Shown here in pieces: positions 1-64,000 of a stretch of DNA of 64,000 nucleotides (position 1 is the first letter of the stretch; each line of letters opens with the position of its first letter). The position numbers were made by a program, and so were the translations under genes. The stretch lies in the NCBI RefSeq assembly GCF_019392195.1, contig NZ_JAHXKI010000002.1, forward strand, positions 310,001 through 374,000, given 5' to 3'. The notes below the pieces were generated by a model. That model was not told the DNA's origin, searched no databases, and worked only from the letters and a program-made list of their open reading frames with translations. Source of the DNA: Marinobacter sp. F4206. GTDB lineage: Bacteria > Pseudomonadota > Gammaproteobacteria > Pseudomonadales > Oleiphilaceae.

Positions 1-395
1 GCCCGTTGTTCAACAACGCCGCACAGGTCTGGAACCACACGTTCTACTGGCACTGCCTGAGCCCGAACGGCGGCGGCGCTCCGACCGGAGCAGCCAAGGA
101 CGCCATCGAAAAAGCCTTCGGCTCGTTTGAAGACTTCAAGAAAGAATTCAACGACAAGGCCGCCAACAACTTCGGATCAGGCTGGACCTGGCTGGTGAAG
201 AAGGCTGACGGCAGCGTTGCCATCGTTAACACCAGCAATGCGGAAACCCCGCTGACCGGCGCCGACAAGCCGGTGCTGACTGTCGACGTTTGGGAGCATG
301 CGTACTACATCGATTACCGCAACTCCCGTCCGAACTATCTGGAAGCCTTCTGGAATCTGGTTAACTGGGATTTCGTGAACGAAAACCTGGCCTGA
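1..395 (+). CDS. sodB: Fe superoxide dismutase, 3' part (5' end outside the window)
   Basis: This is the C-terminal part, about 130 residues, of an iron superoxide dismutase, which converts superoxide to hydrogen peroxide and oxygen in the cytoplasm. The reading frame is open from the first base and no start codon is seen, so the gene begins before the window. Visible family signatures are NHTFYWHCLSPNGGG near the window start and DVWEHAYYIDYRN near the end. The second carries the metal-ligand Asp and His and the FeSOD-type context. It ends at the TGA at 393-395 and is followed by a strong terminator. Identity is very secure; assignment to the Fe rather than Mn form is from family resemblance. 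Confidence 0.95.
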   Translation, partial: PLFNNAAQVWNHTFYWHCLSPNGGGAPTGAAKDAIEKAFGSFEDFKKEFNDKAANNFGSGWTWLVKKADGSVAIVNTSNAETPLTGADKPVLTVDVWEHAYYIDYRNSRPNYLEAFWNLVNWDFVNENLA

Positions 396-441
396 TCAGA
401 CACGCAGAACGACTGACAGACCGCAGCTGAAGACCGCTGCA

Positions 442-474
442 ACACAAACGCCCGCCCTGTGCGGGCGTTTGTGT
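442..474 (+). terminator. Rho-independent terminator after sodB
   Basis: A perfect 14-bp inverted repeat (442-455 with 461-474) has a 5-nt loop and a GC core flanked by AAA/TTT, so the T-rich side follows the stem on the + strand. It lies 47 bases after the sodB stop. The symmetrical A/T flanks mean it could also act on the other strand, but no minus-strand gene ends here. Confidence 0.85.
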
Positions 475-661
475 ATCCGAGCGAACGAAAACCTTACAAA
501 TTGATACACGTATGCCCTGCATTCTCTGAAAAAATTGCCGATACTCAACGAGGTTACGCCGCCCCGGGACCATACTTACAAGCCAACCGGGGCGTAATTC
601 CCCAAGTCATGGCTAGTGTGCGACCATGACCTTCGATCATACGGATGACAGACAGGCCTGA

Positions 662-2722
662 ATGAAAAACTCCTTCGAGGTTGAACATCGCCTGGGCTAT
701 CGCATTTTCTGGTGGATTCTCGCCATAGCCCTGCTCAGTGGCGTGGTCGTCAGCACAGTGCAAGTAATTCTGGATGCACGGCGCGTTTCCGTGGACCTCG
801 ACAATCAGGCTGCCCAGACCATTTCCATGGTCAAGGACGCCGCGACCCAGGCCGTCTTCAGCATCGATTCGGAACTGGCCCAGCAAGTGGTCGATGGCCT
901 GTTCGCGCGGGAAGCGGTCCATATGGCCCAAATCGCCCACCCGGACGGTGAAGCACTGGGTAATCGTAACCGACCACTGCAGCAAACCACCTTCCGCCCG
1001 GTAACCGACCCGATTTTTGACGCCGAAAGACTGTATCGCACCCCCCTCGTCCGTGACGCCGACTCGGACATGGTTTACGGATACCTGGAAGTTCATTACG
1101 ACACTGCCCCCGCCGCCAGAACCTGGCTTGACCGGGCCACCGTTACCTTCGCCTCCGGCGTGGCAACGGCGCTAATTCTCGGAATGGTTCTCTACTACGT
1201 GTTCCACCTGCTCCTGACCCGCCCGCTACTGCGGATCGTACGCTCGGTAAAGCAGGTAGATCCGGAACACCCGGATGATCGACTGGTCACGATCCCGGCG
1301 GGGCACCAAAGGGATGAGCTTGGACTCTGGGTAAACGCCACCAACAACCTGTTAGTGGCTATCGGTGACAGCCAGAAACGCCACCGCGAAGCGGAAGACA
1401 GGGTCAGCCGGCTTTCCCGCTTTGACCAGCTAACCGGCCTTCCAAGCCGTGACACCTTTATGGAGCTACTGGAACGGGACATCCAGGAAGCCCGGAAGCG
1501 CAGCAACGTGCTGTCACTGATCGTCTGCGGCATAGACGACTTCAAGTCCGTCAACGAGCAATGCGGATTCCGCACCGGAGACATGATCCTTCAGACCGTC
1601 GCCGACAGGCTGGTCGCCAGGCTTGGGAGCACCCGCTTTACCATCGCTCGCCTTGGCAGTGACCAGTTCGTGATTGTCGAGAAAGGCCTGCGGGATGGGT
1701 TTCAGGCAGCAGACACGGCCGAACGCATTCTCGCCTGCATCGGAGAGCCAATGCTGGTGGAAAACCAGAATGTTGCGACAACGGCTACGCTCGGTGTGGC
1801 CCTGTTCCCCTCCGACACCGACAAAGCAGACCGGTTACTGCAAAGTGCCGAACAGACCATGACACTGGCGAAGCAGAACGGGCAGGATCACTTCCAGTTC
1901 TATGTCGCCAGCATTGATCAGGAAATCCGGGACCGCAAGCAGCTTGAAAAAGATCTCTCCAACGCTCTTGCCAATCACCAGTTCCATCTTGTGTACCAGC
2001 CCCAGATCAATCTGGAGAGCAAGCGCGTCATTGGCGCCGAAGCCCTGCTTCGCTGGGAACACCCGGAACGGGGCCTGGTGCCACCGGACGATTTCATTCC
2101 AGTATCCGAGTCGAACGGCACCATTGTCGAGATCGGACAGTGGGTACTGGAACAGGCTTGCTGGCAAGCCGCCCGCTGGGCGTCTGAAGGCACGCCGCTG
2201 CGAATTGCAGTCAACCTGTCGGCCGTACAATTGCGCCAGGACACCATCGTCCACGACATTCTGGAAACCCTGCAGCGCCACAACATCCCGGCCGGCAGGC
2301 TTGAGCTGGAGGTGACTGAAACCAGCTTTATGACCAATCTGTCGGACGCGGTTGAAAAGCTGCACCGCCTGAACAAGGCGGGGATCAGTATCGCGGTGGA
2401 CGACTTCGGCACCGGCTATTCATCCCTCACCTACCTGAAGCAGATGCCGGTACAGCATCTGAAAATCGACAAGCAATTCATCCGCGACCTGCTGGTGAAC
2501 GAAGAAGACACCCGCATTGCCAACACCATCATTGATCTTGGAAAGAGCCTGAACCTTTCTGTGGTCGCCGAAGGTGTGGAAACCGCAGAACAGGAGTACT
2601 ACCTGAGCCAGCGGGGCTGCCAACTCGCCCAGGGCTACTACTTCAGCAAACCGCTACAACCACGCGAATTTGAGACCTTCGTTAAAGGATTTCACGAACA
2701 GTTCGCCGAGAATAACGCCTAA
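662..2722 (+). CDS. Membrane-bound GGDEF/EAL protein, probable c-di-GMP phosphodiesterase
   Basis: This 686-residue inner-membrane signalling protein has one helix near residues 12-34, a periplasmic sensor of about 120 residues, a second helix near 160-185, then HAMP, GGDEF and EAL domains. The EAL domain looks active: E460-A461-L462 lies in the normal context and the DDFGTGYSS motif starts at D580. The GGDEF signature is replaced by GSDQF (332-336), so diguanylate cyclase activity is not expected; degenerate GGDEF domains often regulate the EAL domain instead. LemA starts 24 bases downstream, so the two may be co-transcribed. The signal sensed cannot be read from the sequence. Confidence 0.9.
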   Translation: MKNSFEVEHRLGYRIFWWILAIALLSGVVVSTVQVILDARRVSVDLDNQAAQTISMVKDAATQAVFSIDSELAQQVVDGLFAREAVHMAQIAHPDGEALGNRNRPLQQTTFRPVTDPIFDAERLYRTPLVRDADSDMVYGYLEVHYDTAPAARTWLDRATVTFASGVATALILGMVLYYVFHLLLTRPLLRIVRSVKQVDPEHPDDRLVTIPAGHQRDELGLWVNATNNLLVAIGDSQKRHREAEDRVSRLSRFDQLTGLPSRDTFMELLERDIQEARKRSNVLSLIVCGIDDFKSVNEQCGFRTGDMILQTVADRLVARLGSTRFTIARLGSDQFVIVEKGLRDGFQAADTAERILACIGEPMLVENQNVATTATLGVALFPSDTDKADRLLQSAEQTMTLAKQNGQDHFQFYVASIDQEIRDRKQLEKDLSNALANHQFHLVYQPQINLESKRVIGAEALLRWEHPERGLVPPDDFIPVSESNGTIVEIGQWVLEQACWQAARWASEGTPLRIAVNLSAVQLRQDTIVHDILETLQRHNIPAGRLELEVTETSFMTNLSDAVEKLHRLNKAGISIAVDDFGTGYSSLTYLKQMPVQHLKIDKQFIRDLLVNEEDTRIANTIIDLGKSLNLSVVAEGVETAEQEYYLSQRGCQLAQGYYFSKPLQPREFETFVKGFHEQFAENNA

Positions 2723-2746
2723 ACCTTAATCCCCCGAGGAGTTGCT

Positions 2747-3334
2747 ATGGGAACTACCGTCATCGGTTTGATTGTGATCGCCGTCGCAGTGATCTATCTG
2801 GTTTTTATCTATAACCGTCTTGTCTCGCTGAGAAACCAGTTCAAGAACGGCTTCGCCCAGATCGACGTACAACTGCAGCGCCGGCATGACCTGATCCCCA
2901 ACCTCGTCGAAGCCGCCAAAGCCTACCTGGACCATGAAAAATCCACCCTCACTCAGGTGATGGAAGCACGGAATAACGCGGTCAGTGCTCAGAAAGATGC
3001 TGCTCGCGACCCGGGTGACGGCACCAAAATCCAGCGTCTCGGCAGCGCTGAAAACCTGCTGACCAAGGCCCTGGCCAATTTCTACGCGGTGGCGGAGAAC
3101 TACCCGGAACTGAAGGCCAACGAGACCATCCAGCAGTTGATGGAGGAACTTTCCAGTACCGAAAATCGGGTCGCCTTCGCCCGCCAGGCGTACAACGACG
3201 GTGTGATGAGCTACAACATCTTCCGCGAGCAATTCCCCAACAACTTCATTGCCGGCATGTTTGCGTTTAAGGAAACCTCGCAACTCGAGCTTGAGTCGCC
3301 GGAGGCCCGTCAGGCTCCCAAAGTGGCCTTCTGA
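2747..3334 (+). CDS. lemA: LemA family protein
   Basis: This is a 195-residue LemA-family protein with one N-terminal membrane helix (about residues 3-22) followed by an all-helical domain. The family signature RRHDLIPNLVEAAKAY follows the helix. The start has a clear GAGGAG ribosome site 7 bases upstream. It is followed after 11 bases by an M48-type membrane protease, and LemA next to an M48/HtpX-like protease is a recurrent arrangement in bacteria. The molecular role of LemA is not established; envelope stress or protease partnership is inferred from context. Confidence 0.92.
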   Translation: MGTTVIGLIVIAVAVIYLVFIYNRLVSLRNQFKNGFAQIDVQLQRRHDLIPNLVEAAKAYLDHEKSTLTQVMEARNNAVSAQKDAARDPGDGTKIQRLGSAENLLTKALANFYAVAENYPELKANETIQQLMEELSSTENRVAFARQAYNDGVMSYNIFREQFPNNFIAGMFAFKETSQLELESPEARQAPKVAF

Positions 3335-3345
3335 CGCTCTGAACC

Positions 3346-5340
3346 ATGGCTCATTCCGGTTTTTTCCAGCGCCAGGCGAGTGCCCGGCGCAACACCAGCC
3401 TGCTCGTGTTCCTGTTCCTGACCGCCGTCGTGCTGATCACCCTGGCCGTCAGCCTGGTCGGGTACTTTGTCACCCGGAGCGAAACATCAGGTCTGGCCTT
3501 CCACGATTGGCTGCTCTCCAGCCACGGCCTGCTGACGTCGGCCACCGTTGTCACCCTGATCGGTGTGAGTTCCCTGATTCGATGGGTCGACCTGGCCGGC
3601 GGTGGCACCCGCGTCGCCAAGATGGTGGGTGCCCGGCCGATTGACCCCGACACCCGCGACGGTGATGAGCGCAAGCTCCGCAACATTGTCGAGGAGATGG
3701 CGATTGCCAGCGGCGTACCGGTACCGGAACTTTATGTGATGACCCAGGAAACCGGCATCAATGCCTTTGTCGCTGGCTACACGCCGGGCGAAGCCGTGAT
3801 GGTGGTTACCCACGGGGCGATCACCCAACTCAGCCGTGACGAGCTTCAGGGCGTGGTCGGCCATGAGTTCAGTCACATCCTGAACGGCGATATGCGGCTG
3901 AACGTCCGCCTGATCGCGATTCTCGCCGGCATCCTGATGATTGGCCAGATTGGCAGCTTCCTGATGCGGATTTCGTTTTACAGCAGCCACCGTTCGTCAC
4001 GCTCTTCCAATGACAGCCGGGGGCAAGCTGCAATGGGCCTGATTGGCATAGCCTTGCTTGTCATTGGCTACGTCGGGGTGTTTTTCGGACGGCTGATACA
4101 GGCCGCCGTTTCGAGGCAGCGGGAAATGCTCGCCGACGCCTCATCGGTGCAGTTTACCCGCAACCCCGAGGGCATCGCCGGAGCGCTGTTCAAAATTGGG
4201 CTCAAGGGTGGATATCTGGACACCACCAGCCATGCCAGTGACATGAACCACATGTGCTTTGGCGAGAGTGCGCGGATGAAATTCACCTCCCTCCTTGCCT
4301 CCCATCCGCCCATCGACGAGCGCATCAACAGCATCCAACCCGGAATGCTCGCGCGCTTGAGAAGCCGGTTCCGTGACACGGAAACCGGCGCTGATCTCCG
4401 TTCCGCCACAGAGGCCCGACGCCCCCTTCAGGCGTCCGGGTTCGCCGATGCCGTTGGCGCAGTGCAGCAACCGCTCAAACGATCCAGCACCTCGCCTCTG
4501 GCATCGACCGCGGCTCCTGAACCGACATTGGGAAATAGATTATCCGAACGGGTAGGCACGGTGACCGGTCAGGGCGAAGATTTTGCGGCCCGGTTCCTCG
4601 CAAGACTGCCTGCGACTTTCCGCAATCTGCTGTATACCCGAGCGGGCGCAATCCAGCTCTGCTATGCCCTGGTCATCAACGGCCTCTCCCGGGACGTTCA
4701 GCGGGAACGGCTGGCATTGGTTCCGACCCATCCACTGCTCGGCGCGGAACGGGACCTGCTGGACAAGCTTCTCCCGACGCTGCAAACCATTGGCGATAAC
4801 GTCCGGTTTCCGGCCCTGGAATTGGCAATGCCGGCGTTGCGCAAGCTGGATCCGGAAGAGCGGGAGGGACTGATGACCAACGTTCAGAAACTGGTGGCGG
4901 CAGACAACCGGGTCACCCTGTTCGAGCTCGCACTGACCAGTTTTCTCTCCAGACACCTGGGCACTGGCGCCAGCCGTGCAATGCCGGCCCGCTACCACAA
5001 ATACCGGCCGGTCATGCCTGCGATCCAGAAGTTACTGAGCTTGCTGGCACGAGCAGGAACCGAAGACGCTTCCGAGGCAGAGACACTCTACCGGGAAGCG
5101 ATGGCCGGCTTCACAAGCGTTGGCCGGGGTAACGAGCCCGTCCTGGAAAAGGTGACCATGCGACAGTTGCGGGAAGCGCTGACAGCGTTGAACGGACTTT
5201 CACCGCTGCTGAAGCCCGCGGTCATAGACGCCTGCGGGTACTGCATCACCCACGACGGCAAAGTCGACGTCAGAGAGTATGAACTGATGCGACTGGTGGC
5301 GGACCAGCTGGACTGCCCGATGCCACCCCTCGCTAGTTAG
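3346..5340 (+). CDS. M48 family membrane metalloprotease with long C-terminal extension
   Basis: This HtpX-like zinc metallopeptidase has two N-terminal membrane helices (roughly residues 20-45 and 60-80), the zinc motif HEFSH in VVGHEFSHILNGDM, two further hydrophobic segments and the downstream SRQREMLADAS motif that supplies the third zinc ligand. The peptidase part is of ordinary length (about 330 residues). A further stretch of about 330 mostly helical residues follows that I do not recognise, bringing the protein to 664 residues against about 290 for HtpX. It probably acts in membrane protein quality control. The stop overlaps the convergent gspD stop by 3 bases, with no terminator between them. 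Confidence 0.9.
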   Translation: MAHSGFFQRQASARRNTSLLVFLFLTAVVLITLAVSLVGYFVTRSETSGLAFHDWLLSSHGLLTSATVVTLIGVSSLIRWVDLAGGGTRVAKMVGARPIDPDTRDGDERKLRNIVEEMAIASGVPVPELYVMTQETGINAFVAGYTPGEAVMVVTHGAITQLSRDELQGVVGHEFSHILNGDMRLNVRLIAILAGILMIGQIGSFLMRISFYSSHRSSRSSNDSRGQAAMGLIGIALLVIGYVGVFFGRLIQAAVSRQREMLADASSVQFTRNPEGIAGALFKIGLKGGYLDTTSHASDMNHMCFGESARMKFTSLLASHPPIDERINSIQPGMLARLRSRFRDTETGADLRSATEARRPLQASGFADAVGAVQQPLKRSSTSPLASTAAPEPTLGNRLSERVGTVTGQGEDFAARFLARLPATFRNLLYTRAGAIQLCYALVINGLSRDVQRERLALVPTHPLLGAERDLLDKLLPTLQTIGDNVRFPALELAMPALRKLDPEEREGLMTNVQKLVAADNRVTLFELALTSFLSRHLGTGASRAMPARYHKYRPVMPAIQKLLSLLARAGTEDASEAETLYREAMAGFTSVGRGNEPVLEKVTMRQLREALTALNGLSPLLKPAVIDACGYCITHDGKVDVREYELMRLVADQLDCPMPPLAS

Positions 5341-7298
5341 TTCGGGGCGCGCAGCCTTTCGCGACGGCGACCATCGAACAGAACATCAATATCCGGGTTA
5401 GCTTCAGCCTCCGGCAGGTCCAGCTTCTCCCGGATGTTGAGATTCACTTCCCACAGCTCCTCGAACTTATCGTCGGTTGCGGCAATTGCTTCGGCCTTAC
5501 CCAGCATGATGGTAGGGCGCAGGAACACCAGCAGGTTCCGCTTCACCCGACGCTCGGATTCCGAGGAGAACAACCGACCCAGAAAGGGGATGTCCCCCAG
5601 AAGCGGCACCTTGCTCTTGTTGATCTGGTAGTCATCGCGGATCAACCCGCCCAACACGATGGTCTCGCCGTCATCGGCCAGCACCGTGGTCTTGATTTCC
5701 CGCTTGTTAGTCACGATATCAGACGCGTTTTCAATGCTGTCGGCGACGTTTTCCGTTGTCTGCTCAACCACCAGCCGCACCAGGCCATCGGCACTGATGG
5801 TCGGCGTGACCTTCAGGGTCAGGCCGATGTCCCGGCGCTCGATGGTGGTAAAGGGATTGGTCGTACCATCGCCGGTCACCGTGGACTGCCCGGTACGGAA
5901 GGGCACGTTCTGGCCAACAATGATTTCCGACTCCTGGTTATCCAGGGTAATGATGCTGGGCGTGGACAACAGGTTTGCAGCAGCGGAGGTGGACAGGGCC
6001 TGGAGCAGAATCCCCCAGGTCACGCCGTCAGAGTCGTCCTGGCCAGCACCGATGGTGATGCCCCCCGCGGCCGGCCCGATCGGAGTATCGGTAACAATCG
6101 CGTTGATCACTTCACTGAGGCTGCGGCCAACGTTGCTGAAATTGGTACCGGCAATCGGCGTGGAATTTCCGGACTGATCGCCGACGGCAAACTGAACACC
6201 CAAGTCTTCGCCCAGCTCGTCACTGATCTCCACAATCGCCGCCTCGATCAGAACCTGGGCGCGCCGGACATCCAGAAGCGCCACAATCTGCTCTGCTTCC
6301 TGCATAAGCGACGGCTCGCCTCGCACTACAATGGCGTTCAACCCTTCGTCGGCAAAGACCGCGAAATTACTCTGGGGCTTGCCACCAGAGGAGCCATTGG
6401 AGCCCTCTGAGCCCTCTTTGACAAGCTCGCCCATCACGCCTTTTAGTATTTCCGACAGGTTCTTGGCGTCGGCGTGCTTCAGTCGGAGCACCTTGGTAGT
6501 TCCACCTGAGGCGGATGGCTGGTCCAGCTGCCGGATGAGGCCGCGCATCTTGTCGCGGAAGCTCTGGTCGCCCCGGAGGATAAGCCGGTTGCTACGCTCG
6601 TCGGCGGTGACGCTGTACTTGCGGGCGGCGTTCTCTCCTCCGTTCTTGCCGATTTCGTCGGGCGCAAGTTCCTGCAGCAGGGTCACCATATCCCCGACCC
6701 AGGCTTCATCAAGCTGGATGACTTCCACCTCGTACTTGGACGGACTGTCGAGCTCGCGGACGATCTGTTCGATACGCTGAATGTTGGAACGGTGGTCGCT
6801 GACGATGAGCGCATTGGCCGCCGCAACACCGGCAAGGTGACCATACTTGGCCACCAGCGGGCGCAGAATAGGAACCAGTTCCAGGGCGTTGGCATTGTCG
6901 ATCTGAATGACCCGGGTAATCAGCTGTTCGGAGGGAATCTCCGTGAACCGGGAGACGGATTCCGCGGACTGCTTGGCATCAACCTGCTGAACCACCTTGA
7001 TAACTTCTTCACCGGGGATCGCGGTGAATCCATGCACATTCAAGACCGCAAGAAACAGGTCGTAGATTTCGTCCTTGTTCATGGGGGCGCTGGAGAGAAC
7101 GGTTACCTTGCCCTTGACCCGGGGATCCACCACAAAACTGTAACCGGTGATATCGGCAACCTGGGTTACAAACGCCCGGATGTCAGCATCCTTCAGGTTC
7201 AACCGCCAGGTTTCCTCCTGACCGTGGGCCAGGGTCATCAGCGGCAGAAGAATAATCAGGGCAAGTGCCCGCAACAGACTTGTCTTGTGGTTATACAT
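5337..7298 (-). CDS. gspD: Type II secretion system secretin GspD
   Basis: This 653-residue outer-membrane secretin has a signal peptide (hydrophobic stretch LLRALALIILLPLMTLAHG). The N0 domain follows (LKDADIRAFVTQVADITGYSF), then the N1-N3 repeats with a Gly/Ser-rich insert in N3, and a C-terminal secretin domain ending with the VPLLGDIPFLGRLFSS signature. I place the start at the ATG at 7298 rather than a longer in-frame alternative, because the signal peptide begins there. It is the last gene of a gspN-gspC-gspD set, 32 bases after gspC. The other T2SS genes (gspE-M) are not in this window. Confidence 0.95.
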   Translation of the reverse strand: MYNHKTSLLRALALIILLPLMTLAHGQEETWRLNLKDADIRAFVTQVADITGYSFVVDPRVKGKVTVLSSAPMNKDEIYDLFLAVLNVHGFTAIPGEEVIKVVQQVDAKQSAESVSRFTEIPSEQLITRVIQIDNANALELVPILRPLVAKYGHLAGVAAANALIVSDHRSNIQRIEQIVRELDSPSKYEVEVIQLDEAWVGDMVTLLQELAPDEIGKNGGENAARKYSVTADERSNRLILRGDQSFRDKMRGLIRQLDQPSASGGTTKVLRLKHADAKNLSEILKGVMGELVKEGSEGSNGSSGGKPQSNFAVFADEGLNAIVVRGEPSLMQEAEQIVALLDVRRAQVLIEAAIVEISDELGEDLGVQFAVGDQSGNSTPIAGTNFSNVGRSLSEVINAIVTDTPIGPAAGGITIGAGQDDSDGVTWGILLQALSTSAAANLLSTPSIITLDNQESEIIVGQNVPFRTGQSTVTGDGTTNPFTTIERRDIGLTLKVTPTISADGLVRLVVEQTTENVADSIENASDIVTNKREIKTTVLADDGETIVLGGLIRDDYQINKSKVPLLGDIPFLGRLFSSESERRVKRNLLVFLRPTIMLGKAEAIAATDDKFEELWEVNLNIREKLDLPEAEANPDIDVLFDGRRRERLRAPN

Positions 7299-7330
7299 GC
7301 GGCGATTTCGTCCTGTATCGATGAACCCGA

Positions 7331-8185
7331 TCAGCGCCACTGCTCGGGTATGGCATAACTTATGGTGAGGATGGATCCGTCACGTTCGATTTCTATATCC
7401 ACCTGAGACTGTCCGCGCCAGCTCTCAAGCAGCGATTTATCCTGTTCTATGTCACCCAGCCGTTGTCCGTTGATGGCGGTAATCACATCGCCGGCCTGCA
7501 GGTTGACGGCGTTGAGCATGGCATTGGAGCCGTCATACACGTAACCGGATGCGCCGCTCTGATCTGCCGGGCTCAGCCCGTACGCGTTGAGCGCTGCAAC
7601 CCCCTGGCTGTCCAGTTCGGCCCGGGCATTCTCCAGAAAGGCATCCGGAGATGATTCTGCAGGCTGCTCAGGCGCATCTGCAACCAGCGTCTCTGAATCC
7701 GGCTCTTCAAACGTCAGCGATTCATAACGGCCGCCCCGACGGATCAGAATGCGGCTTGGCTCCACCTCGGCCAGCTCGGCATTCCCGGGCAACATGTCCC
7801 CAACCCGGTAATACGCGGTTTCTCCGTTGCTTCCTGCAACTATAGCACCGGAGTCTTCCGGGCGCTGTCCCACGAGAACCCCCTCAAGCCGGAGCCGCAA
7901 GCCGGTTTCCGGAGCCGAGCGCTTGACCACATCCGCTACCCCGGCTTGCTCTGCCGACCGGCCGAAAAAATCATAACTCGCCATCGGGAATGACAGCCCT
8001 GCGCCAGAGCCGCCCATGCTTCCGCTTGCAGAGACGGGCGCCACGGGAACGGGCTTGTCGTCCCAGGCGAACAGCCAGGTAATCTTCGCCAGCGAGACCC
8101 CCAGATAAACGACCAGCACCAGCAAAAGCAGGTTCGCCAGAGTACGGGATATGCGGCTTTGTGCATGCATGTCCATCAATGCCAT
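7331..8185 (-). CDS. gspC: Type II secretion system inner-membrane protein GspC
   Basis: This 284-residue protein has a short cytoplasmic N-terminus, one membrane helix (ANLLLLVLVVYLGVSLAKI), a periplasmic HR domain (PETGLRLRLEGVLVGQ with RVGDMLPGNAELAEV) and a C-terminal PDZ-like domain (NAVNLQAGDVITAINGQ). GspC links the inner-membrane platform to the GspD secretin. The start at 8185 is chosen because it lies 1 base from the gspN stop; the in-frame codons further upstream have no support. Gene order N-C-D with close spacing indicates one transcript. Confidence 0.93.
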   Translation of the reverse strand: MALMDMHAQSRISRTLANLLLLVLVVYLGVSLAKITWLFAWDDKPVPVAPVSASGSMGGSGAGLSFPMASYDFFGRSAEQAGVADVVKRSAPETGLRLRLEGVLVGQRPEDSGAIVAGSNGETAYYRVGDMLPGNAELAEVEPSRILIRRGGRYESLTFEEPDSETLVADAPEQPAESSPDAFLENARAELDSQGVAALNAYGLSPADQSGASGYVYDGSNAMLNAVNLQAGDVITAINGQRLGDIEQDKSLLESWRGQSQVDIEIERDGSILTISYAIPEQWR

Positions 8186-8186
8186 A

Positions 8187-8978
8187 TCAACGCGCCCCCG
8201 GGAGCAAAGGCTGCTTGACCCGGAACACAACATCCCCGGGACTGGCCGATTCTGACCAGGGTTGGCCGGCCAGATCCACCATCCGTTTATAGACCCGGAC
8301 TTCCATCATGCCATTCCACAGGATATTGGCATCTGCCGCCGGGCCTCTGCCGCCCTGCTCTGCCACTGTCAGCGCGATTCCGCCCTGAGTGGTGTCGAGA
8401 TTGGCCTGCATCGGCGGAAACCGCGCCTGCCCCGTCTGATTCCCCATCGGCCATGTCACCAGTCCGCCGGCCCAGCGACCCACACCGTCAGCCCGGGCAA
8501 TCCGGTTATCCGCCCAGACCAGATTCAAACGGTCAATGGTCACATTGCCCTCGATCATCGCGCCACCACTGCGACGGATCAGGTCTTCAAATTCACTGAC
8601 CACGATCTGCCCCCGGGCATCGAGCTCGGCGCGGTCCGGCCATACCACCTTAACATCACCCTCAATCGTGGATTGTGACGAAGCCACCGTAATATCGAGT
8701 GGTAACGACAGGCTGGTCAGGGATGGCCAGCCCAGGCGCCAGTCAACGCGAACCGGGTAACCGGCCACCACCAGCCCGGCGGCACCGTCCCAGACCTGGC
8801 CAGACACCTGCTTGACCTCCACCTGTTGTGGCAGAGGGACATGGGCCGAGACCTGGTGCCAGACCCACCCCGCCGGGATCCATATCACCAGCGCCGCCAC
8901 ATAGACGGCCAGCCCCAACAGGACAAGCAGAACTACCTTGCCGGGGCGAAGAAAGGATTTGGATTCGACGTCACTCAT
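8187..8978 (-). CDS. gspN: Type II secretion system protein GspN
   Basis: This 263-residue GspN-family protein has one N-terminal membrane anchor (VVLLVLLGLAVYVAALVIWI), followed by a periplasmic beta-rich domain with the family-like segments QVWDGAAGLVVAGYPVRVDW and NLVWADNRIARADG. GspN is an accessory T2SS protein present in only some systems. Here it is the first gene of the gspN-C-D run, which is unusual compared with operons where gspN comes last. The start at 8978 (MSDVESK) is preferred over an upstream alternative because the membrane segment then falls close to the N-terminus. Confidence 0.85.
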   Translation of the reverse strand: MSDVESKSFLRPGKVVLLVLLGLAVYVAALVIWIPAGWVWHQVSAHVPLPQQVEVKQVSGQVWDGAAGLVVAGYPVRVDWRLGWPSLTSLSLPLDITVASSQSTIEGDVKVVWPDRAELDARGQIVVSEFEDLIRRSGGAMIEGNVTIDRLNLVWADNRIARADGVGRWAGGLVTWPMGNQTGQARFPPMQANLDTTQGGIALTVAEQGGRGPAADANILWNGMMEVRVYKRMVDLAGQPWSESASPGDVVFRVKQPLLPGAR

Positions 8979-9046
8979 TCGGCTACACAAAGACAATGGG
9001 TCGGTAGCCGAGTCTAACAAAGGCCCGAGGCAACTTCATGAGAAAA

Positions 9047-9088
9047 AACAAAAACCCCGCGTCAGTGCGAACCGACGCGGGGTTTTTG
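9047..9088 (-). terminator. Terminator after groEL
   Basis: A GC-rich stem (AAAAACCCCGCGTC pairing with GACGCGGGGTTTTT, about 9050-9063 and 9073-9086) is flanked by an A-tract on the left and a T-tract on the right. It can therefore work on both strands. It lies 57 bases beyond the groEL stop and before gspN. Confidence 0.85.
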
Positions 9089-9143
9089 AGGTCGATCGGG
9101 CCGCGCCCTGACGTTGCAGGACGCGGTTGGGATCAGGCCGGCA

Positions 9144-10814
<1,671 letters not shown>

Positions 10815-10873
10815 TTAAACCGAATTCGTTGACCAATCGGATTAATGAGGGTTCGTGCGAGCGACCTCAGCGA

Positions 10874-11161
10874 TCACTCAAGCACGCCGTAAATGTCGTT
10901 CTCGCTCATGATGAGCAACTCTTCACCGTCGACTTTTACGGTGTTTCCGGCGTACTGGCCAAAGACCACGGTGTCACCCACCTTAACCGCCAGCGCACGG
11001 GTTTCGCCGTTGTCCAGGATACGGCCGTTGCCTACGGCAACCACTTCACCCTGGGAAGGCTTCTCTTTGGCGTTACCCGGCAGCACGATGCCACCCGCAG
11101 TTTTCTCTTCTTCTTCCTTACGGCGCACGACAACACGATCGTGTAGCGGACGAATTTTCAT
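10874..11161 (-). CDS. groES: Co-chaperonin GroES (10 kDa)
   Basis: This 95-residue GroES forms the heptameric lid of the GroEL chamber. It starts [18 protein letters not shown] and carries the mobile-loop motif [16 protein letters not shown]. It is the first gene of the groES-groEL operon, with a leader of about 145 bases after a sigma32-like promoter at 11313-11340. Confidence 0.99.
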
Positions 11162-11312
11162 TGCTCGGTTTCTCCAGTCGTCAGATTAATGTGGCAATGA
11201 CATTTGCTGTTTAAAAAGGTCGGACTTGCAAAGCGTCATCCGGCCAAATTGCCCGGCTGCCTAACCTGCTGTTTTCCAGCCGTTATCAGCCTGCAGCGAA
11301 CTTGTGCAACTT

Positions 11313-11340
11313 ATGTGGGGTTGGCGGTGAGGTTTTCAAC
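11313..11340 (-). promoter_or_regulatory. Sigma32 (heat-shock) type promoter of groESL
   Basis: On the minus strand, GTTGAAA (11334-11340) is followed by a 13-base spacer and CCCCACAT (11313-11320). This is close to the sigma32 consensus CTTGAAA / CCCCATNT with normal spacing. I saw no CIRCE operator next to it, so RpoH-type control is the simplest reading. Confidence 0.8.
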
Positions 11341-11358
11341 GCCCCGAAATGAATTTTT

Positions 11359-11901
11359 TCACTTTTTTTCGATGCGGTCGCGATCGGATTCGGTCTCGTC
11401 CCGGTACTCGCCTTCGATGATGTTGCCATCACTGTCGCGATCAAAGGGACGCTGCCTGCCGAAGGGGTTCTCATGGCTACCGAACGGATCCTGACCAAAC
11501 GGGCTTGGACCACCTCCAGACCGGAAATAAAAGCCCCGGCTCTGGCCAGAAACCACCATCCGCTTGAGGGCCTCTGCCGCCAGCCAGTGGCGGGTACCCG
11601 GGATGAGGCAAAGAAAGCCAATGGTGTCCGTAATAAAGCCCGGAGTCAGCAACAGGGCCCCACCGACCGCCAGGATCAGCCCCTCGGCCACCTCTTTGGC
11701 CGGCAACTCACCGCTGTTGAGGCGCTGATTGGCCTTCAGAAGGGTGGCAAGCCCCTGCTGGCGGAGCAGCCAGGCACCAATCACGGCTGTTAACAGTACC
11801 AGGCCGACGGTGTTCAGCACGCCGATAATGCCCCCGACCTTGATGAGCACCGCCATCTCGGCGATCGGCATGATAATGAAGAGAAACAGAAACACAGACA
11901 T
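11359..11901 (-). CDS. fxsA: FxsA family membrane protein
   Basis: This 180-residue inner-membrane protein resembles FxsA, whose E. coli member is known for suppressing F-exclusion of phage T7 when overproduced. It begins MSVFLFLFIIMPIAEMAVLIKVG and has three or four hydrophobic segments, including LNTVGLVLLTAVIGAWLLRQ and LILAVGGALLLTPGFITD. It ends in a charged tail rich in Gly, Pro and Asp. The start at 11901 is chosen because the family motif begins there; the open frame extends upstream without any family-like residues. Confidence 0.88.
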   Translation of the reverse strand: MSVFLFLFIIMPIAEMAVLIKVGGIIGVLNTVGLVLLTAVIGAWLLRQQGLATLLKANQRLNSGELPAKEVAEGLILAVGGALLLTPGFITDTIGFLCLIPGTRHWLAAEALKRMVVSGQSRGFYFRSGGGPSPFGQDPFGSHENPFGRQRPFDRDSDGNIIEGEYRDETESDRDRIEKK

Positions 11902-12066
11902 CAGGCCCTCACGGTCTGAAAAGGAATTTAGGAAGGTCTGGTATACTCGCAGCCCTTCCGTATTGAACAAGAAGCCACACGACTGGCTCGTTGCGCCCGT
12001 GCCGAATGGCGGGTTAGGGACACACGGCAAACGTAAACCACCTGATAACAGTAGTTAGGGCAAAAC

Positions 12067-12828
12067 ATGAAACTTCAAGATTCCGTAATCGCAATCACCG
12101 GCGGCGGCCAGGGCCTGGGCCGCGCCATGGCCGAATACCTCGCCGCCCGGGGTGCGAAACTCGCGCTCATCGACCTGATGCCGGAGAAGCTCGACGAAGC
12201 CGTTGCCGCCTGCAAGGCCGCGGGTGCAGAGGCGAAAAGCTACGTCTGCAATGTGGCAAAAGAAGAGGACGTGGTACAAACCTTCGCCGCTATTACAAAT
12301 GACTTCGGTCGCCTCAATGGCCTGGTGAACAACGCGGGCATCCTGCGTGATGGGCTGATGGTCAAGGTCAAGGATGGCCAGGTTGAGAAGCGCATGGAGC
12401 TGTCCCAGTGGCAAGCCGTGATTGACGTGAACCTCACCGGCGTTTTCCTGTGCGGTCGAGAAGCGGCAACCCAGATGATCGAGAACGGTGATCAGGGTGT
12501 GATTATCAACATCGCTTCCATTTCCCGCGCTGGCAACATGGGTCAGAGCAACTACTCGGCAGCCAAGGCTGGAGTATCGGCGCTGGTTCCGGTCTGGGCG
12601 AAGGAACTGGCTCGCTATGGCATCCGCTGCATGGGTATTGCACCGGGCTTCGTTGAAACCGAGATGACGGCATCGATGAAGCCGGAAGCGCTGGAGAAGA
12701 TGGCAGCGGGGATTCCGCTCAAGCGTATGGGCAAGCCGGAGGAGATTGCTTCGGCGGCGGCGTTTATTTTTGAGAACGATTATCTGTCGGGGCGGATGAT
12801 TGAGGTTGATGGGGCGCTTCGGCTCTAG
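12067..12828 (+). CDS. Short-chain dehydrogenase/reductase (FabG-like)
   Basis: This 253-residue classical SDR oxidoreductase has the nucleotide-binding motif TGGGQGLG near residue 12, NNAG near residue 90, and the catalytic Ser-Tyr-Lys as ASISRAG then YSAAK. The C-terminal part (PGFVETEMTAS, SGRMIEVDG) matches 3-oxoacyl-ACP reductase-like and hydroxyacyl-CoA dehydrogenase-like members. The substrate cannot be fixed from the sequence. An AGGG ribosome site lies 6 bases before the ATG. It stands alone and is convergent with the atl-ampG-yajQ operon. Confidence 0.88.
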   Translation: MKLQDSVIAITGGGQGLGRAMAEYLAARGAKLALIDLMPEKLDEAVAACKAAGAEAKSYVCNVAKEEDVVQTFAAITNDFGRLNGLVNNAGILRDGLMVKVKDGQVEKRMELSQWQAVIDVNLTGVFLCGREAATQMIENGDQGVIINIASISRAGNMGQSNYSAAKAGVSALVPVWAKELARYGIRCMGIAPGFVETEMTASMKPEALEKMAAGIPLKRMGKPEEIASAAAFIFENDYLSGRMIEVDGALRL

Positions 12829-12869
12829 TCGCCTGCCCGTTTTTACGCAGCCCTCGAGTTTCGGGGGCT

Positions 12870-12962
12870 GGTCATGGGATGGGAGGCCTTTCCTTCTGGA
12901 ACACGAACTCGCTGCGCTCAGACATCTTTGTTCCGGCAGAAAAGGCCTCCCACCCCATGACC
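12870..12962. repeat. Imperfect palindromic element between convergent genes
   Basis: Two 22-bp arms (12870-12891 and 12941-12962) are inverted copies differing at one position. They enclose a centre of 49 bases that itself has an inner inverted pair GGAAC/GTTCC (12898-12902, 12930-12934). The element lies between the convergent SDR gene and atl. The long near-perfect palindrome with a structured centre resembles a REP/MITE-like intergenic repeat that could fold into a large cruciform or RNA hairpin. It has no T-tract, so it is not a classical terminator. No second copy was noticed in this window. Confidence 0.65.
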
Positions 12963-13002
12963 GACGTACCAAATTCTATTCGCTAAAAAAAGAATAAAAG
13001 AG

Positions 13003-13311
13003 TTATGGCAGCCAGCGGAAACGGCGCATTGAGACTCTTCCGCTGATCACTTCTACGCCTTCCTGCTCCAGCAATTCCTTTTGCATTAGAAACGTGGACG
13101 AACCCTCTGGGAAGGCGATCTGGCCGTTGGTGCGGAGTACTCGATACCAGGGCACTGAATGGCCTGCCGGGAGCTTGCCCAGCGCGCGGCCGATGTAACG
13201 GGCCTGGCGTCCTAATCCTGCCATGTCGGCAACTTGGCCATAGCTTGCAACTCTGCCCTTCGGGATCGATAGAACCACCTGCCAGATCTTTTGATCCTTG
13301 GTTGGCTCCAT
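13003..13311 (-). CDS. Alkyltransferase-like protein (MGMT/Ada-type DNA-binding domain without the reactive Cys)
   Basis: This 102-residue protein has the C-terminal DNA-binding fold of O6-methylguanine methyltransferases (YGQVADMAGLGRQARYIGRAL). The normal active site PCHRV is replaced by PWYRV. It therefore has no acceptor cysteine and belongs with the alkyltransferase-like (ATL, YbaZ-like) proteins, which bind O6-alkylguanine lesions and hand them to nucleotide excision repair. It is the last gene of the yajQ-ampG-atl set, 2 bases from the transporter gene. Confidence 0.9.
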   Translation of the reverse strand: MEPTKDQKIWQVVLSIPKGRVASYGQVADMAGLGRQARYIGRALGKLPAGHSVPWYRVLRTNGQIAFPEGSSTFLMQKELLEQEGVEVISGRVSMRRFRWLP

Positions 13312-13313
13312 GC

Positions 13314-14726
13314 TCAGGACTCCTTTGGTACTGCGTTCTCGTCCGGCTCGACCTGTTCGGCCTTTCTTGGTGCCAATGCATCCAGGCGCTCGCCCTGGCG
13401 GATCATGAATAGTGCCAGGAGGATGGCCGGCACGCCCATGACACCCGCCACGAAGAAGAACTGGGCGTAGCCAAAGTCAGCAACCACCATGCCGGAAAAA
13501 CCTCCCAGGAATTTGCCCGGAAGGGTCATCAGAGAGCTGAACAAAGCGTACTGGGTCGCGGTGAAGGAGGCGCTGGTCATGCTGGACAGCCAGGCGATGA
13601 GCGCGACATTGGCGATGCCGCCGCTCAGATTGTCGGCACTGACCACAGCCGCCAGGGTCATGACATTTGGCGGATACTGGGCCAGCAGCACAAACAGGAG
13701 GTTGGTTGCGGCGGTCATCACCGCGCCCAGCAACAGAATCCTGCGAACGCCGTAGCGTACCACCATGACACCGCCGGCAAGAGAGCCGGCAATCGTCATG
13801 AAGAACCCGAAAATTTTGGTGACGTCCGCAACCTGGGTCTTGCTAAAGCCCATGAAATCCAGATAGAAGGGGTTCGCCATCACGCCCATGGCGATGTCCG
13901 AGATCCGGTAGACCGCGACCATCACCAGAATGAGAATCGCAAGCTCCTTATAGCGCCGGAAAAAATCGAGGAAGGGGCCAGCAACGGCGGCGTAGAACCA
14001 ACCGACGAGACGGGCGAGGCGCGGATTAAGGTGGGTACGCGTCGCCGCTTCCTGCTCGATTTTATGGGCGATGTCCTGCGCTGCGGCGAAATGGTTGACC
14101 GCGGGCTCGCGGACGACCAGCACCGTGAGAGCACCAACGCCGACAAGGCTCGCCATCACCTGATAGGACACCTGCCAGGACCAGAACTCCGCCAGGTACA
14201 GGGCGCCGGCGCCGGCAACCAGCAATGCCAGCCGGTATCCGAAGATGTAGGTAGCCGCCAGCGCCGCCTGCAATCGCTCCTCCGCGATTTCGATGCGATA
14301 GGCATCAATGGCTACGTCTTGCGTGGCGGAGGAGAACGCGACCAGCAGCCCGAAAAGCGCCATCATTTCCGGCGCTGTCGTGGCATCGACACCGGCCATC
14401 AGATACAGACCCGTAGCGATACCGGCCTGGGCCAGAATGATCCAGCTGCGGCGTTTGCCCAGTAACCGATCCAGCAGCGGCAGCTTGACCCGGTCTACCA
14501 CCGGCGCCCAGAAGACCTTGATGGAATAGGTGATCCCCAGCCAGCTGAAGAAGCCGATGGTTGCGGTTTCCACGCCCACATCCGCCAGCCGCGCGTTCAG
14601 GGTCGAAAACACCAACAGGAACGGCAGCCCTGCCGAAAACCCGAGAAACAGGAGGGCAATGACCTGCCAGCGAGTGTAGGTGTAGAGCGTGTCCCGGATC
14701 AGGGCGCGGCGGTCGCTGGAAAGAAT
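13314..14726 (-). CDS. AmpG-like MFS transporter, probably starting at ATT
   Basis: This 470-residue major facilitator resembles AmpG muropeptide permeases, which import anhydromuropeptides for cell-wall recycling. It has about 12 membrane segments, with AmpG-like segments such as SIKVFWAPVVDRVKLPLL and SATQDVAIDAYRIE. The shortest ATG/GTG/TTG-initiated reading would begin inside the first helix (VFSTLNARL). The conserved-looking upstream part (TLYTYTRWQVIALLFLGF) is in frame, but its only plausible initiator is an ATT at 14724-14726. That ATT is preceded by a perfect GGAGG at 14734-14738 with a 7-base gap. I therefore place the start there. Substrate assignment is by resemblance. Confidence 0.82.
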   Translation of the reverse strand: MLSSDRRALIRDTLYTYTRWQVIALLFLGFSAGLPFLLVFSTLNARLADVGVETATIGFFSWLGITYSIKVFWAPVVDRVKLPLLDRLLGKRRSWIILAQAGIATGLYLMAGVDATTAPEMMALFGLLVAFSSATQDVAIDAYRIEIAEERLQAALAATYIFGYRLALLVAGAGALYLAEFWSWQVSYQVMASLVGVGALTVLVVREPAVNHFAAAQDIAHKIEQEAATRTHLNPRLARLVGWFYAAVAGPFLDFFRRYKELAILILVMVAVYRISDIAMGVMANPFYLDFMGFSKTQVADVTKIFGFFMTIAGSLAGGVMVVRYGVRRILLLGAVMTAATNLLFVLLAQYPPNVMTLAAVVSADNLSGGIANVALIAWLSSMTSASFTATQYALFSSLMTLPGKFLGGFSGMVVADFGYAQFFFVAGVMGVPAILLALFMIRQGERLDALAPRKAEQVEPDENAVPKES

Positions 14727-14733
14727 GGTCGAG

Positions 14734-14738
14734 CCTCC
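14734..14738 (-). promoter_or_regulatory. Ribosome-binding site that decides an ATT start
   Basis: A GGAGG on the minus strand lies 7 bases before the ATT codon that best explains the N-terminus of the AmpG-like transporter. It sits 3 bases past the yajQ stop codon. Confidence 0.6.
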
Positions 14739-14741
14739 GGG

Positions 14742-15224
14742 TCAGTCGCGAAAGTTATTGAACTGCAGGGGAATGTCCAGCTCCGCCTCGCGCAGCATGG
14801 CAATGGCACCCTGCAGGTCGTCGCGCTTTTTACCGTTTACCCGGACTTTGTCGCCCTGGATACTGGCCTGCACTTTGAGCTTGGCATCCTTGATCATCTT
14901 CACGATCTTCTTCGCCATATCGGTTTCGATACCTTGCTTCAAAACCAGATGCTGCTTTACCAGCTTACCCGCCTTACTCTCGCCATCCTCGCTGATCGCG
15001 CGGCTGTCGACGTTGCGCTTGGCAAAGGCCATCCGAAGGATCTCCATCAGTTGCTCGAGCTGGAAATCCTGCTCGGCGCTGATGGTGATGCCCTTGTCGT
15101 CCTGCTCGATGTCGGCGTCCACATTCTTGAAGTCCCAGCGATTGCCGAGCTCCCTTTTGGCCTGGTCCACCGCGTTGGTGACTTCGTGCATATCAATTTC
15201 AGAAACTATGTCAAAAGAAGGCAT
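14742..15224 (-). CDS. yajQ: YajQ family nucleotide-binding protein
   Basis: This 160-residue YajQ/DUF520 protein begins [23 protein letters not shown] and ends [11 protein letters not shown], both family hallmarks. It has two small alpha-beta domains. Family members bind nucleotides, and a Xanthomonas member has been reported as a c-di-GMP-binding regulator. It is the first gene of the yajQ-ampG-atl set, with about 15 bases to the next start. Whether this one binds c-di-GMP is not visible in the sequence, but the window is rich in c-di-GMP proteins. Confidence 0.95.
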
Positions 15225-15375
15225 GGTCGTTATTCTCCGGCAGCCACTGGGGGTATACTGTGGCCTTTATTTATTCCTGAATGTTCAAGGTGCCAAAGCA
15301 TAGCAAGACCCACGCCGGACCGCATCCGGCAAAGGCCGAAGCATTCGACAATGGACTGGTGAGAAGTAGATAACA

Positions 15376-16347
15376 ATGCCAAACCTGGACCTACCCATCC
15401 TCGTAGTAGACGACGCCAAATTCAGCAGTATGGTGGTTGGCCGTACCCTGCGAAATGCCGGATATCGCGACGTACGCATCGTCAACAATGCTCCCGCCGC
15501 ACTTGAGCTGATTGAGCAGCGTCCGGTCAGTGTCCTGATTGCCGACTGGCTGATGCCAGAGATGGATGGCCTGGAGCTCACCGACCAGGTTCGTCAGCAG
15601 GACGAGCAGAACAATCACTACACCTACGTGATTCTGCTCACCGCACGGGAAAGCGTCGAAGCGCTTTCGGAAGCGTTTGACCGGGGCGTGGACGACTTCA
15701 TCTACAAGTCCGACATGACCAAGCAACTGATCCCAAGAATCTTTGCCGCGGATCGCATGGCTGATCGCCAGAACACCCTGCTAAAAGCCAATTCCCTGCT
15801 GATCGAGAACAACCGGGAACTGGAGGCGACCAACATCATCGATCTCGAAACCAGCCTCTGCAACAACAAATATGGCCGCGAACGCCTAGGCAAGATGTTG
15901 CGCCACGCTGAATCCCGCGGTGGCTCATGCGCCTATGTGCTTTGCGGCATCCGCAACTGGCAGGAACTCAAGCGCAAGCACCCGCCGACGGTGATGAGCG
16001 AACTGGCTGTCGGGATCGCTCGCCGTCTCAGCACCCTGATTCGACCGATCGATGCGCTTTGCCGGGTAGGCGACAACCAGTTCGCCATCATTGCCTACTT
16101 TCCCAACAGCGACCACTGCACCACCACCGCTTTTCGGCGGGTGTTCGATGGCATCAACCACAAGGCGCTGAAGACCACGGCAGGCTATATCTCGGTGGAA
16201 GCGGGCATGGTGCTTTGTCGGGCCGATGCCCAGAATGGAACACCCTCGGTGCAGGAAATGGAACGCACCGCCGTTCAGGGGCTGGTGGACGCCTACGAGA
16301 CCCGCCGGTTTGCCGAAACAGCGCCGCAGATCACCGAAGAGGCCTGA
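15376..16347 (+). CDS. Response regulator with degenerate GGDEF-like output domain
   Basis: This 323-residue protein has an N-terminal receiver domain (acidic pair VDDAK at 11-15, phospho-acceptor D57 in LIADWLMPEMDG, conserved T and K in LLTARE and IYKSD). A linker leads to a C-terminal domain with GGDEF-like topology (ETSLCNNKYGRERLGKML; RVGDNQFAIIAYF). The signature is GDNQF in place of GGDEF, so it should not make c-di-GMP. It may bind a nucleotide or act through protein contacts. No histidine kinase gene is adjacent. Confidence 0.85.
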   Translation: MPNLDLPILVVDDAKFSSMVVGRTLRNAGYRDVRIVNNAPAALELIEQRPVSVLIADWLMPEMDGLELTDQVRQQDEQNNHYTYVILLTARESVEALSEAFDRGVDDFIYKSDMTKQLIPRIFAADRMADRQNTLLKANSLLIENNRELEATNIIDLETSLCNNKYGRERLGKMLRHAESRGGSCAYVLCGIRNWQELKRKHPPTVMSELAVGIARRLSTLIRPIDALCRVGDNQFAIIAYFPNSDHCTTTAFRRVFDGINHKALKTTAGYISVEAGMVLCRADAQNGTPSVQEMERTAVQGLVDAYETRRFAETAPQITEEA

Positions 16348-16654
16348 TACGCAGCTGGCCACTTTTCGAACAATCTGTAACAGTGCGACACACATCACAC
16401 ACAGACAGTGCAGAGCGAAAGCCTTATTCTGCAATTGTGGATTTAAGCAGTATCCCCCAGGGCGGAGGAGCCGTGTAGTACCTCCGCCGCCATCTGGGCC
16501 ACTTTACTGAGAGATCCACCGGATTAACGAATTTTTCAGGCACTTTCGTTCTTTCCTTATTTTGGGCCAGCTGATTTAGCTGGCCTTTTTATTTTGTGTT
16601 TCCGAATTCCGGTATACTCGGCTTATAACGACTCCAATAAGCTGTGCTGTAACC
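16348..16654. other. Structured intergenic region, possible small RNA or 3' UTR
   Basis: This 307-base gene-free stretch holds a strong imperfect hairpin at 16456-16498: GGCGGAGG pairs with CCTCCGCC, extended by CCCAG with CTGGG across a 5-base bulge. A weaker AACGAA/TTCGTT hairpin follows, and the stretch ends in the Rho-independent terminator at 16565-16596. The terminator lies 218 bases after the response regulator stop, which is long for a simple 3' UTR. I found no convincing promoter before the hairpin, so a free-standing small RNA is only a possibility. Confidence 0.4.
16565..16596 (+). terminator. Rho-independent terminator
   Basis: GGCCAGCT (16565-16572) pairs with AGCTGGCC (16578-16585) around a 5-base loop and is followed directly by TTTTTATTTTG. 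It closes the + strand transcript from the response regulator or from a small RNA inside the gap, and precedes the AraC-type gene. Confidence 0.88.
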
Positions 16655-17674
16655 ATGAGATCCCTCGGAACTGCCTCTGTCGCCGCCTTGCGCCAATACG
16701 TCCGTGCCGCCGAATCCGCCGGCCTGGACACCACCGCCCTGTTCGACCAGATCGCTCTGCCTATCGACATACTGGCAACGGACGACGGTCGCATCCCGGG
16801 CGAGCAACTTCAGGACTTCATACGTCTGCTGTGCGAGTGTACCGGCAACCCCGTGCTCGGGCTGGAAACCGGCGACTTCGTGCAACCCGGCACCTACAGC
16901 GTTCTCGGTTATATCACCATGAGCTGCGCCACATTGGGCGAGGCCGTGGCCCGGATTGCCCCGTTCGAGAAACTCGTTGGCGACATGGGCACCACCAGCC
17001 TCACCGTCAATGGCGATGAAATCAAACTTACCTGGACCTGCCACTACACCGATCCCGTGGTGCGCCCTCACCTGGTCGACAATGTCTTTGCCTCCTGGGT
17101 GACGTACGCGCGGTGGCTGGCCGACAACCGCACCGCCTCACCCTCCCGGGTCTGCCTGCAGAGGCCATCGCCGGGCCCGGAACTGGAGCAGGCCTACCAG
17201 AAACGCTGGGGCTGCCCTGTCATTTTCGGTGCCGACGAGGACAGCGTTAGCCTGAAGAAGAACCTGCTCGACACCCGGCTGCGACAACCGGACCCACTGC
17301 TGCGCAAAACCCTTGAGGCCCATGCCCTCACCCAGCTTGCCGCCCTGGACACCGACAGCGATCTGACGTCCCGGGTAAAACACAGCATCCAGCAACAACT
17401 GATGCACGGTATCACGCGGCAGGATATGGTGGCGGAAGATCTGCGGATGACCAGTCGCACCTTGCAGCGCAAACTCAGTCAGGAAGGGATGTCGTACCAG
17501 AAACTGCTGGATGAGGTTCGGCTGAAAATGGCCGAGGATTACCTGCTCAACAGCGAGCTGCCGATACCGGATATTGCATTAAGGCTGGGGTACAGTGAAA
17601 CCACGTCGTTTCACCGGAAATTCAAGGCTGTAAAAGGAAAGACGCCCGGAGAGTTCCGGGCGTCCAGAGACTGA
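16655..17674 (+). CDS. AraC family transcriptional regulator
   Basis: This 339-residue protein has an N-terminal sensing domain of the arabinose-binding-like type found in OruR/ArgR-like AraC regulators (QLQDFIRLLCECTGNPVLGLETG). The C-terminal double helix-turn-helix domain occupies about residues 235-335 (VAEDLRMTSRTLQRKLSQEG and DIALRLGYSETTSFHRKFKAV). It should be a DNA-binding transcription factor; the effector is unknown. A plausible -10 (TATACT) lies about 40 bases upstream. The 3' end of the gene contains the terminator of the convergent argG. Confidence 0.9.
   Translation: MRSLGTASVAALRQYVRAAESAGLDTTALFDQIALPIDILATDDGRIPGEQLQDFIRLLCECTGNPVLGLETGDFVQPGTYSVLGYITMSCATLGEAVARIAPFEKLVGDMGTTSLTVNGDEIKLTWTCHYTDPVVRPHLVDNVFASWVTYARWLADNRTASPSRVCLQRPSPGPELEQAYQKRWGCPVIFGADEDSVSLKKNLLDTRLRQPDPLLRKTLEAHALTQLAALDTDSDLTSRVKHSIQQQLMHGITRQDMVAEDLRMTSRTLQRKLSQEGMSYQKLLDEVRLKMAEDYLLNSELPIPDIALRLGYSETTSFHRKFKAVKGKTPGEFRASRD
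17632..17664 (-). terminator. argG terminator embedded in the 3' end of the AraC gene
   Basis: A perfect 9-bp stem, GACGCCCGG (17641-17649) with CCGGGCGTC (17656-17664), has a 6-base loop. On the minus strand it is followed by TTTCCTTTT. It lies inside the last codons of the convergent AraC-type gene, so the same bases code for protein and end argG transcription. Confidence 0.75.
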
Positions 17675-17676
17675 CC

Positions 17677-18888
17677 TCAGAGCGCGCGGCCCTTGCCAGC
17701 AGCAATACGCAGACGCAGCGCGTTCAGCTTGATAAAGCCTTCCGCGTCTTTCTGATCGTAGGCACCCTGATCTTCCTCGAAGGTTGCGATCTTCTCGTCA
17801 AACAGGGAATCGTCGGATTTACGACCGGCAACGTCGACATTGCCCTTGTAGAGCTTGAGGCGAACAGTGCCGTTCACATACTCCTGAGTCTGGTCAATCA
17901 GTGCCTGCAGTGCTTCACGCTCCGGGGACCACCAGTAACCGTTGTAGATCACCTCGGCGTACCGCGGCATGATGCTGTCTTTCAGGTGGGCCACTTCGCG
18001 GTCCAGGGTAATGGACTCAATCGCACGGTGGGCCCGCAGCATGATCGTTCCGCCCGGCGTCTCGTAGCAGCCACGGGACTTCATACCGACATAGCGGTTC
18101 TCGACGATGTCCAGGCGACCAATGCCGTTCGCACCCGCCAGCTTGTTCAGGGTTTCCAGAACCACATGCGGCTTCATTTCCTGACCGTCAATGGCAACGA
18201 TGTCGCCTTTCTTGTAAGTCAGTTCAACATAGGTCGGCGTATCCGGGGCCGCTTCCGGAGACACGCTCCAGCGCCACATATCTTCCTCGGCTTCCGCCCA
18301 GGGATCTTCCAGGTTGATGCCTTCGTAGGATATGTGCAGCAGGTTGGCATCCATGGAGTACGGGCTCTTGCCCTTCTTCTTCTCCACCGGAATGTTGCGC
18401 TCGTCGCAGTAGGCCAGCAGCTTCTCGCGGGAATTCAGATCCCACTCGCGCCAGGGCGCAATCACCTTCACGCCAGGTTTGAGGGCGTAGGCACCCAGCT
18501 CAAACCGGACCTGATCGTTACCCTTGCCGGTCGCGCCGTGGGAGATGGCGTCAGCGCCGGTCTCGTTGGCGATTTCAATCAGACGACGGGAGATCAGCGG
18601 GCGGGCAATGGAGGTACCCAGCAGGTACTCGCCCTCGTAGATGGTGTTCGCGCGAAACATCGGGAACACATAATCGCGCACAAACTCCTCGCGCAGATCC
18701 TCGATGTAGATTTCCTTGACCCCCAGCGCCTCGGCTTTCGCCCGCGCCGGTTCCACTTCCTCGCCCTGGCCGATGTCGGCGGTGAAAGTCACCACCTCAC
18801 AGTTGTAGGTATCCTGCAACCACCGAACGATCACGGAAGTATCCAGGCCACCGGAATAGGCCAGCACCACCTTTTTGATATCAGACAT
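17677..18888 (-). CDS. argG: Argininosuccinate synthase
   Basis: This 403-residue enzyme joins citrulline and aspartate with ATP to form argininosuccinate in arginine biosynthesis. The N-terminal ATP-pyrophosphatase motif YSGGLDTSV is at residues 10-18, and [15 protein letters not shown] and [17 protein letters not shown] are typical family segments. The length matches the family. The gene stands alone, convergent with the AraC-type gene at a distance of 2 bases. Confidence 0.98.
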
Positions 18889-18997
18889 GCCCTTGCTCCA
18901 GACTGAACAGAATGGATGTATCGAAAATAAGGCGCATATTGTACGGGAGAGCGGGGGGAATGGCTATTGGGCCAAAGGCATGAGGGTGCGATAGCCG

Positions 18998-19021
18998 AAT
19001 CGGGCCGGAACAGGCCCGATT
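18998..19021 (-). terminator. Hairpin downstream of fliS, possible terminator
   Basis: A perfect 9-bp stem AATCGGGCC/GGCCCGATT has a 6-base loop and lies about 30 bases after the fliS stop. No T-tract follows on the minus strand, so it may be a weak terminator or an mRNA 3' stabiliser. Confidence 0.4.
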
Positions 19022-19051
19022 TGGTCAGAAGAGGCGAGAAGCTCGACCGGT

Positions 19052-19450
19052 TCAACCGGCCTGCTGCTGAGCAACAACCTCCTCACGGATACCATCCCAA
19101 CCTTCCTTGATGGAGCGCAGCAAACCTGCAACCTCATCAAGCCGGTTGATGTCATTGCGGGCGTTAGCTTCCCACAGCGCGCGTTCCATGTACTCATAGA
19201 GGGCATCAAGACGTTCCGAGAGATCACCGCCCTGCTCTTTATCCAGGAACCCGCGGAGAGCCGCCACAATGTCAATTGCCTTCAGAATCAGCTTGCCTTT
19301 GCCATCGAAATTTCGTGCCTGAAGCTGTGCCTTGGCCATGTTTATACGCTCAATAGCACCCTGATACAGGAGCTGAATCAGTTTATGCGGATCGGCGTCT
19401 GTGATGCTGGTCTGGGTATTAATACGTTGGTATTGCTGAAGACCGTTCAT
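19052..19450 (-). CDS. fliS: Flagellar export chaperone FliS
   Basis: This 132-residue, mostly helical chaperone binds the C-terminus of flagellin in the cytoplasm and prevents early polymerisation. Family features are the N-terminal YQRINTQTSITDADPHKLI and QLLYQGAIERINMAK. It lies 27 bases after fliD and is probably co-transcribed with it. Together with flaG and the flagellins it forms the filament gene cluster. Confidence 0.96.
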   Translation of the reverse strand: MNGLQQYQRINTQTSITDADPHKLIQLLYQGAIERINMAKAQLQARNFDGKGKLILKAIDIVAALRGFLDKEQGGDLSERLDALYEYMERALWEANARNDINRLDEVAGLLRSIKEGWDGIREEVVAQQQAG

Positions 19451-19477
19451 AAGTAACCTCTTCGAGTTCAGCGCCGT

Positions 19478-20890
19478 TTACTGCTGGCTGCCGCTGGATT
19501 GCTGAGGTGCAATCGCTGCCAGCTGCTGGCTGACGTAATTGCCCGTACTGTTCAACTGTGAGATCAGAGAGTCTGCCGCCGAAAACTGCGCGACCAAACG
19601 CTCGCGATAAGTCTCCATCCGGAGGTCAAGACGATCCCTCTGTTCCTGAATCTGATCCAGGGCATTATTCAGACCGTTCGTCCGCCCCGAAATCGCACCA
19701 TCGCTGGCCAGATAATTTTCGATGGTTGCATCAATCTTTGCGGCAATACCGTCCGCGCCATTCTGCTCCGAAAACAGCGCAGTCACTGCCTCTGGATCGG
19801 CCTCCAGCTTATCCTTGAAGACCTCTGCGTCGAACTCAAGCTTTCCGGTGCTTGGATCTGTCTTGATGCCGAGATCTGCCAGGGTGCGAACGGTGCTGTT
19901 CTCCATGCCAGCAGGTACCGTGGTCAAGCCTGAGCGCAAATCCCGCTCAATGCTTCGGACCGTCGAATCGCCTGAAAGAATCCCCCCGACCCCGGTATCC
20001 GCATTGTAGCCGGAAGCCTTGTCGATAATGTCCTGAAGCGCGTTGAACTTGTCGACAAATTCCTGGACGCGGCCGGCGACTTCGTCCGGGTCCCTTTCCA
20101 CCTTCACGGAGGTGGTGCCCACGGATTTCACGTCAAACGTTACGCCTTCCACAACATCTTCAACGGTGTTGGAGGGCCGACTGACCGAAATGCCATTGAC
20201 CTCCAGCAACGCGTCTTTCGCTGCCACCGTCTCGGTCAGATTCGACGTAGTGCCATCAAATGCAAACTGCGACAGTCCGGACGCATCAGCGTTGTTGCCG
20301 TCGCTGTCGGCCACCGAGACCTGGACGGCATTTTCCAGTCCACTCTCATCGGAAGACAGAACGAGGCGAAACCCGCTGCCGGTGTCGACAATGCCCGCCG
20401 ACAAACCGGCATTCGAATCGTTGATCGAATCGGCGAGCCCCTGGAGCGTGTTATTACTACCATCCACCGTCACGTCGGTACTGACACCATTGACGGTGAA
20501 CGTGAGGGTGCCGGTGCCCACTGTTGTGGTATCGGTATCAGCAAAGGAACCCGAGGCAAGAGACTGAGCCTGGGCAAGCTGCGTCACGTTGACACTGTAG
20601 GAGCCGCGACTGGCGACCGTAGGGTCCACGTTGACTGCAGCAACCGACTCGTTAGAGGAACTGGCCGTCAGCGCCTTGAGGCCATCCGGAGATGCCAGCG
20701 TTTCGAGCGGCTTTTGCAGGGCTTCCAGAGCCCCCTTTAACGCGCCGAAGGCAGAAATCTTGGTCTGGGCTTCGTTTTCTCTGCGATTTAAACGGAGCTC
20801 AACGGGCTGTCGCTCTGCGCTGACCAGCTGGTCAACCAGATCGGCACTGAAGATTCCGGAGCCAGCACCCAGCGATGAAATTCCTGCCAT
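19478..20890 (-). CDS. fliD: Flagellar cap protein FliD (hook-associated protein 2)
   Basis: This 470-residue filament-capping protein directs flagellin assembly at the tip. The N-terminal FliD domain starts MAGISSLGAGSGIFSADLVDQLV. The C-terminal domain carries YRERLVAQFSAADSLISQLNSTGNYVSQQL, the usual end of the family. A good sigma28-type promoter lies 39-65 bases upstream, and fliS follows 27 bases later. Confidence 0.96.
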   Translation of the reverse strand: MAGISSLGAGSGIFSADLVDQLVSAERQPVELRLNRRENEAQTKISAFGALKGALEALQKPLETLASPDGLKALTASSSNESVAAVNVDPTVASRGSYSVNVTQLAQAQSLASGSFADTDTTTVGTGTLTFTVNGVSTDVTVDGSNNTLQGLADSINDSNAGLSAGIVDTGSGFRLVLSSDESGLENAVQVSVADSDGNNADASGLSQFAFDGTTSNLTETVAAKDALLEVNGISVSRPSNTVEDVVEGVTFDVKSVGTTSVKVERDPDEVAGRVQEFVDKFNALQDIIDKASGYNADTGVGGILSGDSTVRSIERDLRSGLTTVPAGMENSTVRTLADLGIKTDPSTGKLEFDAEVFKDKLEADPEAVTALFSEQNGADGIAAKIDATIENYLASDGAISGRTNGLNNALDQIQEQRDRLDLRMETYRERLVAQFSAADSLISQLNSTGNYVSQQLAAIAPQQSSGSQQ

Positions 20891-20928
20891 ATCGAGCCTC
20901 CTGCAAGGCTTGTTTGTTCTATCTATAC

Positions 20929-20955
20929 ATAACGGCAGCGGGCGGCAAAACTTTG
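20929..20955 (-). promoter_or_regulatory. Sigma28 (FliA) type promoter of fliD
   Basis: On the minus strand CAAAGTTT (20948-20955), an 11-base spacer and GCCGTTAT (20929-20936) match the FliA consensus TAAAGTTT-N11-GCCGATAA at 13 of 16 positions. This fits late-class flagellar expression of fliD-fliS. Confidence 0.8.
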
Positions 20956-21015
20956 CCTCATTCCCACCGCCTTTCAGTAACTATTTGTTAACCGCCTGCA
21001 CATCCAGAACAGACG

Positions 21016-21046
21016 AAAACGCCGCCAGCCCGTAAGGGTGGCGGCG
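21016..21046 (-). terminator. Terminator after flaG
   Basis: CGCCGCCA (21020-21027) pairs with TGGCGGCG (21039-21046), followed on the minus strand by TTTTCG. It lies 40 bases after the flaG stop and separates flaG from the fliD promoter. Confidence 0.75.
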
Positions 21047-21085
21047 CTAACGCAGATCCACAGCATTCAGTGAACGGCCTACAGG

Positions 21086-21523
21086 TTAGACTTTCAAGTC
21101 AAATAACGTTAGCGGTTCATCCTGCTGCAATTTTTCTGCCAACCTCAATGCGACCTCATCCGGAATCTGCCGAATAACTTTCTGGGTTTCCTGATCAACG
21201 ACCCTCACGATCGTTTTACCAAGCTCCTGGTTCACTTCGAATTGCAGATCTCTCTGCACATTCTGAACAAAGTCATTCAACTGCGAAACGGCACGCCCCA
21301 CATCCTCGCTGTCGATCACCCGGCGACGTTCTTCAACCGGCGATTGGGCGTTATTTGATGCTGGAGACAGGTCAACATCAGTGGCCGACCTCCCCGGGGA
21401 TAAGGCTTCTTGAGCGGAGACATTTCTGCCATCTGCTCGAGGTGACACGGACGCCCGAGCCGGAGCTTGCTCACTGGAGCGAACCAGCTTCAAATCCGGG
21501 CTGTTCAGGTTTACGTCATTCAT
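21086..21523 (-). CDS. flaG: FlaG family flagellar protein
   Basis: This 145-residue protein has a low-complexity N-terminal half rich in Ser, Ala and Arg and a conserved C-terminal FlaG domain of about 80 residues (FVQNVQRDLQFEVNQELGKT, then VVDQETQKVIRQIPDEVALRL). FlaG proteins influence filament length in some bacteria; the mechanism is not settled. A GAGGTGG ribosome site precedes the ATG. It lies between flagellin 1 and fliD, as is common in Pseudomonas-like flagellar clusters. Confidence 0.93.
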   Translation of the reverse strand: MNDVNLNSPDLKLVRSSEQAPARASVSPRADGRNVSAQEALSPGRSATDVDLSPASNNAQSPVEERRRVIDSEDVGRAVSQLNDFVQNVQRDLQFEVNQELGKTIVRVVDQETQKVIRQIPDEVALRLAEKLQQDEPLTLFDLKV

Positions 21524-21552
21524 GATCCACCTCGCTGTCCCTGAATGGAATT

Positions 21553-21581
21553 AACCAGCCCTTCTCAATGAAGGGCCGGTT
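21553..21581 (-). terminator. Hairpin between flagellin 1 and flaG
   Basis: An 11-bp stem with one wobble pair (21553-21563 with 21571-21581) lies 20 bases after the flagellin stop, followed on the minus strand by AATTCC rather than a T-run. It is probably a partial terminator that keeps flagellin mRNA above flaG mRNA, or a stabilising 3' structure. Confidence 0.45.
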
Positions 21582-21599
21582 GACTCCAACTGCCCCCGA

Positions 21600-22421
21600 T
21601 TACTGAAGGAGGGACAGAACCTGATTGGGACGAGCGTTCGCCTGCGCAAGGACCGAGATACCGGCCTGCTGCAGTACGTTCGCCTTGGCCAGTTTCGCGG
21701 TTTCAGCGGCGAAGTCTGCATCTACGATCCGGCTGTTGGAAGCACTCAGGTTCTCGATGTTGGTGCCGAGGTTGTTGATGGTGCTTTCAAAGCGGTTCTG
21801 CACCGCACCCAGATCGGCGCGGAAGGTATTTACACTCGAGAGAGCTGCATCGATGGTGTCAAGTGCAGATGCTGCGCCAGTTGCAGTTGAAATGTCTACC
21901 GCATTGACGCTCAACCCGGCCGCCGTCATGGTTGTATCGAAGTCAACGGAAATTGTCTGACCAGCGTTCGCTCCAACCTGAAAGTCAACACTGGAAAGAG
22001 AACCGTCAAGTACATTCAAGCTGTTGAACTGGGTATCATCGGCAATGCGCGTGATTTCTGAGATGCGCTGAGTAACTTCAGCTTGCAGCAGGTCCCGATC
22101 ACCGTCGGAGTTAGAGCCGTTAGCCGCCTGAACCGCCAGTTCACGCATACGCTGCAGGTTTGCAACCGTTTCATCCAGGCCACCTTCAGCGGTCTGGACC
22201 ATAGAGATACCGTCGTTGGCGTTACGTTGCGCGACGTTCAAGCCACGAATCTGGGTATCAAAGCGGGTTGAGATTGCCAGACCGGCCGCGTCATCCTTGG
22301 CCGAGTTGATCCGCAGGCCGGAAGACAGACGCTCAAGAGCCTGATCGCTCAGACCCTGAGACTTGTTCAGCTGGTTCTGGGCGCTGAGAGATGCGACGTT
22401 AGTGTTGATTCCGAGAGCCAT
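21600..22421 (-). CDS. fliC: Flagellin 1 (short flagellin)
   Basis: This 273-residue flagellin begins MALGINTNVASLSAQNQLNK and has conserved N-terminal (about 1-140) and C-terminal (about 190-273) D0/D1 helices, including LSSGLRINSAKDDAAGLAIS and VLQQAGISVLAQANARPNQV. The central surface-exposed domain is very short, giving a compact filament subunit. It is transcribed from a sigma28-type promoter and heads the flagellin-flaG-fliD-fliS row. A second, longer flagellin lies beyond the maf gene on the opposite strand. Confidence 0.97.
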   Translation of the reverse strand: MALGINTNVASLSAQNQLNKSQGLSDQALERLSSGLRINSAKDDAAGLAISTRFDTQIRGLNVAQRNANDGISMVQTAEGGLDETVANLQRMRELAVQAANGSNSDGDRDLLQAEVTQRISEITRIADDTQFNSLNVLDGSLSSVDFQVGANAGQTISVDFDTTMTAAGLSVNAVDISTATGAASALDTIDAALSSVNTFRADLGAVQNRFESTINNLGTNIENLSASNSRIVDADFAAETAKLAKANVLQQAGISVLAQANARPNQVLSLLQ

Positions 22422-22488
22422 GATGCTTCCCCTTCAAAATTGTGTTTTGACACTTTAGAAAGGCCAGCCCCCAGATCTTCTGTTTGGG

Positions 22489-22523
22489 AACGCTGCCCTG
22501 TTATTCCACTTAACGGCAGCGTT
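22489..22523. repeat. Inverted repeat overlapping the flagellin 1 promoter
   Basis: AACGCTGCC (22489-22497) and GGCAGCGTT (22515-22523) form a perfect 9-bp inverted repeat with a 17-base loop. The right arm covers part of the sigma28 -10 element. It could be an operator or a hairpin at the start of the transcript; no T-tract follows on the minus strand. Confidence 0.45.
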
Positions 22524-22536
22524 TTCCATCGCTTTA
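22510..22536 (-). promoter_or_regulatory. Sigma28 (FliA) type promoter of flagellin 1
   Basis: TAAAGCGA (22529-22536), an 11-base spacer and GCCGTTAA (22510-22517) on the minus strand match TAAAGTTT-N11-GCCGATAA with the exact spacing. It leaves a leader of about 80 bases before the flagellin ATG. Confidence 0.75.
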
Positions 22537-22584
22537 GCGTCCATACCTGAATTTATGTAACAAACTGTTAAATCGACTGTATTA

Positions 22585-24681
22585 TCACTTATCGGGCTCA
22601 GCATTCATGAGTCGATGGATAACCCATGGGTCCTCTTCCGGCCTCAGATCGGCAAGCATAACAGATGAAAAATGGTCGGGAAGCTGCTCCAAAAACTCCT
22701 TGAATGTCTGTCCCCAGTGATCCAGGAAATCCTGCAAGTCTTCATCCCGATGAGCGAGTCCATGACAAAGACCCGTTTGCAGAAAACGCTGAACCGACCC
22801 TTTCAGAATTTGCCATCCCATCATCTGAACAATCACCTGTGAACGTCGACCGCTTCCGGGCCCGACTCTGTTGAGATAGTCTCGAATCTGATTACACACG
22901 ATGATCAAATCCTTGAGACCCGACAGGCGGCTCCCCCGTAACGTCAACAGAAACTCCCTCGCCGTTTCTTTAACCTCTTTCGCCACTGCAGCAAAGATCT
23001 GATCCCTGTCTATGAACGGCATGCTCTCTGCACTTTCTTTCACCGAGGCAATTATGCCGCTCCGCTCTGCTTCCGAAATTGCGGTTAAAGGCTCAATAAA
23101 GTCAGCTTCCGATAGCCATTCGGCGCCATTGATCAAAGCGCCGTCTGAGCAATTTCGCACGGAGAACGTGAGCCCTTGCTTGTCACGGTCTTCAAGATAC
23201 CGTTCAGCTGCCCGTTTGGCACTGAAGTAATCGCCTTGGGTAATAACTGTGGTGCCATTCACTCCCTCGGTCTCAAACTTGGGGCGAGCCTCCGTTTCGG
23301 ATGCAGTGTCCTTCCGAAAGCTCGTTGCGAATTCCGTCTTGGATTCCTGGCCATAGACTGAAAACCGGGAATGATGCTGGGACTTATCCTGGTAGCCGTA
23401 GTCCGTGCCAAACAGGAAGATATTTCGGAATCCGTAAGCAAACGCCAAGGCCAACGCGGCATTGGTGCATGTCGGAGAACAACCGGGAATGGCGTAGTCA
23501 TTGAAACCGAGGAACGCCGGTATGTAGTACTCGGACGAGAAGTAGAAACAAAAATCCTCGAACAAGGGGGGGACCAAAGGGTTCACGCTGATCGTAGACA
23601 ACAGTGTAATGTCGTGCAGACCAAACTGTTCATCGATATCGGTGAGCATTTCATAAATCATGTAATCGGCATCGAGTTCGACATGAAAATCCGGACGTAC
23701 CCCGTGATTCAGCAGGGCTCGCAATCCGGTACCCGCGCTGATTACGATCAGTTTGTCTCGACATGCTTTCAAACCCTCAATCCTATTATCAATTGAGGGC
23801 CCACTCCCAACCACGGCCACGGGAATATTTGATTCTTCCAACTCGAACGGCCTTATGTGGCGCCCACCCAGGCGCAAGTTATGGAATACGTTACGAAGCC
23901 CCCTAAGCTCAAAATCGTAATTCCCCCAGTTGGCACCAACAACCGGCAAATCTTTTTCAAGGTCTTTGGCGATGCGGTACAACTCAACGTTCGCCAAGTG
24001 ATTATAATACCAACTAAAAAATGGGTATAGCGGGACAATTTCTGCCATTTTCTTGCCCAGGACCCTGCGCACATTCTCTTCTGACGCGTCTGTCGCGATA
24101 CAAAAAGAAATTGCGCGACCCTTGCCACGAAAACGCTTACAGATTTCTTCCCAGTCGACGGTAAACAAGGTCAAGGCAAAGCGCTCGGCATCGGGCTCAA
24201 AAACAACAGCGTCGATCACATCAGCCTGCGCAGTCAGGTATTCAATATGATAGCCGAGCCCGCAACCGAGGAAGACTACCGAAGGTAACACCTCACCGCG
24301 GTAATACCCTCTAAACGACTCGGGCGTAATCTTGCTTGTCGCAACGCTTTCAGCAACAAAGCGCGAAGCGAACCTCGCGTTGTCCCCGCCGGAATGAAAT
24401 GGGGGCCGCATGGTGACAATGGGCTTTTCGGGCGGATTGTTTTCCAGAAATTTCTGAACCTCTGATTCAGAATATTCCCGGGCAAGATGGCGATAGACCG
24501 AACGTCCGGAATCCAATAGATCTACATCATCTCGCCCCGGAGTCAAAACCAATTCACAATGCTGAGGCTCAAAATTAGCAAAATATTGGTAAATCTCTGG
24601 ACGATACTTCTGAAAGTAAGCCAGGTTTTTTAGTTTTCTCCGAATAAACGGCAGCGAAGCATCTTCATCGGTTCCAGACAT
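22585..24681 (-). CDS. Motility accessory factor (Maf) type glycosyltransferase
   Basis: This 698-residue protein of the Maf / DUF115 family transfers nonulosonic acids such as pseudaminic acid onto flagellin Ser/Thr residues in the cytoplasm. The central DUF115 Rossmann domain has PVAVVGSGPSIDNRI near residue 290 and continues with VISAGTGLRALLNHGVRPDF and NIFLFGTDYGYQDK. It lies between two flagellin genes. A complete pseudaminic acid pathway is encoded 11-17 kb away, which gives a plausible donor (CMP-Pse). The sugar specificity is inferred from this context, not from residues. Confidence 0.88.
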   Translation of the reverse strand: MSGTDEDASLPFIRRKLKNLAYFQKYRPEIYQYFANFEPQHCELVLTPGRDDVDLLDSGRSVYRHLAREYSESEVQKFLENNPPEKPIVTMRPPFHSGGDNARFASRFVAESVATSKITPESFRGYYRGEVLPSVVFLGCGLGYHIEYLTAQADVIDAVVFEPDAERFALTLFTVDWEEICKRFRGKGRAISFCIATDASEENVRRVLGKKMAEIVPLYPFFSWYYNHLANVELYRIAKDLEKDLPVVGANWGNYDFELRGLRNVFHNLRLGGRHIRPFELEESNIPVAVVGSGPSIDNRIEGLKACRDKLIVISAGTGLRALLNHGVRPDFHVELDADYMIYEMLTDIDEQFGLHDITLLSTISVNPLVPPLFEDFCFYFSSEYYIPAFLGFNDYAIPGCSPTCTNAALALAFAYGFRNIFLFGTDYGYQDKSQHHSRFSVYGQESKTEFATSFRKDTASETEARPKFETEGVNGTTVITQGDYFSAKRAAERYLEDRDKQGLTFSVRNCSDGALINGAEWLSEADFIEPLTAISEAERSGIIASVKESAESMPFIDRDQIFAAVAKEVKETAREFLLTLRGSRLSGLKDLIIVCNQIRDYLNRVGPGSGRRSQVIVQMMGWQILKGSVQRFLQTGLCHGLAHRDEDLQDFLDHWGQTFKEFLEQLPDHFSSVMLADLRPEEDPWVIHRLMNAEPDK

Positions 24682-25056
24682 CTAACGGTTTCCTTAATAC
24701 TTGATCAGGATTCAGCCTTCAGACAAAAACTCACTGCGGTAACGCAATTGGCGAGCTAATTTTCCAAGGTTTCTTCAAGTAATACCAGAATCACCAAAGC
24801 AACAGCAAAACCTTCGTCTCCGGCATCAAAAAGAAGGCGGCAAATTTCTGCCCCTGACCTCACCCCACCACAGGCGGATAACTCACCTCTCCGCAAGCAG
24901 CTCTGGATTTTCTATTTATTTTCATGACCTTAATGAGATTCTTGCCCTTTTGGCACGTTATTGGCTTTACCTCGCCCAGGTAAACAACTTTTAGCCGGCC
25001 CAACATGCTGACGGCAAATGAAGTTGTCCAGAAAATCACACCGAGGAGAAAAAGAG
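24682..25056. other. Divergent intergenic region between maf and flagellin 2
   Basis: This 375-base stretch has no gene I can support. It contains the sigma54-like promoter of flagellin 2 at 24951-24966 and its leader of about 80 bases. The half nearest maf is AT-richer than the surroundings and presumably holds the maf promoter, which I could not pin down. Confidence 0.6.
24951..24966 (+). promoter_or_regulatory. Sigma54 (RpoN) type promoter of flagellin 2
   Basis: TGGCACGTTATTGGCT contains GG and GC separated by exactly 10 bases, as in the RpoN consensus TGGCACG-N4-TTGCW, with one mismatch in the -12 element. The gene start is about 90 bases downstream. An activator such as FleQ or FlrC would be required; no site for one was identified. 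Confidence 0.6.
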
Positions 25057-26220
25057 ATGCCTCAGATAATTAACACCAACATTGCATCACTCAATGCCCA
25101 GCGGAATCTGAACGCAACTCAAAGCGACGCCAACGTCGCCTTGCAGCGTCTCTCCTCGGGGCTGCGGATCAACTCCGCCAAAGACGACGCGGCCGGCCTG
25201 GCGATTTCCGAACGCTTTCAGTCCCAGATTACTGGCCTGAACATGGCACAGAGAAATGCCAACGACGGTATCTCGCTGGCTCAGACCACCGAGGGTGCGC
25301 TGGACGAAATTACCGCGAACCTGCAGCGGATCCGCGAACTTGCTGTGCAGTCTGCCAACGCCTCCAATAGTCCTTCAGACCGCCAGGCCCTGAATGCCGA
25401 GGTTCAGCAGCGGATTGAAGAAATTAACCGAATTGCTGGCCAGACATCCTTCAACGGCCTGAAGATTCTGGATGGCAGCCTGCTCACCCAGACCTTCCAG
25501 GTCGGCGCCAACGCGGGTGACACTATCAGCGTTTCCGGTTTCGATACCCGCGGCTCCCAGATCGGTTCGACCATCAACCAGAGCACCGGTCTTCTGGCCC
25601 TGACCGACGGGACCGATACCCTTCAGACTATTTTTGATGAAGGGCGAACTGTCGATATGGCTTTTGACATTACCGGCGTCGATGGCACCGTGACCACTGT
25701 CAACGTAACCGGTGCCGGCTCTCTGCAGGACGTTCTTGGACAGGTCAACGCCCAGTCACCGACCACCGGTGTCAGCGTGAACATGAACCGAACCAACGAC
25801 GAGCTGATCTTCTCGTCCCAGTTCGGCGAGGACTTCTCCGTTGATATCACGCCCGCAGGTGGAGCCACACAGACTGTCGCTGCGACCGCCGCCGCCAATA
25901 CAGTGTCAGCCAACGATACCGACATCTCCACTCAGGACGGTGCGGATTTGGCGATGATCTCTGTTGACTACGCCATCGAAGCCATTAATGGCATTCGTGC
26001 GGAACTGGGTGCGGTTCAGAACCGCTTCGAGTCCACCATCGCCAACCTGAGCACCACATCGGAAAACCTCTCGGCCTCAAACAGCCGGATCCGGGATGCT
26101 GACTTCGCCGCCGAGTCGGCGGAGCTCGCCCGCACCCAGGTATTGCAACAAGCGGGTCTTTCGGTGCTTGCCCAGGCAAACGCTCGTCCCCAGCAGGTGC
26201 TCCAGCTGCTCCAGGGTTAA
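25057..26220 (+). CDS. Flagellin 2 (longer flagellin)
   Basis: This 387-residue flagellin starts MPQIINTNIASLNAQRNLNA. It has the conserved N-terminal domain (LSSGLRINSAKDDAAGLAIS) and the C-terminal domain (FAAESAELARTQVLQQAGLSVLAQ). Between them lies a Thr/Asp/Val-rich variable domain of about 180 residues that is absent from flagellin 1. The start at 25057 is set by a GAGGAG site 8 bases upstream and the family N-terminus; an in-frame start 13 codons earlier lacks support. It is followed after 30 bases, without a terminator, by the TPR-methyltransferase-like gene. Many exposed Ser and Thr in the variable domain are possible glycosylation sites. Confidence 0.96.
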   Translation: MPQIINTNIASLNAQRNLNATQSDANVALQRLSSGLRINSAKDDAAGLAISERFQSQITGLNMAQRNANDGISLAQTTEGALDEITANLQRIRELAVQSANASNSPSDRQALNAEVQQRIEEINRIAGQTSFNGLKILDGSLLTQTFQVGANAGDTISVSGFDTRGSQIGSTINQSTGLLALTDGTDTLQTIFDEGRTVDMAFDITGVDGTVTTVNVTGAGSLQDVLGQVNAQSPTTGVSVNMNRTNDELIFSSQFGEDFSVDITPAGGATQTVAATAAANTVSANDTDISTQDGADLAMISVDYAIEAINGIRAELGAVQNRFESTIANLSTTSENLSASNSRIRDADFAAESAELARTQVLQQAGLSVLAQANARPQQVLQLLQG

Positions 26221-26250
26221 GGTTTTGACTTGAAGGATTGAGGTATACCC

Positions 26251-28251
26251 ATGCAAGCACAGCATCAAAATAGTGATCTCCACGCCCGGGACGCGCAAGC
26301 TGCCCGCCTGCTTCTGCAGGCAAACATCGCTTATGCCGATTCCAACAGCAGCGAGTCCAGCCTTGTTCAGAGGCTGAACGCGCGTCAGGAATGTCGGGGC
26401 CATCTGGAGCAGGCACTTGCAGTGGATCCTGAAAGCGCCGGAGCGCTGGGCTTGCTGGGACGCGTCGAGCTGGACGACGGCCAGTTGGAAAAGGCACAAC
26501 TACTCTTCAACGCCAGCCTCAACGCAGACCCAGAGCAACCGCAACAATACGCCAACCTGGGCTATTGGGCGCTGAAGAGTGAGCGTCCGGCCCTGGCCGA
26601 GCAGTATTTCCTGCAAGCGCTGGATTACGACCGCCAATCGGCGTCGGCCTTCTGTGGCGTTGCCCATGCAAAGCGGCTTCAAGGCCAGTTTGATGTGGCC
26701 TATCTGCATTACCGGAAGCTTCTCGAAATGGGCGTCGAATGGGCGTCCGTCTACAGCGGCATGCTGAACTGTGCACTCCACCTCAACGTGGACCGGGCAG
26801 ACGGCGATCTCGCCCAGGACGCCATCGCACTGCTTCGTCAGGAAGGCCTGCCGCACCAGGAACTCGGTCGATTTGTCGGTGCCATCATTCACCAGCAGTA
26901 CGATCTGGATAACCCCAGTGCAGAAATCATTCTGGACGCCGCCAGCGAAGATGAGCTACTGATTCTTGCCCTGCAAAAAACGCTGATGCCCAGTCCGGCA
27001 ATCGAGAACCTGGTGGTGCTGTTGCGCCGGGCTATCGTTGCCGAGGTGGCGCAGACGGTGGAGTTGCGCGACGACCTGCAGCGACTGGCCCTGGCCATCG
27101 GCCAGTATGTCGATCGCACCGGCTATGCCCTGATTGCCGAAGAAGACGAAGAACGGCTTGTAGCTGCCATCAACGACAGCATTCAGGCTCAGCTTGTCAT
27201 GGCCGAACCTCAGGATGGCATGATCGGCTCGCTGATCATCAGTTCTATGTACGGCGCCCTGTTCCATCAGGCCTTTGCCGTGCAGCTTGGCCAGTGGAGC
27301 CTGACCGACTGGCCACTGGCGCTGCAGCCGGTTCTGGCCGCGAGCTACTATGACCGCGCCAACGAAGAAGCCATCAAACAGAATTTCGCCGAGAAGGCTG
27401 ACGAACTGGCCCTGGAGAAAACGGATACACCTCAGGCCTGGCCCGCCTGGTCTCAGCTGGCCTTCCGCGCCGAGAGCAGCCTCAAAAGCCTGATGGCAAC
27501 CGAACTGAAACTGCCGACAGACCATCTTCCAAATATTCTCCGAATCATGATCTGCGGCGCTCAGTCAGGCCAGCGTGCCATGGAATTGGCCCGCTATCTG
27601 AGTGATGTGGAAATCATTGCGGTGGACGAATCACTGGCCAACATCGCCAAAGGCACACGCATGGCCGGAGAGCTCGGCATGGAGAACATTGTGTTCTGGC
27701 CCTGGTCCATTGCCCAGCAATTCGTAGCCGATGGTCATCAGGTCCACTGGATCGAGATTGGACGACTGCCCTCCTCCGCCATGACCAACCTGTCCCTGGC
27801 GGCGCTGGTGAACGATGCCACCTCGTCCGGTGCAGTGGTGCACATGCACACCACCGTCGCCGAACAGACCCGCGGCGATCAGCACATTCGCTCGCTGATC
27901 GAAGAGCACAATCTGAAACCCAATCGAGCAACGCTACGGCAATTACGCCAGATGGTGCTCACCAGCCACCAGGACACCGACTGGCAGGAATTGGCGAACG
28001 AAGACGACTTCTTCAATCTCGGCGGGTGTCGCGACCGCTGGTTCTGTCCCCAGGAAACCTCTCAACTGAGACAGTTGATGGGCATGGTGAGCAACGAGGT
28101 GGAATGGAAACTGGTCAAGGCAAGGGATACGGATGGCCACAGCCTGGCCACCCAACCCGTGCAAAAGCAGATTCAGGCCGAAGCCCTTGGCAGCGAAGTC
28201 CAGAGCCTGGTCGGCCAGGGCCTGAGCGTCTACTTCTGTAAACGCCGCTGA
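26251..28251 (+). CDS. TPR protein with divergent SAM-methyltransferase-like C-terminal domain
   Basis: This 666-residue protein has no close match that I recall. Residues about 45-190 form tetratricopeptide repeats (HLEQALAVDPESAGALGLLG, then LLFNASLNADPEQPQQYANL, then YFLQALDYDRQSASAFCGVA). A helical middle leads to a C-terminal Rossmann-like domain with the layout of TPR-linked class I methyltransferases: LRIMICGAQSGQRAMELAR near 430, EIIAVDESLANIAKGTRMAG after it, and FFNLGGCRDRWF near 590. The usual SAM-binding loop GCGTG is replaced by CGAQSGQ, so activity is doubtful. A GAGG site precedes the ATG. It is probably co-transcribed with flagellin 2, suggesting a role in modifying or handling that flagellin; this is inference. 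Confidence 0.65.
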   Translation: MQAQHQNSDLHARDAQAARLLLQANIAYADSNSSESSLVQRLNARQECRGHLEQALAVDPESAGALGLLGRVELDDGQLEKAQLLFNASLNADPEQPQQYANLGYWALKSERPALAEQYFLQALDYDRQSASAFCGVAHAKRLQGQFDVAYLHYRKLLEMGVEWASVYSGMLNCALHLNVDRADGDLAQDAIALLRQEGLPHQELGRFVGAIIHQQYDLDNPSAEIILDAASEDELLILALQKTLMPSPAIENLVVLLRRAIVAEVAQTVELRDDLQRLALAIGQYVDRTGYALIAEEDEERLVAAINDSIQAQLVMAEPQDGMIGSLIISSMYGALFHQAFAVQLGQWSLTDWPLALQPVLAASYYDRANEEAIKQNFAEKADELALEKTDTPQAWPAWSQLAFRAESSLKSLMATELKLPTDHLPNILRIMICGAQSGQRAMELARYLSDVEIIAVDESLANIAKGTRMAGELGMENIVFWPWSIAQQFVADGHQVHWIEIGRLPSSAMTNLSLAALVNDATSSGAVVHMHTTVAEQTRGDQHIRSLIEEHNLKPNRATLRQLRQMVLTSHQDTDWQELANEDDFFNLGGCRDRWFCPQETSQLRQLMGMVSNEVEWKLVKARDTDGHSLATQPVQKQIQAEALGSEVQSLVGQGLSVYFCKRR

Positions 28252-28254
28252 GCC

Positions 28255-29700
28255 TCAGACGTACGGAATCAACGATTCCCCGTACAGATGCAGGTCTTCG
28301 AGAATGTGCCGCTTCTCCGGCGTTAATGCCGGATCGGCGGCCAGCCGCTGCAGCTCACCGGCGTAGGCCTCCAGCGATCGCCACCCTTTTTTCGGACGCA
28401 TCAACCGCTGGGATCGGAATTCTTCCCAGCGCTCCATTTCTTCCCCGACAAGGGAGCCCGGGTAATTCCGGGCGCGGTATCGAAACAACAGCTCCTGCAA
28501 CCGCTCATCCCCAAACTCGACGTCCTGCTCACCCAGGCTTTCCACCGGTTGCTGCAACAGCCAGTTCAGTTTTTCACGGTCCGTCTTGCTGATGAAGCCG
28601 CCGGCATACAACTGCTCGTCCGGATCGGTCAGGTCGCCCTCGTGTGGCTGATCAAATGCCTGCGCAATTCTGCCTGCCAGGCCGGGCGCCTTGCGCAAGA
28701 TCGCGAGATTGCGTCGCAAGGCTTCCCCGTCGAGTTCCAGCTCGGCCAACCGCTCCGCTGACAGGGTCGACAACATGTTGGCGGGCGCGAGTACCGGGCA
28801 TTTATTCAACTGCACCCCTTTGAGCGGAAAACGGCTGATGCCTTCGCCGAGCTCGGCCTGGGAAGTAAATACCCGCTCACGAATCTGCTCGGGCGTGGCT
28901 TCAATCAACTCGGTGGGGTCCTCCCGGAGGTCGTAGACAATCACGAGGTTCTTGTTGGTCGGATGTTCGGCCACCGGTGCCACCATTGCGCAGCAGCCAC
29001 GGGCCGCCGGATACTTGGCCGAAATATGGAATACCGGCTTCATCGTCCCGGTATCCAGCATCGCGCGGGCGGAATGCTTATCTTTGTTCTGCAACACGAA
29101 GTCGAACAGCTTGGGCTGCTTTTCCTTGATCAGCCTGGCAACGGCAATCGTCGCCTGCACGTCGGACATGGCGTCGTGCGCACTTTCATGGGCAATGCCA
29201 TTGGCAACGGTCAGCTCTTCCAGACGAAAACTCGGACTGCCGTCTTCTTTGCGCGGCCAGTTGATGCCTTCCGGACGAAGCGCGTAGGTGAGCCGAACCA
29301 TATCAATGATGTCCCAGCGGGAATTGCCGTTCTGCCACTCCCGGGCGTAGGGATCCCTCAGATTTCGATAGAGCGTATGGCGGGTTACCTCATCGTCGAA
29401 TCGCAGGCTGTTGTAGCCCACCACACAGGTTCCAGGCTGGCTGAAGGCCTCGTTGATCTGGGCGATGAATTCCGCCTCGGGGAAACCGTCGGCAAGCGCT
29501 TTCTGGGGCGTGATACCGGTGATCAGGCAAGCTTCCGGGGAGGGCAGGTAATCGTCCGCCGGTTTGCAGTAGATCACCAGCGGATCTTCGATGATGTTGA
29601 GGTTCTCGTCTGTTCTGACACCGGCGAACTGGGAGGGGCGGTCATGGACCGGGTCTACGCCGAAGGTTTCGTAGTCGTGCCAGTAGAACGAGCGAATCAA
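28255..29700 (-). CDS. sbcB: Exodeoxyribonuclease I (TTG start)
   Basis: This 481-residue 3'-5' single-strand DNA exonuclease of the DEDDh type acts in recombination and mismatch repair. The N-terminal exonuclease motif is FYWHDYETFGVDP; AHDAMSDVQATIAVARLI carries the later catalytic His and Asp. The SH3-like and helical C-terminal regions follow, and the length matches E. coli ExoI. Translation starts at TTG (29700), supported by AGGAG at 29708-29712 with a 7-base gap and by the family N-terminus. It is convergent with the TPR gene, 3 bases apart. Confidence 0.96.
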   Translation of the reverse strand: MIRSFYWHDYETFGVDPVHDRPSQFAGVRTDENLNIIEDPLVIYCKPADDYLPSPEACLITGITPQKALADGFPEAEFIAQINEAFSQPGTCVVGYNSLRFDDEVTRHTLYRNLRDPYAREWQNGNSRWDIIDMVRLTYALRPEGINWPRKEDGSPSFRLEELTVANGIAHESAHDAMSDVQATIAVARLIKEKQPKLFDFVLQNKDKHSARAMLDTGTMKPVFHISAKYPAARGCCAMVAPVAEHPTNKNLVIVYDLREDPTELIEATPEQIRERVFTSQAELGEGISRFPLKGVQLNKCPVLAPANMLSTLSAERLAELELDGEALRRNLAILRKAPGLAGRIAQAFDQPHEGDLTDPDEQLYAGGFISKTDREKLNWLLQQPVESLGEQDVEFGDERLQELLFRYRARNYPGSLVGEEMERWEEFRSQRLMRPKKGWRSLEAYAGELQRLAADPALTPEKRHILEDLHLYGESLIPYV

Positions 29701-29747
29701 GGGAAAACTCCTGCCAGTCGTGTATCAATGAGGCAGGAGTTTAACAT

Positions 29748-30626
29748 TTAAAACAACTGCGTCCCCATATCCGTCTGGTGCGTCTGCAAGCGCGGCAAAC
29801 CAGAAGCGCCCGTTAACTGGCTCATATCAACGGTCATACTGGTTGGCAGGTTGATAAACACACCCTTACCGGCATTGATCACATTGGCACCGTCCGGGCT
29901 CTGCCATTCAACGTTTTCGCGCTGGAACCCAATGAAAAAGTCGTCGGTGAAACCGGTCGTACCGTCGGTGTTTTCAGTGCCTACAAAGAGCGACTGGACC
30001 TTGCTGATGGAAGCACATTCGGCGCACATGGTAGGGGCTGCACTGTCGGCAATACCAATCTGCGTGGCCCGATAGCTGGTGGCCTGGCCTGCAGCATCAA
30101 ACAGAGCCGCATCATGAACAACATCCGAGGAATCTTTGATCTTCAGGCCGATGTTGCCGCTGAAACTGGAGGTAAGCGAGGAAACGGAGCCGCGGGCCTG
30201 CTGGAACCCCATCCGGAATCCGGCAAGGCCGTCCGCGTCCTCGGCCAGCTCAATGTACGGTTGAACGGCCTCGAACGGAACCGTCTCGCCGGCGCTGTAA
30301 ACTTTGCCGTTATATTGTTCGCCGTCCTGACGGGCAATGTGGCCCAGAGCGACGTGCGAGGCGGCAAAATCGACGCCTCCGTCAATCTCACCCACGGTCG
30401 CATTGTCGATATTGACCCGGGTCTCGACATCAATCCCCAACGTCATTCGGGTAAACTGATGCTCGGAATCCGTTGGCACCGAGATATTTTCGACCTGCAT
30501 AAACGCCTGCCCGGTTACCTCGCCCATGGTTTCATCAGAAATGGGCTTCAGTTCAGCCTGGGCAACGGGCGTCATACCCAGACAAAACATGGCAAGGACA
30601 GCGCATCCATACGCTTGATGTGTCAT
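29748..30626 (-). CDS. Exported protein of unknown function
   Basis: This 292-residue protein has a Sec-type signal peptide (hydrophobic CAVLAMFCLGMTPVAQA) and a mature N-terminus ELKPISDETMGEVTGQAF. That motif (E-L-x-x-L/I-S-D-x-x-M-x-x-V-T-G-Q) recurs at the N-terminus of a group of secreted proteobacterial proteins, some near pilus genes, annotated as DUF6160- or FilA-like. The rest is Gly/Asp/Thr-rich and looks beta-stranded. I do not recognise a catalytic motif. It may be an outer-membrane or surface protein; function unknown. Confidence 0.75.
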   Translation of the reverse strand: MTHQAYGCAVLAMFCLGMTPVAQAELKPISDETMGEVTGQAFMQVENISVPTDSEHQFTRMTLGIDVETRVNIDNATVGEIDGGVDFAASHVALGHIARQDGEQYNGKVYSAGETVPFEAVQPYIELAEDADGLAGFRMGFQQARGSVSSLTSSFSGNIGLKIKDSSDVVHDAALFDAAGQATSYRATQIGIADSAAPTMCAECASISKVQSLFVGTENTDGTTGFTDDFFIGFQRENVEWQSPDGANVINAGKGVFINLPTSMTVDMSQLTGASGLPRLQTHQTDMGTQLF

Positions 30627-30942
30627 AGCTTGTGTCTCTGATTAGTAGTGTAGAGTCAGTTTCGACGCCCGACCCTGCTGCCACCCTGCTTTTTCTGATT
30701 ATTAAGCTGGCAGGCGGCTATCCCGAGAACTTCATGTTCTTCTGTTTATTTGCCGCAGATACACTATAACGGAGGCGGCTCGGCCAATAGAGTGAGCCCC
30801 GTCACAATCAACACTAACGGGGCCGCCCCAACGCACCAAGCATGATCGCATTCACAAAAAAACATCGTGATGTAGCAAATGTGTACATAAAACAACGGCC
30901 TGTTATACTTCGCCGGATAAAACTCTGTCCTTGGCGAACCAC
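30627..30942. other. Divergent intergenic region with a + strand promoter
   Basis: This 316-base gene-free stretch separates the exported protein gene from the signalling operon. It holds a sigma70-type promoter at 30882-30909 and, further upstream, a 7-bp inverted repeat GCCCCGT/ACGGGGC near 30796-30823 without a T-tract. I see no small gene here. Confidence 0.6.
30882..30909 (+). promoter_or_regulatory. Sigma70-type promoter of the response regulator operon
   Basis: TGTACA (30882-30887), a 16-base spacer and TATACT (30904-30909) form a good -35/-10 pair, with an extended -10 TG at 30901-30902. It lies about 33 bases before the ATG at 30943. Confidence 0.7.
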
Positions 30943-31980
30943 ATGACCACCCGCATATTAATCTGCGACGATTCCGCACTTGCCAGAAAGCAAATGGCCA
31001 GAGCCCTGCCCGGCGGCCTGAACGCAGAAGTCACCTATGCGGGAAACGGCAAAGAAGCGCTTGAGACGTTGCGGGCCCATGAAGCCGAACTGATGTTTCT
31101 GGACCTGAACATGCCTGAGATGGACGGTTATCAGGTGCTGGAAACGGTCCGTAAAGAAGACCTTCCGGTACTGACGATCGTCGTCTCGGGCGATATCCAG
31201 CCCGAGGCCCGGGAACGGGTTCGAAAGCTGGGCGCTATCGACTTCATCCGCAAGCCCACCGAATCGGGCATTGTACTGTCCCTGCTCAGAGACTATGGCT
31301 TCTATAGCCCCAGTGAGGTTGAAGACACCGCCCTGAACGACAGCACACTGAAAACCAACATCAGGAACGCACCGGCCGAACCCGCGCTGTCGATTTCGCT
31401 GAACGATTACCTGCAGGAAATTTCCAACGTCGCCATGGGCCGCTCGTCGGACCTGCTGGCGCGCCTGCTCCGCGTGTTTGTGAAGCAACCGATTCCCAAG
31501 GTTGCCTTCATAGCCAACTCGGAATTGCACATGGCCATTTCCGCCGCCCAGAATTACGACACCTATTCCGCCGTCTGCCAGGGCTTTACCGGGGCAGGCA
31601 TTGCTGGCGAGGCGCTGCTGCTGTTTGCCGATGCCAGCTTCCATGAGATGGCGGAGATGCTGCACTACGAAGAACTCGAGGGCGAAGCGGTTAACGTAGA
31701 AGTGCTGATGGACATGTCCAGCATCCTGTTCGGCGCGTTCCTCAAGGGTATTGGCGACCAACTGGACCTGAAGCTCGGGCTCGGACACCCCACCGTTCTG
31801 GGGCAGCACCGACAGATTACCGAACTTCTTGAACATCACAGTTCCCGTGAGGAACGGCTGCTCTGCATAGAGGTCAGTTATGTTCTGGAGGATCGCGATA
31901 TCCAATGCGACGTGCTGGTCTTGCTCACCGAGGATTCCGTGCCCTTTCTCGAACAACGTCTTGAATATCTGGTGGACTGA
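30943..31980 (+). CDS. Response regulator with CheC/CheX-like domain
   Basis: This 345-residue protein has an N-terminal receiver (ICDDSALARKQM at the start, phospho-acceptor D54 in LMFLDLNMPEMDG, VVSGD and FIRKP later). The C-terminal half of about 190 residues resembles the CheC/CheX phosphatase fold (SLNDYLQEISNVAMGRSSDLLARLL; EGEAVNVEVLMDMSSILFGAFL). The second segment occupies the position of the E-x-x-N helix, giving a possible CheY-P phosphatase or a sensor of receiver phosphorylation. The gene is 3 bases from a diguanylate cyclase gene, so the pair likely forms one signalling unit. The ATG at 30943 is preferred to a TTG 4 codons earlier. Confidence 0.85.
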   Translation: MTTRILICDDSALARKQMARALPGGLNAEVTYAGNGKEALETLRAHEAELMFLDLNMPEMDGYQVLETVRKEDLPVLTIVVSGDIQPEARERVRKLGAIDFIRKPTESGIVLSLLRDYGFYSPSEVEDTALNDSTLKTNIRNAPAEPALSISLNDYLQEISNVAMGRSSDLLARLLRVFVKQPIPKVAFIANSELHMAISAAQNYDTYSAVCQGFTGAGIAGEALLLFADASFHEMAEMLHYEELEGEAVNVEVLMDMSSILFGAFLKGIGDQLDLKLGLGHPTVLGQHRQITELLEHHSSREERLLCIEVSYVLEDRDIQCDVLVLLTEDSVPFLEQRLEYLVD

Positions 31981-31983
31981 TCC

Positions 31984-32967
31984 ATGGCCTTTCAAGAAGT
32001 CGAAGCCAATTCGTTTCACTGGTTAATGGATATGCTTGAGTCCGTCGAAGTCGGGCTGGTGGTGCTGGATCTGGATTTCCGGGTTCAGGCCTGGAACGGT
32101 TTCATGGAAAACCACAGCGGCATCACCGCCAGCAGAATCCGCGACAAAGTGCTCTTTGATGTCTTCCCGGACATCCCGAAGGCCTGGTTATCCCGCAAGG
32201 TGGATGCGGTGGCACTGCTGAACACCCGAGCCTTTACCTCGTGGGAGCAACGCCCTTACCTGTTCAAATTTCGCAATACCCGCCCCATCACCGGCACCGA
32301 GGAATACATGTTCCAGAACCTGACCATCAGCCCCCTGTCCGGGCCGTCCGGTGAGGTCGAGAAGGTGTGCCTGATGGTGTACGACGTGACCGACATTGCC
32401 AGCAGCAAACGGGCGCTCGAGCGTGCCAACGAGCAGCTGGCCAAACTCAGCATGACCGACCGGCTAACCGGCCTGCTCAATCGCGGTACCTGGGAAAACC
32501 TGGTCGACGCCGAGTTCGAGCGCTTTCGACGCTACGGACAGGCCACCTCATTGGTTATGTTCGACATTGATCACTTCAAAAAAGTGAACGACAGCTACGG
32601 CCACCTCGCCGGTGACGAGGTTATCAAGCACACGGCTGCCGTAACGAAGAGCGGCCTAAGGCAATCCGACACGTCCGGCCGATACGGTGGCGAAGAGTTC
32701 GGGATCATTCTGCCGGAAACCGGCGCAGAAGGCGCGAAGGTGATCTGCGAGAGGATAAGAGAACATATTGAGCAAAGCGTGGTGGAAACCAGCGTCGCGC
32801 CGATTCGCTACACCATTAGCATGGGTGTCGCCCAGCTAACCGAAAGCCCGGAGAATTACATGCAATGGATGCAGCAAGCCGATGAGGCCTTATACGAGGC
32901 CAAAGAAGCCGGCAGAAATTGTGTGAAAGTTTTTGGTGGCTCAAATAGAAGAAAAGCCCGGCATTAA
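31984..32967 (+). CDS. PAS-GGDEF diguanylate cyclase
   Basis: This 327-residue cytoplasmic protein has an N-terminal PAS domain (about residues 12-140) and a GGDEF domain (about 160-320). The active site is intact as GGEEF at 235-239, and an inhibitory I-site RxxD (R226-Q-S-D229) is present 5 residues before it, as in product-inhibited cyclases. It should make c-di-GMP. It starts 3 bases after the response regulator with the CheX-like domain, so translation is likely coupled. A bidirectional terminator overlaps its stop codon. Confidence 0.93.
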   Translation: MAFQEVEANSFHWLMDMLESVEVGLVVLDLDFRVQAWNGFMENHSGITASRIRDKVLFDVFPDIPKAWLSRKVDAVALLNTRAFTSWEQRPYLFKFRNTRPITGTEEYMFQNLTISPLSGPSGEVEKVCLMVYDVTDIASSKRALERANEQLAKLSMTDRLTGLLNRGTWENLVDAEFERFRRYGQATSLVMFDIDHFKKVNDSYGHLAGDEVIKHTAAVTKSGLRQSDTSGRYGGEEFGIILPETGAEGAKVICERIREHIEQSVVETSVAPIRYTISMGVAQLTESPENYMQWMQQADEALYEAKEAGRNCVKVFGGSNRRKARH

Positions 32968-32982
32968 CCGAGCTCTTCTTTT
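32948..32982. terminator. Bidirectional terminator between the diguanylate cyclase and mvaT genes
   Basis: AGAA-AGCCCGG pairs with CCGAGCT-TTCT around the cyclase stop codon, with one mismatch. It is followed by an eight-T run on the + strand and an AAAA/GAAGA tract on the other side. It ends both the + strand signalling operon and the minus-strand mvaT gene. Confidence 0.75.
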
Positions 32983-33003
32983 TTTTGAACAATCAAGCTG
33001 ATC

Positions 33004-33372
33004 TTAGTTTTCCTGCCAGCTTTGTACGGCTTCCTTACCGTACTTGTCACGCCACTCGTTCAGAGTCTTGTGATTACCGCCACGGGTTTTAACGATTTCC
33101 CCAGTGTGCGGATTCTTGTATGTTTTCAGGGGACGCTTCGGGCGGCTACCCGCGACAGAGTCTGCCTTAGCACCAGCAACAGTAGGATCAATGGCTGACA
33201 AAATCTGAAGGACATCCTTCGGCGATTTGTCATATTCCTTCATCAACGCACGGACCTTGTTTTCAAACTCCAGTTCACCTTTCAGAGCCTGATCTTCTTC
33301 AAGCTTTTCCAGCTCTGCAGCAAGCTTTTCCATAAGCTGTTTTTTCTGGTAGTAATCGTTAATCTTTGCCAT
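33004..33372 (-). CDS. mvaT: MvaT/MvaU family H-NS-like nucleoid protein
   Basis: This 122-residue protein has an N-terminal coiled coil for oligomerisation (about residues 1-60, YYQKKQLMEKLAAELEKLEE). After a flexible linker comes a C-terminal AT-hook-like DNA-binding domain (TYKNPHTGEIVKTRGGNHKT, then LNEWRDKYG). This domain order and the final motif are those of Pseudomonas MvaT, which silences AT-rich, often horizontally acquired genes. The gene sits directly beside the downstream end of the polysaccharide locus, parts of which are AT-rich. Confidence 0.92.
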   Translation of the reverse strand: MAKINDYYQKKQLMEKLAAELEKLEEDQALKGELEFENKVRALMKEYDKSPKDVLQILSAIDPTVAGAKADSVAGSRPKRPLKTYKNPHTGEIVKTRGGNHKTLNEWRDKYGKEAVQSWQEN

Positions 33373-33436
33373 GGAAATAAAACCTTGTTCAATTTAGGGC
33401 TTTAAAAAAACGGGGAGTTTATGTAAATCGCAATAG

Positions 33437-33465
33437 ATAATAATTAAATTAACAACATTTGGCAA
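33437..33465 (-). promoter_or_regulatory. Sigma70-type promoter of mvaT
   Basis: On the minus strand TTGCCA (33460-33465), a 17-base spacer and TATTAT (33437-33442) lie in a very AT-rich stretch. MvaT-family proteins usually bind such DNA, so autoregulation is plausible but not shown. The leader is about 60 bases. Confidence 0.65.
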
Positions 33466-33486
33466 AGTATTTAAAAAAGATCTGAG

Positions 33487-33518
33487 CGCAAAAAAGCCGA
33501 ACTCACTGCTCGGCTTAA
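33487..33518 (-). terminator. Terminator at the end of the polysaccharide locus
   Basis: AAGCCGA pairs with TCGGCTT around a 9-base loop. On the minus strand the stem is followed by TTTTTTGCGC. It lies about 30 bases after the stop of the last gene of the long minus-strand cluster. Confidence 0.8.
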
Positions 33519-33549
33519 AAGACTTTTCGAATTCTGGTTCAATTCAGAA

Positions 33550-34812
33550 CTACAACCTCAAGTCGGCTTCACCAAGCGGCAGCACCCCTTTCAAATCAAA
33601 AAGTACGCCATTGTCTTTTAAATAAGTGCGCAAAGCCTGCGAGGACTTTTCTGCATATTCCCGATGTGGAACAGCTAAGAGCAATGCGTCATAAATTCCG
33701 GTTTCAGGCGTATCAGTAAGCGATACACCATATTCATGTTCCGCTTCATCACTATCAGCCCAGCAATCTGTAATGTCTACCACACAACCAAAATCTTGAA
33801 GCTCTTTCACCACATCAATCACGTGCGTATTCCGCAGGTCCGGGCAGTTCTCCTTGAACGTAAAGCCCATAATCAATACGCGAGCGGAGGCCACGGCTTG
33901 TCCTGATTTAATCATTGCTTTAACCAGCTCAGCGGCCACGTAAGCACCCATTCCATCGTTTACCCGTCTACCTGCCAATATAATCTCGGGATGATAACCG
34001 ATCGCCTGGGCTTTATGAGTCAGGTAATAGGGATCCACGCCAATACAATGCCCACCGACGAGCCCCGGCTTGAACGGGAGGAAATTCCACTTGGTACCCG
34101 CGGCAGCAAGCACTTCGTGCGTATCGATTTTCAATCGGGCAAAAATCATCGATAGCTCGTTAATCAGCGCGATGTTCAGATCGCGCTGCGTGTTTTCAAT
34201 AACTTTTGCCGCTTCGGCAACTTTTATGGAACTGGCCTTATGAGTGCCCGCTGTAATGATCCCCGCATAGAGGGTGTCTATTTCATCGGCAATTTCAGGC
34301 GTGGAACCCGAGGTCACCTTCTTGATGGTTGTAACACGGTGTTCTCGATCACCCGGATTAATTCGTTCCGGACTGTAACCGGCAAAGAAATCTTTATTGA
34401 AGATCAGGCCGGATTCACGCTCCAGAACCGGGACACAAACCTCTTCGGTAGCCCCGGGAAAGACCGTGGATTCGTAAATAACAATATCACCTTTCTTGAG
34501 AACTTTACCGACACTTTCGCTTGCACGAATCAGCGGACTCAAGTCCGGCGATTTGTATTCATCAATCGGAGTGGGGACCGTAACGATATATATTTCGCAT
34601 TCAGCAATCTCTTCAAGGGAGTCGGTGAATGATAGATTCGAGGAGGCCCTTAATTCCTCTCGTGAAACTTCGCGAGTGAAATCCACCCCATCCTTGAGCT
34701 CAGCAATCCTCTTGCTATTGATGTCGAACCCCTTAACCCGGCGCTGCTCGCCAAACGCGGCGGCAAGCGGCAGGCCGACATAACCAAGACCAATAACAGC
34801 AATATTCTTCAT
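33550..34812 (-). CDS. UDP-N-acetylglucosamine 6-dehydrogenase-like protein (TviB/WbpA family)
   Basis: This 420-residue NAD-dependent nucleotide-sugar dehydrogenase oxidises C6 of a UDP-HexNAc to the uronic acid. The Rossmann motif [18 protein letters not shown] is at the N-terminus, [10 protein letters not shown] in the middle, and the catalytic-Cys region [15 protein letters not shown]. The pattern fits the Vi-antigen TviB/WbpA branch, giving UDP-GlcNAcA. The start at 34812 is set by AGGGA a few bases upstream and the Rossmann motif. It is the last gene of the locus, 76 bases after pseI. A second, WecC-type dehydrogenase lies at the other end. Confidence 0.85.
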
Positions 34813-34888
34813 TTTAAGTCCCTTTGCCATGATTACACCTGAACAATGCTTTCCGTCCTCACCCTTTGAACCGGAGCCATCCCAATTC

Positions 34889-35941
34889 CTACCGGTAATC
34901 CGTTTTCGCGACCGGTGAGTGTCGTTCAATATCTCTCGTCGCTACCCTGCCGACAACCTCTTTCAGATACTTGGGAGCCAAACCGTAACCAGGGCGCACA
35001 CTACGAATGTCGTTTTCCCGGATCATCTGCCCCGATTTGATATCCTGAACAAAATACAGCGAACGGCGGAACTGGGCGTTACCCTGCTCGCTGGACTTCC
35101 TTCCATAATCTACCCGGCCCAACGCTTTCCACGCGGTTTTACTATCCCGACATAACGCCGCAAGATCCTCCGGCTCCAATGAGAAACTGTCGTCCGGGCC
35201 TCCTCCCTGCCGGTCGAGCGTAAAATGCTTTTCTACAATCGATGCGCCGAGGACGACACTGGCAATGGCTGTGGTGTTATCCAGGGTGTGATCGGACAAC
35301 CCGGTAACCAACCCAAAACGATCCTGCATATCGACAATAGTACGCAAATTATAGTCCTCCGCCGGAGCCGGGTAACCACTGACACAGTGCAGGATAGCGA
35401 GTTGGGTACAGCCAGCATTTCGGGCGGCGTCGACCGCTTCCCGAATCTCCTCCGCGTCGGCCATCCCGGTGGAAATGATCATCGGCTTACCGGTGCGGGC
35501 AACGTATTCAATAAGGGGCAAATCTACCGCCTCGAATGAAGCAATCTTATAGGCCGGGGCACCGAGCTCTTCGAGTAAATCGACCGCAGTGGTATCAAAC
35601 GGTGAGCTGAAAATAGTAATCCCCAGCTTACGGGCGTGATCAAAAAGTGGCTTATGCCATTCCCACGGCATATGCGCTTCTTCATACAATTCATAAAGCG
35701 TGCGGCCATCCCATAAGCCACCTTTGATACAGAACTCCTCTGCCTGGGAATCGAGTGTAATCGTGTCCGGGCGATAGGTTTGCAGCTTAACGGCGTCTGC
35801 TCCCGCTTTAACCGCTTCCTCGATGATCCTCATTGCCGTTTCAAGTTTGCCGTTATGATTGGCCGACAGTTCCGCAATAATGTACGGGGATTGATTTCCG
35901 GAGATCTCCCGCCCATCGATAGTAATCATCGCCTCAGTCAT
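34889..35941 (-). CDS. pseI: Pseudaminic acid synthase PseI
   Basis: This 350-residue enzyme condenses 2,4-diacetamido-trideoxy-altrose with phosphoenolpyruvate to form pseudaminic acid. It has the NeuB-type TIM barrel ([29 protein letters not shown]-like [19 protein letters not shown]) and a C-terminal SAF/antifreeze-like domain ([20 protein letters not shown]). [11 protein letters not shown] is typical of the Pse rather than Neu branch. It is the last step before activation and follows pseH directly. The start is ATG 35941; a GTG 4 codons earlier is an alternative. Confidence 0.93.
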
Positions 35942-35956
35942 AAATATGTCCACAGG

Positions 35957-36466
35957 TTACGAATTCGAATTCTGCCACTCTGAAGCAAGAATCCCGAAAC
36001 AGACAATGTCATGGTATTGCTCACCATCGAAAAACTGGTCCCGGAGTGTGCCTTCAAGTGTAAACCCCAGCGCGCGGTGGAACCTGATCGAACGCTCGTT
36101 AAATCCAATGGCCTGGCCACAGAGCTTGTGTAACGACATGGTTCCGAAAGCATGCCGAAGCGCAGCCTGACCCAGTCCGCGCCCTGTCCCACTCCTTGCA
36201 TTCGGAGCCAGATAAAAGCCCCAGTCGGCGATTGCCGGCCATCGCGTTTCGGAAATATTGACGAAGCCACACGGAATGCCGTCGAGCTCGTATACCAGCA
36301 GCGAGACTCCTTGCTCCTTCTGAGCGCGCTCAAACCAGTGCTTGTGCTCTTCCGGAGCAATCTCATGACTGCTGTACATATACCTTCGCACATCCGGATG
36401 ATTACGCCAGGCAAGAACGCGATCGAGATCCCCGGAAACCATCGGCCTCAATTCACCTGTCGTCAC
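35957..36466 (-). CDS. pseH: UDP-4-amino-4,6-dideoxy-N-acetyl-altrosamine N-acetyltransferase PseH
   Basis: This 169-residue GNAT-fold enzyme acetylates the 4-amino group of the PseC product with acetyl-CoA, the third step of pseudaminic acid synthesis. It has the GNAT acetyl-CoA region (YLAPNARSGTGRGLGQAALR) and an N-terminal RPMVSGDLDRVLAWRNHPDV typical of PseH. Its start overlaps the pseG stop by 1 base and pseI follows closely, consistent with a single transcript. Confidence 0.92.
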   Translation of the reverse strand: MTTGELRPMVSGDLDRVLAWRNHPDVRRYMYSSHEIAPEEHKHWFERAQKEQGVSLLVYELDGIPCGFVNISETRWPAIADWGFYLAPNARSGTGRGLGQAALRHAFGTMSLHKLCGQAIGFNERSIRFHRALGFTLEGTLRDQFFDGEQYHDIVCFGILASEWQNSNS

Positions 36467-37563
36467 TAGGCCCCTCCAAGCATTTGCGCAACAACCCGCC
36501 TGACTCCCTGTCCGTCACACAGAGAAGCGGCTCGATCGCTCATGGCTCGGATATGGGCCGGATCAAGCAACGACCTTACAGCACCGGCCAAGGATTCCGA
36601 TACATGCGTTCTGTCCCCGACGGCAAGGGCGGCGCCGGTTCTAGCCAGCGCGTCAGTCCCGGGTTTCTGATTGGCGGCCATCACGACCAACAGAGACGGC
36701 AAACCAAGGCAGCATCGCTCCCAGGCGGTGCCTCCCGCGGCGCCGATGGCCAAGTCCGCGTCAGACATCAGTGACGCCATATCGCCCACATTCACCATCA
36801 TCCGGGCGCGCAGACGCATCCGCTGAATCAACTCCGAAATTTCCTCAGCGTGAGGAGCCCCCCTCCCCATCACCACGGTAACGTGACAGGATTTCAGCTC
36901 TTGAACTGAATCCAGTGCGCGCAGTACATCGGACGTTATGTTCTCACTATCGACGCCGCCCATGCTCACAAGGATAGTTTGAACTGCTCCGGATCGCCGC
37001 CGCGCGATACTTATGGCCCGCTTATCGGCAAATTCAGGTCGCAACAAAGCGTAACGGAGGCCCATCAGTTTCACCGCAGTCTGAGGCAGCAAACCATCGT
37101 AATCGCTCTGACTGCGCCCAAGATTCTGATCCAGTAAAACATCACAAACGTGGGGGCGATCGGCAAGATCATCGATCACCAACAATGACTCCACGCTGTC
37201 GGCAAGAGCCTGCTCCCACCGGGCATCCAGGGCGTAGTGGTCTACGATAAGCCAGTCGGGCGGAGCATCCTGAATTGCGGCGATGGTGTCGGCGGCATCT
37301 GTTTTCCAGTCCGTCCGAAGCCAGCCTTCATGGCCGGTAAGAACTTCGCTATCCGATGGGCCGCGTTCCGGAAGCATCCTGACCTCATGGTCTTTGCTTT
37401 TTACCAGGCTCTCGAGGTTCCCGGGCAGGTTTCGCATCACAAAGATACAGCGAGCGTGCTTTGCTTGAAGGACATCGGCAAGCGTCAGGCACCTCATCGC
37501 ATGGCCGGTACCGATTTCCAGAGACGCATCAACCCGGAAAACGACAACCATTTTACCCGCCAT
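36466..37563 (-). CDS. pseG: UDP-2,4-diacetamido-2,4,6-trideoxy-altropyranose hydrolase PseG
   Basis: This 365-residue enzyme removes UDP from UDP-2,4-diacetamido-trideoxy-altrose. It is a GT-B-fold hydrolase related to MurG, with the N-terminal RVDASLEIGTGHAMRCLTLA (containing the catalytic-His region GTGHAMRC) and the C-terminal AIGAAGGTAWERCCLGLP. It lies in the pseB-C-F-G-H-I row, overlapping both neighbours slightly. Confidence 0.93.
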   Translation of the reverse strand: MAGKMVVVFRVDASLEIGTGHAMRCLTLADVLQAKHARCIFVMRNLPGNLESLVKSKDHEVRMLPERGPSDSEVLTGHEGWLRTDWKTDAADTIAAIQDAPPDWLIVDHYALDARWEQALADSVESLLVIDDLADRPHVCDVLLDQNLGRSQSDYDGLLPQTAVKLMGLRYALLRPEFADKRAISIARRRSGAVQTILVSMGGVDSENITSDVLRALDSVQELKSCHVTVVMGRGAPHAEEISELIQRMRLRARMMVNVGDMASLMSDADLAIGAAGGTAWERCCLGLPSLLVVMAANQKPGTDALARTGAALAVGDRTHVSESLAGAVRSLLDPAHIRAMSDRAASLCDGQGVRRVVAQMLGGA

Positions 37564-38257
37564 GACTGTTCCGGGCCCTCAACGCTTCAAACATATACTC
37601 CGCAGATTCCCAATCCTCTGGGGTATCCACGTCCTGAACGCGATACCGGGGAACGGGTACTGCCACCGAGTCCGGACTGAAGATGACGCGCTCCTCCATC
37701 CAGGCATCCGCCGTCCCCCAGTAAAACTGACCGGCATCATGCCACGCCTCCTCAAGATCCTGGGATCGCGTTGCAAATTGTAGGGGATCAACCATCTCCA
37801 CCCGACCACCTTGTTTCAATCGCAGTGCTCGTTGGATCGGGAAGGCATAACTCGTTACTGAAAATGCAAAGCTGCAGCCGGACTCACGCAAACGCTGCTC
37901 TCCCTGCTGAATGTCCTCGACGGCCAGGAAGGGCGCCGTGGCGTATATGCAGCAGGCAAAGTCAACGGGGAAACCCTGGCCGACCAACCAGTCAACCGCA
38001 TGCCGAATCACGGGAACCGTCCCGGCATAATCGCCAGACAGCGTCGCGGGTCTTCGGAAGGGAACCTCAGCACCATACTCCCGGGCTACGCTTGCGATTT
38101 CATCATCATCCGTCGACACAATGATTCGATCAAAACAGCCGCTGAGCTTCGCGGCATCAATGGACCAGGCGATCATGGGCTTGCCAGAAAAATCACGAAT
38201 GTTCTTTCGGGGTATGCGCTTACTTCCCCCACGGGCAGGAATAATCGCGACCTTCAT
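37553..38257 (-). CDS. pseF: Pseudaminic acid cytidylyltransferase PseF
   Basis: This 234-residue enzyme activates pseudaminic acid with CTP to CMP-Pse, the donor for glycosyltransferases. The N-terminal nucleotide-binding motif IPARGGSKRIPRKNIRDFSG and the downstream IVSTDDDEIASVAREYGAE are those of the CMP-nonulosonate synthetase family. It overlaps pseG by 11 bases and pseC by 4, indicating translational coupling. Confidence 0.94.
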   Translation of the reverse strand: MKVAIIPARGGSKRIPRKNIRDFSGKPMIAWSIDAAKLSGCFDRIIVSTDDDEIASVAREYGAEVPFRRPATLSGDYAGTVPVIRHAVDWLVGQGFPVDFACCIYATAPFLAVEDIQQGEQRLRESGCSFAFSVTSYAFPIQRALRLKQGGRVEMVDPLQFATRSQDLEEAWHDAGQFYWGTADAWMEERVIFSPDSVAVPVPRYRVQDVDTPEDWESAEYMFEALRARNSHGG

Positions 38258-39414
38258 GCCGCCAGCGCCTTCGTCAGTGCAGCAACCACGGTGTCCTGCT
38301 GATCAAACGTCAGGCCGTGGAACATAGGAAGACTGATTGCTTCCCGGTAGTAACGCATGGCCTCCGGAAAATCCTCGGGCGAAAACCCCATGTCAGCGTA
38401 ATACGGCTGGGTATGTACCGGAATATAGTGCAGATTGACGCCGATCCCCAGCGCTCTCAAGGATTCAAAGACTTGCCGATGGTAAGGGCCGGCGCCAGTG
38501 AAATGCAGGCGCACAACGTACAGGTGGAGCCCCGAATAGCTGTCTGGATGCTGAAAAGGTGCTGTCAACGGAAGATCGGCAAGAAGGGTGTCATAGCGTT
38601 TCGCCAACTCGTGACGTTTGGCCACAAAACTGTCCAGCCGATCCATCTGGCTGACACCAAGCGCTGCCTGGAGCTCGGTCATCCGGTAATTGAACCCAAG
38701 GCCAACCTGCTGGTAATACCAGGGGCCGTCCGGTTCGTGCGTCATTCGGTCTGGATCCCGGGTAATCCCGTGGCTTCGCAAAAGCTCCATACTCGCGGCA
38801 AGTTCCGGGTCGTTGGTCACGGCCATACCGCCTTCCGCCGTGGTCACTATTTTGACCGGATGGAAGCTGAAAACTGTGATATCGCTGTAGCGACCGTTCC
38901 CGATGAATTCGCCCCGGTATTTCCCACCAATGGCGTGGGAGGCATCTTCAATCACCCGAAAACCATAGTGATCGGCCAGGGATTTGATCGCGGCCATGTC
39001 ACAGGACTGCCCACATAAATGAACCGCTACCACGACCTTTGGCAACCTACCTTCAGCCTTCGCGCGCTCCAGTTTGCGTTCCAGTGCCCGGGGACAGAGG
39101 TTGTAGGTTGCGGGATCGATATCGACAAAATCCACCCTGGCCCCACAGTAAAGACCGCAATTGGCGGATGCCACAAACGTCACAGGCGATGTCCAAAGCC
39201 AATCTCCTTCCGACAGCCCCAGAGCCGCGCACGCAATATGCAGGGCCGACGTCGCACTGTTCACTGCCACGCCAAAGCGGGCGCCGACGTGTTCGGCCAC
39301 TTTTTGTTCAAAGGCCGGAACTTTTGGCCCCTGGGTCAGGAAATCTGACTGAAGAACCTCAACAACCGCATCAATATCCTGCTGGGTAATTTCATGCCGA
39401 CCGTAGGGAATCAT
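38254..39414 (-). CDS. pseC: UDP-4-amino-4,6-dideoxy-N-acetyl-altrosamine transaminase PseC
   Basis: This 386-residue PLP-dependent aminotransferase of the DegT/DnrJ/EryC1 family converts the PseB keto-sugar to the 4-amino sugar with glutamate. The PLP-binding Lys lies in FSFHPVKIVTTAEGGMAV. The N-terminus (IPYGRHEITQQDIDAVVEVL) and VIEDASHAIGGKYRG match the PseC branch. It sits 3 bases after pseB and overlaps pseF. Confidence 0.95.
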   Translation of the reverse strand: MIPYGRHEITQQDIDAVVEVLQSDFLTQGPKVPAFEQKVAEHVGARFGVAVNSATSALHIACAALGLSEGDWLWTSPVTFVASANCGLYCGARVDFVDIDPATYNLCPRALERKLERAKAEGRLPKVVVAVHLCGQSCDMAAIKSLADHYGFRVIEDASHAIGGKYRGEFIGNGRYSDITVFSFHPVKIVTTAEGGMAVTNDPELAASMELLRSHGITRDPDRMTHEPDGPWYYQQVGLGFNYRMTELQAALGVSQMDRLDSFVAKRHELAKRYDTLLADLPLTAPFQHPDSYSGLHLYVVRLHFTGAGPYHRQVFESLRALGIGVNLHYIPVHTQPYYADMGFSPEDFPEAMRYYREAISLPMFHGLTFDQQDTVVAALTKALAA

Positions 39415-39417
39415 TGA

Positions 39418-40416
39418 TCAAAAACTCCCAATCTTCTCGCGATTCGAATCGATCCAGCTCTGCAACTCCTGGTCCGACATCCACTCTGAATTATTGTCAC
39501 TGGAGTAGATAAACCCTTCCGGGACTCTTTTGCCGTCCTTGATCCGATTCGCATCCGAACTCCAATCGTGAATCGCCGGCAAAATCTTGAAGTGTTCCGG
39601 ATACTCGTACGTGTAGTAAGCGTCTTCGGCCCCAATCATCTGTTCGTGCAGCTTCTCACCGGGGCGGATACCGACGATCTCCTGCTTCGCTTCAGGGGCG
39701 ACCACCCGGGCCAGATCCGTCACCTTCATGGAAGGAATCTTCTTCACATAGATCTCGCCACCTTCCATGTCCTCAAAGGCGTGCCAGACCAGTTCAACAC
39801 CATCTTCCAGAGAGATCATGAAGCGTGTCATTCGCTCATCGGTAATCGGCAGAACACCTTTCTCCCTGAGCGACATGAAGAACGGAATCACCGACCCTCG
39901 AGAACCCATCACGTTCCCGTACCGTACGACGGCGAAGCGGGTATCGTGACTTCCCGCGTAGGAATTGCCAGAAACAAACAGCTTGTCCGAGGCGAGCTTA
40001 GTAGCGCCGTATAGATTGATGGGACTGCTTGCCTTGTCGGTGGAGAGAGCGACAACGCGCTTAACGCCCTTATCGATGCAGGCATCAATCAGGTTCATCG
40101 CACCATTGATGTTGGTCTTGATGCACTCGAACGGGTTGTACTCGGCAGTCGGAACGATCTTTGTCGCGGCGGCATGCACCACGTAGTCGACACCATCCAG
40201 GGCACGATACAGGCGATCCTTGTCACGGACGTCACCGATGAAGAAACGAACCCGATGATCGCCAGAGAATTTCTTGGCCATCTCCCACTGTTTCATCTCA
40301 TCCCTGGAGAAAATAATGACTCGCCTCGGATTGAATCTCTCGAGGAGCATGGGCACGAAGGTATGGCCGAACGAGCCAGTGCCGCCGGTGACCAGGATGG
40401 AGCTGTTGTTAAACAT
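39418..40416 (-). CDS. pseB: UDP-N-acetylglucosamine 4,6-dehydratase (inverting) PseB
   Basis: This 332-residue soluble SDR-type dehydratase/C5-epimerase catalyses the first step of pseudaminic acid synthesis. The NAD motif is VTGGTGSFGHTF; the catalytic Tyr-Lys pair is in NLYGATKLASDKLF, with STDKASSP before it. The retained Tyr and the short soluble form separate it from the membrane-bound WbpM-like enzyme encoded at 58994-60964. It begins the pseB-C-F-G-H-I run. Confidence 0.95.
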   Translation of the reverse strand: MFNNSSILVTGGTGSFGHTFVPMLLERFNPRRVIIFSRDEMKQWEMAKKFSGDHRVRFFIGDVRDKDRLYRALDGVDYVVHAAATKIVPTAEYNPFECIKTNINGAMNLIDACIDKGVKRVVALSTDKASSPINLYGATKLASDKLFVSGNSYAGSHDTRFAVVRYGNVMGSRGSVIPFFMSLREKGVLPITDERMTRFMISLEDGVELVWHAFEDMEGGEIYVKKIPSMKVTDLARVVAPEAKQEIVGIRPGEKLHEQMIGAEDAYYTYEYPEHFKILPAIHDWSSDANRIKDGKRVPEGFIYSSDNNSEWMSDQELQSWIDSNREKIGSF

Positions 40417-40488
40417 GGATATCGAATCGCCTCAGTTCAGATGTTTCCGAGCCACATGCCCGAGCAATTAGTACTCCCGATGATAAAA

Positions 40489-40516
40489 GAAAAAAAGGAC
40501 AAGGTCTTGTGGCCCT
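40489..40516 (-). terminator. Possible terminator upstream of pseB
   Basis: On the minus strand AGG-ACAAG pairs with CTTGT-CCT with a 3-base bulge and a very short loop, followed by seven Ts and a C. It lies about 40 bases after the epimerase gene stop and could partly separate the glycosyltransferase part of the locus from the pse genes. Confidence 0.45.
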
Positions 40517-40557
40517 GCCCCCGACATCCCAGCTCCCCGTTCACCGGACACTTGTGT

Positions 40558-41523
40558 TCAAACTCGGTCGCGTTTCCCATCGAAAATTTCAGCCAAAGCC
40601 TCACTCATCGATTGGGGGGGAATCCAATCCACCACGTCCCTTGTTTCCTGAATATCAACCTGAAGTGTCCCACACAGTCTTCGTAGCGCAGCGTTTGCGC
40701 CAACTATCCGCCCTGCAACTCGCAGGAATACTTCAGGAACCGGGAAAAGAAGCGGACGCTTGTTCATAGACTTTGCCATTTCCCTTAGCAACTCTGTTGT
40801 AGACACGTCACGTCCGTCACTCACCAAGAACTTGTGCCTCGGCGCCTTTGGATGTTCGAGACACACACCAATCAGATCGACCAGATTTCCAACAGAGACC
40901 AAACTGCGCTTGTTTTTCAGTGCCCCCAAAGGCAGCGGCAATCGCAATCTTACGAGTTTCGCCAAAGCCCTGAAATTCGCTCCAACACCAGGGCCATACA
41001 CGAGGGGAGGTCTAATGATTATCCATTCCAGATCCGACCCAATTGCCGCTTTCTCCAAAATCGCCTCGGCACACAGTTTTGATTTCGCATAGGGGTCATC
41101 TGTAGCTGGCGTATCTCCGGCACGGAAGGGTCTTCCCAACGTGGATTCCTCCCCGTGCACTTTCACGGTACTAAGAAAGACGAAGCGATTTACGTTCCGC
41201 CGCACGGCGGCCTGAACCAAGGCATCAGTCGCATCACAATTTACTCGTGTGTACTCACGTGAAAGCTGGGCACTCTCTTTCCCCATAAGGTGCACCAGAG
41301 CGGCACAGTGGACAACCGAATCTCCTGGCTCCAGCAACGCCATCCAGTCTTCCTGAGTCATAGCGGTGATATCCGACACCTCTACTCTCTCGCTCCCAAC
41401 GGGTACACTCTGCTCTGACCGAACGACGCTTTTTACCTTATAGCCCCTCTCCAAGAGGTGTTTGACTACTGCACTGCCAACAAAGCCCGAAGCTCCTGTT
41501 ACCAAAACGGTCTTCCTAGACAT
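40558..41523 (-). CDS. NAD-dependent epimerase/reductase (WbpV-like)
   Basis: This 321-residue extended SDR has the NAD motif VTGASGFVGSAVVKHLLERG and the catalytic DPYAKSKLCAEAIL (Tyr and Lys). It resembles WbpV-type 4-reductases, which convert the 4-keto-6-deoxy product of WbpM-like dehydratases to UDP-D-QuiNAc. A WbpM-like enzyme is encoded in the same locus, supporting that role, but a UDP-hexose 4-epimerase activity cannot be excluded. It overlaps the upstream glycosyltransferase gene by 8 bases. Confidence 0.75.
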   Translation of the reverse strand: MSRKTVLVTGASGFVGSAVVKHLLERGYKVKSVVRSEQSVPVGSERVEVSDITAMTQEDWMALLEPGDSVVHCAALVHLMGKESAQLSREYTRVNCDATDALVQAAVRRNVNRFVFLSTVKVHGEESTLGRPFRAGDTPATDDPYAKSKLCAEAILEKAAIGSDLEWIIIRPPLVYGPGVGANFRALAKLVRLRLPLPLGALKNKRSLVSVGNLVDLIGVCLEHPKAPRHKFLVSDGRDVSTTELLREMAKSMNKRPLLFPVPEVFLRVAGRIVGANAALRRLCGTLQVDIQETRDVVDWIPPQSMSEALAEIFDGKRDRV

Positions 41524-42700
41524 CGCTCTCTACCTTCAAATCAATGATATCGGCCGCCATAGCATTCATGATTTCCGTGCGAGCGTATCGGGATACAAAA
41601 TCTCGACGGTCGTATGTTTTTAGAGCCAATCGATTAAGGGCCGCTTCAGCCTCATTTGAATTACATGGCGAGAACGTTTCCGCGCCTTTTACCTGATCAG
41701 CTATAAAAGACTTCGCGTATCCCTCCACACCGGCAAGGATGGGCTTTCCAGTAGCGGCATACTCGAAGAGCTTTGAAGGCAATACCCGGGAAAAGGCCGG
41801 CAAATTGTTTAAATGGAGGAACAAAACGTCAGCTTGAGCGTACTCCGCGGCAAGCTTCGAACGGGGCATTGCGCCGTACAACGTCACAGGTGCGTCCATT
41901 CTCTTTATTGCAGCATTTAGCCTTGGCAACGCCCCTCCATCACCGATCACCACGAAGTGCGCACGGTCTCGCAGTTTTACCGCCAACGAAGGAAGGATAT
42001 GCTCAAGCCCTTGACCATCCCCAATATTTCCCGCGTACAAAATGGTGTACCGTTTTTCAGAGCTTGATTGGCTGCGATCAGGTTCGCTGGGAATGAACCC
42101 GAGAAACTCTTCATCAATTCCATTGGTGAAGAATCGATAGTCGGTTCGCGTATACCTAGATTCGAAATACGGTAGAAAGCCTTTTGATACCAGGTTAACT
42201 CGACTTGCCTGACCCAACACCCAGCGCTCGGCAAGCCCGAAGACCCATTTCGCAGGCCTCATCCAAGATGAAGTAAATACATCGTCAACCGTCTCGACAA
42301 AGATGTCTCGCACGTCCAGATAGAGCTTGGCACGCATACGCTTAGCGACGAATGCCCCGAGGCATGCAGTCATCAATCGTGATGAAGTCGCGACCACGAT
42401 GTCGTAGTTGTCAGAGGGTAACGAGCGAATTGCTGAAGCAGCAAAGCTTCCGAACGCCCGGGTCTGACCGGAGACGCCATAACGCTGTTCCGGTAATGGG
42501 ATACGTGTGACCGTATATCGCTGGTCGTTATTCTGACCAAGCTCTGGTTTATGACTACGATAACGATTCGGTTCCGTCGTCACGACATCCAGCTGTATGT
42601 CGGATCCCTCTTCCACCAAGGCATCGGCTAAAGCCTTGGCCCTGAACGAGCCGGCACTGAGATCTGGAGGAAAGTAAAAGGTTAGAAACAGAATTCTCAC
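41516..42700 (-). CDS. Glycosyltransferase family 4
   Basis: This 394-residue GT-B fold retaining glycosyltransferase has an N-terminal acceptor domain (MRILFLTFYFPPDLSAGSFR). The C-terminal GT4 donor domain has YAGNIGDGQGLEHILPSLAV and a nucleotide-sugar region PSKLFEYAATGKPILAGVEG (the E-x7-E-like motif). It should add one sugar to the lipid-linked repeat unit in the cytoplasm. ATGA-type overlap with the upstream glycosyltransferase gene shows translational coupling. Donor and acceptor are unknown. Confidence 0.88.
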   Translation of the reverse strand: MRILFLTFYFPPDLSAGSFRAKALADALVEEGSDIQLDVVTTEPNRYRSHKPELGQNNDQRYTVTRIPLPEQRYGVSGQTRAFGSFAASAIRSLPSDNYDIVVATSSRLMTACLGAFVAKRMRAKLYLDVRDIFVETVDDVFTSSWMRPAKWVFGLAERWVLGQASRVNLVSKGFLPYFESRYTRTDYRFFTNGIDEEFLGFIPSEPDRSQSSSEKRYTILYAGNIGDGQGLEHILPSLAVKLRDRAHFVVIGDGGALPRLNAAIKRMDAPVTLYGAMPRSKLAAEYAQADVLFLHLNNLPAFSRVLPSKLFEYAATGKPILAGVEGYAKSFIADQVKGAETFSPCNSNEAEAALNRLALKTYDRRDFVSRYARTEIMNAMAADIIDLKVESDV

Positions 42701-43893
42701 GACAAAACGCGCTCGTACAGCTCGACCAGTGAACCTTCCTGCTCCTCCCAGTTGAGTTGGTTTGCAGCAGTTTCAGCGTTGGAGGAATAGCGCTTTCTCA
42801 GGCCAGGATCCTTTACAAGGCGATTAATGGCATCGGCCAAGTCCTCAGAATCGCCTGGTTTTACAAGAACTCCCAAATCATATTTACGTATCACCTGCGC
42901 TATTTCGGGAAGCGCCGAAGCCACCACCGGGATACGGGCAACGACGTATTCAAAAAGCTTATTCGAGTCTGTGGTGAAGTGATTTAGACAGGTATTCTCA
43001 ATCGGTTGCACACCGATATCCGCCGATGCGGTGTAATAAGGCAAATCCTGCAAAGGGACCGTGGGAATAAACTTGACCCGGTCCTCAAGGCCAAGCTCCT
43101 TTGTCCGCTGCTCCAACTCATCCGCTTGGCTGCCACCACCAACAAACACGAAATATGCGCCAGGCACATCCTTGGTAACCTCAACCAAGCGTAACAATCC
43201 TCGACCCGGTTGCAGGCCGCCCTGATAGAGAACAATTGGCCAATCCTCATCCAGAGACAGCTCCTCACGGATACGATTGCCTCGGCCAACCTTTGTTAAC
43301 CTGGGACGATTCTGAAGCACGATCGGTCGCTCCATACCATAAGCCCTGGCAAAAAACTTGGCTCGTGCATCCGTGGTGGTGATTGAGCCAGCGGCCCTTG
43401 GCATGATCGCTCCTTCGAGACAGGCAACCATTCGGCCAATTTTTCGGTAGCCCTCTCGACCGGAACTTATTTCGTGGGCATCGTAAACCAGCCTGGCTCC
43501 GGAGAGACGGGCTGCCAACCAAGAGGTCGGCAAAACGTTCACGTCATGCGCATGGATAACATCTGGCCGTTTGCGCAAAAGGCTAACCAGAACCGCCAGA
43601 TGCGTAAGTAAGCGGCTTAGCATCAGTGTCAGTAATTGTACCCGACTACGACCAGCAGTGTGTTTCCGGGGCTCGAGTAATCTGAGTCCTTGGATACGTC
43701 CATGACGGACCACTTCAACACCGGATGACAGGGACTCTGTTCGAGCCGTATAACCTGGCGCGTGCAGTGCGTGAACGGTAACCCGGTAGCCAGCCCTCGC
43801 TAAGGTATCTGCCTCATTTTGTACCCTTGCGTCATTTTGGAATGTATTCCATACAAACATATCAACTTTGGCACTGATGATTCTTCTTCCCAT
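42697..43893 (-). CDS. Glycosyltransferase family 4
   Basis: This 398-residue GT4-type glycosyltransferase has the N-terminal domain VDMFVWNTFQNDARVQNEA with DVIHAHDVNVLPTSWLAA. The C-terminal donor domain has LYQGGLQPGRGLLRLVEV and DSNKLFEYVVARIPVVASAL. The ATG at 43893 is chosen because the family-like sequence starts soon after it; an in-frame codon at 43941 would overlap the upstream gene. Acceptor and donor are unknown. Confidence 0.85.
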   Translation of the reverse strand: MGRRIISAKVDMFVWNTFQNDARVQNEADTLARAGYRVTVHALHAPGYTARTESLSSGVEVVRHGRIQGLRLLEPRKHTAGRSRVQLLTLMLSRLLTHLAVLVSLLRKRPDVIHAHDVNVLPTSWLAARLSGARLVYDAHEISSGREGYRKIGRMVACLEGAIMPRAAGSITTTDARAKFFARAYGMERPIVLQNRPRLTKVGRGNRIREELSLDEDWPIVLYQGGLQPGRGLLRLVEVTKDVPGAYFVFVGGGSQADELEQRTKELGLEDRVKFIPTVPLQDLPYYTASADIGVQPIENTCLNHFTTDSNKLFEYVVARIPVVASALPEIAQVIRKYDLGVLVKPGDSEDLADAINRLVKDPGLRKRYSSNAETAANQLNWEEQEGSLVELYERVLS

Positions 43894-43919
43894 CTCTCTT
43901 GTTTCTGACTGACAACTCA

Positions 43920-45629
43920 CTAGCAGACCGCTTCGGTACAACGAGCGAGACGTTCATATATTTCCGGAAGCAGTTCAAGCGCCTGATTGAGCCTTTGCCT
44001 CCTGCATTCACGGTCCAACGCATAAGATAGTGCTGCCAACTCCGCGTGGATTGGGTCGACCTCGGCGTTTGTATCCTTTTTCGAAGACTGCTCTTTCAAA
44101 GCATTCTCTAGTCTTGACAGCATGCTACGCCTCACGGGCCAGCCTGCACCTAACGGTTCAACCGTCCAACTCCCCAAATGCGTCACCAGAGGCCCTGAGC
44201 CATCATCAGGCAACCAAAGTTGGTCCTCTTTGATATCGGGAACAACGAGCGTCAAAGGTAACGAGCGAAGGATACGTTGCAGGTTGCCAAGCAAATTCCC
44301 CAAGGCAACTATGCATGCGTCATCAGTAGATGAAGCGGCTGCCGTATACAATTGGTCGCAAACCTGAGGCCCCAGACGTTGCCAAAGCATTGGTTGCGAC
44401 CGTTCGAATCGATAAACGATATCCCGTGGTAAGCGGAGTGACATAAGGCGACGGCGGACTTCCAGCTCTGCCGACCTGAAAGACCGGACTGACGGGTAAC
44501 TTCCGCTGGGAAGTCTGTAAAGCAGACAGGAAAACTTCTGGATGACTGTAGTTCCCAAAAACTCAGGGGCGGGCAAATCTGTAATTGCCTCACTGACCAA
44601 AGAGGCTTCATGCAGTCCTTGCCCTTTCCTTCTAGACCCGTATATTTTCAGGAGATAACCTTCACCGTCGCTTACAAACCTTAGTCCTGCCACATCCTGA
44701 ATACCGGTTTGATGCCAGGTGATTCGCTGCAGAGCGTCAGCTCCATCAACCAGTTCACGATACACCGCTGACGCAACCGCCTCTCGTTTTTCCCTTGCTA
44801 TGAGAGGCCAGATGGTTTTCTCCGGCTTCGTTGCCGGCATCAGTACCTTCCCGTGAAAAAACAACGCATCAACCTTAGTCTTTTGCTTTTGAAGCCAAGC
44901 CAGATCTTTGACCAGACTGACAACACGATTTGTCATTTGCCTCAGCAACAAAATGGCTACGATCGCCACAATCAGACCTGGCGGAGAACCCACGATAAAA
45001 TCTGCCACCAAAAACCCAAACGCGATAAAGAAACCAACGCCCCCTGCGACCTTCAACGTCTGGTTCAGCCGGGCGTTCAGCTTCTCTTTAAATCCAGAAC
45101 TTATGAAGCTCAAGCCGAGTAGCAGCATCGCCACTATCATTCCGTGGAGGGAAATGACTATAGCTACCCCCGGATACAGCCAAACCATTGTTGCCAGGGA
45201 TATGAGTATGAAACATAAACTGGCCAAAGCACGTGTGTATCTCTGGTACGCACTCCCGGCCACCTCGTCCTGATTCTGGAAAAGAATGACTTTCCTACTC
45301 CTGGCAAGTAAGCGGACTGTTCCGCTACCAGTGACCCAATCAATGGCTCGCTCGGCCAAGAGATGTAGGAGGAAGAACGCAACAGTGGCTCCGCTCAAAG
45401 ATACAATCAGGAAATCACGATCAACGCTCGACCAAGAGGCCGGAAAATAACGGGGAATTCCCTCAGAGCCTAGAAGAATGACAACTTTTAAAGGCAGAAA
45501 AAATGCCAGTAAAGAAGTTAACTGAGAACTCAGGGTGAGCAATACAACCCAAGACGTCTGCCACGGCACAACCCTGAAGAATTTATTCCCGAGCGATAGA
45601 CACCATCGAATGAACGGCATAAGACTCAT
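43920..45629 (-). CDS. Fusion of ABC-exporter-like membrane domain and kinase-like domain
   Basis: This 569-residue protein has no name I can give. Residues about 1-245 hold about six membrane segments (SWVVLLTLSSQLTSLLAFFL, ALASLCFILISLATMVWL, LIVAIVAILLLRQMTN among them). They are arranged like the membrane half of an ABC exporter, but no ATP-binding cassette follows. Residues about 290-500 look like a divergent aminoglycoside/choline-kinase-type fold: YLLKIYGSRRKGQGLHEASL as the Lys/Glu lobe, VVPDIKEDQLWLPDDG in the place of the catalytic HxDxxxxN loop, and THLGSW in the place of the metal-binding IDWE. A final helical part follows. It overlaps the C5-epimerase stop by an ATGA, so the two are coupled. 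The role is unknown. Confidence 0.6.
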   Translation of the reverse strand: MSLMPFIRWCLSLGNKFFRVVPWQTSWVVLLTLSSQLTSLLAFFLPLKVVILLGSEGIPRYFPASWSSVDRDFLIVSLSGATVAFFLLHLLAERAIDWVTGSGTVRLLARSRKVILFQNQDEVAGSAYQRYTRALASLCFILISLATMVWLYPGVAIVISLHGMIVAMLLLGLSFISSGFKEKLNARLNQTLKVAGGVGFFIAFGFLVADFIVGSPPGLIVAIVAILLLRQMTNRVVSLVKDLAWLQKQKTKVDALFFHGKVLMPATKPEKTIWPLIAREKREAVASAVYRELVDGADALQRITWHQTGIQDVAGLRFVSDGEGYLLKIYGSRRKGQGLHEASLVSEAITDLPAPEFLGTTVIQKFSCLLYRLPSGSYPSVRSFRSAELEVRRRLMSLRLPRDIVYRFERSQPMLWQRLGPQVCDQLYTAAASSTDDACIVALGNLLGNLQRILRSLPLTLVVPDIKEDQLWLPDDGSGPLVTHLGSWTVEPLGAGWPVRRSMLSRLENALKEQSSKKDTNAEVDPIHAELAALSYALDRECRRQRLNQALELLPEIYERLARCTEAVC

Positions 45630-46603
45630 TTACCGAGGACGCTCTTCAAGCGGGCTTTGAGCTTGGCTTTGAACCCCCGATTAACTGAAGCCACGGGCCG
45701 CTCAATAGTTTCAGGACCGGCGACGTCACTTTTCTTACCAGAACCCATTTCGTACATTCCCGCCGTAGCACCCGAGGTGTCAGATTCCTTCCAGCGATCG
45801 AGAATCTCTCTGACTACCGGCGGGCAATCCGGAGTAAACAGTTGCTCAAGCTGAACACACTGAATCTGGTGATAATGTTTTGAGCATGGTTTCCCAAATA
45901 TGTTGTATGCAGACCAATTCCCCATATCAAACCTGGGCAACATTGCTTCCACCGCCGAAAGCCCCTTATCCAGCAGATCATCAGCAAGTTGGCTATTGAA
46001 CCTGTGTGAATACTCATGCAAACCCAGCAGCGCAAACAGCATCCCGTTCAGAACGAACGGTTTCTCGCCACCCTCACTGGCAAACTTCAAGTACCACCAG
46101 CTGTCGTCACTAAGCTTCTCAGTAAAGCCTCCCTCTTCCGTTTGAATACAGTAACCTCGAACAGCCCCGTCGGCCACCTGGAGATACTTCCGGTCACCGG
46201 TTGCATCAAACGCCCGAATCAGCAACAAAATAGCCTGCCCTTGCGCATGCCCCGATCTCCAGCCTGCGCTCATTTTGTTTTTGAAGGGATAGTTATACTT
46301 CCACAGGACAGCATCCGCTTGGGTAACAGCATTTTCTACAAGCCAGTCAGCACAATTAATCATGCCTTCAAGGTTGGACACTTGAGGTTCTGAACCGTTA
46401 GATGTTCTCAGGTCACGGCCCTCTGACCAAGAGTATGACAGCAGCACAGGTGATTGCGACGGATTCTCCTTGTTCCAGTAATCTAACCCCTTGTCCGCCA
46501 CTGCAACTATTGATCTTTGATGACCTACAAGCTCCCCTTCTCTTTTTCCATAATCACTTAACGGAATGCCCTTATCATCCAAATTTACTGTTGCTGCGAC
46601 CAT
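45626..46603 (-). CDS. D-glucuronyl C5-epimerase family protein
   Basis: This 325-residue protein matches the C-terminal catalytic domain of heparan-sulfate D-glucuronyl C5-epimerases, which turn GlcA into L-IdoA in a polymer. Signature stretches are GWRSGHAQGQAILLLIRAF (114-132), VLNGMLFALLGLHEY (184-198) and KHYHQIQCVQLEQL (242-255). They correspond to the W-x-S-G-x-A-Q-G-Q, LNG-LxxLxGLY and Tyr/His active-site parts of the family. There is no signal peptide, so it would act on a cytoplasmic or lipid-linked substrate. A GAGGGG site precedes the ATG. A sulfotransferase, a heparinase-like protein and uronate-forming dehydrogenases lie in the same locus. Confidence 0.8.
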   Translation of the reverse strand: MVAATVNLDDKGIPLSDYGKREGELVGHQRSIVAVADKGLDYWNKENPSQSPVLLSYSWSEGRDLRTSNGSEPQVSNLEGMINCADWLVENAVTQADAVLWKYNYPFKNKMSAGWRSGHAQGQAILLLIRAFDATGDRKYLQVADGAVRGYCIQTEEGGFTEKLSDDSWWYLKFASEGGEKPFVLNGMLFALLGLHEYSHRFNSQLADDLLDKGLSAVEAMLPRFDMGNWSAYNIFGKPCSKHYHQIQCVQLEQLFTPDCPPVVREILDRWKESDTSGATAGMYEMGSGKKSDVAGPETIERPVASVNRGFKAKLKARLKSVLGK

Positions 46604-46694
46604 ATATTCCCCTCATAAAGTAATTACACGCGGCCGGAACTCGAGAAACAGGGTAAGATCAGCGTCTTACAAGCGCCCACCACATACATGGAAA

Positions 46695-48149
46695 TCAATC
46701 GAGGCCCATGTAGATGGTTTTGAGTTCCGCGGCTCTTGTCGCCCAGGTAGGAATCGAATCGATGGGAGTCACTTCCCGCGAAAAAAGTTCGTCCAACCGA
46801 TCAAGGTTGTCGAAGTCAACTACTGAAAAGCCGCCATCCAAGCTACCCTCCAGGGCTTCGGCAAGAGACTCGCTCACCATGAGTGGTCGCCCCTCAGCCA
46901 CCACCTCAAAAGGCTTAATTGCGGGGACCAGACGAGTCAGCAGGTCTGCCTTCCGAGGCAAAGCAACTAGGTCCATCAGCTGATAACAGGCAGAAACCTC
47001 ATGCCGTTCTACCCTCCCCGCAAAAATGACGTACTCCGCAACGCCAAGCTCAGCTGAAAGGCTCCTGAGCTTTCCCTCGTGTTTACCGCTGCCGACCAGC
47101 AACAGCGTCGGACGCGCATGTGAGGGAGTCCGAGCCAAAGATTCGATTAAAAGATCCAGACCCTCGTATTCAACCAACGAGCCGAGATAGCCGATCACGC
47201 GTCCATTCTCTGGCAAAGCAAACCTTGATCGCAGGTTTTCAACCGAAGTTTCTGAAAATTCTTCTACGTCAGTAACATAGGTCGCATTGCCTACTACGGA
47301 GATTTTGCTCTCAGGAACCCCCTTACCCGCCAACCATCTCTTCAAGGCCTCCGAAATAGTCACGACCTTGTCCACGTAAAAGCACGCAGCGATTTCTCGT
47401 TTCTCGCAATAATGATAGTGCTCTGATTGCCGATAGTTGGGCTGGGAAAAAGCTCGGGTTACATGCCATAAACCCCGAACCTCATAGACTGAGGTAATGC
47501 CGAGCAATGCACCCGCTTTGGCGGCAGCGAAGCCGTTCAGATAATTCGAAGCTGCATGGATGACCGAAGCCCTGCGATCGCTTGCAGCTTCGGCCAGCAA
47601 TCGCCCATACACCTCGATATACTCAGAATCCGGGGTCCGCAGAGACACTCCGGCGTTAGGCCAGAACTGGAACTCTACACCCTGATAAGTTGTGTAACGA
47701 ATCCGACGTTCCGTTTTGTGGGCAGGTAAATCCCACGGGTAGCCAGGCCTTACTACCGCGTTGACCCCAATACCCAATGCCTCGAGCCCTTGAGCCAAGG
47801 CAGTGGAACGTGAGGCGTATCCGGAGGGATCGAAAGCTCCGCAGCTATGAAAGGCCAGCATCACACAGCCATTAAATGGCTCCCGTCTTCCGTTTTCCTT
47901 TGAAATAGGATCATCCTTGGACACCAAAAAATCACGCATGTCCGCGATTTTCCGCTCCTGCTGCCTGACTCGCCCGCCGGTAAATCGCCACTTTCTCAAT
48001 ATCCGAAGACTCCCGGTAAGATCGCCCTGGGAATAAGCTTTAAGAAATGAAAAGGGAAAGGTCTGCGAAAGAACATTAAACCCCATTGCCAAAAAAGGGC
48101 GCACTTTCCCACCTTTCACGAAGAAAAGGTATTCTCTCAGCAGCCTCAT
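46695..48149 (-). CDS. Glycosyltransferase family 4 with N-terminal extension
   Basis: This 484-residue GT4 glycosyltransferase has an N-terminal extension of about 100 residues and an acceptor domain with SRSTALAQGLEALGIGVNAV and VIHAASNYLNGFAAAKAGAL. The donor domain carries IGYLGSLVEYEGLDLLIESL and the metal-free nucleotide site VPAIKPFEVVAEGRPLMVSE. It is a paralogue of the 54593-56383 product: both share an AASNY motif and YEVRGLW at equivalent places. The ATG at 48149 is supported by a CGGTGA site; a codon 7 residues earlier is possible. Confidence 0.85.
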   Translation of the reverse strand: MRLLREYLFFVKGGKVRPFLAMGFNVLSQTFPFSFLKAYSQGDLTGSLRILRKWRFTGGRVRQQERKIADMRDFLVSKDDPISKENGRREPFNGCVMLAFHSCGAFDPSGYASRSTALAQGLEALGIGVNAVVRPGYPWDLPAHKTERRIRYTTYQGVEFQFWPNAGVSLRTPDSEYIEVYGRLLAEAASDRRASVIHAASNYLNGFAAAKAGALLGITSVYEVRGLWHVTRAFSQPNYRQSEHYHYCEKREIAACFYVDKVVTISEALKRWLAGKGVPESKISVVGNATYVTDVEEFSETSVENLRSRFALPENGRVIGYLGSLVEYEGLDLLIESLARTPSHARPTLLLVGSGKHEGKLRSLSAELGVAEYVIFAGRVERHEVSACYQLMDLVALPRKADLLTRLVPAIKPFEVVAEGRPLMVSESLAEALEGSLDGGFSVVDFDNLDRLDELFSREVTPIDSIPTWATRAAELKTIYMGLD

Positions 48150-48209
48150 ACAATCACCGGATAAACACAAGCCAACCGGCGACAGGGAACCGGATCATTT
48201 CCAACGCCT

Positions 48210-50147
48210 CTAGCCATCAGCCTTCCTATATAAGTGCAAACCTTGGCCCTGCTCGATAGCCAAGCGCCCTAGCTTCTCGGAACCCCTCATACTTAGGTGG
48301 CCGGAATCATAATAAACGGGAACACCTTCCAGATACCCTGAACAAACCTTTCCTTGACAAAGCATATCCCTGACACTAATCGTGTTTACGTTATCAATCT
48401 TCTGAGCAAGATTTACAATAAACTCGTTAACCTCATAGTCACCGTCATTCTCGGTCATGGCGGCGTTCATGCAATCCATAAATGGAATTTTCAGAGCTTT
48501 ATATTCGCAAAATCTATCGAAACTCGGTATTACCGGAATTTTTAGCGCAACAATTACTGACTCAGCATTATCACTGAGGTACTTAATAGTCTTCTCAACC
48601 TCCTGGTAAAAACCATCCTTCCGATATGCAGTCCAACTTGCAGCTACAATAACCGTTTTATATTTTTTTACTTCGGCCATCATAGCCTCATTAAAAGCTG
48701 AGCAAGTTTGACGATTTCTTTTTGCATAGAATCCAGAGTTTTCAAGCAGAGGAGGGCACGCCGAATGCGCAATATTTCTCATCGGCACCTTTAGTTCATC
48801 GGCTATTGCCTTAAAGTATCCTACATAGTGTGATGCATTAGAATCGCCGAATATCAAAGTATCAGGCTTAGCTCCTTCCGGGCCAATAACACACTTGGGA
48901 TCATCCATCAGTTCCCGTCTGAAGTCGGGTCTTTGACAAACATAGGGGAAACGAGGTGCCGATATTGTTGCTTCCTCAAGTCCACTCAAAGCCGTCTGGT
49001 ATCCGCTCGGCGAAACCGGATCAACCATACCTTCCGAGGCGTAAATAAGTGCCCCTAGTGACAAGGAGGCCAGACTTGCTCCTCCCACCATTACCGAAGC
49101 GCGCTTCAATTTTTCTGGACGCCTGAACGGCGTTTCAATCAGGTAGTATGAAACAAGTGTCCCCAATACGATAACAGCAGCGCAGATGAGTCCCGACCAT
49201 AAGCCAAGTTCACCATAGGCATAGCGATAAAATGCCAGCACTGGCCAATGCCACAAATAGAGAGAGAATGAGATCTTCCCAATGAACCGAACCGGCCCAA
49301 GTGATAGGGCAAAACTTACTGGATTACCGGCGAATGCCCCACCAAAAATCAAGAGGGCTGTCGCTATGGTCGGCAGCAGAGACGCAATGCCCGGAAAACC
49401 GATATCGCGAGTAATTGTCATCAAGGAAATCACCAACAACCCCGCGCCGACAACAGAAGCCACGACACTAAACTGGCGACCGAGGTCAATTCGACTGTTA
49501 CTTAACGCGAGAAACGTCAACGCACCAAAGAGCAACTCGCCAGCACGGGTTGGGAGCATGTAATAGGCGAAAGCAGGATATTCCTTAACCGACCACGCGC
49601 TTAGCGCGAATGAGATCAGGGTCAACCCAACCGCTGACAGGATGATGCCGCGCTTCCCGTCTATCCTGAAAGCAAAAAAGATGATTGCCGGCCAAAGAAG
49701 ATAAAACTGTTCCTCTACCCCCAAAGACCACATATGAAGCAAAGGTTCGAATTCAGAGGAAGCCGCAAAGTAGCTGGTATCCAAGAACAGCCAGAAGTAG
49801 ACGTTGGCAGCCATAAAGATTGATGCGACCGATGAATAAGTCAGATCCAAAAGATCATCAGGCAACATCACCAGCCAGCCAAACACTAGCGTACAAACCA
49901 CCACAAATGTTGTGGCAGGCAAAATCCTCCGAAACCGCCTGAGATAAAACTCCTGAAAAGAAAAGGAGTCGTCCTGAAGCGTCTTGAATATAATCCCGGT
50001 TATTAGAAACCCTGAAATGACAAAAAATATATCGACACCAATAAAACCACCAGGAACCCAATCCTTGTTAAAGTGGTAAAGGACTACTGATAAGACTGCG
50101 ATTGCACGCAGGCCATCAATATCTAAGCGGTATTTGAGATGCTTCAC
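48210..50147 (-). CDS. Membrane O-acyltransferase with C-terminal SGNH domain (OafA-like)
   Basis: This 645-residue protein has an acyltransferase-3 domain with about ten helices (YRLDIDGLRAIAVLSVVLYH and FFVISGFLITGIIF at the N-terminus; LHMWSLGVEEQFYLLWPAII). The periplasmic SGNH domain has the catalytic Ser in DTLIFGDSNASHY near residue 430 and the Asp/His pair in YYDSGHLSMRGS near the C-terminus. Such proteins move acyl (usually acetyl) groups across the membrane onto surface glycans. It is a likely O-acetylase of the exopolysaccharide made here. Confidence 0.9.
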   Translation of the reverse strand: MKHLKYRLDIDGLRAIAVLSVVLYHFNKDWVPGGFIGVDIFFVISGFLITGIIFKTLQDDSFSFQEFYLRRFRRILPATTFVVVCTLVFGWLVMLPDDLLDLTYSSVASIFMAANVYFWLFLDTSYFAASSEFEPLLHMWSLGVEEQFYLLWPAIIFFAFRIDGKRGIILSAVGLTLISFALSAWSVKEYPAFAYYMLPTRAGELLFGALTFLALSNSRIDLGRQFSVVASVVGAGLLVISLMTITRDIGFPGIASLLPTIATALLIFGGAFAGNPVSFALSLGPVRFIGKISFSLYLWHWPVLAFYRYAYGELGLWSGLICAAVIVLGTLVSYYLIETPFRRPEKLKRASVMVGGASLASLSLGALIYASEGMVDPVSPSGYQTALSGLEEATISAPRFPYVCQRPDFRRELMDDPKCVIGPEGAKPDTLIFGDSNASHYVGYFKAIADELKVPMRNIAHSACPPLLENSGFYAKRNRQTCSAFNEAMMAEVKKYKTVIVAASWTAYRKDGFYQEVEKTIKYLSDNAESVIVALKIPVIPSFDRFCEYKALKIPFMDCMNAAMTENDGDYEVNEFIVNLAQKIDNVNTISVRDMLCQGKVCSGYLEGVPVYYDSGHLSMRGSEKLGRLAIEQGQGLHLYRKADG

Positions 50148-50210
50148 TTTTTCTCCTGGTTATACCTTGAAACCGTTAACCCCTTCCTAAGATCTTAAAC
50201 ATCAGAATCC

Positions 50211-51122
50211 CTAGCCAAAACTCACACTGAACCCGGAGTTAGTACTCTCAAAAACTGACAGCTCCTGCCTAAGAAGGTTTTTGGCCTCGACGATAAATTG
50301 ATTGTCTACCGACCTATCCCCTTTATACTTATTATCAAAATTCCTGCTTCTGAAGTCTGTGCACATAAAACTTCGAGCAGACTCTCTAGTGAGAATCGAC
50401 TTAAGATTCTCAATTACTTCATCCTCATGCCCGGAAATTTCTTCAAACTTTATAACAAGGTCAAAAGTCTTCCCTATTGCCTTTCGATAAAACTCCTTAA
50501 CGAAGCTCACATTTTTTCTTAGATATTCCTGATCATCTGAGTCCGGAGATATAAATTCCCGATAGCTATTTTTCCTAAAAGTGCGAGACATAACTATATC
50601 AACTGGATCACGCAATAGCAGGACATTCCTTTTCTTCCCTCTATACAGGTCACTCATTTTCCAGCCACTCATATGTGATGAGTTCACAATTGGAATATAA
50701 AGAGAATTTAAATCTATATCACTCAAATTTAATAGGTGGATAGCGTTTAAGGCTACATCCCGTTCTGTACCCTTGAGACGTGAGACAATGGAACTCACCG
50801 GCTTGGCGAACTTTACCTCCCCGCATGGCTGTACCAGTCCCTTTTTCAAAAGCAGGTCCTGAACCCAATGCGATCCACTTCCCCCAGCGCTATGGAGGAA
50901 AATAATTTCTGCGTCGTTCGAAACTCTTTGCTCACTGACCGAAAAAAGAACCTTGTAGAAATTCGTCCTGCTAGATATATTCGCTAACTCTTGCAACCTT
51001 GGCAGATGAGTGCGAACCTTCGAAGCTGCTCTTTTTTCAGAGGGTGTCTCACCCGGAAGCTCTGGCGAACCCAAGCACTTTTCAAAATAATTAACCAAGT
51101 CAGTCTGCCACTGCGTTTTCAC
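50211..51122 (-). CDS. Sulfotransferase (PAPS-dependent, carbohydrate type)
   Basis: This 303-residue protein has the two PAPS-binding signatures of sulfotransferases: the phosphosulfate-binding loop in IIFLHSAGGSGSHWVQDLL (H77 to W86 in place of the usual P-K-S-G-T-T-W) and the 3'-phosphate-binding motif LLLRDPVDIVMSR (R171 to S179). It has no signal peptide or membrane helix. The base composition is clearly more AT-rich than that of its neighbours, a sign of transfer. A PAPS source (cysC) and an anion permease lie at the upstream edge of the locus. The expected role is sulfation of the polysaccharide or its lipid-linked precursor; the acceptor is unknown. Confidence 0.78.
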   Translation of the reverse strand: MKTQWQTDLVNYFEKCLGSPELPGETPSEKRAASKVRTHLPRLQELANISSRTNFYKVLFSVSEQRVSNDAEIIFLHSAGGSGSHWVQDLLLKKGLVQPCGEVKFAKPVSSIVSRLKGTERDVALNAIHLLNLSDIDLNSLYIPIVNSSHMSGWKMSDLYRGKKRNVLLLRDPVDIVMSRTFRKNSYREFISPDSDDQEYLRKNVSFVKEFYRKAIGKTFDLVIKFEEISGHEDEVIENLKSILTRESARSFMCTDFRSRNFDNKYKGDRSVDNQFIVEAKNLLRQELSVFESTNSGFSVSFG

Positions 51123-51166
51123 CGATACACTCCAAATAAATCAAGACAGCTTAAGTGGTAATAGCG

Positions 51167-53047
51167 CTAGCCTTTGATTGATAAGTTCATGCCATGCTTG
51201 GCGCTGGCTGAAAAGGATAAAGACTGCTCCTCCTTGCCATCCCGCCAGACTAAAACTTCCGATATGGTCTCGTCTCTATCGTTGCTTTCAGCTTTGCTTA
51301 CCTCCGCATTGGAGGAGAAAGTAAACAAAGTCTTAAATCGGCCTCGGCTCTGTCCTCGCATTGCATACTGAAAGGCTGGAGATGGCTTGACCTCGCCATC
51401 GGACTCTGAGATCCAACCTCTCAATTCAGGGCTTTCATCCCCGAGGAACAAAGCCCCATCAACCGGACTTTCACTCGCCGATAGCACTGTCAATCGGGGG
51501 TCCATTTCGCACTCTGATTTATTGAGATAGATTGTAAACTCTTTATCGTTTTTGACTACAGAGTGCAGAGGAGACACGTTGAAACATTGTCGAACATCGT
51601 GGCTATGCCCCTTGATATCCGAAAAGTTATCAACGACCCATAACCAGTAACCTGGTTTAAAGATGAGGAAGCGGTCATAGCGGATGCTGTCAAATTCTTT
51701 GCATCGCGACCAACAAAAATACACGCCTGACGACTCACCGAAGCTTTCAATCGCGCTTCCAAACGGTTTGACGCCTCTTCTTTTGAAGTTGCGGCCATCG
51801 AATTCCAGTGTGTTGTGAGCACGAGTTGATTCACAATAGATTCGGTTTTCGTCTGAGTACCAAAATCCGTCAAGCCAGAGCCTAGACAGCCTTTTGGTCT
51901 TACCGATGTACCCATAACGGCCCGCATCAGTCAGAATTGGTACACCTCGGTCAAACCAAACAAAATTCAAATCGTCGGCATGCTTATGCGTTCGGGAATG
52001 AAAAGCCGCTGCATGTGCCAGATAACTGGATTGATTTTCCGCTAAAGATGCATTTGTAGTGTTGGCCCTAACAATCCAATAGCCTGATTTGTCGAAACCT
52101 CCGACTGGTGAATCGAAAAATTCCCCAGCTTGTCCTGAACTTGCAACAAACTGCATTTCGGGGGTCCGCCACTTTGTGCGCGCTTCCTCCACTGGCCGTC
52201 GCATGTCACGACTCGGAGAATCACCAAAGTTAACAAGAATGCCGTCTGGGTATACAAACCACGCAAGGACCTGCTCGATCCTTAAGGCACGTTCCGTAAG
52301 TTCAGGATCCGTTACCAACCCGGCATCCAACAAACCTTTTAGCGTTTCATACACCATCCGGTGATAGTCAGGTGAATGCTCTTTATGGACGCCCTCCTCA
52401 GTAAAGTGAAGCGCTAGTATTCGATGTAACCGATCAAGCCCTAAACGATAGGCTTCGGAGAGTTCCTTTGAAACGCTTGCAAACCTTCTCCCCAATGCCA
52501 ACTGCCCGGCAATCTGGTAATAGCCGTGATTGTTTTGATAGGTGATGTTCTTTTCAGCTGCCAAATGTCGAGCATGTTTCAACATACATCGCCAAAGCAG
52601 CCTTAGCTGTGACCTATTTAATAGGCGCTTGTTATGGGCAGCATCGATGAGGTACGCCAAACGATAAGCACGCATACCCACCGCCATGTCATACCAGGAA
52701 AACTCGGAGACAGAACGAGTTTTCTGGTGGAGTTCAGCCCATTCCAGAGCTACCTCAAGGCAGGGTGTGAGAAAATGATCTTCGCCTGTTTCGGAATAGG
52801 CTGCCAAAGGGACATCCAGCATATTCCAGCAATGTAACGCACAAGCCCAAGAACGTGATTTGGGGTCCGAGATAGTCCAGTCGATCGAGTCGTGTCCAAC
52901 TCGAACCGGCACGTTCTTCCCTACTGACCACCCAGTCTTCAGAATCCGGCGAGCGTTATCGACACAGCGCTGTGTGCTGATATTAGTGATTCGCTCGTAA
53001 GGATAAAATTCTCGACCCGCCAGCCGAGGAACTCCGAAACCAAACAT
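51167..53047 (-). CDS. Heparinase II/III family protein
   Basis: This 626-residue protein has an N-terminal alpha/alpha-toroid (about 30-300) with NNHGYY at 172-177 and EEGVHKEHSPDYH near 217-229. The C-terminal beta-sandwich domain of the heparinase II/III family has HKHADDLNFVWFDRG from 354 and DAGRYGY at 374-380. These contain the His, Asn and Tyr used by the family to cleave uronic-acid polysaccharides by beta-elimination. No signal peptide is seen, so it is probably cytoplasmic. Such genes are frequent in exopolysaccharide clusters, where the true activity is often untested. Its start overlaps the pyruvyl transferase stop as TAATG. Confidence 0.85.
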   Translation of the reverse strand: MFGFGVPRLAGREFYPYERITNISTQRCVDNARRILKTGWSVGKNVPVRVGHDSIDWTISDPKSRSWACALHCWNMLDVPLAAYSETGEDHFLTPCLEVALEWAELHQKTRSVSEFSWYDMAVGMRAYRLAYLIDAAHNKRLLNRSQLRLLWRCMLKHARHLAAEKNITYQNNHGYYQIAGQLALGRRFASVSKELSEAYRLGLDRLHRILALHFTEEGVHKEHSPDYHRMVYETLKGLLDAGLVTDPELTERALRIEQVLAWFVYPDGILVNFGDSPSRDMRRPVEEARTKWRTPEMQFVASSGQAGEFFDSPVGGFDKSGYWIVRANTTNASLAENQSSYLAHAAAFHSRTHKHADDLNFVWFDRGVPILTDAGRYGYIGKTKRLSRLWLDGFWYSDENRIYCESTRAHNTLEFDGRNFKRRGVKPFGSAIESFGESSGVYFCWSRCKEFDSIRYDRFLIFKPGYWLWVVDNFSDIKGHSHDVRQCFNVSPLHSVVKNDKEFTIYLNKSECEMDPRLTVLSASESPVDGALFLGDESPELRGWISESDGEVKPSPAFQYAMRGQSRGRFKTLFTFSSNAEVSKAESNDRDETISEVLVWRDGKEEQSLSFSASAKHGMNLSIKG

Positions 53048-54561
53048 TACCCCGATCCTTTCCCGATAAGATTTGCTAGAAGGCGGCGTATCCTGCCAGA
53101 AGAAATGTCCTTCTTTAAAAGGCGGGCATTTTCACGGGCAAGCGTCTCAACCCTTGCTGACAGTTTCTTCTCTCGTTCTTTCACACGCTCATAGGCTTCT
53201 TTTCGAGCGGCAACGACTTCCTTGTGCCTCGTGTTTCGGGAACGTAACGCCGTTTCAACTTTCTTGCGCTCGGATGCCGAAACAACCTCTGGCCACCAAG
53301 GCTGATATTGAACCGCTTCACTGCTAGACATAAACGGGGCTGGATCATTTGTTTCAGTCGTCAATTGCCTCAGCCACTCGACCGTTTCGGACTTCCGTTT
53401 TTCAATTTCCGGATGTAGGGAGGGGTAATCATCGATCGCCAAAAAAATGGCATTAACAATCTTATCCCGCTCGGCATCCATCAAACGGCCACCTAGCTCA
53501 AAACAGAATTGCTCCCGGCCAAGGTACTCGTATAAGCCGGGCATTTTGTGTCCATGCTCGGGAAAATAGGCGGTCACCGAGGGTGTTCCCGCCACATACC
53601 CAAGGATGGCAGCATGGAACCTCGACGTGTAGATGCAGTCGCAAGCGGACAATTCTCTAAGGTAATCTGATACCGATACAGGGCGATACAGACTAACCCT
53701 GGAGTCACCAAATTCTCCGCTTAATACGGCGTATAGCCCCTGCGTCAGATCTACATCCGCGTTGGACTGCATAAACAATCGGACGGTGAAACTCTGATCA
53801 GAAAGCAACTGCCGAAGAACAGCAAGGGTAGATTGGAATGAAGGTGATTCGGAGTATCCAGAGGCTGCGTAGCGCTCTGCCGCCTGTTTTGTTTCCAGTT
53901 CGCCCACTCTCAAGCCAGCGCTATCAGGGCGAACAGTCACAGCCAAGACCTTTTGGTGCTTTTGGCGTGACCGCTGCTTATCAGACCGCAAAAAGAACGC
54001 CATATCCGTAAAGACAGGAGCATCCGCCAGTAATCCCTGTGAGGCTAAAATCTCGGCGGACCGCGCGTCCCTCGCAGCAACTTCGGGGCCTTCACCCAAA
54101 ACGTTGTGCATGAAGTCAACCGAATCCTTCGTTTCAAAAGGCCCAAAGCTCGAAGGAACAACAGCGCATCGCAGTCCCGACGCCGATGCCGCAATTATCG
54201 GCAAGGATCGCCAGAAAAGGTTATGCCAGTTTTCATTGTGATGATAAGAGAAGAAGTGCTCGCCACCATTGACCAATACCAGATCGAACCCCTCAACCCC
54301 ACAGTCAGAAATAAAAGCCTCAGGGGAAGCAAGATACTTTATGGCTTCAGTTGCTGAACTGAAGACAGATTGAAATTCGCATTCAGGGAATTCCGAAAAA
54401 CTCTCCCTGCCACCCAGTTCCTCCCCGGTGCTGTTCAAAAAGAAAACCCTTAACCTTAGGGAATCGCCAAACGCGCGACGCAAATACTCCACGAGCCCGG
54501 CATTGATCGCAACATCTCCAATGTTGCTAGAATAGTGTCCGTAAAACAGCGCCACCTTCAT
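53047..54561 (-). CDS. Polysaccharide pyruvyl transferase family protein
   Basis: This 504-residue protein has an N-terminal pyruvyl-transferase domain (MKVALFYGHYSSNIGDVAIN with the GDxAI motif; CDCIYTSRFHAAILGYVAG as the second half motif). Its C-terminal coiled coil covers about residues 430-490 (AARKEAYERVKEREKKLSAR). Family members add ketal pyruvate from PEP to sugars of exopolysaccharides. The coiled coil is an addition not usual for the minimal family and may hold partners together. It is coupled to the heparinase-like gene downstream. Confidence 0.82.
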   Translation of the reverse strand: MKVALFYGHYSSNIGDVAINAGLVEYLRRAFGDSLRLRVFFLNSTGEELGGRESFSEFPECEFQSVFSSATEAIKYLASPEAFISDCGVEGFDLVLVNGGEHFFSYHHNENWHNLFWRSLPIIAASASGLRCAVVPSSFGPFETKDSVDFMHNVLGEGPEVAARDARSAEILASQGLLADAPVFTDMAFFLRSDKQRSRQKHQKVLAVTVRPDSAGLRVGELETKQAAERYAASGYSESPSFQSTLAVLRQLLSDQSFTVRLFMQSNADVDLTQGLYAVLSGEFGDSRVSLYRPVSVSDYLRELSACDCIYTSRFHAAILGYVAGTPSVTAYFPEHGHKMPGLYEYLGREQFCFELGGRLMDAERDKIVNAIFLAIDDYPSLHPEIEKRKSETVEWLRQLTTETNDPAPFMSSSEAVQYQPWWPEVVSASERKKVETALRSRNTRHKEVVAARKEAYERVKEREKKLSARVETLARENARLLKKDISSGRIRRLLANLIGKGSG

Positions 54562-54592
54562 TGGTCGGCCCCTCCGGGATTCATTTTACTCT

Positions 54593-56383
54593 TCATGAAA
54601 TCCGCTCCAGAACTCGAATCATTTCCTGTGCGATGTTGTTCCAGGTTCTTTTCGGCAGCATCTCTGAGCGCGCGTTTTGGGCCAGCTTGGCGGCGAGACC
54701 GGTGTCACTCAATAGAAGCCGAATCGCGTCAGCCAAGGACTCCGGATCGCCAGCCTTGTGAACCAGTGCTGAAACCTTGTCCGTAACCATCTCACGCAAG
54801 GCCTCAACATCAGAGACAACCATAGGGACGTTCATAGCCATGGCTTCGAGTGGTTTTAACGGGGAAACCAACCGACAGACCTGATAGGGCTTTCGAGGAA
54901 GTGCTATCACATTGAACAGGGAGAAATATTTCGTCACTTCCGAAGGCGGTACTTTGCCCGTGAACGTCACAAATTTGCCGAGGTTATTTTCCTGGACCCG
55001 ATGCTCGAGATCCTCGCGTACGTCACCGTCCCCTACGACAACCAATCTCAGGTTCGGGAAGTCAGATACAAGCAATTCAACAGCTTTGATCAGATCATCA
55101 AGCCCCTCATACGCCACGATAGAACCGACATACCCCACAACGAACGAATCATCGGCCAACTCCAGATCGGCCGCCATACGTTGATCACGTTCAAGTGGGC
55201 GGAAGGCGTCAGGTTCAATTCCATTGGGAGCCAGAGAGATACGATCACAGTCTGTTCCACGCTTCGTCAGCTCCTCCGCCATCGCAGAAGTCAGCGTGAA
55301 TACATGGTCGGCATGGGAAGCCACCAACTCCTCTAATCTACGATCCAGTTCAAAGCGCTCGGTACGCTCCCAACCGGGCTTCTTTGAGGCTGCAGTATAC
55401 TCCCAGAGTCCGCGAACCTCGTACACGAACGGAATGCCGAGACGCCGTGATGCAATCAACGCGGGTAGCGCAGCCTCGTAGTTGGAAGCCGCCTGAATAA
55501 TTTCCGGTTTAAGCTGTTTGGCTGCGTTTTCAATAGCGCACGCCGAGCGAATCAAGTATTCATCGTAGTCGACTTGCCGTCGGTGAAATCCAGGAAGTCT
55601 TTCGTAGATGATCCCATCAATTTCACGAGTCAGTTCCCCACCCCCTTCCCTGGCATCAGGACGATCATACGGATAACCCTGTCGGGTAACACAATGGGTA
55701 GTCCATCCCGACGCCTTTAACGCTCCCAAGATGTGATGGGTACGTGAGGTATAACCGGTAACATGGTACGGACGCGAACTCGATGCTACGTAGAGCATGG
55801 TCCGGGAATTAGGTTGGTATGCAGGCGAAGGTCTCGCGTCAGGTATCTCTGGTAGCTTTTGAAGAAGTTTCCCAGAGCCTCTAATCTGGTGTATCTTTTC
55901 GGCGACTGCCGAGGTTGATAATTCCGGATCACCAAGTGCATCGATCAACTCGTAGGGAACTCGGATGTTTCCACTATCCCAAGTAGCTAGTGCAGCCCAT
56001 TGGCGCATGTTCGGCCGTTCGCTCTCCAAGCAAAGAGCTCGTGCGGTCCGCTCCGCATCAAGCACATTGACTGTCATTGCATACCGCGTAAGCGCAACAA
56101 GGCATTTCTCACGATCTCGCTTTTTGGTTTGAGAGCCAGATATATCCTGTAGAGCCGCATCAAGTCCCTGCTCGTTATAGATTTCGAGAACCTTTCCACG
56201 AATCCTCTCCATGAGACGACGATTCCGAAACCGCCTAATAGAGCTACTGACACGATCTGGAAGCACCCAAACCACTAAAAACCGAATAAAGTCACGGACA
56301 AAACGACGAAGGGCCCAATGGGCCCTTCCGATTACATGCCGCACCTGGCCGAATACTGAGCTATTGTGTTTTTGAGATGCCAT
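54593..56383 (-). CDS. Glycosyltransferase family 4 with long N-terminal region
   Basis: This 596-residue GT4 glycosyltransferase has about 190 mainly helical residues before the acceptor domain. Recognisable segments are VTGYTSRTHHILGALKASGW, EIIQAASNYEAALPALIASR, YEVRGLWEYTAA, VGYVGSIVAYEGLDDLIKAV and SPLKPLEAMAMNVPMVVSDV. It resembles the 46695-48149 product closely in motif order, pointing to an old duplication inside the locus. Donor and acceptor are unknown. Confidence 0.86.
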   Translation of the reverse strand: MASQKHNSSVFGQVRHVIGRAHWALRRFVRDFIRFLVVWVLPDRVSSSIRRFRNRRLMERIRGKVLEIYNEQGLDAALQDISGSQTKKRDREKCLVALTRYAMTVNVLDAERTARALCLESERPNMRQWAALATWDSGNIRVPYELIDALGDPELSTSAVAEKIHQIRGSGKLLQKLPEIPDARPSPAYQPNSRTMLYVASSSRPYHVTGYTSRTHHILGALKASGWTTHCVTRQGYPYDRPDAREGGGELTREIDGIIYERLPGFHRRQVDYDEYLIRSACAIENAAKQLKPEIIQAASNYEAALPALIASRRLGIPFVYEVRGLWEYTAASKKPGWERTERFELDRRLEELVASHADHVFTLTSAMAEELTKRGTDCDRISLAPNGIEPDAFRPLERDQRMAADLELADDSFVVGYVGSIVAYEGLDDLIKAVELLVSDFPNLRLVVVGDGDVREDLEHRVQENNLGKFVTFTGKVPPSEVTKYFSLFNVIALPRKPYQVCRLVSPLKPLEAMAMNVPMVVSDVEALREMVTDKVSALVHKAGDPESLADAIRLLLSDTGLAAKLAQNARSEMLPKRTWNNIAQEMIRVLERIS

Positions 56384-56410
56384 GGCCCCTTAACTTGTCC
56401 CTTCAGACGC

Positions 56411-57709
56411 TTAATTCAGCCTGGTGAGAACCATCGGCTCCCAGAGGCCCTTAGTATCGACCACAATCTGCCCCTGATGTGCGGTAAACTCCTGGCCTTT
56501 AAAATCTCGATGATCTACCAATAAGACTGCGATATCAGAGCGTTTTCCTTCCTCCATCGAAACGAGTACCAACTCCGACGAAGCGGAGGCTGGCAATTTC
56601 TCGATGTTTGGCTCTACTGCCCATACTTTGGAAGCATGCTGTTGTGCAATTGCATTGGCGATCTTGAGAGCTGGGCTCTCCCTTAAATCATCAATGTCCG
56701 GCTTAAACGCAAGACCGAAGCAGGAAATGGTCACTTCTTTAGCTGTTTTGTCGGGATTGCTGCTCAAGAATTCACCGACAGCTTGTTGAACCTTCCCAAG
56801 AACCCATTCTGGTTTACCATCGTTCACCTCACGGGCAGTCCGAATAAGCCTGGCCTCATCTGGTGTTTCACTCACAATAAACCAAGGATCCACCGCAATG
56901 CAGTGCCCCCCGACACCCGGACCGGGCTGGAGGATATTCACACGAGGGTGACGATTGGCCAGCTTGATGAGTTCCCAGACATTAATGTCGAGCTTATCGC
57001 ACACGATCGAAAGCTCATTGGCAAACGCAATATTAACGTCTCGGAAACTGTTCTCCGTTAACTTGGCCATTTCAGCGGTTCGAGCCGTTGTGGTGATGCA
57101 CTCACCATCCACAAACAGCTTGTAAAGACTTGAGGCCGCATTCGAACACTTTGGCGTCATACCGCCAATTACCCGGTCATTCTCAACCAATTCACGAACC
57201 ACATGTCCAGGTAGCACCCGTTCCGGGCAATGAGCCACACGAATATCGGAGTCCTCACCATGAGATTGAGGGAAGGTAAGATCAGGTCGAGCTCCGGCAA
57301 GCCAAGCCGCCATTTGCTCTGTGGCGCCAACGGGAGAGGTGGACTCAAGAATCACAAGATCCCCTTTCTTGAGAACCGGAGCAATCGCCTTACTTGCCGA
57401 CTCGATATAGGTCAAGTCTGGCGTATGCTCGTTTCCATTCTCCGCCTTGAAAGGCGTCGGCACCGCAATCAGAAAAGCATCGGCAGGCTCAGCGCTCGTG
57501 GTTGCACGGAGATAGCCTTCTTTAACAGCCGCGTGAACGACGATATCCAGCTCGGGCTCCACAATATGGATTTCCCCCTGATTAATCGTATCTACCGCGT
57601 GCTGGTTGATATCAACCCCAATGACTTTTTTGCGGCGTGAAGCGATTACTGCAGCTGTCGGTAGGCCAATGTAGCCCAGACCAATAACGGAGATGGTATC
57701 AAATTCCAT
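56411..57709 (-). CDS. wecC: UDP-N-acetyl-D-mannosamine dehydrogenase (WecC type)
   Basis: This 432-residue NAD-dependent enzyme oxidises UDP-ManNAc to UDP-ManNAcA. The Rossmann motif ISVIGLGYIGLPTAAVIA starts at residue 6. HCPERVLPGHVVRELVENDR and PGPGVGGHCIAVDPWFIV (with the catalytic Cys) are WecC hallmarks. It lies 26 bases after wecB, which makes its substrate. The start at 57709 has an AGGA site 6 bases before it; an in-frame TTG 5 codons earlier is less likely. The uronic acid formed is a possible target for the C5-epimerase. Confidence 0.93.
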   Translation of the reverse strand: MEFDTISVIGLGYIGLPTAAVIASRRKKVIGVDINQHAVDTINQGEIHIVEPELDIVVHAAVKEGYLRATTSAEPADAFLIAVPTPFKAENGNEHTPDLTYIESASKAIAPVLKKGDLVILESTSPVGATEQMAAWLAGARPDLTFPQSHGEDSDIRVAHCPERVLPGHVVRELVENDRVIGGMTPKCSNAASSLYKLFVDGECITTTARTAEMAKLTENSFRDVNIAFANELSIVCDKLDINVWELIKLANRHPRVNILQPGPGVGGHCIAVDPWFIVSETPDEARLIRTAREVNDGKPEWVLGKVQQAVGEFLSSNPDKTAKEVTISCFGLAFKPDIDDLRESPALKIANAIAQQHASKVWAVEPNIEKLPASASSELVLVSMEEGKRSDIAVLLVDHRDFKGQEFTAHQGQIVVDTKGLWEPMVLTRLN

Positions 57710-57735
57710 ATTAATCCTATTCAAACTCGAAATGA

Positions 57736-58863
57736 TCAGTTGGAGCCAAACTCGTAAAGCGACTCAAGAATCCGGGAGCACGCTTTGCCATCGCCGTAGG
57801 GGTTATGAGAAAAGCTCATAAGTTCGTAGGCATTAGAGTCATTTAGGAGGCCCTGTATCTCGGCGACAATAACCTCCACATCTGTGCCTACCAACTTTAC
57901 AGTACCAGCCTCGACGGCTTCCGGGCGCTCAGTGGTATCGCGCATCACCAAGACGGGCTTGCCGAGGGAGGGGGCCTCCTCCTGAATACCGCCAGAGTCA
58001 GTGAGGATAATGTGAGCACGATTCATCAGATAGACGAACGGCAGGTAATCTTTAGGCTCAATGAGGTGTACATTTTCAAGCGTGCCCAAAAGCCTATGGA
58101 CCGGTTCACGGACGTTCGGATTAAGGTGAACCGGATACAACAAATCGACATCCGGATTCTCTTTAGCTACCCGCGCAATCGCCTCACAAATCCGCTCGAA
58201 GCCGCCGCCAAAGCTCTCTCTGCGGTGACCGGTAATGAGAATCATGCGGGCATCCGGCCGGAGAAAGGGGAACTGAGCGGAAAGTTTATTTCTCAGTCCT
58301 TTTTCCGAGTCAATTTTTGCAACTACATCAAACAGCGCATCAATCACGGTATTCCCTGTGACAACAATGGAACAATCTCTTACGCCTTCACGAAAGAGAT
58401 TAGAGCGCGACGTATCAGTTGGCGCAAAATGTAGCTCTGTCAAAGCACCAGTCAGCTTACGATTGGCCTCCTCCGGCCAAGGTGAATAGAGGTTTCCAGT
58501 ACGCAGCCCGGCTTCGACATGGCCAACGGGTATCTGCTGGTAGTAAGCGGCCAAAGAGGTGGCAAATGTGGTCGCCGTGTCGCCGTGAACGAGCACGATA
58601 TCCGGCTTTTCGGTAGCCAGTACCTCACGCAACCCGCCAAGAATTGAGCAGGTAACGTCGGTCAGGTCCTGACCGGGCTTCATGATATTGAGATCATAAT
58701 CCGGCTCGATTGAGAACAGGTCCAGCACCTGATCCAGCATTTCCCGATGCTGGCCAGTTACACAAACCCGGGATTCAAACCGGCTATCACTGGCGAGCGC
58801 CTTCACCAAAGGCGCCATTTTGATGGCTTCCGGGCGCGTGCCAAACACACACAGGGTCTTCAT
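57736..58863 (-). CDS. wecB: UDP-N-acetylglucosamine 2-epimerase (non-hydrolysing)
   Basis: This 375-residue enzyme converts UDP-GlcNAc to UDP-ManNAc. The N-terminal [16 protein letters not shown], the middle [17 protein letters not shown] and [11 protein letters not shown], and the late [20 protein letters not shown] are family hallmarks. The ATG at 58863 follows a GTGGAG site with 6 bases between. It feeds the WecC-type dehydrogenase downstream. Confidence 0.95.
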
Positions 58864-58993
58864 TCGTGACTCCACTCAAATTCGGGTTCGAAGGTTTTCT
58901 CGACGGCGAAGAGCGCTCGTTCTGATAAAGCGGACGAGTCTAACACAATGGAGAAGGAGGATCTTTCACCGATCTGTAAAGCTCAGTAAAAGC

Positions 58994-60964
58994 TCAGTAT
59001 AAAACTCGAACCTTATCGCCAGCATCGGCGTCCGATCCAATCGACTTGCCCGAACCGTTTGAGGCGCGCCAGACAAAGTCTTCCAGAGACTGGCTCTGAT
59101 CATAACCAAGTGGAGCTTCTCGCAATAATCCAATCAGTGCTTCACAATCAAATGCGCGACTCGCGGACTCCAGACGTTCAAGCATTTTTTTCAGCTCTTC
59201 CCAAGTAAGCGAAAGCTCATGAGCCATCATTATCCTCGGGTGAGAGGTACCTTGCGGCGAGTCTCCCACCAAGAGTTCTTCGTATAGTTTTTCGCCCGGA
59301 CGAAGACCGGTATACACAACATCAACATCTCCTTCCGGGCTTTCCTTTGTGCATTCGGTCAGGCCCATCAGGCGTATCATTTTCCGGGCTAGGTCAGCAA
59401 TCTTCACTGGCGCGCCCATGTCGAGAACAAACACTTCACCGCCCTGACCCATTGCGCCAGCCTGCAAAACCAGTTGGCTTGCCTCGGGAATGGTCATGAA
59501 GTAACGGGTAATATCGGGGTGAGTCACGGTAACCGGTCCGCCATCCCGAATTTGATCTCGGAACAATGGGACAACCGATCCGGAGGAACCCAGAACATTT
59601 CCAAAACGCACCATGGAAAACACGGTTTTGCTTTGGCGTTTTGATAAGCCCTGAAGAATCAGTTCAGCAAGGCGCTTGGAGGCCCCCATTACGTTGGTCG
59701 GGCGAACAGCCTTGTCGGTACTGACCAAAACGAAGCGCTCTGCACCAGCCTCTATGGCGGCCTCTGCAGTGTGCCACGTTCCGAAGACGTTATTCTGCAC
59801 ACCTTCGATAACATTGTGCTCAACCAAAGGCACATGTTTGTAGGCAGCCGCATGATAAATAACCTCGACACCGAACGCCTTCATGACGGCCGCACACCGC
59901 CGCCGGTGGCAAACACTCCCCAAGATCGGATAGAGCGTAACATTCAGCCCTTCCACACGGCTGATGGACTGCAACTCCCTCTCAATGGCGTAAAGCGAAA
60001 ATTCGGATTGCTCAAACAACACCAGAAGGCGCGGCCTATAGCGAATAATCTGTCGGCATAACTCAGAGCCGATTGATCCGCCGGCTCCGGTCACCAACAC
60101 TGCCTTGCCACAAAGGCTTCCAGACAATACTGAGGTGTCTGGTTTAACAGGCTCCCGGCCAAGAAGATCTTCAACATCCAGATCCCGAATGTCATTGATC
60201 CTTGCCTGCCCAGCCACCAATTCTGACATTGAGGGTACTGTCTGAACAGGAACCGCCAACTCCTCCAGGCGCACTATTAAGTCCCGGCGCTCAAGGGACT
60301 CATTCTGCTCAAGAGCAAGGAAGATGCGTTGAATGCCCTGCTCGCGTACAGCCTTACGGATGTGCTTCAGGCCATAGACCTTCATACCTCCGATCATTGA
60401 TTTATGATTGCCGCCATCGAGCGAGACATAGCCCATGGGCCGATACTCGGTCCCCTGGATAAGAGCCGAAGATAATTGCAGGGCGGTTGGTCCTGTACCG
60501 ACGATGAGCACACGCCCTTTCGCCTTGTCCCGCGGGCGGTTAATCAAAGTGCGGAAGCCAAAGCGGGTGCCCGCAACCAATGTAAATACAAACGCACCAT
60601 AAATAACAGGAACCGACCGGGGAACGATCGCACGAAACAGAAAACCGTAAAGAATCAGGGCGATCGCCGAGATGAAGATACCGGTAAGGATCACCACCAG
60701 TGCTTTCTCACTGATATAGCGGATGACGGCCCGGTAAAGACCCAGCTTTACAAAGCCAAAAACGGTTGTTAGAGCGGTACAAGCAAAAACAACCAGTTGG
60801 TCGATGGAAGGTAACCAGAGAGGATTCTCAAAACGAAGAGCAAACGCGGCCCACAGAGACGCAAAAATAAACAAGAAATCCGCCAGCACCGATATGGCCC
60901 GCTTCTGAGGACGCGGCAAGTCAAAAATAGCGGACTTGATTTCGTTAAATCGCTCTCTAAGCAC
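58994..60964 (-). CDS. Membrane-bound nucleotide-sugar 4,6-dehydratase (WbpM/CapD family)
   Basis: This 656-residue protein has four N-terminal membrane helices (about residues 20-140) and two Rossmann folds. The second is catalytic: VTGAGGSIGSELCRQIIRYR, then STDKAVRPTNVMGASKRLAE. The Met in NVMGASK stands where classical SDRs have Tyr, as in WbpM and FlaA1-long-form enzymes that keep dehydratase activity. It should form UDP-4-keto-6-deoxy-GlcNAc for a QuiNAc- or FucNAc-type sugar, with the WbpV-like reductase nearer the 3' end of the locus. It is 19 bases after the initiating sugar transferase gene. Confidence 0.9.
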   Translation of the reverse strand: MLRERFNEIKSAIFDLPRPQKRAISVLADFLFIFASLWAAFALRFENPLWLPSIDQLVVFACTALTTVFGFVKLGLYRAVIRYISEKALVVILTGIFISAIALILYGFLFRAIVPRSVPVIYGAFVFTLVAGTRFGFRTLINRPRDKAKGRVLIVGTGPTALQLSSALIQGTEYRPMGYVSLDGGNHKSMIGGMKVYGLKHIRKAVREQGIQRIFLALEQNESLERRDLIVRLEELAVPVQTVPSMSELVAGQARINDIRDLDVEDLLGREPVKPDTSVLSGSLCGKAVLVTGAGGSIGSELCRQIIRYRPRLLVLFEQSEFSLYAIERELQSISRVEGLNVTLYPILGSVCHRRRCAAVMKAFGVEVIYHAAAYKHVPLVEHNVIEGVQNNVFGTWHTAEAAIEAGAERFVLVSTDKAVRPTNVMGASKRLAELILQGLSKRQSKTVFSMVRFGNVLGSSGSVVPLFRDQIRDGGPVTVTHPDITRYFMTIPEASQLVLQAGAMGQGGEVFVLDMGAPVKIADLARKMIRLMGLTECTKESPEGDVDVVYTGLRPGEKLYEELLVGDSPQGTSHPRIMMAHELSLTWEELKKMLERLESASRAFDCEALIGLLREAPLGYDQSQSLEDFVWRASNGSGKSIGSDADAGDKVRVLY

Positions 60965-60983
60965 GCATCATCCCTATGACAGA

Positions 60984-61553
60984 TTAATTCTTAAAACGAC
61001 GAACACCATCGCCAGAACCTTTCCCAGTGATCGTCATGAGCAAATACCCAAAATAACGCCTGACCGTAAGATCCTGCAGCATTTCGGCGTCCGTTTGGGC
61101 TAAAAGAGCCGGCGTCGACATATCAATACCATTCACTTGCCCCAAGCCGGTAATTCCGGGTGCAAACTCGAAAACCCCAAACATGTCACGAGCTTCGATC
61201 AATTCACTTTGGCTGGCCAGGCACGGGCGCGGACCGACCAGACTCATTTCACCTTTCAAAACGTTCCAGAGTTGGGGCAACTCATCCAGCTTGGTTCTCC
61301 GGAGAAAGCCGCCAAAAGAAGTGATCGCAGCCTCCGGGGCAAGGTGAGAAGCCACTGACGCGGTGCCCTGCCTCATGGTACGGAACTTCATCAGAATGAA
61401 AGGTTTCTTATGCCTTCCAATCCTTTCCTGGCGAAACAGTGGGGAGCCTGTGTCCCAATACCCCACCAACATAAGGACAGCCACAACCGGGAGCCCGACA
61501 AGCAAGCCAGCCGCCGCAAAACAGATATCCAAGGTTCTCAAAATGTGGGGCAT
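60984..61553 (-). CDS. Initiating sugar-phosphate transferase (PglC-like)
   Basis: This 189-residue monotopic phosphoglycosyl transferase loads the first sugar phosphate onto undecaprenyl phosphate. It has one N-terminal re-entrant hydrophobic segment ([20 protein letters not shown]), then [40 protein letters not shown] and PRP, the conserved catalytic core. It is short, like PglC and the C-terminal domain of WcaJ, without extra membrane helices. It is the first gene of the polysaccharide locus after its predicted promoter. Confidence 0.93.
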
Positions 61554-61592
61554 TTACCAAAGAGCTCCAACGACCGGAAAACTAACGACAAG

Positions 61593-61601
61593 AGTATACC
61601 A
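61593..61601 (-). promoter_or_regulatory. Extended -10 promoter for the polysaccharide locus
   Basis: On the minus strand TGGTATACT forms an extended -10 (TGn-TATACT) about 40 bases before the sugar transferase ATG. No good -35 is visible at 16-18 bases; TTGTAA lies 22 bases away. I saw no ops/JUMPstart element, so RfaH control is not indicated. Confidence 0.5.
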
Positions 61602-61665
61602 GAATGCAACATATGAGAGCTTACAATCACTCATGTAAACACTTTTTAAGCAAGGTACCTCCAAC

Positions 61666-61704
61666 GAAAAAGCTGGGCTAAAAGTGCGGGTTTGTATCCC
61701 AGCT
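61666..61704 (-). terminator. Terminator after the SLC13 permease gene
   Basis: AGCTGGG (61671-61677 and its partner at 61698-61704) forms a 7-bp stem with a 20-base loop. On the minus strand it is followed by TTTTTCG. It lies 26 bases past the permease stop and separates it from the polysaccharide locus promoter. Confidence 0.7.
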
Positions 61705-61729
61705 AGCGAATTGGGCGCGAGATACCCTC

Positions 61730-63496
61730 TCAAAATCTCCAAACCAATGGAATCAGCCCAATAGCCACGCAAGCCACCAGTGCACTCAACGGCAACCCAA
61801 TACGGACATAATCCATAAACTGATACCGCCCAGGACCATACACCATCAAGTTCGTCTGATAGCCCAGGGGCGTTACGAAGGAAGCGGAAGCAGCAAACAT
61901 AACAGCAACTGCAAAAGGCAAGAAATTTACGCCCAACTGCTCCGAGACCGCCAGGGCTATCGGAAACATCAATACGGCAGCTGCATTATTGGTAATCACT
62001 TCCGTAAACAAAGCCGTCAGAAGGTAAACCAACCCGAGAGCCAGCCAAGGAGTCAACGGCGCAAATCCCAGCAAGCCGCCCGCTAGCCAATGGGCAGCGC
62101 CAGTAACGGTCATGGCATTACCCAGAGCAAAGGATGAAGCGATAACAACAAGAACCGGCAGATCCACACTTCGCCGAGCGCGACTGGCGGTCAGGCAACC
62201 GGACACGACCATGGCCCCGGCAGCCAAAAACGCTGCTTCCATGATTTTCAACAATCCGCTGGCACTCAGAGCCACCATGCCAAAGAGGATCGCCAAGGCC
62301 AGCGGCGCTTTACGAAAATCCGGTGGAGTCGAATCGTTCAAGGCGCTGACTAATAGAAAATCGCGACGGAAGCGGTACTGCTCGGCAAATTGATGGCTGG
62401 CTTCCAGCAGAAGTGTATCGCCCATCCGAAATGTCAGATCCCCCAACTTGCCCGGCACCCGCCTCCCTTCGCGGGATAGAGAAAGGATAACGGCATTGAA
62501 TCGCGTACGGAAACGGCTATCGCGGATGGTCTTGCCCAGAGCCGGAAACTCTGGCCCCAACACGACCTCAACAAGACAACGCTGGTGATTGGCGATGTCC
62601 AGCTTGTGTACGCTGCCATTCGCGGGCTTAAGTCCTTGAATTCGCCTCAATTCACTGGCACTTTCCGGCGCACCCACAAAATACAACTTATCGCTGGCCT
62701 GCAGCGTCCGGTCCGGCTCCACGGCAGTGATCAGCCGCCCGCCCCGGTCAATCTCTGTAAGGTAACCGTAAGCAAGGGCTCGCAGCCCGGCCTCGGCGAC
62801 AGTTTTCCCCACCAGGGGACCACCCTCAACCACCTGGACCTCAACGCCGTATTCTCGAACCTGCTCAAGCTCTTCCGACACGCCGCCCCGATCCGGCAAT
62901 AATTGCGAAGCGAACAGCACCAGAAATCCGCCACCAATCACAAAAAGTGGTACGCCAACCCACGACAACTCAAAAAGCCCAAGGTGAATACCCTGAGTAC
63001 TTTGCAGCAAGCCGTCAACCACCAGGTTTGTGCTGGTTCCAATCAGGGTACATGTCCCCCCGAGGATGGCGGCGTAACTAAGCGGCAACAGCAACTTGGA
63101 AGGAGGCATACCCAGCCTCTGAGCCCAGTCCTGAATCCCGGGTATGAACATCGCTACTACGGCAGTGTTGTTCATGAAACTACTGAGAATACCCGTCGGT
63201 ACAATCATTCGCGCCTGAGCCACTTTTTCGGAATTCGGGTGTCCAAGCAGTTTCCGGGCGATCCATTGCACTGCACCGGTTTCTTTGAGGCCCGCCGCCA
63301 CAATGTAAAGTATCGCAATGGTGATCACACCAGGATTGGCGAAACCCGCCAACGCCTCGGTAGGGCTCAAAATGCCTGTGATCAACAGAAACGCAAGCGC
63401 CGCCATGAGGACCAGATCCGCAGAGACTCGGGTCAACGCCAGAGAGCCCAGCACCGAGGCTAACGTAAGGAGGGTGGTTATGGCTTGCCAGTCCAT
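61730..63496 (-). CDS. SLC13 family anion permease with two TrkA-C/RCK domains
   Basis: This 588-residue transporter has about 11 membrane segments in two halves (ILSPTEALAGFANPGVITIA at the start, AVMFAASASFVTPLGYQTN near the end). Between them are two cytosolic TrkA-C domains (about 205-290 and 300-375; VEVQVVEGGPLVGKTVAEAG, KRCLVEVVLGPEF-like CLVEVVLGPEFPALGKTIRD). This architecture is that of sulfate/divalent-anion permeases. Placed beside cysC and a sulfotransferase-containing locus, sulfate is the likely substrate, although the sequence does not prove it. Confidence 0.88.
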   Translation of the reverse strand: MDWQAITTLLTLASVLGSLALTRVSADLVLMAALAFLLITGILSPTEALAGFANPGVITIAILYIVAAGLKETGAVQWIARKLLGHPNSEKVAQARMIVPTGILSSFMNNTAVVAMFIPGIQDWAQRLGMPPSKLLLPLSYAAILGGTCTLIGTSTNLVVDGLLQSTQGIHLGLFELSWVGVPLFVIGGGFLVLFASQLLPDRGGVSEELEQVREYGVEVQVVEGGPLVGKTVAEAGLRALAYGYLTEIDRGGRLITAVEPDRTLQASDKLYFVGAPESASELRRIQGLKPANGSVHKLDIANHQRCLVEVVLGPEFPALGKTIRDSRFRTRFNAVILSLSREGRRVPGKLGDLTFRMGDTLLLEASHQFAEQYRFRRDFLLVSALNDSTPPDFRKAPLALAILFGMVALSASGLLKIMEAAFLAAGAMVVSGCLTASRARRSVDLPVLVVIASSFALGNAMTVTGAAHWLAGGLLGFAPLTPWLALGLVYLLTALFTEVITNNAAAVLMFPIALAVSEQLGVNFLPFAVAVMFAASASFVTPLGYQTNLMVYGPGRYQFMDYVRIGLPLSALVACVAIGLIPLVWRF

Positions 63497-63568
63497 TAGA
63501 ATCCAAGTGGGGAAGTAAAGCGAATAGGGTCAGATAAGAGCCTGAAGCAGAACCTTTTTGTTAACCTG

Positions 63569-64000
63569 TTATGAGATCAGGCCACGCTCTGCAAGAAAAC
63601 TGATCAACCGATCCGTACATTGATCCACTGACATGATAGACGTATCCAGCCTAATCTCGGGCTGTTCCGGTACCTCATAAGGGGAGTCGATCCCGGTGAA
63701 GTGCTTGATCTCTCCAGAGCGAGCTTTCTGATATAACCCTTTCGGATCCCGCCCCTCGCAGGTTTCCATCGGTGTATCCATAAACACTTCAATGAACTCT
63801 CCAGCCGGGAAGAGGTTGCGAACCATACGGCGGTCACTTGTGAAAGGAGAAATAAAAGCGCTGAGAACGATCAGTCCAGCGTCTGCGAACAATTTGCTCA
63901 CTTCACCAATCCGACGAATATTCTCGACCCGGTCCTCATCGGAAAAGCCGAGGTCTTTGCATAGACCATGGCGAACGTTATCTCCATCCAGCAAGAAGGT
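63569..64000 (-). CDS. cysC: Adenylyl-sulfate kinase, 3' part (5' end outside the window)
   Basis: This is the C-terminal part, about 143 residues, of APS kinase, which phosphorylates APS to PAPS. Visible family segments are [19 protein letters not shown], the APS-binding and lid region [19 protein letters not shown], and [19 protein letters not shown]. The frame is open to the window end, so the P-loop and start lie outside; it could be a separate cysC or the kinase half of a CysNC fusion. PAPS is the donor for the sulfotransferase encoded 12 kb away. The stop lies 72 bases before the permease start. Confidence 0.94.

Follow-up and report, generated by a model that had tools for sequence, protein, structure and literature searches.

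What does a protein that consists of little more than the catalytic domain of the animal heparan epimerases do inside a bacterial cell? The window analysed here, a 64,000-nucleotide stretch of Marinobacter sp. F4206 DNA, contains a C5-epimerase-like gene on the minus strand (45626-46603) that encodes 325 amino acids, with an ATG start and a Shine-Dalgarno-like site, GAGGGG, immediately 5' of it. The original prediction was that this is a stand-alone glucuronyl C5-epimerase domain lacking any export signal, and that its substrate could be an N-acetylated uronic acid.

Fold and catalytic residues

The domain prediction was borne out. The Pfam C5-epim_C profile (PF06662) matches at 145 bits against a gathering cut-off of 23.3 and is covered over positions 5-187 of 188, and the predicted W-x-S-G-x-A-Q-G-Q motif (here WRSGHAQGQ), the LNG motif and the Tyr/His region are all retained. 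With the protein as phmmer query, the crystal chains of human and zebrafish glucuronyl C5-epimerase (GLCE, EC 5.1.3.12; 6HZZ, 4PW2) were found at E-values of about 1e-20, and no other PDB chains gave significant E-values; no solved bacterial GLCE-type structure was found by sequence profile. The predicted (alpha/alpha)-barrel, the fold of the GLCE catalytic domain, is supported by an AF2 model made with 23 homologues as input (pLDDT 86.6, pTM 0.84). When this model is compared by VIA-align, human GLCE 6hzz ranks first, with Z 28.0 and 2.6 A over 243 residues; cellobiose 2-epimerase follows as the next different family, at Z 15.8.

Unlike GLCE, which produces the iduronic acid of heparin in animals and has N-terminal beta-hairpin and beta-sandwich domains and a membrane anchor, the window protein has none of these, and the N-terminal dimerisation domain of the animal form is likewise missing. 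The stop-to-stop frame around the gene is only 328 codons long and the N-terminus is hydrophilic, leaving no space for a signal peptide or anchor, so the claim that nothing exports the protein stands. The protein is thus cytoplasmic, which is an ordinary trait among bacterial members. It does stand alone, as predicted, but this is not novel: stand-alone bacterial C5-epim_C proteins are already known and are not rare, and many are publicly annotated as "D-glucuronyl C5-epimerase family protein". What is new here is a clade with a Glu-to-Lys change in the active site, which the original prediction did not mention, together with genomic evidence for amino-uronic substrates of the bacterial members.

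The catalytic residues of human GLCE are Glu499, Tyr500, Asn510, Tyr560 and Tyr578 (PMC13308652); the C5 proton is moved by Tyr578 and Glu499, with Tyr578 as the general base (PMC12834895). Reading the alignment columns shows that three of these five positions are kept in the window protein, as Asn186 (46046-46048, minus strand, as for all residues given here; human Asn510), Tyr233 (45905-45907; Tyr560) and Tyr244 (45872-45874; Tyr578). The other two are changed, human Glu499-Tyr500 being Lys173-Phe174 (46082-46087). The expected catalytic tyrosines and glutamate are therefore present as far as Tyr560 and Tyr578 are concerned, whereas Tyr500 and Glu499 are replaced. Because two of the five residues differ, we do not file the protein as a D-glucuronyl C5-epimerase (EC 5.1.3.12); the best reading is that its mode of action is that of a uronate C5-epimerase.

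Position 499 is Glu in 28 of 33 compared sequences (27 bacterial ones and the human enzyme), His in one and Lys in four; four further plasmid or phage homologues have Glu. The four Lys proteins form a single clade (support 100/99), which the sequences compared indicate is rare as well as well supported. This K clade spans two phyla and comprises the window protein and homologues from an Anaerolineaceae MAG (L034), a gammaproteobacterial MAG (L035; the same gene as in L023 and L029) and a Chloroflexota MAG (L080). Further residues specific to the clade are S31, I32, Y42, C84, H119, P182, M188 and H243. The Chloroflexota member (L080:3426-5375) has a long C-terminal extension that resembles a polysaccharide deacetylase by eye and has no Pfam match, and it adjoins a beta-helix protein.

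Has the Glu-to-Lys change simply removed epimerase activity, leaving a protein that is catalytically dead or only binds? With the catalytic Glu gone, activity may be gone as well: the residue is kept in all 27 of those other bacterial homologues and in the human enzyme, where it has a proton-transfer role (PMC12834895). Against this, the remaining catalytic residues are kept, clade-specific residues (such as H119, K173 and H243) have changed together, and the Lys persists in proteins of two phyla that are 36-46% identical (44-46% between the window and Anaerolineaceae proteins), which suggests selection for function. We therefore consider a dead enzyme rather improbable; the conservation of Lys in the clade suggests an altered yet retained function, not decay.

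A single-protein search of 60 other genomes from the genus found no close relative of the epimerase, which makes the gene look acquired. The GC content at 48000-52000 is 0.44-0.47, against about 0.50-0.58 around it, which fits horizontal acquisition. No close relative was found in the viral contigs searched. C5-epim_C proteins do occur in 15 Pseudomonas aeruginosa phage records and in one Bradyrhizobium phage, where they are annotated as hypothetical; their catalytic Glu, Asn and Tyr positions are kept. In one P. aeruginosa phage (L156:8713-10395; MK511001.1, 30794-32476) the protein has a signal-peptide-like start and its gene comes after that of a tailspike with a Gp49 pectin-lyase-like domain, and in the Bradyrhizobium phage (L157:5608-6693; OP596613.1) the gene follows that of a large protein with a weak beta-helix match. 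The phage proteins are possibly O-antigen-converting epimerases.

The surrounding gene cluster

The epimerase stop overlaps by 4 bases the start of the gene for a 569-aa membrane-type protein (43920-45629, also on the minus strand), so the two are probably translated together. That protein has no Pfam or PDB sequence match; it has N-terminal membrane helices and, by eye, a possible kinase-like C-terminus. On the other side, and like the epimerase on the minus strand, lie genes for a GT4-type glycosyltransferase (46695-48170) with a relative near the K-clade epimerase of L080, an O-acyltransferase with Acyl_transf_3 and SGNH domains in Pfam (48210-50147), a putative sulfotransferase (50211-51122; a weak match of 20.7 bits, below the cut-off of 22), a heparinase II/III-like protein without a signal peptide (51167-53047), a polysaccharide pyruvyltransferase (53047-54561) and a second GT4-type glycosyltransferase (54593-56383). 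These are followed by WecC, the UDP-ManNAc 6-dehydrogenase that is the source of UDP-ManNAcA (56411-57724; NCBIfam 746 bits, cut-off 459), WecB, a UDP-GlcNAc 2-epimerase (57736-58875; 536 bits, cut-off 210), a WbpM/PglF-like nucleotide-sugar dehydratase (58994-60964) and an initiating sugar-phosphate transferase of the Bac_transf type (60984-61553). WecB and WecC are thus about 10 kb from the epimerase on the same strand. A TviB-type UDP-GlcNAc 6-dehydrogenase, an alternative amino-uronate source, is also encoded on the minus strand (33550-34929; 634 bits, cut-off 592), so that all three enzymes predicted for the locus pass their NCBIfam cut-offs.

Parts of this arrangement recur in the Anaerolineaceae K-clade locus. 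There, the gene immediately upstream of the epimerase encodes a pyruvyltransferase with 25% identity to the window's protein over 395 columns, a heparinase II/III-like protein is 29% identical to that of the window, and at a distance of about 10 kb there is a WecC-type dehydrogenase whose 447 bits fall narrowly short of the 459 cut-off. That these three occur together in two phyla speaks for a functional link with the epimerase, though each family is common by itself. The Anaerolineaceae heparinase-like protein (L034:17269-19500) has a lipoprotein-like N-terminus, in contrast to the window protein, which has no signal peptide; the two may act at different cellular sites.

Elsewhere in the window is a pseudaminic-acid-type gene run (34889-40416), in which PseB-like scores 552 bits and the others were read by eye from the open reading frames, and a region (21600-26220) with flagellins and a large protein that appears Maf glycosyltransferase-like. 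These genes probably serve flagellin glycosylation.

Dehydrogenases and the choice of substrate

Which uronic acid does the epimerase act on? The original prediction suggested that it could be an N-acetylated one instead of GlcA, on the ground that the locus has no recognised UDP-glucose dehydrogenase (Ugd). Indeed none was seen within the window, but the genome encodes one about 0.34 Mb from the epimerase (G000:C2:12153-13412), so that the organism has a supply of UDP-GlcA from outside the cluster. The idea that the genome is without UDP-GlcA is thereby ruled out, and the argument from the missing gene fails for this genome. Ugd is, moreover, often a housekeeping gene located outside polysaccharide clusters, so its absence near an epimerase is partly expected.

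The protein could accordingly be an ordinary glucuronyl C5-epimerase that converts GlcA to L-IdoA in a polymer, using UDP-GlcA from the distant Ugd. The family name and fold agree with this, and among the neighbours the sulfotransferase-like protein and the heparinase II/III-like one are reminiscent of heparin-type chemistry. A further point in its favour comes from Bermanella marisrubri RED65_08024, which Raedts in 2013 is said to have described as a bacterial GLCE-like enzyme. Like the window protein a bacterial GLCE relative, it acted in assays on the GlcA of de-sulfated heparan sulfate/heparin (PMC4432689, PMC13308652); its own polysaccharide is not known (PMC4432689). Set against the glucuronyl reading are the replacement of both Glu499 and Tyr500, the WecC and TviB character of the cluster dehydrogenases, and the K-clade genome G460, a fragmented assembly in which only a WecC, and no Ugd, was seen. 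On balance we regard it as unlikely.

Comparison with other genomes lends indirect support to an amino-uronic substrate. For 13 loci from three phyla, dehydrogenases encoded no more than about 16 kb from the epimerase were scored with NCBIfam models; the nearest one is WecC, TviB or another HexNAc type and in no case (0 of 13) the UDP-glucose type; many of these dehydrogenases score under the equivalog cut-offs, so that their exact substrates are uncertain. In two loci beyond the 13, the dehydrogenase was classed by phmmer only. In G262, a single contig of 6.0 Mb, the sole NDP-sugar dehydrogenase is a clear WecC (657 bits), encoded 5 kb from the epimerase. This epimerase retains the full set of five catalytic residues and clusters with human GLCE. 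G196 and G469 have one HexNAc-type dehydrogenase each, near the epimerase, and no Ugd was seen in either. Three of these four Ugd-less assemblies (G262, G196, G469 and G460) are drafts. Since such organisms are without the usual route to UDP-GlcA, their epimerases most likely act on an amino-uronic acid, and for the bacterial family as a whole comparative genomics favours an N-acetylated uronic acid substrate.

Gene order tells a similar story for WecC. The order glycosyltransferase-WecB-WecC-large glycosyltransferase-epimerase is found in G133 and G262 (the G262 epimerase being L018:9157-10497). It is compact in L017:1601-10212 and L018:1753-10497, where the large enzyme is a double glycosyltransferase of 1300 aa, and in L017 KpsC/KpsS-like capsule genes follow. 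A WecC-type enzyme is present in each of the four K-clade genomes. In G460 the K-clade gene stands alone, without polysaccharide genes next to it. A specific tie between Lys-499 and WecC is ruled out by G133 and G262, whose Glu-type epimerases are also beside WecB/WecC. Within the order, WecC occurs in three of the six genomes with an epimerase, the window's included, against a background of 29 in 194 genomes; the difference is marginal (P about 0.05), and we do not take it as proof. The association is seen in Bacillota too: a Priestia megaterium plasmid (NZ_CP151784.1; L158:3530-11106) carries a C5-epimerase together with wecB and a dehydrogenase of the UDP-ManNAc type, and spore coat genes are nearby.

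Could the amino-uronate instead come from the TviB-type enzyme (33550-34929)? With this enzyme as the source, the substrate would be GlcNAcA or GalNAcA and the product L-IdoNAcA or L-AltNAcA. It scores above its cut-off and is encoded 10.7 kb from the epimerase, and in G246 and G708 the dehydrogenase nearest the epimerase is of TviB type. Yet in the window TviB lies at one end of the run of pseudaminic-acid-type genes and is separate from the decoration genes, and the K-clade relatives in L034 and G460 accompany WecC-type enzymes. We think this source of substrate quite improbable.

A candidate D-ManNAcA C5-epimerase

Our leading candidate function, which we hold at slightly short of evenly balanced, is that of a cytoplasmic uronate C5-epimerase with the GLCE/C5-epim_C fold that converts D-ManNAcA to L-GulNAcA during surface polysaccharide assembly. 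WecB and WecC would make UDP-ManNAcA, a glycosyltransferase would place D-ManNAcA in a lipid-linked or growing chain, and the epimerase would invert C5 of this residue in the cytoplasm before export, with Lys173 replacing Glu499 as the acid/base opposite Tyr244. We infer that the enzyme is active, that Lys173 is an acid/base, that ManNAcA is the substrate and that the chain is acted on inside the cell. Speaking against ManNAcA are the Ugd of this genome, which makes UDP-GlcA available, and the presence of TviB in the region. Two-base chemistry with a Lys/Tyr pair has analogues in other epimerases and in racemases, and by this analogy it is plausible in the window epimerase, which probably uses such a pair.

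There are precedents both for the product and for the site of action. For Vibrio cholerae VPS, C5 inversion of D-ManNAcA was put forward as the origin of L-GulNAcA (PMC3901696), the same step as we propose, and a 2015 review gave the C5-epimerase responsible as unknown (PMC4432689). Halobacterium salinarum Agl32 is, like the window protein, a stand-alone helical C5-epimerase, and it acts on a short lipid-linked glycan before this crosses the membrane (PMC13308652). The two differ in the five GLCE catalytic residues: Agl32 lacks every one of them (PMC13308652) and the window protein has three, so that it is not of the Agl32 type, which is marked by the loss of all five. From GLCE, in turn, it differs in its Lys/Phe pair, its cytoplasmic location and, likely, its substrate.

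More tentatively, and with clearly less confidence, the bacterial C5-epim_C proteins might mainly be N-acetylhexosaminuronate C5-epimerases (D-ManNAcA to L-GulNAcA and related reactions), with the animal heparan enzyme a GlcA-specialised offshoot and the window clade a variant that uses Lys/Tyr instead of Glu/Tyr. Action on ManNAcA would be new to the family. Identifying the enzymes behind C5 inversion of N-acetylated uronic acids in bacterial polysaccharides has proved difficult, and if the C5-epim_C family carries it out, several polymers would gain an assigned enzyme. The family would also provide a testable ancestor for the origin of the heparan epimerases, the Lys/Tyr variant would be a natural test of the residues behind the two proton transfers, and small cytoplasmic bacterial enzymes would become available for making glycosaminoglycan-like polymers.
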